The notes under the pieces: generated by a model | Databases searched by the model: none | Told to the model about the DNA's origin: nothing | What the model saw: the letters and a program-made list of their open reading frames with translations, nothing else | DNA from: Dysgonamonadaceae bacterium | GTDB lineage: Bacteria > Bacteroidota > Bacteroidia > Bacteroidales > Azobacteroidaceae | Assembly (NCBI GenBank): GCA_031267615.1 | Contig: JAIRYM010000091.1 | Span: 1-47,614 of the forward strand | Direction of reading: 5' to 3' | Length of the DNA: 47,614 nt | Part shown: positions 1 to 47,614 of the stretch, in pieces | Layout: each line of letters opens with the position of its first letter | How positions within the stretch are numbered: the first letter of the stretch is position 1 | Made by a program: the position numbers and the translations under genes

Positions 1-770
1 CCGAGTTGCCCGAGGCTGACGGTGGCGGTGATGAGGTGGAAGCCGCGGTCGTTAAAGAACCATCCGATGTAGGTGTAGTACATTGCGTAGCCGAGCACGG
101 CGGCGAAGGTGAGGAGGAACCAGGCGAGGCAGTTCCGGTCGCGGAAGAGGGTGAGGGCTTCGAAACCGAGTATTCGGGCGAGGGTGAGCTTTTGTTTTGT
201 GGCTGTGGGTGGGGTGTGGGGGATGGTGAGGGCGTGGAGGGCGGCGAGGAGGGCGACGGCGCTTCCGCAGAGGTAGGTTAGTGAACTGCTGTCGAAGGTT
301 GTGTTTTGAAAGATGTTGAGGGCGATGATGCTGAAGAGTCCGGATGATACCCAGCCGAGGGTTCCGAAGAGGCGTATTCTTGGGAACTGCTGCTGTGATA
401 CGTGTTTGAGGGTTATTGATCCGGTGAGCGCCCAGGTTGGCATGTAGAGCAGCATGATGATGTAGATGAGGATTATGGTGAGTGTGGGGCTGCTGGAGAG
501 TCCGGCGGCGAGCAAGAGGAGGGAGACTGCGAGGTTGGTTGCTGCGAGTACTTTCTGCGCGGGGAGGTACCGGTCTGCGATTGCTCCGACGATGGATGAG
601 GTCATAAAGCCGACTGCCATTGCGGAGAGGGCGATGGCTTTGGTGGCGTCTGGTATTTCGTGCCGGGTGAGGTATGCGGCATATGGGATCCACCATACGG
701 CGACGAGCATGTACTGGAGGAATAGCATTGTGCAGAGCGAGATAATGGTGCGGTTTGATGCTGTTTTCAT
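1..770 (-). CDS. MFS nucleoside:H+ symporter family transporter (NupG/XapB-like), 3' end outside window
   Basis: Inner-membrane permease, probably for nucleosides by proton symport. The ORF track misses it because no stop lies inside the window; reading the minus strand from the ATG at 770 gives about 256 codons of hydrophobic protein starting MKTASNRTIISLC. NupG-type features are visible: an ADRYL segment after TM2, a LLYMPTWALT stretch, a FPRIRLFGTLGW motif and an IPHTPP loop before the central linker. Its ATG overlaps the ksgA stop (ATGA), so translation is probably coupled to ksgA. Codon use is odd: third positions are overwhelmingly C, unlike its neighbours, and the stretch is visibly GC-rich. 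Family call fairly sure, substrate inferred. Confidence 0.8.
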   Translation of the reverse strand, partial: MKTASNRTIISLCTMLFLQYMLVAVWWIPYAAYLTRHEIPDATKAIALSAMAVGFMTSSIVGAIADRYLPAQKVLAATNLAVSLLLLAAGLSSSPTLTIILIYIIMLLYMPTWALTGSITLKHVSQQQFPRIRLFGTLGWVSSGLFSIIALNIFQNTTFDSSSLTYLCGSAVALLAALHALTIPHTPPTATKQKLTLARILGFEALTLFRDRNCLAWFLLTFAAVLGYAMYYTYIGWFFNDRGFHLITATVSLGQL

Positions 771-1543
771 TTTAATATGTTTGTGAGTTCGATGAACTGT
801 TCGACTGAGAGTTGTTCTGGTCGGAGGTTGAAGATTAGGTTTGCGGTGACTTCGGGTTTGAGGGCGATGTGGGCTGAGAGGGAGTTTCTGAGGGTCTTGC
901 GCCGCTGGTTGAAGGCTGTTTTGACTACGGTACGGAAGTGGCTTTCACTGCATCCGAGCGTGGTTCGGCTGTTGCGTTTCATGCGGATCACGGCTGAGCG
1001 AACTTTTGGGGGCGGGTCAAAGGCGTCCGGCTCTACGGTGAAAAGGTATTCGACGTCGTACCATGCCTGGAGGAGGATGGTGATGATTCCGGAGGTTCTT
1101 GTTCCCTGCTTGGATGCTATGCGTTCTGCGACTTCTTTCTGCAACATTCCGGCGCAGAGAGGGATGAGGTCTCTGTGTTCCAGGACTTTGAACAGTATCT
1201 GGCTGGAGATGTTGTACGGGTAGTTTCCTGTTATCATGAATTGCTGTGACGGGAAGAGGCTGGTTAGATCAAGGGTCAGGAAGTCGGCTTCAATTATCCT
1301 GCCTTTTAGCTCGGGATAATGTGAGGCGAGGTATGCGACTGATGTTTTGTCGAGTTCGACGACAGTCAGGTCTTTCTGTGTCTTGATCAGGAATCTGGTC
1401 AGGATGCCTGTTCCTGCGCCTACTTCGAGAGTTGGCAGTCCGGTATCTGATGGCAGTACTGCTGCGATCTTCTCAGCGATTGAGAAGTCTTTCAGGAAAT
1501 GCTGTCCGAGCGACTTCTTCGGCTGTATTCTTCTGTGATACAT
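767..1543 (-). CDS. ksgA: 16S rRNA (adenine1518-N6/adenine1519-N6)-dimethyltransferase
   Basis: SAM-dependent dimethylation of two adjacent adenosines in the 3' hairpin of 16S rRNA, late in 30S assembly. Visible features are the N-terminal KKSLGQHFL signature, the SAM-binding GAGTGILT loop and the catalytic NYPYNIS motif (family NxPYxxS), then a C-terminal helical domain with the FNQRRKTL segment. The track ORF begins nine codons earlier (1570); I prefer the ATG at 1543 because MYHRRIQPKKSLGQ gives the usual N-terminus and length (258 aa), and the -7 promoter box overlaps the longer start. It overlaps the downstream MFS gene by 4 bp (ATGA). Confidence 0.95.
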   Translation of the reverse strand: MYHRRIQPKKSLGQHFLKDFSIAEKIAAVLPSDTGLPTLEVGAGTGILTRFLIKTQKDLTVVELDKTSVAYLASHYPELKGRIIEADFLTLDLTSLFPSQQFMITGNYPYNISSQILFKVLEHRDLIPLCAGMLQKEVAERIASKQGTRTSGIITILLQAWYDVEYLFTVEPDAFDPPPKVRSAVIRMKRNSRTTLGCSESHFRTVVKTAFNQRRKTLRNSLSAHIALKPEVTANLIFNLRPEQLSVEQFIELTNILK

Positions 1544-1567
1544 AATCTTCTTTTTATTAAAACAGCG

Positions 1568-1575
1568 CAAAGGTA
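1568..1575 (-). promoter_or_regulatory. Probable ksgA promoter (-7 box)
   Basis: The minus strand reads TACCTTTG, matching the Bacteroidota -7 consensus TAnnTTTG, about 25 bp upstream of the preferred ksgA ATG. I do not see a clear -33 TTTG at the expected distance. The gap 1544-1878 between ksgA and rpe holds this box and an AT-rich stretch. I see no good promoter match for rpe there and no other gene. Confidence 0.5.
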
Positions 1576-1878
1576 GTTAAAATTCCATGCAGTGTATAGA
1601 AGTTTGGATAGCTGTACAAAATATATGGGGCTTGCTGCAATATAAACAGGCTTTGTGCGTTTCTATAAACAGCGAATAACAGCAGTAATAAATCCGCCTA
1701 TGCACAATACAGTTACATTATCAGAAACCAACAGTGTATTTGTTCTCGACAACATGATGCAGTGTGTTCATCAACCTTCTCAAAGCAGTATCTGTTTTAT
1801 CCGTCAGTTTGCCCGCACCTTCCATGTCGAGCCACTATTGCCTGCGGGCTTGAACAGGATTCATCTGAACTGATTGCC

Positions 1879-2529
1879 ATGCCGATTCTTGTTGCACCAT
1901 CTGTTCTGTCGGCCGACTTCCTGAATCTGGGGAAAGGTATTGAAATGATTAACCGCAGTGAAGCGGATTTGCTTCATCTTGATGTTATGGACGGTGTTTT
2001 CGTACCTAACATATCAATCGGCTTCCCTGCCGTCAGGCAGTTTACCCAAATATCTGCAAAACCTGTTGATGCGCATCTGATGACAGTTGAGCCTCAGAAA
2101 TTCATTACTCAGTTTCGTGACTTCGGCGTCACAAAGCTGACTGTTCATTATGAGGCTTGCACTCATCTGCATCGTACTGTTGCAGAGATCAGAAAGGCAG
2201 GAATGTCTCCCGGTGTGGCGCTCAATCCTCATACTCCTGTCGAACTGCTGATTGATATTATTGAGGATGTTGATATGGTGACCATAATGTCAGTCAATCC
2301 TGGATTCGGCGGGCAAAGATTCATTCCTCATTCGCTTGATAAGGTGCGCCGTCTTAGACAAATCATTCATTCTCGCGGGCTGAACACTCAGATAGAGATT
2401 GACGGCGGCGTAACGCTCGAAAATGCCAGACAGATTGCAGACTCAGGCGCTGATATTCTGGTAGCTGGTAATGCTGTTTTCAGTGCAGAAAACCCGATTG
2501 AAGCAATCAGCATAATAAAAAATCTCTAA
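1879..2529 (+). CDS. rpe: Ribulose-phosphate 3-epimerase
   Basis: Interconverts ribulose-5-phosphate and xylulose-5-phosphate in the pentose phosphate pathway; a cytosolic metal-dependent TIM barrel. Diagnostic features are the N-terminal APSVLSADF, HLDVMDG with metal-binding His/Asp, DAHLMT, SVNPGFGGQ and the IDGGV phosphate-binding end, followed by VAGNAVF. The track ORF is 39 codons longer at its N-terminus, but that extension resembles no part of the family. The ATG at 1879 gives MPILVAPSV and a normal length of 216 aa. It converges on trpB with only 5 bp between the stops. Confidence 0.95.
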   Translation: MPILVAPSVLSADFLNLGKGIEMINRSEADLLHLDVMDGVFVPNISIGFPAVRQFTQISAKPVDAHLMTVEPQKFITQFRDFGVTKLTVHYEACTHLHRTVAEIRKAGMSPGVALNPHTPVELLIDIIEDVDMVTIMSVNPGFGGQRFIPHSLDKVRRLRQIIHSRGLNTQIEIDGGVTLENARQIADSGADILVAGNAVFSAENPIEAISIIKNL

Positions 2530-2534
2530 ACGTT

Positions 2535-3740
2535 CTATTGTATACTCTTCGTGAAGTTTATATACGTTTCCATGTCTTTATCGCCGCGTCCTGACAGGCA
2601 AACGACTGTAACGTCGTCGTGTTTGAACTGTTTTTTGGGAAAGATGCCGAGTGCGTGTGCCGATTCGAGAGCAGGAATGATGCCTTCTATTCTCGTCAGT
2701 TCAAATGCAGCTTCGACAGCTTCTCTGTCATCAACTGCAAGCACTTCCGAGCGTCCGGTTCGGGCGAGATTGGCGTGCATCGGTCCGATTCCGGGATAGT
2801 CAAGCCCTGCCGAGATGGAATATGGCTCTTCTATCTGTCCATCTTCGGTCTGCATCAGCAGAGTGCGTGCGCCATGAATGATTCCGACGGTGCCGAGATG
2901 AATAGTTGCTGCCGAGCGCCCCGAATTGATTCCGTCGCCTGCTGCTTCTGCAAGGATGATTTTTACGCGGGTATCGTTCAGATATTCATAAACAGTGCCG
3001 CCTGCATTGCTTCCTCCACCTACGCAGGCAATAAGATAATCGGGGTAGTTGCGTCCGATTTTTTCCTGCAACTGCCATTTAATTTCTTTGCTGATAATAG
3101 ACTGAAGTCGTGCAACCATATCGGGATACGGGTGCGGTCCGACTGTTGAGCCTATTATGTAATGAGTGTTTGACGGATTGCAGCACCAGTCGCGTATCGC
3201 TTCGTTTGCAGCGTCTTTCAGAGTCATATTTCCGCTTGTAACAGGCACAACTTTTGCGCCCAGCATTTCCATTTTGCGAACATTGAGATTTTGCCGCTCC
3301 ACATCTGTTTTGCCCATATAGACGATACATTCCATATTCATCAAAGCGCAAACAGTGGCAGTCGCCACGCCGTGCTGTCCTGCACCTGTTTCAGCAATGA
3401 TGCGGGTTTTGCCCATTCTTTTTGCAAGCAGAATTTGTCCGATAGCGTTATTGATTTTATGTGAACCCGTATGATTTAAGTCTTCACGTTTGAGATAAAT
3501 GTTGCAGCCGTATTTTTCAGACAGTCTGCCGGCGAGATAAAGCGGCGACGGACGTCCGGCATAATCTTTCAGTAATGCGTGATATTCTTCTTGAAATGTG
3601 GGACTGTCAAGAATTTGCCTGTAATTCTGTTTTAGATTTTCAACGTTTGTATAAAGAATTTCGGGAATATATGCACCGCCAAACTCACCGTAATATCCAT
3701 CTTCTGAAACATTATAGTCTGTTTTATTTTCTTCACTCAT
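2535..3740 (-). CDS. trpB: Tryptophan synthase beta chain
   Basis: PLP enzyme joining indole and serine to make tryptophan. The sequence shows the YGEFGGAY start region, the HTGSHKINNA motif with the PLP-binding lysine, the GAGQHG motif and the GGGSNA phosphate-binding loop near residue 235. At 401 aa it is a normal TrpB1-type chain. No trpA or other trp gene is adjacent; trpF lies about 38 kb away in this window, so the pathway is dispersed. It is preceded by 23 bp from an EEP-phosphatase gene, suggesting it is the last gene of a rhomboid-EEP-trpB transcript. Confidence 0.96.
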   Translation of the reverse strand: MSEENKTDYNVSEDGYYGEFGGAYIPEILYTNVENLKQNYRQILDSPTFQEEYHALLKDYAGRPSPLYLAGRLSEKYGCNIYLKREDLNHTGSHKINNAIGQILLAKRMGKTRIIAETGAGQHGVATATVCALMNMECIVYMGKTDVERQNLNVRKMEMLGAKVVPVTSGNMTLKDAANEAIRDWCCNPSNTHYIIGSTVGPHPYPDMVARLQSIISKEIKWQLQEKIGRNYPDYLIACVGGGSNAGGTVYEYLNDTRVKIILAEAAGDGINSGRSAATIHLGTVGIIHGARTLLMQTEDGQIEEPYSISAGLDYPGIGPMHANLARTGRSEVLAVDDREAVEAAFELTRIEGIIPALESAHALGIFPKKQFKHDDVTVVCLSGRGDKDMETYINFTKSIQ

Positions 3741-3763
3741 AATTTTTATGTTTTATTAAATTG

Positions 3764-4867
3764 TTAATTAAGTTGAAGCCAACACTGCACAGGATAATGG
3801 TCGGAATCTTTCAAATCGCCGACAGTACAGTTGTATGCCTTTATATTATCGCTGTGCAAAATATGGTCGATGCGGAACAAAAACCGGTGACGGTTGAATG
3901 TAATGCCCGTTCCAAAACCCGTTTCCACAAAAGCATCACCAAGATTTTCCTTTATTGTATGCCGAGCGTATGATATTGGTGTATCGTTGAAATCGCCACA
4001 GACAATGAGATAAGGATTTTTATTTTCTTTGACTGCGTCAGCGATAATCTGCGCCTGTTTTGCCCGTGCTTTGAAAGCAGGCGTTAATTTCCGGAACATA
4101 AGATGAGTGAAATTATCAAGTTTTTCTGAGTTTGGATTGTTTGTCAAATCATAATATTCCGTTTTTTCTTCCATCGAAAATCCGTTGGTTTCCAAATGAT
4201 TATTAATAAGCGTCAGTTTTTTGCCGTTTATGTCAAGTTCCACCATAATCGAAGCATTATAACTGCTTTCGTATGGAATTTTTTTAATGCCCGTTATTGG
4301 AAATTTGGAAAAAACAGCAATAGCGTGAGTCGTATTTTTGTTGGAATGACTATATTGTTCGATACAATGATATGGAGTGCTTTTCAGAGCGGCTACAATA
4401 TTGCTTTTTTGCAAATGTTCTGCGCTGGTCTTGTGCGCTGCATACTCTTGAATACATATTATATCAGCATTACTGTCAGCAATATAACGAAGAACAGGAT
4501 TGTACCCTTTACTGTCTTTCTTTATTGCATTAAAATTCATCACATTATATGTCAGCAGTTTGATACAGTTTTCGGGAACTTCTTTTGTTTCTAAATTTAT
4601 TGGGAAATAAGTGCTGATTGCGCCCCAGCAACTGAAAAATACAACTGCATAAACAATAATCATTTTCCATTTTTTGCTGATAATTAACAATACAGCAAAT
4701 GCTATATTAAACAGCAGGATAAAAGGGAAAAACAGTCCGAGATATGAAAACCAGACGCAAAACAGTGGCGAAATCCTGTCGGAAAACGAAGCAACAAATA
4801 AGATAAACAGTGAGAAAAATCCCACTGTTCTTATAATATTCCACCACCACTGTCCATGTTTTTTCAT
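3764..4867 (-). CDS. Endonuclease/exonuclease/phosphatase (EEP) family membrane protein
   Basis: A 367-aa protein with two to three hydrophobic N-terminal segments (about residues 10-90) followed by an EEP-fold domain. The active-site pieces are visible: LTYNVMNF (Mg-binding Asn), CIQEY (Mg-binding Glu), NNHLETN, VCGDFNDTP, and a terminal SDHYPV with the general-base His. The fold includes DNases, phosphoinositide phosphatases and sphingomyelinases, so the substrate cannot be named. The membrane anchor suggests a catalytic domain on the outer face of the inner membrane, but topology is not proven. The start overlaps the rhomboid stop by 4 bp (ATGA), so the two are probably translationally coupled. 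Confidence 0.85.
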   Translation of the reverse strand: MKKHGQWWWNIIRTVGFFSLFILFVASFSDRISPLFCVWFSYLGLFFPFILLFNIAFAVLLIISKKWKMIIVYAVVFFSCWGAISTYFPINLETKEVPENCIKLLTYNVMNFNAIKKDSKGYNPVLRYIADSNADIICIQEYAAHKTSAEHLQKSNIVAALKSTPYHCIEQYSHSNKNTTHAIAVFSKFPITGIKKIPYESSYNASIMVELDINGKKLTLINNHLETNGFSMEEKTEYYDLTNNPNSEKLDNFTHLMFRKLTPAFKARAKQAQIIADAVKENKNPYLIVCGDFNDTPISYARHTIKENLGDAFVETGFGTGITFNRHRFLFRIDHILHSDNIKAYNCTVGDLKDSDHYPVQCWLQLN

Positions 4868-5694
4868 TCTTTTTTGCTTTGCTCAAAAAGTTTGCGTTTT
4901 TCTTCTTCCGTCAGGCTATTGTAGCCTGAATGTTTTATTTTATCAAGAATTGTATCGATTTCTTTGCTTTTTGCGGCTTTGCGAGCATTGTAGTTCCAAT
5001 CGGATTCGAAACCAAAGCCACGCCGGCTGGCATCAATTTTAGGTTTTCTCTTGAAAAATGTCTTAAATCTATTAAATAATTTAGCAAAATAACTATCATG
5101 ATTCCAATAAAGAATCAGCACTATACCAAACAACATACCGCCAAGGTGAGCGTAATGCGCTACATTGTCGCCGCGAAACTGTGAAACGCCAAAGAAAAAC
5201 TCAATCAGTCCGTAGCCGATAACCATATATTTCGCCTTAATCGGAATCGGGATAAACATAAGATAAAGAGGAGTATTAGGGAAAAGCATACCGAAAGCGA
5301 GCAACAGTCCGAAGACAGCGCCCGATGCACCGATAGTCGGGGCATTAACCCCTGTTATATACATTACGAGCAACTGTATTAACCCCGCGCCGACGCCTGT
5401 TACCATATAATAGATAAGATATCGTTTATGGCCCCAATAATTTTCAATTGTCGAACCAAACATAAACAGGGCAAACATATTGAAAAAAAGGTGATTGAAC
5501 TCATAGTGAGTAAACATATACGTTACAATCTGGTATAACTTGAATTGCGGCGACAGAATATGATAAAGCGCAAGATAATTCACGAGCGAACCTATCAGAT
5601 TGCAAGCCGCCCAAATAATAGTATTGATGATTAAGAGATTTCTTGTTACAACAGGAAATGAGCCAAAGAAATTGCTTCGTTGATAATATGACAT
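4864..5694 (-). CDS. Rhomboid family intramembrane serine protease
   Basis: Six or more membrane segments and the full rhomboid signature: HLFFNMFALFMFG in TM2, the nucleophile in GASGAVFG (Ser124), and AHLGGMLFG with the catalytic His183. It cleaves transmembrane substrates within the bilayer; the substrate is unknown. The cytosolic C-terminal tail (about residues 215-276) is charged and lysine-rich and carries no recognised domain. At 276 aa the length is ordinary for Bacteroidota rhomboids. It heads a rhomboid-EEP-trpB operon with a 4-bp overlap to the EEP gene. Confidence 0.93.
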   Translation of the reverse strand: MSYYQRSNFFGSFPVVTRNLLIINTIIWAACNLIGSLVNYLALYHILSPQFKLYQIVTYMFTHYEFNHLFFNMFALFMFGSTIENYWGHKRYLIYYMVTGVGAGLIQLLVMYITGVNAPTIGASGAVFGLLLAFGMLFPNTPLYLMFIPIPIKAKYMVIGYGLIEFFFGVSQFRGDNVAHYAHLGGMLFGIVLILYWNHDSYFAKLFNRFKTFFKRKPKIDASRRGFGFESDWNYNARKAAKSKEIDTILDKIKHSGYNSLTEEEKRKLFEQSKKE

Positions 5695-5719
5695 TGCAAA
5701 ATTTTAATTTTATGAACTA

Positions 5720-5727
5720 CAAAGATA
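5720..5727 (-). promoter_or_regulatory. Probable rhomboid operon promoter (-7 box)
   Basis: The minus strand reads TATCTTTG about 25 bp before the rhomboid ATG. No good -33 TTTG is visible at 19 bp. It lies back to back with the plus-strand promoter at 5738-5768, so the two would compete for polymerase. Confidence 0.5.
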
Positions 5728-5737
5728 ATTTTTTTTT

Positions 5738-5768
5738 TTTGAGATACTATCTTATTTTCATATTTTTG
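5738..5768 (+). promoter_or_regulatory. Consensus Bacteroidota promoter for the small ORF at 5795
   Basis: TTTG at 5738-5741, a 19-bp spacer, then TATTTTTG at 5761-5768: an exact match to the -33 TTTG / -7 TAnnTTTG consensus. Predicted transcription starts near 5775, about 20 nt before the small ORF's ATG. Confidence 0.65.
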
Positions 5769-5794
5769 CAACCCAAAAACTTAAACTCAATAAA

Positions 5795-5965
5795 ATGAAA
5801 ACAACAAATCTTACCCCGTTTTTAATCATACCTCTTTGTACCTGCGCACACATTCAATATGCCGTGCAGCAACAAACCGCCGGTGCAGTCAATGTCCAGA
5901 AACTAATCCGCATTGATACTAAGACCATAACATGGCAACGGCAAACCGGTAACCAAAATGATTGA
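5795..5965 (+). CDS. Small hypothetical protein (56 aa), possible secreted peptide or gene remnant
   Basis: Too short for the ORF track. An ATG at 5795 opens a 56-codon frame, MKTTNLTPFLIIPLCTCAHI..., closed by TGA at 5965. The first 25 residues look like a weak signal sequence (short hydrophobic core, two cysteines); the rest is polar and ends in an NQND tail. No family is recognised. The case for expression is the exact consensus promoter just upstream and a short leader. It could equally be the preserved 5' end of a truncated secreted-protein gene, since Bacteroidota signal peptides often begin MKTT/MKKT. Unsure. Confidence 0.4.
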   Translation: MKTTNLTPFLIIPLCTCAHIQYAVQQQTAGAVNVQKLIRIDTKTITWQRQTGNQND

Positions 5966-6017
5966 TGAGAACGTTGATGTTTATTCGTTTATAATGTGTA
6001 AGTTGGGTATGATATAA

Positions 6018-6185
6018 TTATGCTTCGGTAATTGCTTCCGAAGGGCAAGCGTCCACACATGTTCCGCAGTCAGTGCAAATTTCAGGGTCAATCTTGTAAA
6101 TATCGCCTTCGGAAATAGCTCCTACGGGACATTCGTCAATACATGTTCCACATGCTATACAATCGTCAGTGATTAAATGTGCCAT
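6018..6185 (-). CDS. 2[4Fe-4S] bacterial-type ferredoxin
   Basis: A 55-aa electron carrier, missed by the track because of its length. The minus strand from the ATG at 6185 encodes two CxxCxxCxxxCP clusters: CIACGTCIDECP and CTDCGTCVDACP, each ligating a low-potential [4Fe-4S] centre. The near-symmetrical halves and acidic composition are typical of clostridial-type ferredoxins, which serve pyruvate:ferredoxin oxidoreductase and related anaerobic enzymes. It lies about 50 nt downstream of two tRNA genes on the same strand with no promoter visible in between, so it may share their transcript. Confidence 0.93.
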   Translation of the reverse strand: MAHLITDDCIACGTCIDECPVGAISEGDIYKIDPEICTDCGTCVDACPSEAITEA

Positions 6186-6233
6186 TTTTCTTTTTATTTA
6201 TTATGTTAATAAGTTTTCCTTATATACTTTTCG

Positions 6234-6308
6234 TGAACTCTGCCGGGCTCGAACCGGCGACCTCTGCCCTGTCAAGGCAGCGCTCTGAACCAACTGAGCT
6301 AAGAATTC
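6234..6308 (-). tRNA. tRNA-Val (GAC)
   Basis: The minus strand folds into a complete cloverleaf: acceptor GAATTCT with AGAGTTC (one G-T pair), D stem GCTC/GAGC, anticodon stem CTGCC/GGCAG with loop TTGACAG (anticodon GAC), T stem GCCGG/CCGGC with loop TTCGAGC, and discriminator A. CCA is not encoded. The track ORF 6179-6370 on the other strand is a spurious translation of this tRNA and its neighbour. Confidence 0.9.
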
Positions 6309-6319
6309 CTAAATCGGAG

Positions 6320-6403
6320 TGCCCGGAACAGGACTCGAACCTGCACGCGATTGCTCACACTAGTCCCTGAAACTAGCGCGTCTACCAATTCCGCCATCCG
6401 GGC
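6320..6403 (-). tRNA. tRNA-Leu (CAG)
   Basis: Type II tRNA with a long variable arm. Acceptor GCCCGGA pairs with the 3' TCCGGGC (one G-T pair), anticodon stem CTAGT/ACTAG encloses loop TTCAGGG (anticodon CAG), and the T arm contains GGTTCGAGTCC. CCA is not encoded. It is separated from tRNA-Val by 11 nt. Confidence 0.93.
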
Positions 6404-6422
6404 TACTTTCTTAATTCGGGTG

Positions 6423-6453
6423 CAAAGGTACAAACTTTTATTAAATATGCAAG
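6423..6453 (-). promoter_or_regulatory. Promoter of the tRNA-Leu / tRNA-Val / ferredoxin unit
   Basis: Minus strand: CTTG (6450-6453, one mismatch to TTTG), a 19-bp spacer, then TACCTTTG (6423-6430). It lies about 20 bp upstream of tRNA-Leu, in the gap after the dapA stop. Confidence 0.65.
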
Positions 6454-6469
6454 AATTTCACGGGGAAAA

Positions 6470-7363
6470 TTAAAATTTGGATTGAAAATCGCCTAAAAAA
6501 GTTTTGATCTTTTCTTCGGTAATTTCTTTGACAGGAACAAGCGGAAGCCGCAAAACGTTTTTCAACAAACACATTTGCGACATAAGGAATTTGATGCCGG
6601 AAGGATTGCCATCAACAGAAAGCAGACCGAACAGTTCGCCAAACTGCTGATGAATAGCAAGCGCAGCGCCATAATTATCTTCGAGGGCAAGATGAACCAT
6701 CTGTCCGAATTGTTTTGGGAAAGCGTTGCCGACAACCGATATAACACCCTCAACACCAATGGAAATAAGCGAAAGCGTGATGCTATCATCACCCGAAATA
6801 ACCTGAAATCTCTGTGGTTTGAAGCGAACTATAGTATCGATTTGAGAACTCATTCCCGATGCTTCTTTCACGGCTATTATCTTATTACATTCACGGGCAA
6901 GCCGCAAAGTAGTGTTAGCACACATATTGACGCCTGTCCGTGCAGGTACGTTATATAAAACTATCGGTAGGGATGAGGCTTCCGACAGAGCCTTATAGTG
7001 TTGGAAAAGTCCTTCCTGTGAAGGTTTGTTATAATAGGGCGTAACCGACAGAAGCGCGTCAATACCTGTAAAGTCATCGACTTCGAGGCGTTTTACCAAT
7101 GCTCGCGTATTGTTTCCTCCTAAACCAAGTATGATTGGTATTTTCTTATTAACCTGATTGATAACTGTTTGGGTTATTTCAAACTGCTCCTCGGCACTCA
7201 AAGTAGGAGTTTCGGCAGTTGTACCAAGTACGACAAGATAATCTGTACCTGCCGACAAATGTCTGTCAATCAAATTAGACAGTGCATCGAAGTCTATATC
7301 GCCGTTTGAAGTGAAAGGAGTTACGAGGGCGACGCCCATACCCGATAAATCTATTTGTTCCAT
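6470..7363 (-). CDS. dapA: 4-hydroxy-tetrahydrodipicolinate synthase
   Basis: Condenses pyruvate with aspartate semialdehyde, the first committed step to diaminopimelate and lysine. It is a TIM-barrel class I aldolase. The sequence shows GTTAET near residue 46 (GTTGE in many homologues), the YNVPARTG motif with the proton-shuttling Tyr, and IAVKEASG with the Schiff-base lysine. The track starts 10 codons upstream (7393), but that start would lie in the -7 box. The ATG at 7363 gives MEQIDLSGMGVALVTPF and 297 aa, the usual length. It is probably a single-gene transcript. Confidence 0.95.
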   Translation of the reverse strand: MEQIDLSGMGVALVTPFTSNGDIDFDALSNLIDRHLSAGTDYLVVLGTTAETPTLSAEEQFEITQTVINQVNKKIPIILGLGGNNTRALVKRLEVDDFTGIDALLSVTPYYNKPSQEGLFQHYKALSEASSLPIVLYNVPARTGVNMCANTTLRLARECNKIIAVKEASGMSSQIDTIVRFKPQRFQVISGDDSITLSLISIGVEGVISVVGNAFPKQFGQMVHLALEDNYGAALAIHQQFGELFGLLSVDGNPSGIKFLMSQMCLLKNVLRLPLVPVKEITEEKIKTFLGDFQSKF

Positions 7364-7382
7364 TGTTATATGAAATAGCGTG

Positions 7383-7413
7383 CAAAGGTACAATATTTTT
7401 TTAAAACAGCAAG
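7383..7413 (-). promoter_or_regulatory. dapA promoter
   Basis: Minus strand: CTTG (7410-7413), a 19-bp spacer, TACCTTTG (7383-7390). It has the same spacing and the same CTTG variant as the tRNA-Leu promoter. Its -33 element abuts the terminator hairpin of the upstream SusC/D operon. Confidence 0.65.
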
Positions 7414-7434
7414 GAGGAAACTTACGTTCCCTCC
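7413..7434 (-). terminator. Hairpin at the end of the SusC/SusD operon
   Basis: Minus strand GGAGGGAAC-GTAA-GTTTCCTCC: a 9-bp stem (one G-T pair) closed by a GNRA-type tetraloop, about 30 nt after the operon's last stop. The following T-richness is only moderate (TTGCTGTTTT), so intrinsic termination is likely but not certain. Confidence 0.55.
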
Positions 7435-7463
7435 CTGTCTGTTAATATAAGTAAATTGTAATC

Positions 7464-9068
7464 TTAATCAACTTTTTCACCAAGGAATCCGAGGTAGTCC
7501 ACACGACTGCGATTCGTTCCGCTTGTAGTGCCAAGAACTTTAAATCTCAAATAACGATAGGTTTTTCTTTCCTGAGCAAATCTGAAAGGGAATTGGAAAG
7601 AAATACCGTTCCTCAAAGCTTGAACATCTTCAATATAAAGGTTACCGTTCAATATTGCCAAACCTTCCATACCAGAAGGCAATACAAGGTGTCCTTTTTC
7701 TCTGGATATCAACAGTTCCCACGTGCCGTCTGTTTCCCAAAACTTGCCTGCCATTTTATAATCGGCAACAATTCTACCCGATTGTGTTGCGTTCAACGTA
7801 TCAAGATAAGCATAGTTGTAGTTACCATCTGCATCCTGTATCAGGTTATCGCCGTGAATGGCTATGGTGTCGAGATATGACCACGAAGTCCAGTATCGCA
7901 GGTGTTCAGATACGTCGGCTTTACTTCCAAGACTAATAGGAAAACCAAAAGCTGTATTGCTCGGCATATCTCCTTCTTCCTTACAGCCCCATATTTCAAA
8001 GTCAGACATTACCGACGCAGTTCCATAACCGGTACCGTCCTTTTTGTCGTCACGCGGCTCAATACCCAGCACAAAAGTAGTGAATATTGCACTGAAACCA
8101 AAGTCAATTGTGAAATAATAGGGATAAACATCTATTCCTTTAGGTATCACATTTGCTTCAAAATACGCATCTGCCTGATATGCGTTGTTGTCCCACCAAT
8201 AGGTAGCATCATCGCTCCATTCCTGATAGAATGATGCGTCAAAACCAGTCGAGCCGGGTCCGCAATCTCCGTGATATCTGTGTGTATTGTCCGCGGCGGG
8301 CGTGGGCGTCATGCCATATAAGGAACGCGTTATTACCTTTCCATCTGAACCAACAATGGATGTTGGCAGAGGACTTTCTTTCATCGGTGCATGAATTGCA
8401 TAAACAGGACTCGAGTAATTCCACCATTCGTCGATAAACTCAAACTTGTACATTTTCTCTTTTTCAGGCGTAAAATACGCAGTATCATACTTCATAGTAT
8501 ATTCCACGCGAGCCTGCGATGAGAAATAAAATGGACCGGGAGTAAACACAGAATCGCCTTTTTGCAGACTCTTAATGGAGTCATAAACCGAAACAAGAAT
8601 GGCTATATCCTGTTGTGTAGGATTGTCCCACTCAACATAAATACCGCCAGGTCCATTCATTGTTGTCAGAGTTCGAGAAACTAAAGCAATTACATTTGGC
8701 AGCGGCGCTTCTTCTCCTTCTTTCGGTTCAGACAAATTATTGCTTTCATCTACCGCATAAAGAGTGAACTTATGCGGAATTGTATCGCCAAATCCTTTAA
8801 GTATTATACGACCTGAATGATACGAAGCAAATGTTTCCGACAATTCGCCTTCTGTACCGTTTTTCAAAAAAGTGGCTCTAACTCCGACCAAATCAAGATC
8901 TGTAGGCGGAGTAAAATAAACTGTCAGTTCTCCATATCCCGGCACAACGTCGTTGATAGTAACAGGACCGGGCGCAACGTTGTCTTGCTCTGTGCTTAAT
9001 GGCTGTTCCCATTGAGAGCAACTCACAATAGTAAGCAGCGAAATAAATAAAAACAAGTACTTTTTCAT
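7464..9068 (-). CDS. SusE-position surface lipoprotein with discoidin-like (F5/8-type) C-terminus (DUF4959/DUF5126/DUF5000-type)
   Basis: A 534-aa lipoprotein: the signal peptide ends LLTIVSCS, with the lipidated Cys near residue 17. Two fibronectin-like repeats follow (about 30-125 and 125-225), with phrases such as APGPVTINDVVPG and the paired WDNPTQQDI segment. The C-terminal part (about 250-530) has the F5/8-type C pattern PYYFTIDFGFSA...FEIWG and ends in a KTYRYLRFKVLGT segment. This is the architecture seen downstream of SusD in many Bacteroidota loci, where the protein probably sits on the cell surface and binds glycan. The ligand is unknown. It follows susD by 30 bp and is last in the operon. 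Confidence 0.8.
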   Translation of the reverse strand: MKKYLFLFISLLTIVSCSQWEQPLSTEQDNVAPGPVTINDVVPGYGELTVYFTPPTDLDLVGVRATFLKNGTEGELSETFASYHSGRIILKGFGDTIPHKFTLYAVDESNNLSEPKEGEEAPLPNVIALVSRTLTTMNGPGGIYVEWDNPTQQDIAILVSVYDSIKSLQKGDSVFTPGPFYFSSQARVEYTMKYDTAYFTPEKEKMYKFEFIDEWWNYSSPVYAIHAPMKESPLPTSIVGSDGKVITRSLYGMTPTPAADNTHRYHGDCGPGSTGFDASFYQEWSDDATYWWDNNAYQADAYFEANVIPKGIDVYPYYFTIDFGFSAIFTTFVLGIEPRDDKKDGTGYGTASVMSDFEIWGCKEEGDMPSNTAFGFPISLGSKADVSEHLRYWTSWSYLDTIAIHGDNLIQDADGNYNYAYLDTLNATQSGRIVADYKMAGKFWETDGTWELLISREKGHLVLPSGMEGLAILNGNLYIEDVQALRNGISFQFPFRFAQERKTYRYLRFKVLGTTSGTNRSRVDYLGFLGEKVD

Positions 9069-9098
9069 ATATTTAACTTTTAAAAATTAACATTATTA

Positions 9099-11219
9099 TT
9101 AATTAACACCTTTCCAGTAGGGACTCTGCAAAAGTTTCGTATTGTTAATCAATGCTTGAATATTTATCGGGAAGAAATAATCCTTCTCGCCCCATTGTAT
9201 CTGATACAGATTCTGCGGTATGTAATAATCATCCGGAATATCCGGCTGACGCAGGTGATCTAACGCAGGATTTGCCCCACGAACAGGCTTGTCATAATAT
9301 TTTGACAGTTCTTTCCATCGACGTATATCCCAAAAACGCACACCTTCAAAAGCAAACTCGTTAAGTCGTTCACGATGTATAATCTCGCGCAAACCGGCTC
9401 TGTTAAGCGGTTTTGCTTTAGTTGTAGCATCTTTACCATAAGTTTCCCAACTTTCAACGACTCCCTCAAGTCCTGTACGGGCACGCACAGAGTCGATCCA
9501 ATAATAAGCGGCACTATTTGCAAGTTCAGTTGCATCATTATCAAAATTACCATCATTTCCAATTTCATTCAATGCTTCAGCGTACATCAGATAAAGGTCT
9601 GCCAAACGAATAATAGGAAATGGATATCTTTCCAGCAGTGCACCGCTTATTATGTTTTGTACCGTTATAGCATTTGCTATCTCATAATAAGAATCAATTG
9701 CCGCAAGTTTCTGCACCATATAACCGGTCGCAGGGAAACGTTCGACAATATTGAGATTGAAATTTCCATTCCATGTAACCCACATTCCAGCAGGCACAGA
9801 CGAAGTATTCGCCACAAAACCGGGCAATGCTCCGTAATAAAGAGAGAACGGATAGAGGATAGCGCCATAAAAACGGGGTTCGCGGTCGAAGTGCAAAGCA
9901 GCGGTATAACGGTTCAGTCCTGCCGCGACTACAGGATTTGTTGCAGCGGGCATAAACGCTCTGCCATCGAACTGCTTCCTTTTATACAAGCCTGCTGTAT
10001 CTGCAGACAATTGATACCAATCTTTGTCATCTTCAATAGGAATACCGTGTCCTGTATAGAATTGCTCAACCAGACTCAAAGTAGGAGCATAGTTGTGTTT
10101 CAGTTGTCCCCAACCCATACTCTGCACATTTGCCGATCCCAAAACAGGAATATTCGCTTCATGAATTTTATCACAACGGCGCTGGTCGCCCCAAATGATT
10201 TCAGTATTATATTCCCATTTATGAGTTACAGCTCCACGCACTTGAGACGCGTTGATGATAGTATCATTTACGAGAGAAATGTCGAGAATTTCAGTCGGGT
10301 GTGCATCTCTGAAATTATAGAGTTTGCGTCCTTTCGCTTCTGCTTCTTGTATTGCAATATTAAGCCAGTATGCCGCAGTATCCCATTTTGCTGCTTTATA
10401 TTCAGGAAACAAGTCTGTTCCTGAATAACCCGGCGCCTGTCTTGCTTCTTCGTTCCCGTTGAACAGCGGACTTGCAGCATAAGTAAGCACTTCAGCCTTC
10501 AAGGCAAGACAGATAACACGGTCGGGCTTACCTGCTTCATTTCGAACCACCATCAATGTGGTGTCTTCCATAATTGCCGCTGCCGCATCAAGCCAATTAC
10601 AAATATAATGAACTACTGTGTCTATTGGTTCACGAATTTGCATCTTTAGGTCATCGTCATCATGAAGTTCTACATTTACATCGCGTATAACAGGGATAGG
10701 TCCATACATTCGCATCAGCCAAAAATGATAATATGCTTTCAGGAACTGCACCTGCGCTATCCAATAATTTCTTTCATCTTGATATAAGTCATAAGGTTCT
10801 TCGCTTTTCGCCAAGAAGATGTTACAGTCACGTAATGCGGTAAACAGAGCTTTTCCTCCGTTTACATTTCCATCCTTTCCAAACGATTTTGCTGTAAAAT
10901 AATTTGGTGAAGGATCTTGAGGGTCATTTTTTCCAAACGGAATTTTTCTCCATAAAGATAAATTAATACCTGAGGAATTATCGAAAAACCACACTTCATC
11001 GCCCCCTACAAGAGCAGGGTTAGCTTCGGTATTGCCATGATCGGGCATAAACGAATAGAGTCCAACCAAAAACTTCTGCGCCTCTGCCCTATTCTTAAAA
11101 GCATCGTCGAGAGTCGGAAAATCGTCAGGTACAACGTCAAGAAAATCGCTGCACGAAACCGCCGCCAAAAGTGGTACTAACAATAGATACTTTTTAAATT
11201 TATTTAAATATGTTTTCAT
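9099..11219 (-). CDS. RagB/SusD family nutrient uptake outer membrane lipoprotein
   Basis: A glycan-binding lid lipoprotein that works on top of its SusC porin at the cell surface. The signal peptide ends LLAAVSCSDFLD, with the conserved lipobox Cys and the FLD motif usual at SusD N-termini. TPR-like helices are suggested by the YHFWLMRMYGPIPVI segment near residue 165. The C-terminal RLNEFAFEGVRFWDIRRW motif near residue 630 is the hallmark of the family. At 706 aa it is longer than many SusD proteins. It is 36 bp downstream of susC. Confidence 0.95.
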   Translation of the reverse strand: MKTYLNKFKKYLLLVPLLAAVSCSDFLDVVPDDFPTLDDAFKNRAEAQKFLVGLYSFMPDHGNTEANPALVGGDEVWFFDNSSGINLSLWRKIPFGKNDPQDPSPNYFTAKSFGKDGNVNGGKALFTALRDCNIFLAKSEEPYDLYQDERNYWIAQVQFLKAYYHFWLMRMYGPIPVIRDVNVELHDDDDLKMQIREPIDTVVHYICNWLDAAAAIMEDTTLMVVRNEAGKPDRVICLALKAEVLTYAASPLFNGNEEARQAPGYSGTDLFPEYKAAKWDTAAYWLNIAIQEAEAKGRKLYNFRDAHPTEILDISLVNDTIINASQVRGAVTHKWEYNTEIIWGDQRRCDKIHEANIPVLGSANVQSMGWGQLKHNYAPTLSLVEQFYTGHGIPIEDDKDWYQLSADTAGLYKRKQFDGRAFMPAATNPVVAAGLNRYTAALHFDREPRFYGAILYPFSLYYGALPGFVANTSSVPAGMWVTWNGNFNLNIVERFPATGYMVQKLAAIDSYYEIANAITVQNIISGALLERYPFPIIRLADLYLMYAEALNEIGNDGNFDNDATELANSAAYYWIDSVRARTGLEGVVESWETYGKDATTKAKPLNRAGLREIIHRERLNEFAFEGVRFWDIRRWKELSKYYDKPVRGANPALDHLRQPDIPDDYYIPQNLYQIQWGEKDYFFPINIQALINNTKLLQSPYWKGVN

Positions 11220-11255
11220 ACATTTATATTTTTTATTTGTTAATATTTAATTAGT

Positions 11256-14200
11256 TTAAAGGGTCAAGTTTAAACCAACGTTCCACACACGCTGCAATGG
11301 ATAGTTAAGTCCATTGCTGGCTAATTCCACATCCCAAAACTTGAATTTGCTGAATAGCAACAGATTGGTGCCACTCACATAAAGGCGCAATGAGCCTACT
11401 CGCATTTTCTTTGTCCATTTATCCGGCAATGAGTAACCGAGTTCAAGACTCTTAAAACGAAGATATGAATTATCATACATCCAAAATGTACTTGGAGTGC
11501 CCTCTTCATCCTTGTCGTTCATCCAGTTGTTCGAAAATTGTGATTCTGAACTTGCAAGGCGAGGCCAGCGAGCATACGGATTAGGATTTGCTTCCGACCA
11601 GTAGTCGTCTGCAATAAATTGCGCCAAACCTGTTTCATACAATTTGTTGTCTTCGTTTGTTGGTCCATGTATGATAAACGGCGCCATCTTCTGGCTGTTG
11701 ATAAACAGTGAAGCGCGATCTGAACCCTGGAAAAATGCAGAAAGGTCAATTCCCTTGTAACCTATTGAGAAACCGAAACCATAGTTGATTTCAGGTGTTG
11801 TCGGATAACCTATACCCGTTTTGTCCAAATCGTTAATAGTTCCATCTCCATTCAAATCTTTATACATTATATCACCCGGCATTGCACCCGACTGATAGGC
11901 TGAAGAAGGGTCGCCATCGATTCCATTATAATATTCTATTTCAGCATTATCAATAAACAAACGTTCAGCAATATAACCCATTCTTTGCTTTGTTGTCATT
12001 CCTACATGCGAGCGCCACGGCGAGCCAAGTTCTGCATATCCTGCTTCTTCATAAACGGCAAAAGTTGAATGAGCAAAAGTGAAGTTCCCTCGCGCTGTTA
12101 GCCACCAATCTTTACTAAACGACTGATTATAGTCCAAAGAAATATCAATACCTTCCGTATCAGCCTCTCCTGAATTAACATACGGCACTGACCACAAACC
12201 CATTGTAACAGAAATATCTGAACGTGGTTGAAGAATATTCACACGATGTTCTTTATAGATGTCAGCCAAGATATTAACTTTATTAAAAAATCCAAGTTCG
12301 ATACCGAGGTTGTGCTTATAAGCAATTTCCCATGTAATGCTTTCGTTTTTATATGCATTGATTTTAACGCCTTTCTTGTCTTTTCCCCAACCGTTGAAAG
12401 TATATCCATACGAAAAATCGCCTTCAGGCAATCTTGCATCATCACTGTTAAGAGAAACATTTTCGAGATAGAAAAATCTTTGGTCACCAATAGCGTCGTT
12501 ACCTACAAGTCCGTATGAGTAACGTAATTTCAACATAGAAATTTTGTCTTTAATGGGGGTCCAGAATTTTTCATTAGAAATTAGATAGCCTGCACCAAGA
12601 GAAGGGAAGAAGCCCCAGCGATGTTTTGCTGCAAATTTTTCGGAACCGTTATAACCAAAGTTTAATTCAACGATATAACGCAAGTCATAATCATAAGTGA
12701 AACGTCCGGCAAGTCCGAGGTTACGTTCCGGCAAGGATTCAAAGAATTTGCCTTCCTCTGCATCGCCTGTCTGACGGTTTCGCCCTGTTGCAACAAGCAT
12801 ACCACTCACATTGTGGATATCAAAATTATTTGCATAGTTCAATGACGCTTCACCGTACATTATGCCCTGCACCCCTTTACTTTCCGGCTTATACGTAAGA
12901 TAGTCACGTCCTTTATCAGGGTTGATTTCTTCCAGAAAAACATCGTTGGTATAAATAGAAGAAAAAGCAGTATAGTAGAATGGCTCTTTGGAACGCACCA
13001 GCGCATATTGTGCATTTCGCGTTGCATTAACCAAAGCGCGTCCGGAAAGTCCTTTCATAATACCGCTAAGATCCTGTTTCAGTTCAAATTGAGCCATCAA
13101 CGAAGAAGTGCTGCTTGTTCTGTAACCACGCAACATCTCTGCATAAGGGTTCATATAAGGATTACTTGCAGCCATAAAATCATTTCCAAACAGGATATGG
13201 CTTGCATTAGCATAACTGCCTTTCACATGAATTATTTCCTCTTCTCCAAGTTCGTTTTGTCCTATGAAAGTTCCTGTACCATAATCCGACGGATAGTAGG
13301 CAGGAAAACGAACAGGCGAAACTTGCAAAATTTTTGAATAGAGGTCATTACCGCCAGCCATAGGTCCTTGATAGTCATCAAAACCGCCGTGCAAACGAAC
13401 TGCCATTGAAGTAGTCGGGGTAATGTCGATATTGATATTCGAGTGAAGTGTATATTTCTTGTAGTTCACATTGTTGTCGAAATCACTGCGTGTTTCTTTT
13501 TTCAGAATACCGTTATCATTGGCAAACGAACCCGAAACATAATAGCGTGCAACTTTGCCGCCACCGGAAACGCTCATATTAACTCGCTGGTTGGTTGCTA
13601 CATCTTTGATTAGCATATCCATCCAGTCGGTATAGGGATAAAGGTAGGTATCTACTGAAGACGGGTCTTCAATACCTCTTAATACTTCTTGTATATATGC
13701 TCTAGGATAAACCAATCGTCGCGTTCTGCTTCCTGTTTGAGAAATAGCCCTTGTTGAATATGCCTCGTTAGCCATATTCATATAGTCGGCAGCGCCTGCC
13801 ATCTCTAATTTGCTGGTAGGAGAAGACCAACCGTTTTCTACACGGAAATTAACACGGGATTTTCCTTCTTTACCTTCTTTTGTAGAGATGAGGATGACAC
13901 CGTTAGCGCCTCGTGCGCCGTAAATTGCGGTTGCAGTAGCATCTTTTAACACCGAAAACGACTGCAAATCATCAGGATGAAGTTTTGCCAAATCATCTTT
14001 GCTCACTTCAATGTTGTCGATAAGAATCAGAGGGTCAACTTTTCCTGTTCCAAACGATGTAACGCCTCGTATAAAAAAGTCTGCATTAGATTCTGCGCCC
14101 GGCTCGCCTGAAGTCTGATAAGAAATCATACCTGCGATACGTCCTGCAAATGATGTGGTAAGATTACTGCTCGGAACACGCAAATCTTTCGTATCCACAC

Positions 14201-14624
14201 TCTGTATAGAACCAATCACTCTTTCCTTCTTTTGTTTAGCAAAGCCGACAACAGTAAATTCGTCAAGTTCATTTACCTGTTCTTCCATCACAATAATAAG
14301 GCTGGACTGTCCTGTATAGGTAATTTCCTTATTCGCCATACCAAGCGAAGATGCAACCAACTTTGTACCGCTAACAACATTAGTCATCTCAAAATTACCG
14401 TCATCATCGGCAGCAACACCTCTCGTACTCCCGACAACATTAATAAGAACGCCCGGAATGCCGTCTCCGTTCATATCAACTACACGTCCTTTTAAATTTG
14501 ATCCTTCCTGTGCGAATACAGAAGTGGAACCAAGTAGAAAAACAGCACACAACAGGAATATAAAGGTTCGTATCCCTCCTGAATGCAACAGTTTTCCAAT
14601 CAAGATTTTTAATTTTACTCTCAT
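11256..14624 (-). CDS. SusC/RagA family TonB-linked outer membrane protein
   Basis: A TonB-dependent importer for oligosaccharides or similar substrates. It has a signal peptide ending SVFAQEG, a carboxypeptidase-regulatory-like domain (LKGRVVDMNGDGIPGVLINV, about residues 45-120), a TonB-box-like DEFTVVGFAKQ, and a plug domain with the SusC signature SVLKDATATAIYGARGANGVI. A 22-strand barrel follows, ending NVGLNLTL with an aromatic near the terminus. The ORF opens at 14633 but the ATG at 14624 (MRVKLKILIGK) is the likelier start; about 1122 aa. It is first in an operon with SusD- and SusE-like genes; no hydrolase or regulator is adjacent. Confidence 0.95.
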   Translation of the reverse strand: MRVKLKILIGKLLHSGGIRTFIFLLCAVFLLGSTSVFAQEGSNLKGRVVDMNGDGIPGVLINVVGSTRGVAADDDGNFEMTNVVSGTKLVASSLGMANKEITYTGQSSLIIVMEEQVNELDEFTVVGFAKQKKERVIGSIQSVDTKDLRVPSSNLTTSFAGRIAGMISYQTSGEPGAESNADFFIRGVTSFGTGKVDPLILIDNIEVSKDDLAKLHPDDLQSFSVLKDATATAIYGARGANGVILISTKEGKEGKSRVNFRVENGWSSPTSKLEMAGAADYMNMANEAYSTRAISQTGSRTRRLVYPRAYIQEVLRGIEDPSSVDTYLYPYTDWMDMLIKDVATNQRVNMSVSGGGKVARYYVSGSFANDNGILKKETRSDFDNNVNYKKYTLHSNINIDITPTTSMAVRLHGGFDDYQGPMAGGNDLYSKILQVSPVRFPAYYPSDYGTGTFIGQNELGEEEIIHVKGSYANASHILFGNDFMAASNPYMNPYAEMLRGYRTSSTSSLMAQFELKQDLSGIMKGLSGRALVNATRNAQYALVRSKEPFYYTAFSSIYTNDVFLEEINPDKGRDYLTYKPESKGVQGIMYGEASLNYANNFDIHNVSGMLVATGRNRQTGDAEEGKFFESLPERNLGLAGRFTYDYDLRYIVELNFGYNGSEKFAAKHRWGFFPSLGAGYLISNEKFWTPIKDKISMLKLRYSYGLVGNDAIGDQRFFYLENVSLNSDDARLPEGDFSYGYTFNGWGKDKKGVKINAYKNESITWEIAYKHNLGIELGFFNKVNILADIYKEHRVNILQPRSDISVTMGLWSVPYVNSGEADTEGIDISLDYNQSFSKDWWLTARGNFTFAHSTFAVYEEAGYAELGSPWRSHVGMTTKQRMGYIAERLFIDNAEIEYYNGIDGDPSSAYQSGAMPGDIMYKDLNGDGTINDLDKTGIGYPTTPEINYGFGFSIGYKGIDLSAFFQGSDRASLFINSQKMAPFIIHGPTNEDNKLYETGLAQFIADDYWSEANPNPYARWPRLASSESQFSNNWMNDKDEEGTPSTFWMYDNSYLRFKSLELGYSLPDKWTKKMRVGSLRLYVSGTNLLLFSKFKFWDVELASNGLNYPLQRVWNVGLNLTL

Positions 14625-14686
14625 AAAAAACAAATTAAGTTACAAAATTCTTAAAATTTATCACGATATTAAGTTCAAAATAGCTG

Positions 14687-14716
14687 CAAATATAACTGTT
14701 TTTTCCTTATTACAAA
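14687..14716 (-). promoter_or_regulatory. Promoter of the susC-susD operon
   Basis: Minus strand: TTTG (14713-14716), an 18-bp spacer, TATATTTG (14687-14694). Predicted leader of about 55 nt before the susC ATG. Confidence 0.65.
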
Positions 14717-14772
14717 ATTTTTATTGAGTTTTTAACATAAGAATTGTGAATTTTATAGAAAATCTCAATAAA

Positions 14773-14807
14773 AACCGACAGTCATGTTAAAAATGCAGCT
14801 GTCGGTT
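14773..14807 (-). terminator. Intrinsic terminator of the CotH/VTC/DUF2490 cluster
   Basis: Perfect 9-bp stem AACCGACAG/CTGTCGGTT around a 17-nt loop. On the minus strand it is followed by a T run (TTTTTATT). It lies 34 bp after the DUF2490 stop. The rest of the gap 14625-14841 holds the susC promoter and nothing else I recognise. Confidence 0.8.
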
Positions 14808-14841
14808 AAAGGAATTATTAAATTTTTTCTGAACCTAATAA

Positions 14842-15540
14842 TCAAAACTTCATTTTATACGATGCGCCGAGATAAATCACGCGCGGGTCGTCGTATTTAA
14901 GATACTCGTCCCAGCGAACAAATAAGTCGATGGAATTAGTCAGATTAAACTTGTATGTCGTACATGCCTGAATACGCAACCTGACGAAATCATAGTGGGT
15001 CTCGTAATCATTGAGATTTGTAGAAAAATCGCACGAAAGCGACTCGCCCCACCGCGCCCCCATCTGGTGATAGGATACTTCAAACTTGTTTTTCAGTACG
15101 TAACGCGGATTGATACGATATATACCTCTGCTCTCGTCGCGAATTGTCGATTGCACTCGCCCGCGCCACGATACATCCCACTGCCGGTCAAGTGGCTGCT
15201 TATATATCAGGTTAAAGTAAAATCTGTTACGCGCTTCGTAGTGATAATCACCGTTCCACAAATAAATGAAAGCATAATAGAGACCTGCTTTCAGTCGTCC
15301 AGGTATTAGCGGATAGTTCAGTCCGACGGAAGTAACGCTGCGGTCGAAACCGACAGGATTGTTATTTCCGAGGAATCGCAGTTCTTCTTCCACTCCTAAA
15401 CTTATCGGACGGCGATATGTAAATTCCGCCAAATCCTTCTCTCCTTCATACGACATCGACAATCCGCCCTGTGTTGCCCGCGACTGCGCCACAGCCAAGA
15501 CAGGGAATATAAGCGCGATGTACAACATAATTTTTTTCAT
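14842..15540 (-). CDS. DUF2490-type outer membrane protein
   Basis: A 232-aa protein with a signal peptide (MKKIMLYIALIFPVLAVAQS) followed by alternating hydrophobic/polar strands, ending LGASYKMKF with a terminal Phe, as expected of a small outer-membrane beta-barrel. The pattern, including ELRFLGNN, WRGRVQ and LRIQACTTYKF, resembles DUF2490 proteins of Bacteroidota; their function is unknown. The track begins at a GTG at 15546. The ATG two codons later is preferred and lies 2 bp after the DUF4956 stop. In this cluster it could be an export or anchoring component, which is inference from position only. Confidence 0.7.
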   Translation of the reverse strand: MKKIMLYIALIFPVLAVAQSRATQGGLSMSYEGEKDLAEFTYRRPISLGVEEELRFLGNNNPVGFDRSVTSVGLNYPLIPGRLKAGLYYAFIYLWNGDYHYEARNRFYFNLIYKQPLDRQWDVSWRGRVQSTIRDESRGIYRINPRYVLKNKFEVSYHQMGARWGESLSCDFSTNLNDYETHYDFVRLRIQACTTYKFNLTNSIDLFVRWDEYLKYDDPRVIYLGASYKMKF

Positions 15541-15542
15541 AA

Positions 15543-16289
15543 TCACGAAAACTTTGTTACGTGGTCTATTGTATTGATTTCTTTACTCGAAGAATTGTAA
15601 TACACTTTCAGAAATGCCACGTCTCGAAGAAAGTCTATATGTCCAACTTCTATTCTGATGACGTCAAGTCCTGTGCGCTGTTTTACATCGACAAGCAAGT
15701 CGTTGTATTTTTCCGGAGTAACAAGGTTGATTTTCTCATACAGAACGATTTTTGTGGCATTCTGATGCAGAAATTTTGTACCTTCAAGAACTATAACAAA
15801 AAGCAGGAAAAGTATGTTTGCCACAATTACTGAAATAAACGGGATTATAGACGAAAGTCCGTTCACTGCAGAAAGAGCAATGATGACAAACAGGTAGGTC
15901 ATATCCCGTACTTGCAGCGATTCTGTTCTGTATCGTATCATTCCGAATACGGCAAACAGACCGAGAGCGATACCTGCACTCATCGACATTGCCTGCAACA
16001 CGTAGAGCAACAGGAAAATCGACACGCTAAACAGCATAAAAGTAAAATAATAGTCTGTGTTACGGCTCTTTTTATAATAAAAATATTGAACGATGATCCA
16101 TGCAAACAGTATATTGACGAAGAACGAAACGAGTAACATACCGAAGTGCGGAATTTCAAACGGGAAATAGCCTCCGTTTGCTGTGCTTCCGCAAATCTGT
16201 TCAATTGTTTTGTCGTAGAAAGGAGTCATCTTATTCCTTGCTACATTTTCGGCGGCAATCGCCGCATCAATGATATCTCCCTGTATCAT
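15543..16289 (-). CDS. DUF4956 family integral membrane protein
   Basis: A 248-aa protein with about four membrane helices (roughly 48-68, 80-98, 103-120, 133-165). It carries the conserved GLFAVFGMIRYRTESLQVRDM loop typical of DUF4956, then a soluble C-terminal domain of about 75 residues with LDVIRIEVGHIDFLRD. The molecular function of DUF4956 is not known to me. Such proteins recur beside VTC-domain polyphosphate polymerases and CotH kinases, as here. It lies 2 bp after the VTC gene and is probably co-translated with it, suggesting a two-part membrane machine. Confidence 0.85.
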   Translation of the reverse strand: MIQGDIIDAAIAAENVARNKMTPFYDKTIEQICGSTANGGYFPFEIPHFGMLLVSFFVNILFAWIIVQYFYYKKSRNTDYYFTFMLFSVSIFLLLYVLQAMSMSAGIALGLFAVFGMIRYRTESLQVRDMTYLFVIIALSAVNGLSSIIPFISVIVANILFLLFVIVLEGTKFLHQNATKIVLYEKINLVTPEKYNDLLVDVKQRTGLDVIRIEVGHIDFLRDVAFLKVYYNSSSKEINTIDHVTKFS

Positions 16290-16291
16290 AA

Positions 16292-17053
16292 TTATTTTTG
16301 TAATAGTTTGTTAATTAGTTGAATTTTACGTTTAAATCTGTTATACTTGCAGCCGGGATTGGTAAGTACCATCCCGATGCAATACTTACTGAAAGAACTC
16401 CGTTTGATTCGCAGTTCCCGCAAGATTTCGGCAAAGTCTGAACGTTGCCATCCATCTTGTTTGAGTTCGAGAATCATTGCATCGTTGAGCGTAGTTTTTT
16501 CCTGCGTTACACAGTTGAAGAAAGAAAGTCCGGTGTCGATAGTGATTCTTTCTGTAGCCTTTCTGTTAACAAAAGTCATCCTTTGAAAATTGTTTTCCAA
16601 AACAGGCTCAAGCATAGTTGTCGGAAAAAGAGAGTTGTCATCGAGAAATTTCAGTCCATCGGCAAGTCCGTCTATTGTTTCTACGTGCGAAACGGGCGAA
16701 GGTATGCGCTTTTTACTTGTTCTGCCTTTGTTATTCTTATTCTTGATTTCGAGAAATGCAAGCCTTGAATCAATGTATGAACGAATCCTTATCTTTTGAC
16801 GATTCAATTTACCGTTTTGGTGCATTTTCAAAAAATCAAGAGCCTTTGTGTCGAAATATTGCGTAGCGTAGTTTGCAATCCGCTTGTCGCCAATTATTTG
16901 CACCTTAAACTTTGCTTGCATCAGCGACAAAATTTTGGGCAAAAGAGCAACATTAGCTACATATTTCGTATCAATACGGTCCATCAGACGAATGTGCGAC
17001 ATCTCGTCCAATGTGATAACAGCCATATCATTTAGACTTGAAGGCGTACTCAT
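16292..17053 (-). CDS. VTC-domain polyphosphate polymerase-like protein
   Basis: A 253-aa single-domain triphosphate-tunnel protein of the VTC type. The tunnel residues expected for catalysis are visible in order: DTKY (Lys30), KIRIRSY (Arg89, Arg91), LEIKNK (Glu102, Lys104), NRKATERITID near residue 170, ILELK and FSKYCIG near the C-terminus. Yeast Vtc4 uses this set to make polyphosphate from ATP, so an active polymerase is plausible; the product here is not proven. No SPX domain or membrane helix is present, so DUF4956, 2 bp downstream, is the likely membrane partner. It overlaps the upstream gene by 26 bp. Confidence 0.85.
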   Translation of the reverse strand: MSTPSSLNDMAVITLDEMSHIRLMDRIDTKYVANVALLPKILSLMQAKFKVQIIGDKRIANYATQYFDTKALDFLKMHQNGKLNRQKIRIRSYIDSRLAFLEIKNKNNKGRTSKKRIPSPVSHVETIDGLADGLKFLDDNSLFPTTMLEPVLENNFQRMTFVNRKATERITIDTGLSFFNCVTQEKTTLNDAMILELKQDGWQRSDFAEILRELRIKRSSFSKYCIGMVLTNPGCKYNRFKRKIQLINKLLQK

Positions 17054-17549
17054 AATCTTTTACTGAATACAGTTTACCGTCAGGATTATAGTTGAATTGC
17101 TTTTTCTTTCTAAGGACGTCTTTCAAATTATAGTATTCGTACTTACGAACTCTGATAAGTTTGTTTTTGTCGTCATAAACTCTTTCTTCGGTGATTTTTC
17201 CTGTTGCCTTGTCGTATTGATAAGTTATTCTTTCTGTAACTATACCCCAGGCATTGTATTCTTTTTCTTCTACTTTGTAGCCGTCCTCATCCCAGACAGA
17301 ATAGTGGTCAATCCAAGGTTTTCCACCATTTGCAAGCCTGTTGTTTTCTGTTACCGCCAAATTGCCTTTTGCTGCCTTGCGTTCTTCGGGCGTCATTATA
17401 AAGGCATTAGCACGCTGTTGAGCAACGGCTTGTTGTACCGTATCAGTCGATTGAGGATTTTGAGAATGTGCCGCTCCTATCCCTACGAAAGATGCAACAA
17501 CTCCTGCAAAAGATTTCTGTAAAAATTCTTTTCTTGAAATATTATTCAT
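17028..17549 (-). CDS. Secreted protein of unknown function with YD-like strand repeats
   Basis: I prefer the ATG at 17549 (MNNISRKEFLQKSF), 173 aa, over the track start at 17573, because it follows the upstream stop by 2 bp. The N-terminus resembles a Tat-type signal (SRKEFLQKSFAG then a hydrophobic stretch to AAHSQ), although the twin residues are Arg-Lys. The mature part has repeated strands of the form YDKATGKITEERVYDDKNKL and FNYNPDGKLYSVKDYEY, reminiscent of YD/MORN-type repeats. The function is unknown. It sits between the lipoprotein and the VTC gene and overlaps VTC by 26 bp, so it belongs to the cluster. Confidence 0.65.
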   Translation of the reverse strand: MNNISRKEFLQKSFAGVVASFVGIGAAHSQNPQSTDTVQQAVAQQRANAFIMTPEERKAAKGNLAVTENNRLANGGKPWIDHYSVWDEDGYKVEEKEYNAWGIVTERITYQYDKATGKITEERVYDDKNKLIRVRKYEYYNLKDVLRKKKQFNYNPDGKLYSVKDYEYAFKSK

Positions 17550-17551
17550 AT

Positions 17552-18370
17552 TTAACGTTTTAGATTTTTCCAAATCGTAATACTTAATGAATCTGTACCG
17601 TCATCCTTAAGAGGAGGATAATATTTGTACGGCTCGCCGACAACAACAGTCTGTGCATCGGTTTTAGTTTCAACATTTCTGGCGTCGAAATATACTGATG
17701 ATTTAACTTCCGTAATTGCATAAACCTGATACTCTTGATTGGGACGCAGTTCTTTGAACATAAATACTCCGTCGCCTCTGGTATCGGCAAAAGACACGCT
17801 GTCGGAAGGATTGGCAATGTAAACACGCGCTGCTACAGCAGGGATTGAATCATAATATTTTCCTGCAATTCTTACCTGTATATTTGTGCCTATATTGTTG
17901 CAATATCTGATCCACACTTTTCCTTTAATCATTGCGGTATTGTAAATATCGCCTTTGTGATAATAAATAGGCTCAGCTTTGACAGTGCCGGAAGAACCTG
18001 CTTTCACATTTACCATTTCGGGTGTTTGATTTCTGAATTTGTCTTCCGAAACACAATAAACGCGATAATCGCCCTTGCGAAGATAATCAAAACGGTAGTA
18101 ACCGTCAGGACCTGTGTCGACGTCGTCAAGCACCTGATTGTCATCCTTTGCAGTAATGTAAACTTTCGTTCCATATTTACCGTCTTTCAGAGTATCTGTG
18201 CGAAACGAATAATTATCATCGAAATGCACCACTTCATACACGTAGCCTTCGATAGAAGCCTTTCCGCCAAAACCTTCATCTTCGTTACACGACACGAATG
18301 TTAGCGACGCTGTTACGAGCATCGCAAAAAGATAACCAAAACGTGATTTCATTTTGCTTAAATTTTTCAT
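17552..18370 (-). CDS. Surface lipoprotein with carboxypeptidase-regulatory/CNA-B-like domains
   Basis: A 272-aa lipoprotein: the signal peptide ends SLTFVSCNEDEG, with the lipidated Cys near residue 28. Two prealbumin-like Ig modules follow. One (about 38-135) has DTGPDGYYRFDYLRKGDYRVY; the second (about 145-250) has ADTRGDGVFMFKELRPNQEYQVYAI. Both match the (D/N)G.Y.F..L..G.Y.VY pattern of carboxypeptidase-regulatory-like or SdrD/Cna-B repeats, which act as structural stalks. It precedes the secreted YD-like gene by 2 bp. A second start at codon 7 is possible. Confidence 0.75.
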   Translation of the reverse strand: MKNLSKMKSRFGYLFAMLVTASLTFVSCNEDEGFGGKASIEGYVYEVVHFDDNYSFRTDTLKDGKYGTKVYITAKDDNQVLDDVDTGPDGYYRFDYLRKGDYRVYCVSEDKFRNQTPEMVNVKAGSSGTVKAEPIYYHKGDIYNTAMIKGKVWIRYCNNIGTNIQVRIAGKYYDSIPAVAARVYIANPSDSVSFADTRGDGVFMFKELRPNQEYQVYAITEVKSSVYFDARNVETKTDAQTVVVGEPYKYYPPLKDDGTDSLSITIWKNLKR

Positions 18371-18480
18371 AATTTTTTTTTACTTTTAATTTTTATATTT
18401 TAGTTTTTTACAAACAATTTTGTTTTTTTCCCTTGTCCGTTTCAACTGTCAGCAAATAAACACCTTTCAATAGACCTTTT

Positions 18481-18508
18481 GTATAGACGGCGTTTGCACC
18501 GTCTATAC
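18481..18508. repeat. Inverted repeat with perfect 10-bp arms inside the sorting-domain remnant
   Basis: GTATAGACGG, an 8-nt loop, CCGTCTATAC. It falls at the same place in the sorting domain as an imperfect palindrome in the neighbouring CotH gene (20465-20492). Confidence 0.85.
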
Positions 18509-18526
18509 GGAACAGCGCTGTTCCGT
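18507..18526. repeat. Perfect 20-bp palindrome
   Basis: ACGGAACAGC|GCTGTTCCGT has no spacer. It lies directly beside the inverted repeat at 18481-18508, in DNA that formerly encoded a T9SS sorting domain. Role unknown; it could be a cruciform or protein-binding site, or a REP-like element. Confidence 0.85.
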
Positions 18527-18735
18527 TGATGCTGTTAACGGTATATCTTTGACTGTTAATGCGGTCGAAACGTTTAAAATATAGCCAACAGCCCGAGGAT
18601 AAACAAGATTTTCTTTGTCATTTTTCTAATATGTGAGATTTATAGTTTATCAGGCATCTTTTGCCTTACGTTACTTCCAAATTTGCGGTTTTGTGTGTTC
18701 GTGTGATTTATGATATCAAGGTTTAAGGATATTAA

Positions 18736-18785
18736 AACGGTAAACCTGTTGCACGATGTATTTCTATCGTGCAACAGCTACCGTT
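18736..18785. terminator. Long two-tier hairpin downstream of the Gly-rich T9SS gene
   Basis: Inner 12-bp stem CTGTTGCACGAT/ATCGTGCAACAG with an 8-nt loop, enclosed by an outer AACGGTA/TACCGTT stem. On the minus strand it is followed by TTTTAAT. It may end transcription of the CotH / Gly-rich genes, or be a mobile REP-like palindrome. Confidence 0.6.
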
Positions 18786-18792
18786 AATGAAA

Positions 18793-18820
18793 CTAATAGC
18801 AGTGTTGCCACTGCTATTAG
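18793..18820. terminator. Perfect 12-bp hairpin
   Basis: CTAATAGCAGTG-TTGC-CACTGCTATTAG, perfect 12-bp arms with a 4-nt loop, 40 bp after the stop of the Gly-rich T9SS gene. On the plus strand a T run follows about 15 nt later; on the minus strand no T run follows directly. Terminator or REP-like element. Confidence 0.55.
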
Positions 18821-18860
18821 CGATAGGAAATAAGTTTTTTTTCACTTTTCAGTGATAATT

Positions 18861-20333
18861 TTATTTAACAACGAGTTTGGTTGCAACGCCATCAGCCACA
18901 ACTACATAAATGCCCTTTACTTCAGGAGCAGCAATGCCTGCATCGCCAATAGCGCTACCCGCAATCTGTCCGCTGATGCTATAAACTGTAACAGTTTTCG
19001 TGCCTGCGGGAACATAGATGCGTCCGTCAGCAATGTACGCTTTTTCAGCAGGAACGTCGAAAGCAGGAATATCTGTCGTTATTGCATTGTTGATTACACC
19101 ATAATTTGGACCTCCTACAACTGTACCTGTGACATTTTCGCCTGCGTTTGCATAAATAGTACCTGTTGTTTCAATAGTATAACCACCAGCATCTACTGTT
19201 AATACTTTCGGAACTGTAAAATTTACGCTACCAAGGTTGTAAACATCATCACCTTCTACAGCCGACGGCTTACTAAAAGTAACAGTCCCTGAAAATGAAA
19301 TGTCATTTGTATTGCGTTCTTTATCTCTTACATCAAAGAATGTTGCATCAATAGATGGTCCATATTTTAATATTTCGTCAGGATTTGAATTGTCATCTGC
19401 CTGAAGCAAAAGTACAGCATTTTCTCCTGCTGTAGGATAAAAGTAGTCTAAGAATGTTTGGCCGTCAATCGATAAATTAAGAATAACAAGAGCGTCTTCT
19501 TCTATTCTTATATCACCAAAAACTTGTCCTTCAGGTCTGTTTATCTCGTCACAAACATTAGTCGCATTACCAAGAGCCCATTGGACATAAACCGTAGCAT
19601 CACCTTTAATGATAGTTTCGGTTCCGCGTCCATGGCTACCACCACCGATAGTAAAAGCAACTACTACACCACCACTGATCGTGATTTTTCCTGCATTTTG
19701 CATGTATCCACCACCAATAGAAGCGGCGTTGTAACCGCCTTGTGCAATAATAGTTCCGCTTTCAATGATGATTTCGCCGGTAAAAGTGTACGGTGTACTG
19801 CCTTTAAAACCAGCGTTACCAATACCGGCACCGCCTCCGTAATCACCTTCTGTATCAAAATTGGATCCTGAGCCGAAAGCCTTCAACTGACCATCGCCAT
19901 TGATGATGATTTTCGAACCTTCCTCTACCAAGATAGCTGCAATTGCAGTCCTAAGTTGGTTAACGATTACATTACAGTCTCCTTTGAAGTTAAGATGAAG
20001 AGTACCTCCGTTAACGACTCTAATGGGTGAAACAAATTCATGGCGAATGTCAGCTTCGTCAAGATTAACAGTAGCCTCAACTCCATCAATTAAAATTGAT
20101 TCAAAGAGTCCTTTTCCATTAAAAGTAACTTCAGCATCATCTTCAATAGTGTAGGTAAAAGCAGTACCACCATCGTCCCAATCCGCTTCATAACCGTCGC
20201 CTGTGATAGCATCAGTAGGAGGATCATCCTCATTGAGAGTTACTGTTACTGTTTCCGCGATAACGGGACTTGCAAATGCTGCAGCGATAAACAAAACAGC
20301 ACTTACGATTGCATTTGTAAAAATCTTTTTCAT
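18861..20333 (-). CDS. Secreted Gly-rich beta-solenoid-like protein with C-terminal T9SS-type sorting domain
   Basis: A 490-aa secreted protein. The signal peptide runs to about residue 27 (SPVIAET). The first half carries carbohydrate-binding-like strand repeats and a glycine-rich block (about 165-235) with recurring IGGGY..NAGKITISGG and ESGTIIAQGG units, as in parallel beta-helix adhesins. The C-terminus (about 415-490) has TVTVYSISGQ and a VKGIYVVVADGVATKLVVK ending, consistent with a T9SS sorting domain. It lies 49 bp downstream of the CotH gene with no promoter seen, so it is probably co-transcribed and could be a surface partner or substrate of CotH. That last point is inference. Confidence 0.75.
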   Translation of the reverse strand: MKKIFTNAIVSAVLFIAAAFASPVIAETVTVTLNEDDPPTDAITGDGYEADWDDGGTAFTYTIEDDAEVTFNGKGLFESILIDGVEATVNLDEADIRHEFVSPIRVVNGGTLHLNFKGDCNVIVNQLRTAIAAILVEEGSKIIINGDGQLKAFGSGSNFDTEGDYGGGAGIGNAGFKGSTPYTFTGEIIIESGTIIAQGGYNAASIGGGYMQNAGKITISGGVVVAFTIGGGSHGRGTETIIKGDATVYVQWALGNATNVCDEINRPEGQVFGDIRIEEDALVILNLSIDGQTFLDYFYPTAGENAVLLLQADDNSNPDEILKYGPSIDATFFDVRDKERNTNDISFSGTVTFSKPSAVEGDDVYNLGSVNFTVPKVLTVDAGGYTIETTGTIYANAGENVTGTVVGGPNYGVINNAITTDIPAFDVPAEKAYIADGRIYVPAGTKTVTVYSISGQIAGSAIGDAGIAAPEVKGIYVVVADGVATKLVVK

Positions 20334-20382
20334 TTTTTAAAAATTTTATTGTTAATAAATAATATGGAATTTTTTGTTAAAA

Positions 20383-23300
20383 TTATTTTTTGATAATTTT
20401 CTTCACTGCGCGTCCCGCTTCCGTATCTACGGCAACAATGTAAACGCCTTTGGGAAGACCCTGTGTAGAGACGTGGTATGCCGCGTCTGTACGACGGATA
20501 AGAACATTGCCGCTGATACTGCTAACAGTAACGCTGTTGATTTTGGCAGTAGTAGCAATGTTAAGTTCATCTTCTACGGGATTGGGATATACTGTTACTA
20601 TCAGTTCGCGGGCAACTTCAACTTCAGGAATAGAGAGTCCCGGACCCGGATCAGGAGTATTGGATATTTCCAAAGGACCTGTTCCGTCATTGTTTGCGTG
20701 TACAACCGACTGTCCTGTAACTGTATATAGTGATTTGTCATCAACTTTGAAAGTATCTATCGGCGCATTATATTTATCGAAAAGAACGATATAATAATTA
20801 TGATCATAGGAGATTCCGAATCCAAAATCATCCTGAGTCAGATTAAGTTCTTTGCTTGAACTGATTCTTGTTCCGTCAGGAATATAGTATGGAGAAGAAG
20901 CAAGATTTCCATCGTTGTAGCGAATGATGTAATAACCGCCTACATCAACAGAAGTGTTTTCGCCATTGTAGATGTCAATCCAGTCGCCTGTTTCATCACT
21001 TGGACTTGCAGCGTAAACTTCGTTGATTCTGACTGCTTTCGGATTACAGTCGCTACATACCTCATAAACAGCCTGTGTTTCATATTCGGAAGAAATTTCT
21101 CTTGAATATGCCAGCGATTCTGTTTTATCATATGCTGTAGAAAGTTTCAATGCTGTAAGTTGCATATCGAAATAGAGGTCAACATTGGTGTTGCAGTCTG
21201 CCTCTGTCGGAGTTCCGTTGCCGTTTTCATTTGCAGCCTGATGCACTTCAACTGCAATCCAGTTTGTACCTTGAACAAACTTGCTTTTGTCAACCATAAA
21301 AGAGAAAGGCGCTGCAAGCGTAGTATTAGCCAGCGTTCTTGTTGTGATAGGATAATTCGGATCTGTTCCGAAACCTGCACGGTAAACTTCTTCACCATTG
21401 ACATAAAATGCTGCAACGTCATCTACATTTGCCCAAATCTGGAAATAACCCAAATCGCTCAAATCAGATATTTCTATTGGTTTTACAAAATAAGCGCCGT
21501 TAATCGGGCACGAAAAGCCAAAAGGTTTTGGAGCGATTCGTGTAGCAACCGTACCTTTTCCCTGCACCAAGTCGTTTACTCCTGAAGATCCGAATCCAAG
21601 AGGCGCGGGTTTGTCTTTTCCACTGCCTATACCTGTAAAAGCAGAAGTGTCTGTTCTCCACGCAGTTGCTGTAGCGCCGCCAATTCTGTCTTTATTGAAA
21701 CCATACCAGCTCCACGTATCGCCTTTGCTTATAAACACTTCGGCATCGCCTGTCGGAGTGTGTTGCCAATGTTTGAACTTATAGCCCGAAACTTCGGCTG
21801 CTGCAAATTCTGCCGCACAATCCGAAGCATAGTTTACAGTTGTCAAAACTCCTTTCGGCAATGTCTGTCCGTTCAATTTAACGGTTGCCTGAGGTATACT
21901 TGCTGAAATTTTTACAGGGACTGTTGAGCTACTAAAGAAGTTTTTGGTTTCAGTTAACCACGATGATGTTCTACCGTTAACGTAGTTTCTTACTGCCGTA
22001 ACTGCGCCGGCCCAGTTAAAATCCGATCTACTGCGATATGCAACAAAAGCAGGAATATCGGCATTCAACTGATTTTTGAAACTGTCAACCATTGCAGTAA
22101 GTCTTTCAGGTTTGAACGTTGTTTGTGCATGGACTTCTGCACGAGCCAACAAACGAGCCTTAAATTCAGAACTTTTCATAAATGATTGAAGGAGACCTTT
22201 AAATTTGCCACCTAAGCCTTTATCATCGCAACCCGGATTTAATATATCATTCCAACCAGAGCCGCAAATAGCACCGTTATCAAGTGCAAAGTCATTATCA
22301 TAAGCAAAGTAACGCCATTTTCCACCTTCAGCAACAGGACGCCAAAGTTTTTGATTGTTTTGTGGCCAATCCCAGTTCTTGCCGTAAACGCTAAGCAACA
22401 ACAAGTCAATATAATTGTCTATATCAAGCAGTTCGCATGCCTTCGCATATTCAACAGGGTCGCTCATATCTTGATCCGCAATTTGATTGAACATTTCGTC
22501 AAATGCTTTCTTCTTTTCGTAAGGTATGAAAGGAATGCTTGTGTTTAATTCTGGGGATGTTTTGGGTGCAGGATAAAACATTTCACTGTTTTCCACTACA
22601 TAAACGTCATCCCCGCCAATTCCATAACTCGAATAGATATTTGAATCGTTAGAACGTTCACGGATATTCACTATTCCCCAATATTCGCCATTAAGAAAAA
22701 TAACTGCCGGCTGATATGCTTGAACATCTACTTCCATATAACCGATAGCCAGCGTTGACATCAAAGCATCACGAAAATATGATACCCCATTCATACTTCC
22801 TGCACCTTCCGTTCCCGCAAAACGAAGCATTACGCTTTCGTATTTATGATTGGGTTTGGATGCAAAGAAATCGTAGTCGAGTTTGTCGTTACCAAGTTTA
22901 TCTTTCGCCTTAACTTTGAAAGATTTCATGAAAGTATTCTGACGAGTACACTGCCCTGCAACAGCAATATCTACCTCCTGCGAAATCTTCAAATTGCCGT
23001 CTTTATCCCAAACCTCAAAGTTGGCTGGACGGTCCCACGGCTGATTATAATTGCCTATCCTGTTGCAACCTTGAGTTATCCAAGCTCCATTTGCATTAAG
23101 AGCGCCATCGTGAGCGCGTATTATAGGATGATTTCCCGCAGGTGAATCCGCGTTGCCATCTCCGTTAGCATCTACATCATACATACCGACTTCCGCGTCA
23201 TACATAAACCTGTCTTCGACGGTAAGAGCAATAACAGGAAGACTCGGTTTAGTTACCCCAACAAGATACGTTGATGTTGCTATTACACTCGGCAATTTAC

Positions 23301-24108
23301 CAGGTGCAACCGCTATCGCACGAATAACAGACTGTCCGCTTACTGAAATCGGAGCAGAATAAACGGTAGATGTAGTAGTAGGTTCTGTACCGCCACCAAC
23401 AACCGTAATTTTTTTGTCAGTGCGAGCATCGGTGATTGTGTAATAAATAGTAGAGCCAGCTTCCGCTGTCAAGGTTACAGACTGCGTTCCAGAATAAAAT
23501 CCGGCAGGGATACTGAAAGTTGGAGCAGATGTTTGTACAAATCCGGCTATAATAACATAATTGCTACCATTTGCCGCACTTTTGGTAGGAGTAGCAAAGA
23601 AACCCCATATTTCTTCGCCGTCGTCAAATGTACCTGTACGCCCGTAAGATGCGTTGCGATACTGTTCCGGATAAGCAATGACATCTATCACTGCACCGCC
23701 TTTCGACAGTTTTAGATTGCCGCCTTCACTATCAAGTTTGAAAGATGAGGTTCTACCTACTAAGTCAGCTTTATTTGCAATGGCATATTTAACATCACCT
23801 CTGTAATACACAGAATCTTGACGTTCAAAATTCAACACTGCATAACCGCCTGCGGGTACTTTGACTGCACCCGGCGTCCAAAACCTCTCACCCGACTTAG
23901 TAGTCTTGCTGAATGTATATTGATTCAGTTCGATAACATTGGAGGTCGGGTTATAAACTTCAACCCAACTGTTGAAGTTATAGCCGTTTTCCGCATCAAG
24001 AGCGCCAGCCGATGCATTTCGCACCAAAATCTCGTTTATCACAAGGTCTGTCTGCGAAGATGCCGGTAACGGCAACAACAATAATAATAAGTAAATAATG
24101 TTCTTCAT
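20383..24108 (-). CDS. CotH kinase family protein with lamin-tail domains and T9SS sorting domain
   Basis: A 1241-aa secreted multidomain protein. After the signal peptide comes a lamin-tail domain (LVINEILVRNA, about 20-160), a chitobiase/FN3-like Ig module (about 190-280), and then the CotH domain (about 290-700). The CotH domain shows FMKSFKVKAKD, MLRFAG, EYWGIVNIRER and WRYFAYDNDFALD, corresponding to protein-kinase-like ATP-binding and metal-binding segments. A second lamin-tail domain (VRINEVYAASPSDETGDWIDIYN) lies near 1030-1140, and the C-terminus VTVYPNPVEDELNIA is a classic T9SS type A sorting domain. CotH proteins are known to phosphorylate extracellular proteins in spore formers; the target here is unknown. 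It is first in the cluster. Confidence 0.9.
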   Translation of the reverse strand: MKNIIYLLLLLLPLPASSQTDLVINEILVRNASAGALDAENGYNFNSWVEVYNPTSNVIELNQYTFSKTTKSGERFWTPGAVKVPAGGYAVLNFERQDSVYYRGDVKYAIANKADLVGRTSSFKLDSEGGNLKLSKGGAVIDVIAYPEQYRNASYGRTGTFDDGEEIWGFFATPTKSAANGSNYVIIAGFVQTSAPTFSIPAGFYSGTQSVTLTAEAGSTIYYTITDARTDKKITVVGGGTEPTTTSTVYSAPISVSGQSVIRAIAVAPGKLPSVIATSTYLVGVTKPSLPVIALTVEDRFMYDAEVGMYDVDANGDGNADSPAGNHPIIRAHDGALNANGAWITQGCNRIGNYNQPWDRPANFEVWDKDGNLKISQEVDIAVAGQCTRQNTFMKSFKVKAKDKLGNDKLDYDFFASKPNHKYESVMLRFAGTEGAGSMNGVSYFRDALMSTLAIGYMEVDVQAYQPAVIFLNGEYWGIVNIRERSNDSNIYSSYGIGGDDVYVVENSEMFYPAPKTSPELNTSIPFIPYEKKKAFDEMFNQIADQDMSDPVEYAKACELLDIDNYIDLLLLSVYGKNWDWPQNNQKLWRPVAEGGKWRYFAYDNDFALDNGAICGSGWNDILNPGCDDKGLGGKFKGLLQSFMKSSEFKARLLARAEVHAQTTFKPERLTAMVDSFKNQLNADIPAFVAYRSRSDFNWAGAVTAVRNYVNGRTSSWLTETKNFFSSSTVPVKISASIPQATVKLNGQTLPKGVLTTVNYASDCAAEFAAAEVSGYKFKHWQHTPTGDAEVFISKGDTWSWYGFNKDRIGGATATAWRTDTSAFTGIGSGKDKPAPLGFGSSGVNDLVQGKGTVATRIAPKPFGFSCPINGAYFVKPIEISDLSDLGYFQIWANVDDVAAFYVNGEEVYRAGFGTDPNYPITTRTLANTTLAAPFSFMVDKSKFVQGTNWIAVEVHQAANENGNGTPTEADCNTNVDLYFDMQLTALKLSTAYDKTESLAYSREISSEYETQAVYEVCSDCNPKAVRINEVYAASPSDETGDWIDIYNGENTSVDVGGYYIIRYNDGNLASSPYYIPDGTRISSSKELNLTQDDFGFGISYDHNYYIVLFDKYNAPIDTFKVDDKSLYTVTGQSVVHANNDGTGPLEISNTPDPGPGLSIPEVEVARELIVTVYPNPVEDELNIATTAKINSVTVSSISGNVLIRRTDAAYHVSTQGLPKGVYIVAVDTEAGRAVKKIIKK
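20465..20492. repeat. Imperfect palindrome within the CotH sorting-domain coding region
   Basis: GTAGAGACGTGG-tatg-CCGCGTCTGTAC: arms match at 10 of 12 positions. It encodes the stretch just before the GLPKGVY turn, homologous in position to the palindrome in the pseudogene at 18481-18508. Confidence 0.7.
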
Positions 24109-24154
24109 TCTTTAAAATGTTTTATTAGTAAAAAAATATTAACCAAATAGAGTG

Positions 24155-24162
24155 CAAATATA
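24155..24162 (-). promoter_or_regulatory. Probable CotH cluster promoter (-7 box)
   Basis: The minus strand reads TATATTTG about 46 bp before the CotH ATG, in an AT-rich gap. A -33 TTTG is not clear at the usual spacing. Confidence 0.5.
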
Positions 24163-24189
24163 CAAATTATTTTTTAATACAATTATAAA

Positions 24190-25905
24190 TTATTCTTGTT
24201 TTGTACGATAATTAACAATGTTTAACAAAAGATAATCCACTGCATTAAACATCAAGGTGCGGAAACTCTCTATTTTCCAGTCTTCCCAATGTCCGAGCGA
24301 AGTATAAAATATTTTGTCGCCGTTTAGCCACGCGACAGGTTCCTGCGGCGTATCGGGATTCGAGCCGAGCAGCAGCACTTGTGCATATTCAGTTCGTAAT
24401 GGACGATTTTTATACAGCCAGTTCAGACTGTTGAACGGAGTTACTTCTTTTAAGAGAGGGTGATTTTCCATACCGGGAATGATAGTAATACAGGCTCCTG
24501 TTTCGAGTAGTCCATAATGTCCCTGATAATTTCCACCCAAAACATCTTTATCGAAGTCAGTCCATTGCTCTAACATATCGTTATCCATCTCGGTTGCAGC
24601 GACAATACCTCCGCCTGAACGCGGCACGTTACCCTTGGCGTCGAAAGCGTGAGATGCAGTTCGAATACCAATGACAGCTCGTCCCGATGCAACATAATCT
24701 TTTATTACCTGCATCTGTTCGGCAGGAAGCGCACGACGGCGGATAAAAAATATTGCAAGATCGGCATCATCAAGTATTTGCAGATTTTCGAGATTATGAC
24801 GGGTAGGCGCTTCAGTATTGCTTTTCTTTGTGTCGATTGACATTCCATAAGCGGCATATTCGGCTTTAACTTTTGCGTCTGCATCAGGTTTTGCTTCGTC
24901 CATAATTGGCAAGCCGAGAGCAAAATCGCAATGTATGTTTTTCATCGTCAAATCGTGGGCAAACTGCGGCAGACGCTGATTGGCGCGGTATTCGCTTTCT
25001 GCTGTCAGAAATGCAACTCGCGAGCGTGTATCGCCCTGAAAAACGAACTGTTTTTTTCCTGTAAAATCTGTCGAAACCATTGTCGGACAGACATATTTTT
25101 CGATATATTCAATCATCAAGTCAAGTCCTGTGAAATGATTGACGTATGGCGGCATTGCGCTGTTGTACATTAAATCTGTCATATCGCGCATCAACACAAC
25201 GTTCATACCCATCTGCTTCATTGCACGCAAACCAAACGAGCGCCCGATAATGCACATATTTGTATGAACGCCCGTCAGAATCACGTTTTTGATACCTTTT
25301 TTCTTAAAATACGAGCCGATTTCAGCGCCACTGTCGCTGATTAAATCTTCATCTTTAACAGTCAGTGCATCAATTTGTTTCAACCAAACGTGTCCGGACT
25401 TAAGCCCAATATTCTCACAACCTTCGTCAGACTGGTCGACAGGCCAGACTGCACCTTCTTCCGAAGGCAGTTTGCCTCGGAAATTATATGCTTTTGCGAT
25501 TTCGGCAAGTTTATTGTTGTTATATTTTTGAGCCTCTTTTCTACCCGGATAGTTTTTGTAATAGTCAATACAGTCGCTAGGTGCGTGAACGATTTTAACG
25601 CCTTGAGTTCGAGCAATATTCAATACATCATTTAGATAAGGAGCCATTTCGGCAACGCGAGCGGTAGCGTCGTCGCACCAGTGTCTGTCCCACATATCGC
25701 AGATGATAATCGCCGTTTCAGATGGACGCCAGAGTTGAATGTTACTTGTGATAACTTTCAATCCTTCATCGCCTTCGTAAGGAGAATCAGGACGTTGCTG
25801 CAAGGATACGCGAATCTTTGTTTCGGCGGGTTTCTTTGCGTTAAGCGTTATTGCAGGAACAAGCAACAACGCAATAATCAACAGATTAAAAATCTTCTTT
25901 GTCAT
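24190..25905 (-). CDS. Secreted isochorismatase-like cysteine hydrolase fused to a ThuA-like domain
   Basis: A 571-aa protein with a signal peptide (to about residue 22) and two domains. The N-terminal half (about 55-280) is an isochorismatase-family cysteine hydrolase with IIICDMWD (catalytic Asp), VILTGVHTNMCIIGRS (nucleophile Cys near 217) and the conserved RSFGLRAMKQMG helix. The C-terminal half (about 290-560) resembles ThuA/GATase-like proteins, with YVASGRAVIGIRTASHAF, LGGNYQGHYG and a WYKN/GHWEDW-type end; ThuA relatives act on sugars such as trehalose. The fused protein probably acts in the periplasm on a small molecule; the substrate is unknown. It follows paaK by 3 bp in the fba-paaK operon. 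Confidence 0.82.
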   Translation of the reverse strand: MTKKIFNLLIIALLLVPAITLNAKKPAETKIRVSLQQRPDSPYEGDEGLKVITSNIQLWRPSETAIIICDMWDRHWCDDATARVAEMAPYLNDVLNIARTQGVKIVHAPSDCIDYYKNYPGRKEAQKYNNNKLAEIAKAYNFRGKLPSEEGAVWPVDQSDEGCENIGLKSGHVWLKQIDALTVKDEDLISDSGAEIGSYFKKKGIKNVILTGVHTNMCIIGRSFGLRAMKQMGMNVVLMRDMTDLMYNSAMPPYVNHFTGLDLMIEYIEKYVCPTMVSTDFTGKKQFVFQGDTRSRVAFLTAESEYRANQRLPQFAHDLTMKNIHCDFALGLPIMDEAKPDADAKVKAEYAAYGMSIDTKKSNTEAPTRHNLENLQILDDADLAIFFIRRRALPAEQMQVIKDYVASGRAVIGIRTASHAFDAKGNVPRSGGGIVAATEMDNDMLEQWTDFDKDVLGGNYQGHYGLLETGACITIIPGMENHPLLKEVTPFNSLNWLYKNRPLRTEYAQVLLLGSNPDTPQEPVAWLNGDKIFYTSLGHWEDWKIESFRTLMFNAVDYLLLNIVNYRTKQE

Positions 25906-25908
25906 TTG

Positions 25909-27207
25909 TCAAAATTTTCTTAAATCTTTAACTCTCACAGCCTTGCCTTCCTGAACAGGTAGCGAGCCTTTACTGACAAGTTTCAAGCGAGGCGTAATCA
26001 GAAGTTCATCTTTCAACTGACGGACGATGGCTCGCGTCAGATTTTGAAGAACTGCATAATCGTCTGTAAATAAATCTCTCAACTCAACTTCAATCAGCAT
26101 TTCGTCGTTGTTTTCGATAGTTTCAACAGTTATCAGGTAATTGTTGCCGAGTTCGCCGAACTGCATCAGAATTTTCTCAATCTGAATCGGAAAAATATTT
26201 ACGCCTTTTAGAATAAGCATATCGTCAGAACGTCCTTTGAAACGTGTAAGACGTTTATGCGTGCGTCCACAGGGACAATTACCCGGAATAATCGACGTCA
26301 AATCGTGTGTTCGAAAACGGATAAGTGGCATTGCTTCACGGTTTATAGTAGTCAGCACTAATTCGCCAACTTCACCGTCAGGAACAGGTTGAAGCGTGTC
26401 AGGGTCGATGATTTCCACAATCGTATAGTCTTCCCAAATATGCAACCCGTTTTGTTCAGAACATTCAAACGCTACGCCTGGCCCGTTCATTTCCGACATA
26501 CCGAAGCAGTTATACGCTTTCACACCAAGGAGTTGTTCTATGCGGCGACGCTGTTCTTCGCTATGCGGCTCGGCACCTATGCAGATGCGTTGAAGTCTTG
26601 TATTACTACGCGGGTCAATGCCTTCGGCGTACATCACTTCTGCGAGGCGAGTTGCATAACTTGGAATAATGTGCAGACAAGTTGTTCCGAAATCGGTAAT
26701 GAATTTTATTTGCCGTTTGGAATTGCCTGCGGCAGCGGGAACTGTCAGGCAACCAAGACGTTCGGCACCATACTGAAAACCAAGTCCGCCAGTGAACATA
26801 CCGTAACCCGAAGTATTTTGAAATACATCTGTATCGCGGATTCCAACCATATACATACATCGTGCTACCTGATTCGCCCATTCGTCTAAATCTTTCTGCG
26901 AATGTAGTACAACAGTAGGATTACCTGTTGTGCCACTCGAAGAATGAAGGCGAACGCATTTTTGAATTGGTATTGCTGCAAGTCCGAAAGGATAGTTGGC
27001 ACGCAAGTCATCTTTGGTGGTAAACGGAAAACGTTGCAAGTCATTGAGCGAGCGAATAACATCGGCTTTAATCCCTCGTTCTGCAAATTGCTTTGCATAT
27101 AACGGAACGTTTGCCACCAAAGTGAGCGTTTGTTTAAGCCGCGAAAGCTGGAGTGATTCTAACTTTCGCCGCGGCATAGTCTCAATTTCTTGTTGCCAGT
27201 ATTGCAT
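25909..27207 (-). CDS. Phenylacetate-CoA ligase family protein
   Basis: Adenylate-forming enzyme that activates an aryl acid (phenylacetate in characterised members) to its CoA thioester. The start at 27207 (MQYWQQEIETMPRRKL) gives 432 aa, normal for PaaK; the track's 35-residue extension lies inside the fba gene. Visible motifs are the P-loop LHSSSGTTGNPTVV, CFGMSEMNGPGVA, LVLTTINREAMPLIRFRTHDL and the lid region RFKGRSDDMLILKGVNIFP. Bacteroidota members often accompany indolepyruvate oxidoreductase, which is not seen here. It lies between fba (2 bp gap) and the isochorismatase/ThuA gene (3 bp gap), so translational coupling is likely. Confidence 0.92.
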   Translation of the reverse strand: MQYWQQEIETMPRRKLESLQLSRLKQTLTLVANVPLYAKQFAERGIKADVIRSLNDLQRFPFTTKDDLRANYPFGLAAIPIQKCVRLHSSSGTTGNPTVVLHSQKDLDEWANQVARCMYMVGIRDTDVFQNTSGYGMFTGGLGFQYGAERLGCLTVPAAAGNSKRQIKFITDFGTTCLHIIPSYATRLAEVMYAEGIDPRSNTRLQRICIGAEPHSEEQRRRIEQLLGVKAYNCFGMSEMNGPGVAFECSEQNGLHIWEDYTIVEIIDPDTLQPVPDGEVGELVLTTINREAMPLIRFRTHDLTSIIPGNCPCGRTHKRLTRFKGRSDDMLILKGVNIFPIQIEKILMQFGELGNNYLITVETIENNDEMLIEVELRDLFTDDYAVLQNLTRAIVRQLKDELLITPRLKLVSKGSLPVQEGKAVRVKDLRKF

Positions 27208-27209
27208 TT

Positions 27210-28202
27210 TTATGCTTTTCCTGCCGAACCCAATACATTTACAAGTTTGTGTCGATAAAGGGTTTTCAGTCCTTCGCGAGCCGGGCCAAGATATTGGCGG
27301 GGATCGAACCATTCGGGATGGAGATTGAATGTTTCGCGAATAGCGGCTGTCATTGCAAGGCGTCCGTCCGAGTCGATATTAATTTTGCAGACAGCCGATT
27401 TTGCTGCTTCGCGCAGTTGTTCTTCTGGAATGCCGATAGCGTCTTTAAGTTTGCCGCCGTTAACATTGATAATTTTTACCAAATCCTGCGGAACCGACGA
27501 TGAGCCGTGAAGTACTATCGGGAAACCGGAGATACGTTTTTCAACTTCTTTCAGAATATCGAAGCGCAAAGGGGGAGGAACAAGGATTCCGTCGGCGTTG
27601 CGAGTGCATTGTTCGGGTTTGAACTTGTTTGCGCCGTGTGAAGTGCCGATTGAGATAGCAAGCGAATCAACGCCTGTTTTCTTCACGAAATCTTCAACTT
27701 CTTCAGGTTGAGTATAAGTGTGGTGTTCTGCTTTCACATCGTCTTCTATACCTGCCAAAACGCCGAGTTCGCCTTCAACCGTAACGTCGTATTTGTGAGC
27801 GTATTCGACAACTTTTGCCGTCAGTTCGATGTTTTCGTTATAGGAGTGATGCGAGCCGTCAATCATCACTGATGAAAAACCGAACTCAATGCACGATTTG
27901 CAGAGTTCAAAGGTATCTCCGTGGTCGAGATGAAGAACAATAGGAATATTTCGTCCGAGTTCTTTAGCGTATTCTACTGCGCCTTGCGCCATATAGCGTA
28001 AAATCGTTTGATTGGCGTATTTGCGGGCACCGCTTGAAACTTGCAGGATGACGGGCGAGTTTTCCTCTACGCACGCCTGAACAATTGCCTGCATCTGCTC
28101 CATATTGTTGAAGTTGAACGCGGGAATTGCATACTTGCCTGTAATGGCTTTTTTGAAAAGTTCGCGGCTATTTACCAAACCTAATTCTTTGTAACTTACC
28201 AT
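27210..28202 (-). CDS. fba: Class II fructose-bisphosphate aldolase
   Basis: Zn-dependent aldol cleavage of fructose-1,6-bisphosphate to DHAP and glyceraldehyde-3-phosphate. The sequence has AIPAFNFNN, HLDHGD (catalytic Asp and Zn-binding His), MIDGSH, VEGELGVLAG, ISIGTSHG and VLHGSSSVP, and ends with the NIDSD/RLAMT region. At 330 aa the length is usual for the Bacteroidota enzyme. It is the first gene of a tight three-gene operon with paaK and the isochorismatase/ThuA fusion, an unusual partnership for a glycolytic enzyme. Confidence 0.95.
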   Translation of the reverse strand: MVSYKELGLVNSRELFKKAITGKYAIPAFNFNNMEQMQAIVQACVEENSPVILQVSSGARKYANQTILRYMAQGAVEYAKELGRNIPIVLHLDHGDTFELCKSCIEFGFSSVMIDGSHHSYNENIELTAKVVEYAHKYDVTVEGELGVLAGIEDDVKAEHHTYTQPEEVEDFVKKTGVDSLAISIGTSHGANKFKPEQCTRNADGILVPPPLRFDILKEVEKRISGFPIVLHGSSSVPQDLVKIINVNGGKLKDAIGIPEEQLREAAKSAVCKINIDSDGRLAMTAAIRETFNLHPEWFDPRQYLGPAREGLKTLYRHKLVNVLGSAGKA

Positions 28203-28257
28203 TTTAGTATAAATTTGTGTTGTTAATTCTGTTTTCGATAAAACTATTTTAGAACTG

Positions 28258-28288
28258 CAAAGATACTCAATATTTTTCAGACAACAAA
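28258..28288 (-). promoter_or_regulatory. Consensus promoter of the fba-paaK operon
   Basis: Minus strand: TTTG (28285-28288), exactly 19 bp, TATCTTTG (28258-28265). A full consensus match about 55 bp before the fba ATG, just after the stop of the LolC/E-like gene. Confidence 0.75.
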
Positions 28289-28316
28289 AATAGACATAAA
28301 GTATCTTTTAAAATTT

Positions 28317-29564
28317 TCATTCAAACCTTACAGTTTTTGCAGGCGAAATGTTTGCAACGAGCATCGAAGGAAGAATGAGGGCGAGCAAAGTAACAACAAA
28401 TGCTCCAATATTTATAAGCAGAATAGACATAATATTAATTTCGACAGGCACTTCGGTAAGATAATATACGTCTGGATTAAGTTTCAGTATGCCTGTGTAT
28501 TTCTGAATGAAACAGATTGCAAGCGCAATGATATTACCAAACAATAAGCCTTTGCCAATCAGACGTGCAGCAAGATAAAGAAAAATTTTTTGAATACCTA
28601 TATTACTATGTCCAAGCGTTTTGAGAATACCAATCATATTTGCGCGCTCAAGAATTATAATGAGTAGCCCCGAAATCATCGAAAATCCTGCAACAAGCAT
28701 CATCAATGCAAGAATCACCCAGATATTCATATCCAGCACATCAAGCCACGCAAAAAGCGATGGATTTAAATGTTTGATAGAACGTACATAAAATGAACTA
28801 TCATTTCTGTCGCGCCATAATTGCAGTTCGGAAAGCAGCAAGTCGGCAGTTTCGTCAAGACGGTCGTAATTTTTTACTCGCAGTTCCAAACCGCTTACCA
28901 TATCGGCATCCCACATATTCAGTCTGCGAATCTGCTTAATGTCGAGCAGAATATAAAACTTGTCGTAATCCGAAAATCCTGTGCTGTAGATGCCTGAAAT
29001 CTTGAATTTGCGAAGTCTTACATCATCACCATTTATAAAATATGCTATAAATGAATCATGTAGTTTCAAATTCATTTTATTGGAAATAAGTTTGGAAATA
29101 AGGACTTCTGTACTAGCAGAATCAGAATTTATATTTGGAATTTCGCCTTCCGTCATATTTTGTTTGAAAAAATCCCAATTATAGTTTTCGTCTGCACCTT
29201 TGAAAATCATTGCCTGCGACTCGTGTTCAGTTTTTAACATTCCGGGTTTAGTTGCAAACTGCTCTGTCTGCACTATATTAGGAAATGATTGTATATAATC
29301 ACGCAACGGAACGCTGATTGCTATCGGATGTGTTTCATAAGAATTATTGTTATCAAAATTGCTTATCTGAATGTGAGAGCCGAAACCGATAACTTTGTTG
29401 CGCACTTCTTTTTTGAAACCGACAACAATCGCCACAGACAGAATCATCACTGCAAGTCCCAGCGCCATACTCGCCGTAGCGACACGAACAACAGGCGGTG
29501 AGATATTTTTTGCCTCATCGCTGTTACGGTATATCTTTCGCGCTATGAATAATGGCAATGACAC
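28317..29564 (-). CDS. ABC transporter permease, LolC/LolE (FtsX) family
   Basis: A 415-aa inner-membrane protein with the LolC/E layout: one N-terminal helix (about 30-50, AVMILSVAIVVGFKKEV), a large periplasmic domain (about 60-270), and three C-terminal helices (about 275-300, 320-350, 370-400) ending with LPSMLVANISPAKTVRFE, the family's usual end. Such permeases transfer lipoproteins from the inner membrane to a carrier, consistent with the many lipoproteins in this genome. No ATPase gene is adjacent. It lies 18 bp downstream of the second leuS fragment and is likely co-transcribed with it. Confidence 0.85.
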   Translation of the reverse strand: MSLPLFIARKIYRNSDEAKNISPPVVRVATASMALGLAVMILSVAIVVGFKKEVRNKVIGFGSHIQISNFDNNNSYETHPIAISVPLRDYIQSFPNIVQTEQFATKPGMLKTEHESQAMIFKGADENYNWDFFKQNMTEGEIPNINSDSASTEVLISKLISNKMNLKLHDSFIAYFINGDDVRLRKFKISGIYSTGFSDYDKFYILLDIKQIRRLNMWDADMVSGLELRVKNYDRLDETADLLLSELQLWRDRNDSSFYVRSIKHLNPSLFAWLDVLDMNIWVILALMMLVAGFSMISGLLIIILERANMIGILKTLGHSNIGIQKIFLYLAARLIGKGLLFGNIIALAICFIQKYTGILKLNPDVYYLTEVPVEINIMSILLINIGAFVVTLLALILPSMLVANISPAKTVRFE

Positions 29565-29582
29565 GTTTTAAAACAGGTTTTA

Positions 29583-30761
29583 TTACACCACAACATTCAC
29601 AATTTTTTTCGGCACAACAATCACTCTCTTAGGCGTTCTGCCTTCGAGCCATTTTGCTGAACTATCGTGCAAGAGTGCAGCTTTTTCAACTTCTTCGGGC
29701 AACATTTCTACCGGCAAAGCAAGGCTGAAACGTGTTTTGCCGTTGAAAGAAATAGCGTATGTAACCGAGTCTTCTTTGATATAATCTTCGTTGAAATCGG
29801 GAAAACAAGCATCGCAAACAGTACCTTCATTGCCAAGTCGATGCCAAAGATCTTCAGCGATGTGCGGAGCAAAAGGCGACAGTACAACTACAAAATCCTG
29901 CAATACAGCACGCTTTGAGCATTTCATCGCAGCCAGTTCGTTGGCACAAATCATGAAAGCAGCAACCGAAGTGTTGAACGAGAAATTCTCAATGTCCTGC
30001 CCTACTTTTTTTATGAGTTTGTGAATAGATTTCAGTTCGTCAGCGGTCGGCTGTTCGTTGGAAACCCAAAAATTATCGCCGTCGAAAAACAGATTCCAAA
30101 ATTTGCGCAAAAACCTCGAAACACCGTCTATGCCATTGGTATCCCAAGGTTTGGACTGCTCAATAGGACCGAGAAACATCTCGTAGAGCCGCAACGTGTC
30201 GGCGCCGAACTTTTCTACAACATCGTCAGGGTTCACAACATTGAACATTGACTTCGACATCTTCTCGACCGCCCATCCACAGACATATTTGCCGTCTTCG
30301 AGGACAAATTCGGCGTTTTTGTATTCAGGATTCCAGTTACGGAAAGCCTCCAAATCAAGGATGTCGTTCGATACAAAATTAACGTTTACATGAATCGGAG
30401 TAGTATCATATTTGTCTTTCAACCCAAGAGATACAAACTTGTTTGTGCCTTTTATGCGATATACAAAATTACTTCTGCCCTGAATCATTCCCTGATTTAT
30501 GAGTTTTTGGAACGGTTCTTCGTTTTTTACAAAACCGCAGTCGTGCAAAAATTTGTTCCAAAACCGGCTGTATATCAGGTGTCCGGTGGCGTGTTCGGTA
30601 CCGCCGACGTATAAATCGACGTTACCCCAGTATTCGTTTGCCTCGCGTGACACCAAAGTTTTGTCGTTGTGCGGGTCTTCGTAGCGCAGATAGTATGCCG
30701 AAGAGCCGGCAAAGCCGGGCATAGTGCATAGTTCAAGAGGATATTTTTTATTGTTTTTCAT
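29583..30761 (-). CDS. leuS: Leucyl-tRNA synthetase, C-terminal part (KMSKS and anticodon-binding domain) as a separate ORF
   Basis: A 392-aa ORF matching the C-terminal part of bacterial Leu[17 protein letters not shown] (catalytic-domain segment), the [17 protein letters not shown] helix, EKMSKS (the ATP-site KMSKS loop, near residue 170), [14 protein letters not shown], the anticodon-binding helical domain with [13 protein letters not shown], and the small C-terminal domain. It starts at an ATG (30761) preceded by an A-rich leader (AGAAAGAAAAAAAT), in the same reading frame as the upstream ORF but after three in-frame stops (TAG, TAA, TAG). LeuRS needs both halves, so this is either a genuine two-subunit enzyme or a damaged gene. 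I favour the former because both halves are otherwise intact. Confidence 0.88.
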
Positions 30762-30800
30762 ATTTTTTTCTTTCTAACTTATTTATAGTTCGTTTCTGAT

Positions 30801-32462
30801 CTATGGTTCTGCCTCGTACTCCCAATTCTTAGCTCGTCCTAACGGCGGTTCACCCGTTTCGGTAGGCAAAAACTTATCCACTTCGGGCAGTTCTATCGGC
30901 AAATCTTCGAAAGCGACTGAGTAAGGCATTCCGTCTTTGTAATAAATCGGAAAAGGCTCGCCCCAATAACGCTGACGGCTGAAAATTGCATCGCGCAGAC
31001 GATAGTTTACTTTTATTTTGCCTAAACTGTTTTCCCTGATGTATTTTTTTGTTTTTGCAATCGCTTCTTTGACAGTTAAACCGTTGAGAATTAAAACTTC
31101 TCCCTCTACTTCCTCTCTACAAGAAAGAGAAAGGAATGGCGAATTTGTCATAATACCCTCTTTCGCATCAAAACTTTCTTCGCTCACGTCGGCGCCTTCA
31201 ATAAGCGGAATAATCGGCAGGTTGAAATGTTTGGCAAAAGCATAGTCGCGGCTGTCGTGAGCCGGGACTGCCATAATTGCGCCTGTGCCGTAACCGGCCA
31301 ACACATAGTCGCTTATCCAAACAGGTATTGTTGCCTTTGAAATCGGATTGATAGCATAAGAACCTGTAAACACACCTGTTACCTTGCGGTCGGCGATTCG
31401 CTCTCGCTCGGTGCGTTTCTTGGTGGCATCAAGATAGGCATCAACCTCCGCTTTTTGTTCGGACGTTACCAACTGTGCAACATATTCGCTTTCTGGCGCT
31501 AAAACCATAAAAGTTACGCCGTAAATCGTATCCGCACGAGTAGTGAAAATGCGTATCGACCTCTCCCCACAAGAGATGGGTGAGAGGCAAAACTCCATTT
31601 CCGCGCCTTCGCTTCTTCCTATCCAATTTCGCTGCGTTTCTTTGAGCGATTCAGTCCATTCTACTGTTTCAAGTCCGTCTAAAAGACGTTGTGCATAAGC
31701 AGATACGCGCAATGACCACTGTTTCATTTTGCGTTGTTCGACGGGATAACCGCCACGCACCGAAACGCCTTCGGCAACTTCATCATTAGCAAGCACAGTA
31801 CCAAGTTGTGGACACCAATTCACATTTGTTTCTGCTAAATATGCAATGCGGTAATTCATTAAAATTTCCTGTTGGTGTCTTTCATCAAAAGATTTCCATT
31901 TTTTTGCTGTGAAATGCAGCTCTTCCGATTGCGCCACATTCAAATTTACACTCCCCTGTTTCTCAAAATGTTCAATCAATTCCGAAATTGGTTTCGCCGC
32001 TCCCGACTTATCGTTTATTTTATAATATGAATTAAACATCAAAATAAAAGCCCATTGCGTCCATTTATAAAATTCGGGGTCGCAGGTGCGTATTTCACGA
32101 TTCCAGTCAAAAGAAAAGCCAATTTTATCTAACTGTTCACGGTAGCGGCTGATGTTTTGTCCAGTAGTAACAGCAGGGTGTTGCCCTGTCTGAATGGCAT
32201 ACTGTTCGGCGGGAAGTCCATAGGCATCGTATCCCATCGGATGCAGAACGTTGAAACCTTTTAAACGCTTATAGCGGGCGTAAATATCCGATGCAATGTA
32301 GCCAAGCGGATGTCCTACGTGCAAACCCGCTCCCGAAGGATAAGGAAACATGTCAAGTACATAAAATTTAGGCTTATCAGTATTTATATCAACCTGATAT
32401 GTCTTATTATCCTGCCAGTATTGCTGCCAGCGCTGTTCGATTTTGCGAAAATTGTAGTCCAT
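30801..32462 (-). CDS. leuS: Leucyl-tRNA synthetase, N-terminal part (HIGH motif and CP1 editing domain) as a separate ORF
   Basis: Start at 32462 ([16 protein letters not shown]), 553 aa; the track's extra 27 residues include the promoter. It contains [18 protein letters not shown] with the HIGH signature, the [15 protein letters not shown] region, and the CP1 editing domain with [13 protein letters not shown] (T-rich region) and [13 protein letters not shown] (GxxxHDxRD-type editing aspartate), then [16 protein letters not shown]. It ends after [17 protein letters not shown] at a TAG. Related LeuRS chains run on here for about 20 residues into [14 protein letters not shown], which is where the second ORF resumes. 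The break falls between domains, not within a core motif. Confidence 0.9.
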
Positions 32463-32498
32463 ATAAATTACCTGTCTTTGATCTGTTGAAATGAACTG

Positions 32499-32506
32499 CA
32501 AAGGTA
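32499..32506 (-). promoter_or_regulatory. Probable leuS promoter (-7 box)
   Basis: The minus strand reads TACCTTTG, about 37 bp before the leuS ATG. The -33 region at 19 bp reads TATG, a weak match. It is divergent from the promoter at 32545-32575. Confidence 0.5.
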
Positions 32507-32544
32507 CAAAAAACTTGTAATACAGCATAAATTTTATCTGCATG

Positions 32545-32575
32545 TGTGCAATTCAAAATATTTACCGTAAATTTG
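32545..32575 (+). promoter_or_regulatory. Promoter of the fabK-like / hisS operon
   Basis: Plus strand: TGTG (32545-32548, one mismatch to TTTG), a 19-bp spacer, TAAATTTG (32568-32575), with a leader of about 16 nt before the ATG at 32598. Confidence 0.55.
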
Positions 32576-32597
32576 CCGCCTTATATATGTATTTCTT

Positions 32598-33542
32598 ATG
32601 AATAACAGACTGACAGAATTATTGAATATTAAATACCCCATTATTCAGGGCGGTATGATTTGGTGCTGCGGTTGGCGTCTTGCCTCGGCAGTGAGTGATA
32701 ATGGAGGACTTGGATTGCTTGGAGCAGGCTCAATGACGCCGGAACTGCTTCGTGAACATATAAAGAAATGTCGCGCCGCAACGGTACAACCTTTTGGCGT
32801 GAACGTTCCGCTTATCTATCAGGAAATTGAAGGCATAATGAAAGTCATTCTTGAAGAACGCGTGCCGGTGGTAGTTAGTTCGGCAGGTAATCCTAAAACA
32901 TGGACGAAACAATTGAAAGATAAAGGCATCACCGTTCTTCACGTAGTGTCAAGTTCAATATTTGCACAAAAAGCTGAAGAAGCAGGCGTTGACGCTGTTA
33001 TAGCCGAAGGTTTTGAGGCAGGCGGACACAATGGACGCGAAGAAACTACTACAATGGCGCTGATTCCACAAATCAGACGTGCAACGTCGTTGCCATTAGT
33101 GGCGGCAGGCGGTATTGCGACAGGCGCAGGTATACTTGCCACATTATGTCTCGGAGCCGACGGCGTACAAGTCGGCACACGTTTCGCTCTGTCGGAAGAA
33201 AGTTCGGCATCACCTGAATTTAAGCGAGCTTGCACCGAAGTAAAAGAAGGCGACACCATGCTCGCTCTAAAAAAGCTGTCCCCTACCCGACTTATCAAAA
33301 ACTCATTTTTCGATAAAATCAAAGAAGCAGAAGACAGAGGCGCTAATGCAGAAGAACTTTTGGAAATCATTGGAAAAGGACGTACAAAACTCGGAATTTT
33401 CGAGGGAAACCTGACAGAAGGCGAACTCGAAATTGGACAGGTTGCCTCGCTGATTGATAAAGTTAAGCCTGTGGAAACCATTATCCGTGATATGATCGAC
33501 AATTACAACCTTGCATTAGGAAGATTGAAGCCTATGTTGTAA
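32598..33542 (+). CDS. FMN-dependent 2-nitropropane dioxygenase / FabK-type enoyl-ACP reductase family protein
   Basis: A 314-aa TIM-barrel flavoprotein. Visible are the N-terminal KYPIIQGGM, GGLGLLGAGSMT, GVNVPL, VVSSAGNP, AEGFEAGGHNG (catalytic-loop His) and the FMN phosphate-binding VAAGGIATGAGI plus LGADGVQVGTRF. The family holds both nitronate monooxygenases and the enoyl-ACP reductase FabK. The GHNG motif with a fatty-acid-type layout leans toward a FabK-like reductase, but I cannot separate the two. It is 17 bp upstream of hisS and probably co-transcribed with it. Confidence 0.85.
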   Translation: MNNRLTELLNIKYPIIQGGMIWCCGWRLASAVSDNGGLGLLGAGSMTPELLREHIKKCRAATVQPFGVNVPLIYQEIEGIMKVILEERVPVVVSSAGNPKTWTKQLKDKGITVLHVVSSSIFAQKAEEAGVDAVIAEGFEAGGHNGREETTTMALIPQIRRATSLPLVAAGGIATGAGILATLCLGADGVQVGTRFALSEESSASPEFKRACTEVKEGDTMLALKKLSPTRLIKNSFFDKIKEAEDRGANAEELLEIIGKGRTKLGIFEGNLTEGELEIGQVASLIDKVKPVETIIRDMIDNYNLALGRLKPML

Positions 33543-33559
33543 TTTAAAATAAAAATCAG

Positions 33560-34915
33560 ATGCAAACTCCAACTATTCCAAAGGGAACTCGCGACTTTTC
33601 TCCCGAAGAAATGGCGAAACGCAACTATATCTTTGACACTGTCCGCAACGTTTTTCGCATATACGGATTTCGTCAAATCGAAACTCCGGCGATGGAAAAT
33701 CTCTCTACTCTGATGGGAAAATACGGCGAAGAGGGCGACAAACTGCTGTTCAAGATCCTCAATTCCGGCGATTTTCTGTCGGAGGTTAATGTAGAGGCGT
33801 TGCGCGCAACACCACTGCAATTCGCATCTAAAATTTGCGAGAAAGGGTTGCGATACGACCTGACTGTGCCTTTCGCTCGCTATGTAGTGCAACATCGCAA
33901 TGAAATAAGTTTTCCGTTCCGAAGGTTTCAGATTCAACCCGTATGGCGAGCAGACCGTCCGCAAAAAGGGCGCTACCGCGAATTTTTTCAGTGCGACGCC
34001 GACATAGTCGGTTCTGATTCGTTGCTGAACGAACTGGAACTTCTTCAGATAATGGACGAAGTGTTCTGTAGATTTAAAATACGGGTGCAGATAAAAATCA
34101 ACAACCGAAAAATATTGAGCGGAATATCGGAAACTATCGGCGAGGCTGACAAAATTACCGACATCACGGTGGCGATAGATAAACTTGATAAAACAGGGCT
34201 TGAAGGCGTTAATGCAGAACTGAAACAGAAGGAAATATCCGATGAGGCAATAGCAAAATTGCAGTCGATTATTTTATTATCCGGCACAAATGAAGAAAAA
34301 CTTGCAACGCTTAAAAAGATTCTGAAAGACTCTGAAACCGGACTTCAAGGTATTGAAGAAATAGAAACCGTATTAGCAAAAACAGTAACGCTACCTCTTC
34401 GCAATGAACTGCAACTTGACCTCAATCTTGCTCGCGGACTCAATTATTATACAGGGGCGATTTTTGAGGTTAAGGCGCTTGACGTGCAAATCGGCAGTAT
34501 CACAGGCGGAGGGCGATACGACAACCTGACGGGCGTTTTCGGACTCGCCGGCGTGTCGGGAGTGGGAATTTCTTTCGGGGCTGACCGAATTTTCGACGTA
34601 TTGAACCAGCTTAATCTTTATCCCGAAAACCTGGTGCAACAAACGAAGATTTTGTTTGTCAATTTCGGTGAAAACGAAGAGGATTTCATTCTTCCTGTAT
34701 TGGCTAAACTGCGCTCATCGGGCGTTTCGGCAGAGATTTATCCCGAAACGGCAAAACTGAAGAAACAATTTTCCTACGCCGACGACAATAAGATCCCTTT
34801 TGTCGCTATCGTCGGCGAAAACGAAATGGCAGAGAAAAAGATCACCGTAAAGAATATGAGAAGCGGTGAACAAAAAATGCTTACTACCGACGATTTTTAT
34901 GATTTCTTTCAATAA
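33560..34915 (+). CDS. hisS: Histidyl-tRNA synthetase
   Basis: Class II synthetase charging tRNA-His. Motifs in order: [10 protein letters not shown] at the N-terminus, [12 protein letters not shown] (motif 2 start), [30 protein letters not shown] (motif 2 and loop), the histidine-specific [22 protein letters not shown], and motif 3 [13 protein letters not shown]. An anticodon-binding domain follows (about 360-451). At 451 aa the size is normal. Its last 17 bp overlap the start of the Ca2+ ATPase gene in another frame. Confidence 0.96.
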
Positions 34916-37703
34916 TTCGGGATTAACCGAAGATCAAGTCATTGAGAGCCGGCGTCTGTACGGCGAAAATATTTTAACTCCTCCTGAAAAAAATCCCTGG
35001 TGGAAAGAATTTCTTGAGAAATTAACCGATCCGATAATCATTATACTCCTGGTAGCTCTGGCGCTGTCAACCGGTATTTCATTCTACGAATATTTCAACG
35101 GACTCGCGGGATTCAGCGTATTCTTCGAGCCGCTCGGAATATTAATCGCCATTCTGCTGGCGACCGTCGCAGGCTTTCTTTTTGAACAAAGCGCCAACAA
35201 AAAATTCGAAGTACTGAACAAAGTCAACGACGACTCTCTGGTTAAGGTTATCCGAAACGGAAATGTATGCCAGATAACTAGACACGAGGTGGTGGTGGGC
35301 GATATCGTAATCCTCGAAACGGGAGAAGAAGTTCCTGCAGACGGAGAACTTCTCAATGCCGTGTCGCTCCAAATCAACGAATCGACGCTGACTGGGGAAC
35401 AGGTCTGCAAAAAAACCGTTAATCCGTCCGATTTTGATAAAGACGCCACGTTTCCTTCCAATCACGTGATGCGCGACACGACTGTTATAGATGGACACGG
35501 TATGATGCGCGTCCTGAAAGTGGGCGACGAGTCGGAATATGGCAAAGTCTATGAAGGCGCACAGATCGACAACTCGGTGGAAACGCCGCTGAACAAACAA
35601 CTGAACGGTCTTGCAAAGTTTATTACCAAAGCAAGCTATGCTATCGCGGCGCTGATTGTGGCGGGAAGGATGATTTGGTTTTTTGCAGGTAAAGCCGACA
35701 GCATTGATTTTATTGAACTGGGCGGATTTGTCCTGAAAACGGCGATGATTGCCGTAACGGTCATTGTGGTCGCTGTTCCCGAAGGGTTGCCGATGGCGGT
35801 TACTCTCGCGCTCGCTCTTTCTATGAAGCGAATGTTGGAGACAAACAATCTTGTCCGCAAAATGCACGCCAGCGAAACTATGGGAGCCGCAACTGTGATT
35901 TGCACCGACAAAACAGGGACGCTGACTAAGAATCAGATGAAGGTGCACGAGATTCGCCTGAACTGCGATTTTAATAATGTTTACAGGATTAACGGTATTG
36001 ACAGTGTTTCGGGAGATAATAATATGGAGAATCCCGAAGTTTTTAACAGAATTGCCGTTACAGAACTTATCGCGGTAAATTCTACCGCCTTCCTCGACTT
36101 TTCCGATCCGGAAAAAGTCAAAGCGCTGGGCAATCCGACGGAAGGAGCTCTGCTGCTGTGGCTGCACGAGAACGGCATAAATTATCTTGAACTGCGCGAA
36201 AATGCCAAAATTATCGAACAACTCACTTTTTCTACCGAACGAAAGTATATGGCGACTGTTGTCGAGTCGCCGGTTTTGGGAAAGAGAGCGCTGTATATAA
36301 AAGGAGCGCCGGAAATTGTTATGGGTTTGTGCAACCGTCTGCAACCGTCGGGGGGAAGTGGAGAAACGACCGCGGACTGGAAAGAATCAGTCGAGCGGCA
36401 GCTGCTTTCGTATCAAAATAAAGCGATGAGGACTCTCGGTTTCGCCTGCGCGGTGATAGAGGAAGGCGTTGAATGTTTCAAAGACGGGAAAATCAATATC
36501 GAAGCCTTCAATCACAGTAACTGCATGTGCATCACATTTCTGGGAATTGCCGCTATTTCGGATCCGATACGCGACGAGGTGCCGGACGCTGTGAAATCAT
36601 GTATCGCGGCCGGAATTGACGTTAAAATAATTACCGGCGACACGCCTGCGACAGCAAAAGAAATCGGTCGCCAGACCGGTCTGTGGAAAGACGGCGAGCC
36701 TGAGAGCCATCATATCACCGGAACGGAATTTGCGGCAATGACCGACGTGGATTTGCTGAAACAGGTTTTGGATTTAAAGATAATCTCCCGCGCGCGCCCT
36801 GCCGATAAACGGCGTTTTGTATCGCTGCTGCAGCAGTGCGGTCAGGTCGTGGCGGTTACGGGCGACGGGACAAACGATGCGCCGGCGCTCAATCAGGCGC
36901 ATGTCGGTCTCTCGATGGGCGACGGAACGAGCGTAGCAAAGGAAGCGAGCGACATCACGATTCTGGACAACTCGTTCAGCAGCATTACACGCGCCGTGAT
37001 GTGGGGACGGTCGCTCTATCAGAACATTCAGCGGTTTATTCTGTTTCAGATGACGATCAACGTCTCTGCCTGTATCATCGTGATGACCGGCGCCTTTCTC
37101 GGAACGGAATCGCCGCTCACCGTTACGCAGATGCTGTGGGTTAATCTGATCATGGACACCTTTGCCGCCCTTGCGCTCGCCTCTTTGCCGCCAGGGGAAA
37201 GGGTGATGAACGACAGACCGCGCAAGACGGATGATTTCATTATCTCAAAATCAATGTGGACAAACATTTCGGGCACCGGCATCTTTTTCGTGATGCTGCT
37301 GTTTGGTCTGCTTCAATATTTCAAGCACGCCGAAATAACGGCTTTACAGGATTTCAGCATTGCCGGTTTCTTCAAAAACTACTTCAATTTCGGACAAGGC
37401 GACGGTCTGTCTGTTTACGAGATTTCTCTTTTCTTCACGGTTTTCGTGATGCTGCAATTCTGGAACATGTTTAATGCCAGGGCGTTTATGACCGGCAAAC
37501 CGTCGTATGCGAATATCGGCAAATCGACAGGATTTCTTGCTGTTGCGGCTTTAATCCTTGCCGGTCAGTATCTGATTGTAACTTTTGGCGGTGAAATGTT
37601 TAACGTAACGCCGCTGCGACCGGTTGACTGGGGATTAATCACCGGCATCTGCTCTACTGTATTCCTGGGGAGCGAAATCGTCAGAATCATTAAATACAAA
37701 TAA
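34899..37703 (+). CDS. Calcium-translocating P-type ATPase (PMCA/PacL-like)
   Basis: ATP-driven Ca2+ export from the cytosol. Start ATG at 34899 ([14 protein letters not shown]), 934 aa; the track ORF begins 11 codons upstream inside hisS. It shows the cation-ATPase N-terminal region, the actuator TLTGEQ, the TM4 ion site [13 protein letters not shown], the phosphorylation motif [12 protein letters not shown], a nucleotide domain with KGAPE, the hinge [14 protein letters not shown], and about ten helices including [17 protein letters not shown] (TM6). The PEGLP and NxxMD residues fit calcium specificity. The DNA is visibly more GC-rich than hisS, beginning almost exactly at the overlap. Confidence 0.93.
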
Positions 37704-37728
37704 CTTAATCTGGCGGGATTTTTTCCAA

Positions 37729-37875
37729 AATAGAGAAAGTTTATCTTCCAACGAAGAAAGTTTATCTTGAAACGAAGAAAGATATTCTTCAAACGAAGAA
37801 AGATTTTCTTAAAATGGAGAAAGATTTTCTTAAAACGAAGGAAGTTTATCTTAAAACGAAGGAAGATGATCCTCC
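37729..37875. repeat. Seven tandem 21-bp repeats with dyad symmetry
   Basis: Seven contiguous units of exactly 21 bp (37729, 37750, 37771, 37792, 37813, 37834, 37855). Consensus AACGAAGAAAGATTTTCTTAA; units differ at a few positions, and the first and last are the most degenerate. Most units contain an internal dyad (AAGAAA...TTTCTT in the best copy). It lies between the Ca2+ ATPase and the barrel gene, both on the plus strand. Both strands are open through part of it (heptads such as KRRKIFL or FLRFKIN) but only from TTG starts, so I do not call it coding. Role unknown. Confidence 0.9.
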
Positions 37876-37915
37876 TCCGTTGCGGGGTCGGGGGCAATAA
37901 TTTGTGCAGAAACTC

Positions 37916-37957
37916 GATGCTTTGCGTCTCTATAATGATGCTTTATGTCTCACTGTA
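37916..37957. repeat. Two diverged 21-bp direct repeats
   Basis: GATGCTTTGCGTCTCTATAAT is followed directly by GATGCTTTATGTCTCACTGTA. The period (21 bp) is the same as in the array 40 bp upstream but the sequence differs. The rest of 37876-38033 holds no recognised gene. Confidence 0.6.
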
Positions 37958-38033
37958 ACAGCGTTGCAGGATGGCTGATTTAAACCCTGATACAATTATC
38001 AAGTCTATCAAAACAGTAATCAAAATCTTTTTT

Positions 38034-40976
38034 ATGAAAATCTTCGCATACTGTTTCCTCCCTCTGTTATTCCATTTTCCGGCAAACGCACAGAACACAA
38101 CAAGGCTTACGGGCAAAATTATTGACGGTAATGACAGTTCGGCTGTCGTGTCGGCGAGTGTAGCGCTGCTCGCAAATGCGGACAGCGCTTACGTTGCTGG
38201 TAACAGCGCGGGTGAAGACGGAAGGTTTGTTCTGAAAAACATCAGTGGAGGAAGATATATCCTCAAAGTGTCGTCGATAGGCTATGTTACGGCTTTCAAA
38301 AACATTACGGTAAACGAAAACAGAACGGAAAACAGTATCGGTCGCATTGCGCTGGAGCAGGAGGAGACTGTGTTGGCGGAAGCGACCGTCATTGGAAAAA
38401 CTCCGGAGGTGACGATGAGGAACGATACGATTGAATACGACGCGCGTTCCGTGAAAACAACCGAAAACGCAGTGGTGGAAGATATTCTTAAAAAACTGCC
38501 GGGGGTAGAGGTGAGTGACAACGGGAAAATTACGGTAAACGGAAAGGAAGTGAAAAGATTTATGGTAGAAGGTAAGGAGTTTTTTTCGGACGACCCGCAG
38601 ATCGCTTCAAAAAACCTGCCGGCCGAAATTGTCGATAAACTGCAGGTGCTCGACAGAAAGTCGGACATGGCGCAGATGACCGGCTTCGACGACGGCGAAG
38701 AGGAAACGATTATCAACCTGACAATCCGCGAAGGTATGAAAAAGGGGACAATGGGAAACGTGCTGCTCGGCGGCGGGCAAGATCTGAACTCTGCCGGCGA
38801 CACGCGGTATCAGGCAGGCGCGTTCATCAACAACATGACCAACAACGACCGGTATACGCTTATCGTTCAGTCGAACAACAATAACAACACCGGAGCCGCA
38901 GACCTGGGAACAAGTCAGTTCAGGGGAATGAGAATGAGGCGGGGCGAGGATAACAGCGGCATTATGAAATCACTGAACCCGATGCTCAATTTCAGTAAGG
39001 AATTTTCCAAAACCTTCACCCTGACAGGCGATCTGAGATATAACGGACTCGACCGGAATGTAGACCGGATCTCCGAACAGGTGAGATATTCAAACATATC
39101 CAGAATGGAGAGAACTCATACGGTTACAAATTATCTGTCGGACAATTTTGCTTCCAACATTAAGATGGAATGGAAACCCGATTCGATGAATAACCTTACC
39201 CTGCGCCCTAATTTTTACTTCACAGACAGTCACAGCACGGAAGAAGAATGGGCTTCGCAGCTGAATTTTAATACAATGGACACCATTTCGGATTCCTACG
39301 GCAAGGCAGCAACCCGCGGCAGCGGATACAACTTCGGCGCCACGCTCGACTACTCTCACCGGTTCAATAAACCGGGTCGGGTTTTCAGCGTCAACGCCCG
39401 CTTCAGGCTCAATGACAGCTATTCTGTGGAAAATGACAACTCCGAAATCCAGCGATATACGGACGAAAACGCAAGTATATCCGGCGACGTCCGCTCTCAT
39501 TCCGTATTTCTCAACCAGCAGGCAGAAAACGATAACCGTTCAAATGAATACCGCACCACATTCGCCTGGGTGGAGCCTCTGGGGAACAATAATTTCCTGC
39601 AACTGCAATACCGTCTGTCAAACAGCGATTCCCGAAGCATCAACAGCACATACGATATTTATCCGCCCGACGCCGTAATTGCCGACAGCTTAAGCCGCAG
39701 CACGGTACGCAAGTCAACTGAACAGCGTTTCGGCATCGCTTTCAAATCATCAGGGGAAAAATATAATTATACCGCCGGATTAAACTTCGATCCCACGCGC
39801 TCCGAAAACAACACCTGGCAGCCGGGCAAAGCGTTGCTCAATTCGGCAAACAATCCATATTCAACACAGTTCGCAGAAGACTCACGGTTAAACAACATCA
39901 TCGGCGATTCGCTTTACAGCACAATTCGCCAGGACGTTCGCAACTTCTCGCCTGTCGCGAAGTTCAAATATACCTGGGACAAGCGTACAAATCTGAAACT
40001 GGACTATGACGGAGAGACTAACCAGCCTTCGGCGCTGCAACTTCGCGATTATATCGACAAAAGCCGCCCGTATGAATGGACGGCGGGCAATCCTGATCTG
40101 AAACCGGGTTATTCCAGCCAGCTTCGGGCGGCTTTCCAAAAGTTCGTGCCGGAATCTCAACTGTCGTACAACATCGGCACGTCCGGTAATTTTTCATTCA
40201 GCGACATTGCATCCGTAACCAGAATGCAGGGCGACTCCGTGCGCATCAGTTCATATAAAAACATCTCCGGTAACTGGGACATCAATACGTTCGGCACGGT
40301 AAGCCTGCCTCTGAAAAACAGGAAATTCAGCGTCAGAAGCATGATCGGACCGCGATATGTAAATCTTAATACATACGTTGACGACAAAAAAAATACGCAG
40401 CACAGTTTCTCGTTTATGAACAGCAACGGCGTCAACTACCGTTCCGACCTGTTCGACGCCGGCTTGAACATTACAGTCAATTTCAACAATATCAAACACA
40501 CAATTCAGCCGGAAAACAACAAAAATACAGTCAGTTACGGCCTCGGCGGCACAAACGTATGGTATCTGCCCGCAAAAACGACTCTCGAAAGCGAAATAAC
40601 CTTCACAAAACGCAATGGCTACGATAATTATAACATATCGGAAACAATGTGGAACGCAGCCGCAACCAAACATCTGTTCAGCAAAAAGGCAGGAACAGGA
40701 CTTTTGAAACTTCAAATCTATGACATACTGAAAAACCGCAAAAACATTATGTCGGCAGCAACCATCGACGGCTATCAAATCACGAGTTCCAACGTCATAC
40801 CGAGTTATTTTATGTGCAGTTTCATCTATAAATTCACATCTTTCCCGAAATCGAGCAGCGCGACAGAAGAAGATATGCAAAACAGCGAACGCCGGCAGTG
40901 GGACGGACCTCCTCCGGCTGACGGAAGAAGAAGATCAGGCGACAGAGGCTTCGGCGGCGGACGCCCGCCGTTTTGA
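38034..40976 (+). CDS. Outer membrane beta-barrel receptor, TonB-dependent-receptor-like, with N-terminal regulatory-like domain
   Basis: A 980-aa outer-membrane protein; ATG at 38034 gives a clean signal peptide (MKIFAYCFLPLLFHFPANAQN), preferred over the 21-residue longer track start. A carboxypeptidase-regulatory-like domain (LTGKIIDGNDSSAVVSASV, about 25-110) and a plug-like domain (IEYDARSVKTTENAVVEDILKKLPGVEV, about 135-240) come before a large barrel. The layout matches the Bacteroidota 'outer membrane beta-barrel' family rather than SusC, and no SusD follows. The C-terminus ends in an Arg/Gly/Pro-rich tail (GDRGFGGGRPPF), unusual after a barrel. The ligand is unknown. GC-rich like the ATPase gene. 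Confidence 0.85.
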   Translation: MKIFAYCFLPLLFHFPANAQNTTRLTGKIIDGNDSSAVVSASVALLANADSAYVAGNSAGEDGRFVLKNISGGRYILKVSSIGYVTAFKNITVNENRTENSIGRIALEQEETVLAEATVIGKTPEVTMRNDTIEYDARSVKTTENAVVEDILKKLPGVEVSDNGKITVNGKEVKRFMVEGKEFFSDDPQIASKNLPAEIVDKLQVLDRKSDMAQMTGFDDGEEETIINLTIREGMKKGTMGNVLLGGGQDLNSAGDTRYQAGAFINNMTNNDRYTLIVQSNNNNNTGAADLGTSQFRGMRMRRGEDNSGIMKSLNPMLNFSKEFSKTFTLTGDLRYNGLDRNVDRISEQVRYSNISRMERTHTVTNYLSDNFASNIKMEWKPDSMNNLTLRPNFYFTDSHSTEEEWASQLNFNTMDTISDSYGKAATRGSGYNFGATLDYSHRFNKPGRVFSVNARFRLNDSYSVENDNSEIQRYTDENASISGDVRSHSVFLNQQAENDNRSNEYRTTFAWVEPLGNNNFLQLQYRLSNSDSRSINSTYDIYPPDAVIADSLSRSTVRKSTEQRFGIAFKSSGEKYNYTAGLNFDPTRSENNTWQPGKALLNSANNPYSTQFAEDSRLNNIIGDSLYSTIRQDVRNFSPVAKFKYTWDKRTNLKLDYDGETNQPSALQLRDYIDKSRPYEWTAGNPDLKPGYSSQLRAAFQKFVPESQLSYNIGTSGNFSFSDIASVTRMQGDSVRISSYKNISGNWDINTFGTVSLPLKNRKFSVRSMIGPRYVNLNTYVDDKKNTQHSFSFMNSNGVNYRSDLFDAGLNITVNFNNIKHTIQPENNKNTVSYGLGGTNVWYLPAKTTLESEITFTKRNGYDNYNISETMWNAAATKHLFSKKAGTGLLKLQIYDILKNRKNIMSAATIDGYQITSSNVIPSYFMCSFIYKFTSFPKSSSATEEDMQNSERRQWDGPPPADGRRRSGDRGFGGGRPPF

Positions 40977-41051
40977 AATCTCCGGTATTCCTTTCACAGC
41001 ACATAAATTATAGAAAAAAGTTTTACTTTTACACACCATTTAATGTCTTGT

Positions 41052-41693
41052 ATGAAAATCAAAGTATGCGGAATGAAAGATCCCGAAAATATCAGGCAAC
41101 TCGTCGAACTGCCCATAGATATGCTTGGCCTGATTTTTTATGAAAAATCCCCGCGATTCGCAGGCGGACTCGATCCTGCGGCTCTGAAAACCGTTCCGTC
41201 CAATATTCAGAAGGCAGGCATATTTGTCAATGCCGGGAATGACTTCATATTAGACATCGCAACCAGGTATAATCTGAATATGCTGCAACTTCACGGGCAG
41301 GAATCATCCAAAACCTGCAACGAACTCCGCAAAGAAGGATTTAAGATCATCAAAGCGTTTCCCGTCAGCGACAAAAATGATCTGTTGAAATGCGAAGAAT
41401 ATGATAACTCGTGCGACTATTTCCTGTTCGACACTAAAACTTCTGTCTATGGCGGTTCAGGACAAAAATTCGACTGGACAGTCCTTTCCTCCTTCAGGAG
41501 CAAAACACCTTTTCTGTTGAGCGGAGGAATAGATTCCGAAGATTTCCAATCCTCAAGCCTTCAAATCCTCAAATCTTCAAATCCATATCTTTTTGCACTT
41601 GATTTGAACAGTCGATTCGAAATTGCGCCCGGCATAAAAGATATTGAAAAACTCAAAATAACGATACAGCGATGGAAGATAAAGAAACAGTAA
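41052..41693 (+). CDS. trpF: Phosphoribosylanthranilate isomerase
   Basis: Isomerises N-(5'-phosphoribosyl)anthranilate in tryptophan synthesis. TIM barrel with the N-terminal IKVCGMKDPENI (catalytic Cys), LGLIFYEKSPRF, LQLHGQE, FLFDTK (catalytic Asp) with GGSGQKFDW, LSGGID and ALDLNSRFE phosphate-binding ends. The ATG at 41052 (MKIKVCGM) is preferred; another lies three codons upstream (41043). The stretch encoding SSSLQILKSSNPY contains a short internal TCAAATC repeat. It is separate from trpB in this genome and overlaps tsaC by 22 bp. Confidence 0.93.
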   Translation: MKIKVCGMKDPENIRQLVELPIDMLGLIFYEKSPRFAGGLDPAALKTVPSNIQKAGIFVNAGNDFILDIATRYNLNMLQLHGQESSKTCNELRKEGFKIIKAFPVSDKNDLLKCEEYDNSCDYFLFDTKTSVYGGSGQKFDWTVLSSFRSKTPFLLSGGIDSEDFQSSSLQILKSSNPYLFALDLNSRFEIAPGIKDIEKLKITIQRWKIKKQ

Positions 41694-42253
41694 TGCAGGA
41701 AGAAATAAAAAAAACTGTTGAAACATTACTTCAGGGCGGTATTATCCTTTACCCCACCGACACAGTCTGGGGCATTGGCTGTGATGCAACTAATGCCGGC
41801 GCTGTTGCCCGAATATATGAAATCAAGCGACGGTGCGACACCAAATCAATGCTTGTGCTGCTTGATTCTGTAGAAAAACTCATTTATTACACCGACTGTC
41901 CCGACATTGCACGTCAGTTAGTCGAACAGTCAGTTGATCCGCTGACAATAATATATCCTGACGCTCGCAATCTTGCGAAAAACCTTATTGCAGAAGACGG
42001 CAGCATCGGGATTCGCATTCCCCGCGAAACCTTTTCACAGACACTTTGCCGTCAGTTTGGGAAACCGATTGTTTCTACTTCTGCAAATTTTAGCGGAGAG
42101 CCGTCGCCTGATAATTTTTACGAAATAAATCCCGATATTATCAGTTTAATGGATTATACTGTTTATTACCGAAGAAATGAAAGCGAGAAACATAAACCAT
42201 CAGCAATCATTGCCATCAACAAAGACGAAACAATAAGAATTATCAGAAAATAA
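41672..42253 (+). CDS. L-threonylcarbamoyladenylate synthase (TsaC/Sua5/YrdC family)
   Basis: Makes threonylcarbamoyl-AMP from threonine, bicarbonate and ATP for the t6A37 modification of ANN-decoding tRNAs. The 193-aa single domain shows ILYPTDTVWGIGCDA, IKRRCDTKSMLVLL (K/R nucleotide-binding segment), DPLTIIYP, IGIRIPRE and PIVSTSANFSGEPSP, all conserved in YrdC proteins. It lacks the C-terminal Sua5 domain. It overlaps trpF by 22 bp (possible second start at codon 8) and converges on the PfkB gene 10 bp away. Confidence 0.93.
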   Translation: MEDKETVMQEEIKKTVETLLQGGIILYPTDTVWGIGCDATNAGAVARIYEIKRRCDTKSMLVLLDSVEKLIYYTDCPDIARQLVEQSVDPLTIIYPDARNLAKNLIAEDGSIGIRIPRETFSQTLCRQFGKPIVSTSANFSGEPSPDNFYEINPDIISLMDYTVYYRRNESEKHKPSAIIAINKDETIRIIRK

Positions 42254-42263
42254 AAAATCAGCG

Positions 42264-43250
42264 TCAGCAATCAAGAATTTCCTGCGCCTTTGTCCTTATC
42301 TCTTTCCAAACGCTTTCTTGCAGTTTTGTCCCTACAACCTGTATTATATAATATGAGAGCATGCTGCCGATTTCAGCGCATTTCTGAAGACTCGCCCCAT
42401 GCGCTAACCCGTAGAAAAATCCTGCGGCATAGTAATCACCTGCTGCTGTAGTATCAACGGGATTGATTTTTCTATACACAGGGACGTGGATCAGTTCGTG
42501 TTCCCGTTTTACATATGAGCCTTTGTCGCCTTCTTTCACAACGACTATCTTTACTTTATGAGATATGTCGTGCATCGCTTCCGCAGCCGGTTTGCCCGTC
42601 AGCGCCGACGCTTCTTCTTCATTGGCAAGCACTATATCAACATAATTATCGATCAGGTTCCACAAAAACTCTCTGTCAGCCGCAACAACATTGAAACTTG
42701 CAAGGTCGAGCATTATATTCAGATTTAGCGATTTGGCAATTTGCATCGCCGATTCGATAAGTTCGTGATTTTGCACAAGATACCCTTCGACATAAAGATG
42801 TGTATATGGTTCAAAATAACATTTTTGCAGGTCTGATTTCTGCATATTCGCCGCTGCTCCGAGGTATGTGCAGAAAGTACGCTCTCCGTCGGGTGTAATC
42901 ATTGCGATAGCCGTTCCCGAAGGGTTATTTTCATAAATTACGTGCATTTTAACATCCGATTCTGTCAGTTCGCGACGATAAAACTCACCGTAAGCATCGT
43001 TTCCCACTTTTCCAATGAATGAAGAAGGCTCTCCTAAATGTTTTAGAGCGAGCATTGTATTACTGATTGAGCCACCTGTTGTTATTTGAAGATTGAGATT
43101 TTCAATTTTTCCCAGAACTGCATTTCTCATCGCAGCATCAACGAGATTCATACTGCCTTTTGCTATTCCTAGTTCATTCAAAAGGTTATTGTCAGGAAGT
43201 TTAGCCAAAATATCGACCAGCGCATTCCCTATTCCAACTATCTTTATCAT
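42264..43250 (-). CDS. PfkB-family carbohydrate/nucleoside kinase (adenosine-kinase-like)
   Basis: A 328-aa ribokinase-fold kinase; ATG at 43250 (MIKIVGIGNALVDIL) preferred over the track's 25-residue extension, which runs through the promoter. Features: N-terminal GNALVD, the substrate-binding TGGSISNTMLALKHLG, GKVGNDAYG, and C-terminal PfkB signature 2 in the form DTTAAGDYYAAGF. The usual DTTGAGD has Ala replacing the first Gly of GAGD, although the catalytic Asp is kept. The adenosine-kinase subgroup is suggested by the overall layout; the substrate is not certain. It is transcribed divergently from the tRNA-Asn pair. Confidence 0.85.
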   Translation of the reverse strand: MIKIVGIGNALVDILAKLPDNNLLNELGIAKGSMNLVDAAMRNAVLGKIENLNLQITTGGSISNTMLALKHLGEPSSFIGKVGNDAYGEFYRRELTESDVKMHVIYENNPSGTAIAMITPDGERTFCTYLGAAANMQKSDLQKCYFEPYTHLYVEGYLVQNHELIESAMQIAKSLNLNIMLDLASFNVVAADREFLWNLIDNYVDIVLANEEEASALTGKPAAEAMHDISHKVKIVVVKEGDKGSYVKREHELIHVPVYRKINPVDTTAAGDYYAAGFFYGLAHGASLQKCAEIGSMLSYYIIQVVGTKLQESVWKEIRTKAQEILDC

Positions 43251-43270
43251 AATTTTTTTTATATTTTTCG

Positions 43271-43278
43271 CAAAGGTA
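43271..43278 (-). promoter_or_regulatory. Probable PfkB-kinase promoter (-7 box)
   Basis: The minus strand reads TACCTTTG about 20 bp before the kinase ATG. It faces away from an identical plus-strand box at 43302-43309. Confidence 0.5.
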
Positions 43279-43309
43279 TTGTTTTTTAAGAAAAAAAGCG
43301 CTACCTTTG
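43278..43309 (+). promoter_or_regulatory. Promoter of the tRNA-Asn pair
   Basis: Plus strand: ATTG (43278-43281, one mismatch to TTTG), a 20-bp spacer, TACCTTTG (43302-43309), about 30 bp before the first tRNA. Confidence 0.55.
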
Positions 43310-43338
43310 CACCACTTTTCACCAAAAAAGGACTAAAA

Positions 43339-43412
43339 TCTTCCTTAGCTCAGTTGGTTAGAGCATCTGACTGTTAATCAGAGGGTCCTTGGTTCAAGTC
43401 CAAGAGGGAGAG
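43339..43412 (+). tRNA. tRNA-Asn (GTT), copy 1
   Basis: Complete cloverleaf: acceptor TCTTCCT/AGGGAGA, D stem GCTC/GAGC, anticodon stem TCTGA/TCAGA with loop CTGTTAA (anticodon GTT), T stem CTTGG/CCAAG, discriminator G as expected for tRNA-Asn. CCA is not encoded. Confidence 0.95.
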
Positions 43413-43459
43413 CGCACATTCAAAAGAGTTAATTAAAAGAATCAGTAGTGTATAATAAT

Positions 43460-43533
43460 TCTTCCTTAGCTCAGTCGGTTAGAGCATCTGACTGTTAATC
43501 AGAGGGTCCTTGGTTCAAGTCCAAGAGGGAGAG
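43460..43533 (+). tRNA. tRNA-Asn (GTT), copy 2
   Basis: Identical to copy 1 except for one D-loop base (AGTCGG for AGTTGG). The 47-nt spacer is unrelated AT-rich sequence. It is probably a tandem duplication co-transcribed with copy 1. Confidence 0.95.
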
Positions 43534-43543
43534 CGAGACAGAC

Positions 43544-43575
43544 AAAGAGTTACGAGTAATCGCAGCTCTTTTTTG
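43544..43575 (+). terminator. Terminator after the tRNA-Asn pair
   Basis: AAAGAG ... CTCTTT around an inner TTAC/GTAA helix, followed by a run of six T and TGTTT. It lies about 10 nt after the second tRNA. Confidence 0.6.
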
Positions 43576-43578
43576 TTT

Positions 43579-43710
43579 CTAATTGAGTAATGTGTTTAGA
43601 AATTTTATCATCAGCAAGGGGTTGTCTGTATGTAACGCCCACCAATGTTTGTGTAGATAATCCAAACCGCCATATTGTTTTAAATAATAATATGCTTTTT
43701 GGAAATTCAT
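43579..43710 (-). pseudogene. DUF3791-like remnant (43 codons)
   Basis: A short minus-strand ORF, MNFQKAYYYLKQYGGLDYLH... with a WWALHTDNP segment. It resembles the C-terminal part of small DUF3791 proteins (YGVIDYLxxxYDxLHTQ pattern), which often sit next to ADP-ribosyltransferase-like genes. Upstream codons in the same frame hit a stop after PEFASGYK; a plausible N-terminal piece (VNEITRI) lies in another frame. This suggests a frameshifted or truncated gene. It could instead be a tiny intact protein. The rest of 43534-43868 shows no gene. Confidence 0.4.
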
Positions 43711-43868
43711 TTTATAGCCAGAAGCAAATTCTGGTTATTTCATTCACCAAAATCCGTTAGTAATCAAGTGTTTTTCTCCATCTCTTCTCTTTCCCTGTAA
43801 GGTAGCTAAGAATATAATCATCAGGCTTTAGGGATGACTTTAAATAACCGGCTTAACATTTCGGAAAC

Positions 43869-43899
43869 AAAAAAGGACGCCGCATGGACGTCCCTTTTT
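43869..43899 (-). terminator. Terminator of the lipoprotein gene cluster
   Basis: AAAAAGGACGCC-gcat-GGACGTCCCTTTTT: a GC-rich stem with two small bulges flanked by A and T runs, so potentially bidirectional. It lies 40 bp after the stop of the lipoprotein gene at 43939. Confidence 0.75.
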
Positions 43900-43938
43900 A
43901 CAGACAGGTTTGGTATTATTCCGACGGTTCGGAAATTA

Positions 43939-44778
43939 TTACCTAACCAGTTTCGTAAGCACGTAATCTTTTTGAACTTCAAGCGTTGTAGCAGTTACCG
44001 TAACAGTTACAACGCCACCGTCGTTGTATACTTCCTCCCAATATTTCATCGTTCCCTTTGAAATATTCTCCCACTCCCATTGGGCGTTGAAAACATCATC
44101 ATTGGGATAGCTAACGAAATAAGTCCCTGCTTTTGTGAAAGTAACCGTCGTCCCTTTGCCGTAAGCATTTATCTCCTGTTCATACTTTATTTTCCACTCA
44201 TTTCCGTCTTCACGAATGAGCCACTCTTTTTCATCTTCCGGGAAAAGGTCTTCAATAATTGTATATTCTTTAAATTCCCACGTGTGGCACAGCAAATCTG
44301 TTTTATCATTCGAGGTCGAGGGAATTTCTTCCGTTTTGGAAGCGGTGTAGGTCTCGCCGTTAACAATCACGGTGATGCTTTTCCCGTCATTTCCGAGAGT
44401 AATAGAGATTGTCCCAAACTCCTTCAAATCCAGTTCAAACAGGTTTCCGGTATTATTCAACTGCGAGTAATCCCCGAAGATGATAATGATGTAAACCGGT
44501 TGCTGGCCGTCGGTTGCCGCACGCAAACTCCTGGCGCCTGCCGGCGGGCTGGAGACTCGTTGGGTGATGATGTACTTGCTGTCGTTCGTGAACTCGAAGC
44601 TGCCATATTCCGCTCCCGAATCGCCGACTTCCCACTTGCCGACGAGGGCAGAGTTTCCTGTTGGGGACGTGTTGTTGTCATCGTCTCCACTCTCTTTTTC
44701 ACACGATACGAATGTCGCGCTTACAAATAAGCTGATTGCCATGAGCATGAATGCTCGAAAAATTGAATTGTTTGTCAT
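43939..44778 (-). CDS. Lipoprotein of unknown function with two lipocalin-like halves
   Basis: A 279-aa lipoprotein: signal peptide ending SATFVSCEKESGDDDNN, with the lipidated Cys near residue 26 and an acidic spacer typical of surface-exposed Bacteroidota lipoproteins. Two similar strand-rich segments follow, each opening with a G/H-x-W-E pattern (ALVGKWEVGD near 45; LLCHTWEFKEY near 160) and continuing through threonine-rich strands. This resembles the lipocalin-like or DUF5004-type calycin folds of small Bacteroidota lipoproteins. Function unknown. It lies downstream of a second lipoprotein and before a strong terminator, so it is probably the last gene of its operon. Confidence 0.65.
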   Translation of the reverse strand: MTNNSIFRAFMLMAISLFVSATFVSCEKESGDDDNNTSPTGNSALVGKWEVGDSGAEYGSFEFTNDSKYIITQRVSSPPAGARSLRAATDGQQPVYIIIIFGDYSQLNNTGNLFELDLKEFGTISITLGNDGKSITVIVNGETYTASKTEEIPSTSNDKTDLLCHTWEFKEYTIIEDLFPEDEKEWLIREDGNEWKIKYEQEINAYGKGTTVTFTKAGTYFVSYPNDDVFNAQWEWENISKGTMKYWEEVYNDGGVVTVTVTATTLEVQKDYVLTKLVR

Positions 44779-44853
44779 AAAATTAAACGTTTAATTGTTT
44801 ATAAATAAATTGTATAAAAATCGAAGCAAGTATACCTTGCATAGCTGTTTTGC

Positions 44854-46293
44854 TTAATTCACACGAATCAATTGCGTTTGCTCGTTTATAAACGGGATTG
44901 ATTCCAAACAGTTTATATTCCCTGTTGCATCTACAATCCCGATTATATAGCTGGCATCGCTATAACGCAGGGCGGTAAACGACAATTCGGGAGAAGCCGT
45001 CGTTGAAAACAACGTATACGCTTCGTAACCAAGTTGCCGAAAATCGAACGTTGTTTGATTGGAATAGTCATTCCAGTGGATTTTTGTCTGCTTTTGCAAA
45101 TCCGTACTGCTGATATATATGCCGTCGGACGTATGATACAGTTTGGCGTTATACAAGCGAGGTATATCAAATTCCGTTAGGGTTAGGATGTTTGTCGTTT
45201 CGTTAAATTCTACTATTTTCCCTGTTTTCCCGGAGGTGGACAACGACCAGATACGCGTGTAAGTTACAGGGTTGGCTATGGAACGAGTTAATTCAGAGAA
45301 TGAAAGGTTCGTGTTTGTTTGGTTCAACTCTGCAACTTTCTCAATCGCAAGTTCATCCGTTGTCGGTTCGAATAGTTTGTGTATTTCGAACCGATAACTA
45401 TTTACAATGGTAATATAAAATGAACCACTATGTCCTAAAAAAATGTTGTAGTTATAATTTCCATAATCGTTACTTGCTTCCGGTATTAACTGGCTTATCG
45501 GATAGATTCTTCCTCCGGAACATTTGAATTTAAAATCGCCACGATACCCAGAAAGCCCTCTAGTTCGATATGCGCATGTGCCCGACGCGCTAACCATGAA
45601 TGATTCGTCAAAATCGCTCGAAATATTAACATCTAAGTTCTCCATTTCGGTAGGCGGTAAATAATCTTCAATTGTAACGTTGTCGGGATTTTGAATATCA
45701 ATTTTTGAAATTCGAAATTTTCCGGAATAGAAAGAAGAATAACAGATATATAGATTTCCCCGGGAATCAAAATATCCTTTTACCGGCACATCCGTACTGC
45801 CTCTGTTCCATCTGATTATGCTTCCGGTATTTTCAGGGAAGGTATAAACAGCGCCGGTTCGTTTATTAATAAGCAATTCCCGGAACCCTTGAGCCGTCCC
45901 TATTACTACCGTGCTGTCTGTTTCTTTTTTGAAATCCTGATAAATCATCACTCCACAGATAACAAATTCGTCGCCTATTTCGGCCATGCCGTAAAATTGT
46001 GGTGGGATGCTACTGCCGACGAACTCCCCGTCTTCGGAAAGAAATTTTATCTCCGTCACTATTCCGTTTATGTCAATCGCGCCGAAATTGGCGTCGCCGC
46101 TAGAACTTCGCAAGGAAGAAGAGGTTTGCAAGGAAGAGGAGGTACGATACACATATTTTACTTCGTTTAGATTGGAACGAACTATTTTCCCCAATTTCAA
46201 GTCCATCGGTACGTCTTCAGAATCAGTGCAAGAACTTAAGCTTGCCAAACCGCATACTGTTAAGGCAAGCATGAAAAATTTAATTTTATTCAT
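44854..46293 (-). CDS. Large lipoprotein of unknown function, beta-propeller-like
   Basis: A 479-aa lipoprotein; the signal peptide ends GLASLSSCTDSED with the lipidated Cys near residue 22. The mature part is a run of four-stranded units without cysteines in a catalytic arrangement. Phrases such as GYFDSRGNLYICYS, SKIDIQNPDNVTIEDY and IVEFNETTNILTLTEF suggest a beta-propeller surface protein. A short repeated linker, TSSSLQ/TSSSLR, near residue 55 reflects an 18-bp tandem duplication in the DNA. No family is recognised. It is 30 bp downstream of the unrecognised 46324 gene and 75 bp upstream of the second lipoprotein, consistent with one operon. Confidence 0.65.
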   Translation of the reverse strand: MNKIKFFMLALTVCGLASLSSCTDSEDVPMDLKLGKIVRSNLNEVKYVYRTSSSLQTSSSLRSSSGDANFGAIDINGIVTEIKFLSEDGEFVGSSIPPQFYGMAEIGDEFVICGVMIYQDFKKETDSTVVIGTAQGFRELLINKRTGAVYTFPENTGSIIRWNRGSTDVPVKGYFDSRGNLYICYSSFYSGKFRISKIDIQNPDNVTIEDYLPPTEMENLDVNISSDFDESFMVSASGTCAYRTRGLSGYRGDFKFKCSGGRIYPISQLIPEASNDYGNYNYNIFLGHSGSFYITIVNSYRFEIHKLFEPTTDELAIEKVAELNQTNTNLSFSELTRSIANPVTYTRIWSLSTSGKTGKIVEFNETTNILTLTEFDIPRLYNAKLYHTSDGIYISSTDLQKQTKIHWNDYSNQTTFDFRQLGYEAYTLFSTTASPELSFTALRYSDASYIIGIVDATGNINCLESIPFINEQTQLIRVN

Positions 46294-46323
46294 GACGTTT
46301 GTTTTTTATTGTTTGTAAATAAC

Positions 46324-47328
46324 TCATTCATATTTCTTCTTATACAGATTCTCATATCTATCCATCAGTTGTAATTGGGTTTTGCTCAGAATCAAATTCA
46401 GGTCTTTTTCGAGATTATCTAATTCCTTGGGGCTGAACTCAACGTTTCGGACGAGATGGTTTCCTGCGTTTTTCAAATCTTCTTTGTTTGATATTCTGCC
46501 GTTATTGATGTTTGTCAGCGTGTTGTGGATAATCTGCAATGTCGGCAGTTGTTCCTTCAATGCAAACATCACCCTTTCTAACGACGGGGCATGGTCGATA
46601 ACAATGTTCTCGATAGTATTTGTGCTGAGTTCCTCCTTGGCTCCATTTCCGGTAACGTTCGTGTGTAATTTGAATTTACCGTTTATTAGGACGCTACCGT
46701 CATTGTTTATATCCAATGTGTCTACGTCTTTGAATAGGAGTTTGTCCGATTTACCGATGTAAACAACGATATTATCCCGCTGTTCACCGATATAGTTGTT
46801 GAAGAACTGCCTTCTTTCGTTATGGTAGAACAGTTTTTTCAGTACACTGATCGGGTAATACAAAAACTCGTAATACCTATCCTGTGTGATTAGCCTGAGG
46901 GTGAAAATCTTTTTCATCTCCTCTTTTTCGTAATGATAAGTGTCTGTCGGCTGATTGCGGACAGGCGGCTTTTTTAGCGATTCGGCGGTCGCTTTTGCGG
47001 TATTCAGACCACGGAGAAAAGCGAGATAATTGTTTTTCCCCAACAGCGCTTGCGGCAGGTCACTGTCTTTATTTTTGCTGAATCTAGCAAAGGGTGTACC
47101 GTCCCGATATATATCCTTGTCTAACTTGGATATGAAAGAGATGATGTTTTCCTTATTCACCAGAAAGGGATTGTAACCATACGCTATTGCGAACTCAACA
47201 GCATACTCAGACAGATTGGCGATAAAAAATTCCCTGTCGCCTTTGCATTGATTCGCAAGATAATTAGAGGTTTTGCCTTCATTGGTCTCAAGGTACCAAT
47301 TGACGAAATTAATAAATAAGTTTTTCAT
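46324..47328 (-). CDS. Cytoplasmic protein of unknown function (334 aa)
   Basis: I do not recognise this protein. The ATG at 47328 (MKNLFINFVNWYLETN) is preferred over the track start 17 codons upstream. There is no signal peptide or membrane helix. The N-terminal third (about 1-110) looks like an alpha-helical DNA-associated or SAM-like domain (YLANQCKGDREFF, then the FARFSKNKDSDLPQALLGKNNYLAFLRGL segment). The middle (about 140-230) is strand-rich, and the end (about 240-334) is helical with ELDNLEKDLNLILSK. The N-terminal half recalls small proteins linked to restriction or mobile regions in Bacteroidota, but that is an impression only. It is first in a probable three-gene unit with two lipoproteins. 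Confidence 0.6.
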   Translation of the reverse strand: MKNLFINFVNWYLETNEGKTSNYLANQCKGDREFFIANLSEYAVEFAIAYGYNPFLVNKENIISFISKLDKDIYRDGTPFARFSKNKDSDLPQALLGKNNYLAFLRGLNTAKATAESLKKPPVRNQPTDTYHYEKEEMKKIFTLRLITQDRYYEFLYYPISVLKKLFYHNERRQFFNNYIGEQRDNIVVYIGKSDKLLFKDVDTLDINNDGSVLINGKFKLHTNVTGNGAKEELSTNTIENIVIDHAPSLERVMFALKEQLPTLQIIHNTLTNINNGRISNKEDLKNAGNHLVRNVEFSPKELDNLEKDLNLILSKTQLQLMDRYENLYKKKYE

Positions 47329-47614
47329 TTTAATAAAGCATTGTCCTCTCTTTGGCTCCTGAAGAAAGGGGGTTATCAAATGTTTTATTACAAATGAATA
47401 AATGAGGAAGGCGTGAAGCCATTGACTTACTTTATTGAATAAGGCTCTGGTAAACCTGCGACCTAAGATAAGAAAACAGCCCCACGCCTTTACAGGCGGA
47501 GAGCAATCAACTTATTCCCGGTCAAAATTTACCAGATTTTAATTCAAGAGAATAAGCAAACACTTTCCATGTTTGTTTTTTGCCACAATGTCTGCTGAAA
47601 TATTTCTGTTTCAA
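47329..47614. other. Intergenic region without a recognised gene; possible structured RNA
   Basis: No ORF or tRNA is seen in these 286 bp up to the window edge. Two pairings stand out: AAGGCGTG (47408-47415) with CACGCCTT (47483-47490), and GAATAAG (47437-47443) with CTTATTC (47511-47517). A local CGCC-TTTACA-GGCG hairpin follows at 47486-47499. The first two would cross each other as a pseudoknot. It may be the upstream leader of the 47328 gene on the minus strand. Confidence 0.3.

Follow-up and report, generated by a model that had tools for sequence, protein, structure and literature searches.

Genes for a CotH-type kinase, a polyphosphate polymerase and a DUF4956 protein have been described in association at Gram-positive Pel loci (PMC7112168), and the Pel operon of Streptococcus intermedius holds this triad as SIR_1592-1594 (PMC12345266). 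In S. intermedius, deletion of the CotH gene lowers Pel, deletion of the DUF4956 gene raises it, and the VTC deletion mutant still aggregated (PMC12345266). The authors of that study described MgtC-like and ACT-like parts and stated in 2025 that they had seen no case of the three-gene synteny beyond Pel loci (PMC12345266). In Bacteroides thetaiotaomicron, BT3498-BT3499, which encode a DUF4956 and a DUF2490 protein, were down 7.6-fold in an iron-deficiency experiment (listed value, 0.175; PMC10434189). The original prediction for the locus described here held that the triad has no agreed function; this is correct but incomplete, as the S. intermedius Pel-operon phenotypes have been published (PMC12345266). 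Our literature search found no reported activity for any bacterial VTC of this type and no publication proposing an export role for these genes.

Gene organization of the locus

The DNA analysed was a stretch of 47,614 nucleotides (the window) from a Dysgonamonadaceae bacterium (GCA_031267615.1, contig JAIRYM010000091.1). The window genome (G000) is a 2.1-Mb draft, 87.6% complete, whose relatives match Bacteroidales records; a termite-gut host is a reading of the record names. Seven genes, transcribed in the order CotH kinase, Gly-rich protein, CPD-fold lipoprotein, YD-like protein, VTC, DUF4956 and DUF2490, were confirmed as genuine open reading frames on the minus strand at the positions given in Table 1, and their arrangement is far from chance. 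Pfam searches bore out the predicted families of DUF2490 (E = 2.6e-9), DUF4956 (E = 3e-49), VTC (E = 3e-30; 105.8 bits versus a cut-off of 23) and CotH (E = 1e-29; 104 bits versus a cut-off of 23.8), and assigned the lipoprotein to CarboxypepD_reg. The Gly-rich and YD-like proteins matched no Pfam family at E<=0.1, and the T9SS tail was the sole name above cut-off in an NCBIfam scan.

Table 1. Features of the CotH-VTC-DUF4956 locus, in order of transcription
Feature	Position in the window	Strand	Description and evidence
Secreted CotH-type kinase	20383..24108	-	1241 aa; Pfam, TIGR04183, alignment A7, 5jd9 profile match
Gly-rich secreted protein	18861..20333	-	490 aa; T9SS-type C-terminus, without Pfam family
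Relic region	18371..18860	-	Remains of two cargo genes; tblastn and translation
CPD-fold (CarboxypepD_reg) lipoprotein	17552..18370	-	272 aa; lipobox FVSC; Pfam
Secreted YD/MORN-like protein (TATYD)	17028..17573	-	181 aa; alignment A8
VTC domain protein, triphosphate-tunnel polyphosphate polymerase type	16292..17053	-	253 aa; Pfam, tunnel residues, Vtc4 alignment
DUF4956 inner-membrane protein	15543..16289	-	248 aa; Pfam, alignment A2, AlphaFold2 model
DUF2490 outer-membrane beta-barrel	14842..15546	-	234 aa; Pfam, AlphaFold2 model, strand-face analysis

The core unit consists of the lipoprotein, YD-like, VTC, DUF4956 and DUF2490 genes, which show overlaps of 22, 26 and 4 bases and one 2-base gap, a layout resembling that of a translationally coupled operon. 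A gap of 490 bp parts the Gly-rich gene from this core, and the seven genes therefore form two units. Thus, the tight spacing originally predicted for all seven genes applies to the last five, which overlap or touch, but not to the interval before them.

In two relatives (G021 and G028), the CotH and Gly-rich genes also lie upstream of the core. Their CotH proteins are 57% identical to that of the window, and the Gly-rich orthologues, which adjoin CotH, show 29-32% identity over the full length. Both relatives have two cargo genes, encoding about 1147 and 854 aa, in the interval that separates the Gly-rich gene from the core. When the proteins of these loci (L032 and L043) were used in tblastn searches, the window gap was found to hold a frame-broken T9SS tail (~18426-18539; E = 3.6e-7) and a signal-peptide remnant (~18767-18826; E = 0.005). 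As both relics match genes that G021 and G028 retain intact, the gap is most likely a scar left by cargo loss. The CotH and Gly-rich genes have most likely been linked to the core since the split of the window species, G021 and G028 at the latest. The large secreted proteins encoded in this interval in the two relatives (L032:2080-8321 and L043:12158-18466) contain BACON, Flg_new and beta-helix regions as well as HExxH-like motifs, carry a T9SS tail and are possibly metallopeptidases.

Two further features of the window were recorded. A SusC/SusD-type pair and a DUF4959/DUF5126/DUF5000 protein are encoded directly downstream of DUF2490 (7464-14633, minus strand). Leucyl-tRNA synthetase is encoded by two open reading frames (29583-32543, minus strand) with three stops between them, the N-half (580 aa) carrying the catalytic and editing parts and the C-half (392 aa) the anticodon domain. 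Among genus relatives, at least a dozen share this joint as the end of the N-half. In five relatives (L178-L181 and L183), the 8-10 kb read downstream revealed no C-half, which in another is a separate gene 2.5 kb off (L184:4953-6104); still others have an intact leucyl-tRNA synthetase gene. The split looks clade-wide; a split leucyl-tRNA synthetase is known from Aquifex.

Distribution of the core genes

The phylum set comprised 248 Bacteroidota genomes, most of them drafts, with 48 VTC places. DUF4956 was encoded directly downstream of VTC on the same strand at 44 of the 48, a near-obligate pairing; of the other four places, one was just over the 500-base limit, two had intervening genes or a different order, and one was a fragment. 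The simple open reading frame caller extended some VTC frames. An apparent VTC-DUF4956 fusion in Bacteroides cellulosilyticus (L127) was an artefact of masked N bases, and an adaptor-VTC fusion in L072 was a spurious reading-frame extension.

VTC is accompanied by the lipoprotein, in the same position as in the window, by the YD-like protein, encoded upstream of VTC, and by DUF2490, in each case at 21 of the 23 loci from the genus and family. When named genomes were scanned with DUF4956 rather than VTC as the seed, 77 Bacteroidales loci with VTC were obtained, among which the YD-like protein was present upstream of VTC at 58 and DUF2490 at 62; B. cellulosilyticus and B. salyersiae are among the species represented. 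The core is kept in about 20 relatives, and partial versions occur across Bacteroidales, including Bacteroides.

Properties of VTC and DUF4956

The residues Y66, D68, R85, K87, R89, E102, K104, R158, T171, D173, K223 and Y224 of VTC were invariant among 49 homologues, across which the conserved basic and acidic tunnel residues were either invariant or at least 90% conserved. The VTC profile also aligned to yeast Vtc4 (E = 6e-18), and the tunnel residues are intact, as had been predicted. The protein has neither an SPX nor a membrane domain and is predicted to be cytosolic.

Of the 248 phylum genomes, 223 have PPK1, as do 40 of the 43 that carry VTC. In the latter, VTC is therefore an extra enzyme and not a mere stand-in for storage synthesis, which counts in favor of an export role; a replacement of PPK1 by VTC was rejected at the phylum level. 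Within the family, the negative association between VTC and PPK1 was not significant (Fisher P = 0.15). No recognizable PPK1 (PF02503) or Ppx/GppA (PF02541) was detected in the window genome at its 87.6% completeness, and VTC occurs without PPK1 in seven genomes of the family that are at least 92% complete. In these genomes, VTC would be the sole recognized polymerase.

The AlphaFold2 model of DUF4956 (mean pLDDT, 83.6) has five long helices followed by a C-terminal beta-alpha-beta-beta domain. Where the third membrane helix ends, R121 is invariant and R119 at least 90% conserved among 56 homologues (alignment A2). No PDB sequence match was obtained, nor any fold match to a solved channel or to the membrane domain of eukaryotic VTC; a Vtc1-like domain was unsupported by both sequence and fold searches. 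No DUF4956 relative was found in the viral contigs searched.

Envelope partners

DUF2490 was modeled by AlphaFold2 as a barrel (mean pLDDT, 92.8) with 11 strands listed, and the barrel probably has 12. When the face of lower hydrophobicity on each strand, assigned from sequence and not from coordinates, was taken as the lumen, these faces carried about 20 Lys/Arg versus 13 Asp/Glu, with a ladder of conserved Arg and Lys residues. A fold search gave weak matches to small barrels, including the NanC porin and the polysaccharide-export barrel of PgaA (4y25), all with E > 1e-3. The YD-like protein has a hydrophobic N-terminus with an SRKEF motif that occurs in the clade of the window only (alignment A8), and Tat export of this protein is therefore not claimed in general.

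Among 39 phylum loci, VTC-DUF4956 was accompanied by a HlyD/AcrA-type adaptor at 21, by DUF2490 at 12 and by both at none. These partners are mutually exclusive (Fisher P = 5e-6, a significance inflated by kinship of the genomes). Two sorts of adaptor occur, one encoded upstream and the other downstream, and each is a member of the membrane-fusion protein family, as identified by HlyD_3 and AcrA/EmrA/MacA matches and by profile-profile comparison at 98.6%. Only one adaptor locus (L064) contains a TolC-type gene. It reads CotH-DUF4956-HlyD-TolC/OEP-VTC-LTD, and its five genes from DUF4956 onward touch or overlap. The parts of a tripartite exporter, namely an adaptor and an outer-membrane channel, are thus present in L064 and absent at the window locus, which has DUF2490. 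A DUF2490 barrel, a HlyD adaptor and a TolC-type channel are the partners expected for outward transport of an anionic polymer. The original prediction that VTC and DUF4956 make or handle a polyanion at the membrane fits the adaptor, the TolC-type channel and the predicted basic lumen of DUF2490.

Export model and a possible signaling role

We consider it about an even chance (roughly 0.5) that the core operon encodes a machine that makes and exports an anionic polymer, most likely polyphosphate. The polymer's identity, the direction in which it moves and all steps of catalysis and transport are inferred, as follows. VTC would polymerize phosphate from ATP in the cytosol, and DUF4956 would be its membrane partner, through which the growing chain would pass the inner membrane. 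In Bacteroidales, the chain would leave through the DUF2490 barrel, aided by the lipoprotein and the YD-like protein, and in other Bacteroidota classes a HlyD-type adaptor and a TolC-type channel would take the role of DUF2490. At the surface, secreted CotH and the Gly-rich T9SS protein may be partners that modify or form the matrix where the polymer ends. Against this model stand the failure of DUF4956 to match a VTC membrane domain or solved channel, the weak fold matches of DUF2490, and the restriction of the TolC-type gene to one adaptor locus. In addition, the deletion phenotypes of S. intermedius suit a regulatory role at least as well.

The main rival to export, which has a smaller though real chance of being right, is a signaling role. 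VTC-DUF4956 would be a module for phosphate or nucleotide sensing that tunes a surface polysaccharide or matrix; the small domain of DUF4956 would sense, VTC would make or remove a phosphorylated messenger, and no polymer would be exported. The streptococcal phenotypes partly favor this role, given the opposite effects of the DUF4956 and CotH deletions on Pel and the aggregation of the VTC mutant, as do the MgtC-like and ACT-like parts described by the same authors (PMC12345266). The beta-alpha-beta-beta end of our DUF4956 model gave weak fold matches, regulatory (ACT) chains of aspartate kinase among them. However, DUF4956 is not supported as an MgtC protein, its sole match at E<=0.1 being DUF4956 itself and no fold match being found, and an adaptor, a TolC-type channel and an outer-membrane barrel would be odd beside a cytosolic signaling pair. 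Furthermore, PelG over the cut-off was found in none of 52 VTC genomes searched, including the window genome, so Pel is not the common output. Nor, it follows, is the triad generally an accessory of Pel; a Pel link was rejected for Bacteroidota, and no Pel gene was recognized in the Pfam scans of the window.

The CotH kinase and its linkage to the core

The CotH protein consists of a signal peptide, an LTD, a CHB_HEX_C/Fn3_assoc region, the CotH domain (residues ~383-715), a second LTD and a T9SS type A tail recognized as Por_Secre_tail/TIGR04183, in agreement with the predicted giant secreted CotH-type kinase. With this sorting domain and with the T9SS translocon protein SprA encoded in the genome, it is a predicted T9SS cargo. 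The CotH domain profile matched Bacillus CotH (5jd9; E = 4e-35), and E484, D580 and D604 were invariant among 20 homologues (alignment A7), the two Asp residues matching the catalytic pair expected of CotH kinases; in B. subtilis CotH, D228 and D251 are catalytic (PMC7821199). The enzyme would most likely modify surface material. The T9SS-type C-terminus of the Gly-rich protein gave no match in the window copy, and Por_Secre_tail was recognized in the G021 orthologue. Three more CotH genes are present in the same genome (G000:C26:45388-46446, C83:9556-10455 and C75:449-1540).

CotH was linked to VTC both locally and genome-wide. At 15 of 39 phylum loci, a CotH gene lay within 9 kb of VTC on the same strand, versus 0.37 expected. 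CotH occurred in 42 of 43 genomes with VTC versus 54 of 202 without, and the co-occurrence persisted in a family-stratified test of 245 of the 248 genomes (five of their families not fully listed; P = 2e-6), with the caveat that P values overstate independence because the genomes are related. Beyond Bacteroidota, CotH stands beside VTC-DUF4956 in Actinomycetota (L170) and Bacillota (L171), where the triad comes from an actinomycete and an Enterococcus faecalis plasmid; none of the neighbors scanned was recognized as a pel gene. All three families were matched in the archaeal control genome Methanosarcina acetivorans. The lack of any PelG over its cut-off in the 52 VTC genomes contradicts the 2025 claim that the triad is absent outside Pel loci.

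The predicted recurrence of CotH, VTC and DUF4956 in diverse bacteria was thus borne out and widened. In the proposed comparison of neighborhoods across Bacteroidota, the order VTC-DUF4956 proved to be conserved, but adjacency of CotH was limited to some loci. The view of the seven genes as one conserved cluster was not upheld: in most Bacteroidales, neither CotH nor the Gly-rich gene adjoins the core, and certain Bacteroides have the core but lack CotH altogether. VTC and DUF4956 occur without CotH in G285, a genome of the same order, and in the control genome Bacteroides ihuae; CotH is therefore not needed for the core.

It is conceivable, but improbable, that there is no joint function, with VTC-DUF4956-DUF2490 as a housekeeping unit and CotH and the Gly-rich protein as passing cargo in a variable region. 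A CotH gene within 9 kb on the same strand was found at 0 of the 23 genus and family loci and 3 of the 77 Bacteroidales loci, as this reading would expect; the retention of the CotH-Gly-rich pair ahead of the core in G021 and G028, the local enrichment across the phylum and the co-occurrence within families speak against it. Similarly improbable is the bolder reading that VTC and a DUF4956 channel form a dedicated exporter whose polyphosphate serves mainly as a phosphate donor for secreted CotH, with no ATP outside the cell: the near-constant presence of CotH in VTC genomes, its position beside the pair in three phyla and the occurrence of all three families in M. acetivorans would suit it, but described CotH enzymes use ATP, the core does without CotH in G285 and B. 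ihuae, and 54 genomes have CotH without VTC.

Discussion

VTC and DUF4956 proteins occur in common gut Bacteroides. The export model, if true, would name genes by which bacteria place polyphosphate outside the cell and would account for the recurring association of VTC, DUF4956 and CotH with envelope export parts. Independently of the model, the occurrence of the triad outside Pel loci corrects the published statement that it is confined to them.

The locus resembles the Pel operons of Gram-positive bacteria such as S. intermedius in the adjacency of the same three families. The loci studied here differ in that no PelG over its cut-off was found in the 52 VTC genomes searched, and they have Gram-negative envelope partners (DUF2490, a HlyD adaptor or a TolC-type channel), together with T9SS secretion. 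With the eukaryotic VTC complex (yeast Vtc4/Vtc1) they share the VTC tunnel domain with its conserved residues intact and, putatively, the coupling of synthesis to membrane passage. Unlike the yeast complex, the bacterial catalytic protein has no SPX domain and no membrane helices, and its membrane partner belongs to another family (DUF4956), has no fold match to the yeast counterpart and would act at a different membrane. The likeness to tripartite HlyD/AcrA-TolC exporters lies in the adaptor family at 21 of the 39 phylum loci and in the OEP protein at one; in contrast to those exporters, the engine would be DUF4956 with VTC and not an ABC, MFS or RND pump, and the lineage of the window has DUF2490 instead of an adaptor. 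Finally, the kinase domain can be aligned over its length with that of the spore-coat CotH of Bacillus (5jd9) and has the conserved Glu and two Asp residues, whereas the window protein, at 1241 aa, is a T9SS surface protein that also carries LTD and further domains and is encoded by a non-spore-former.
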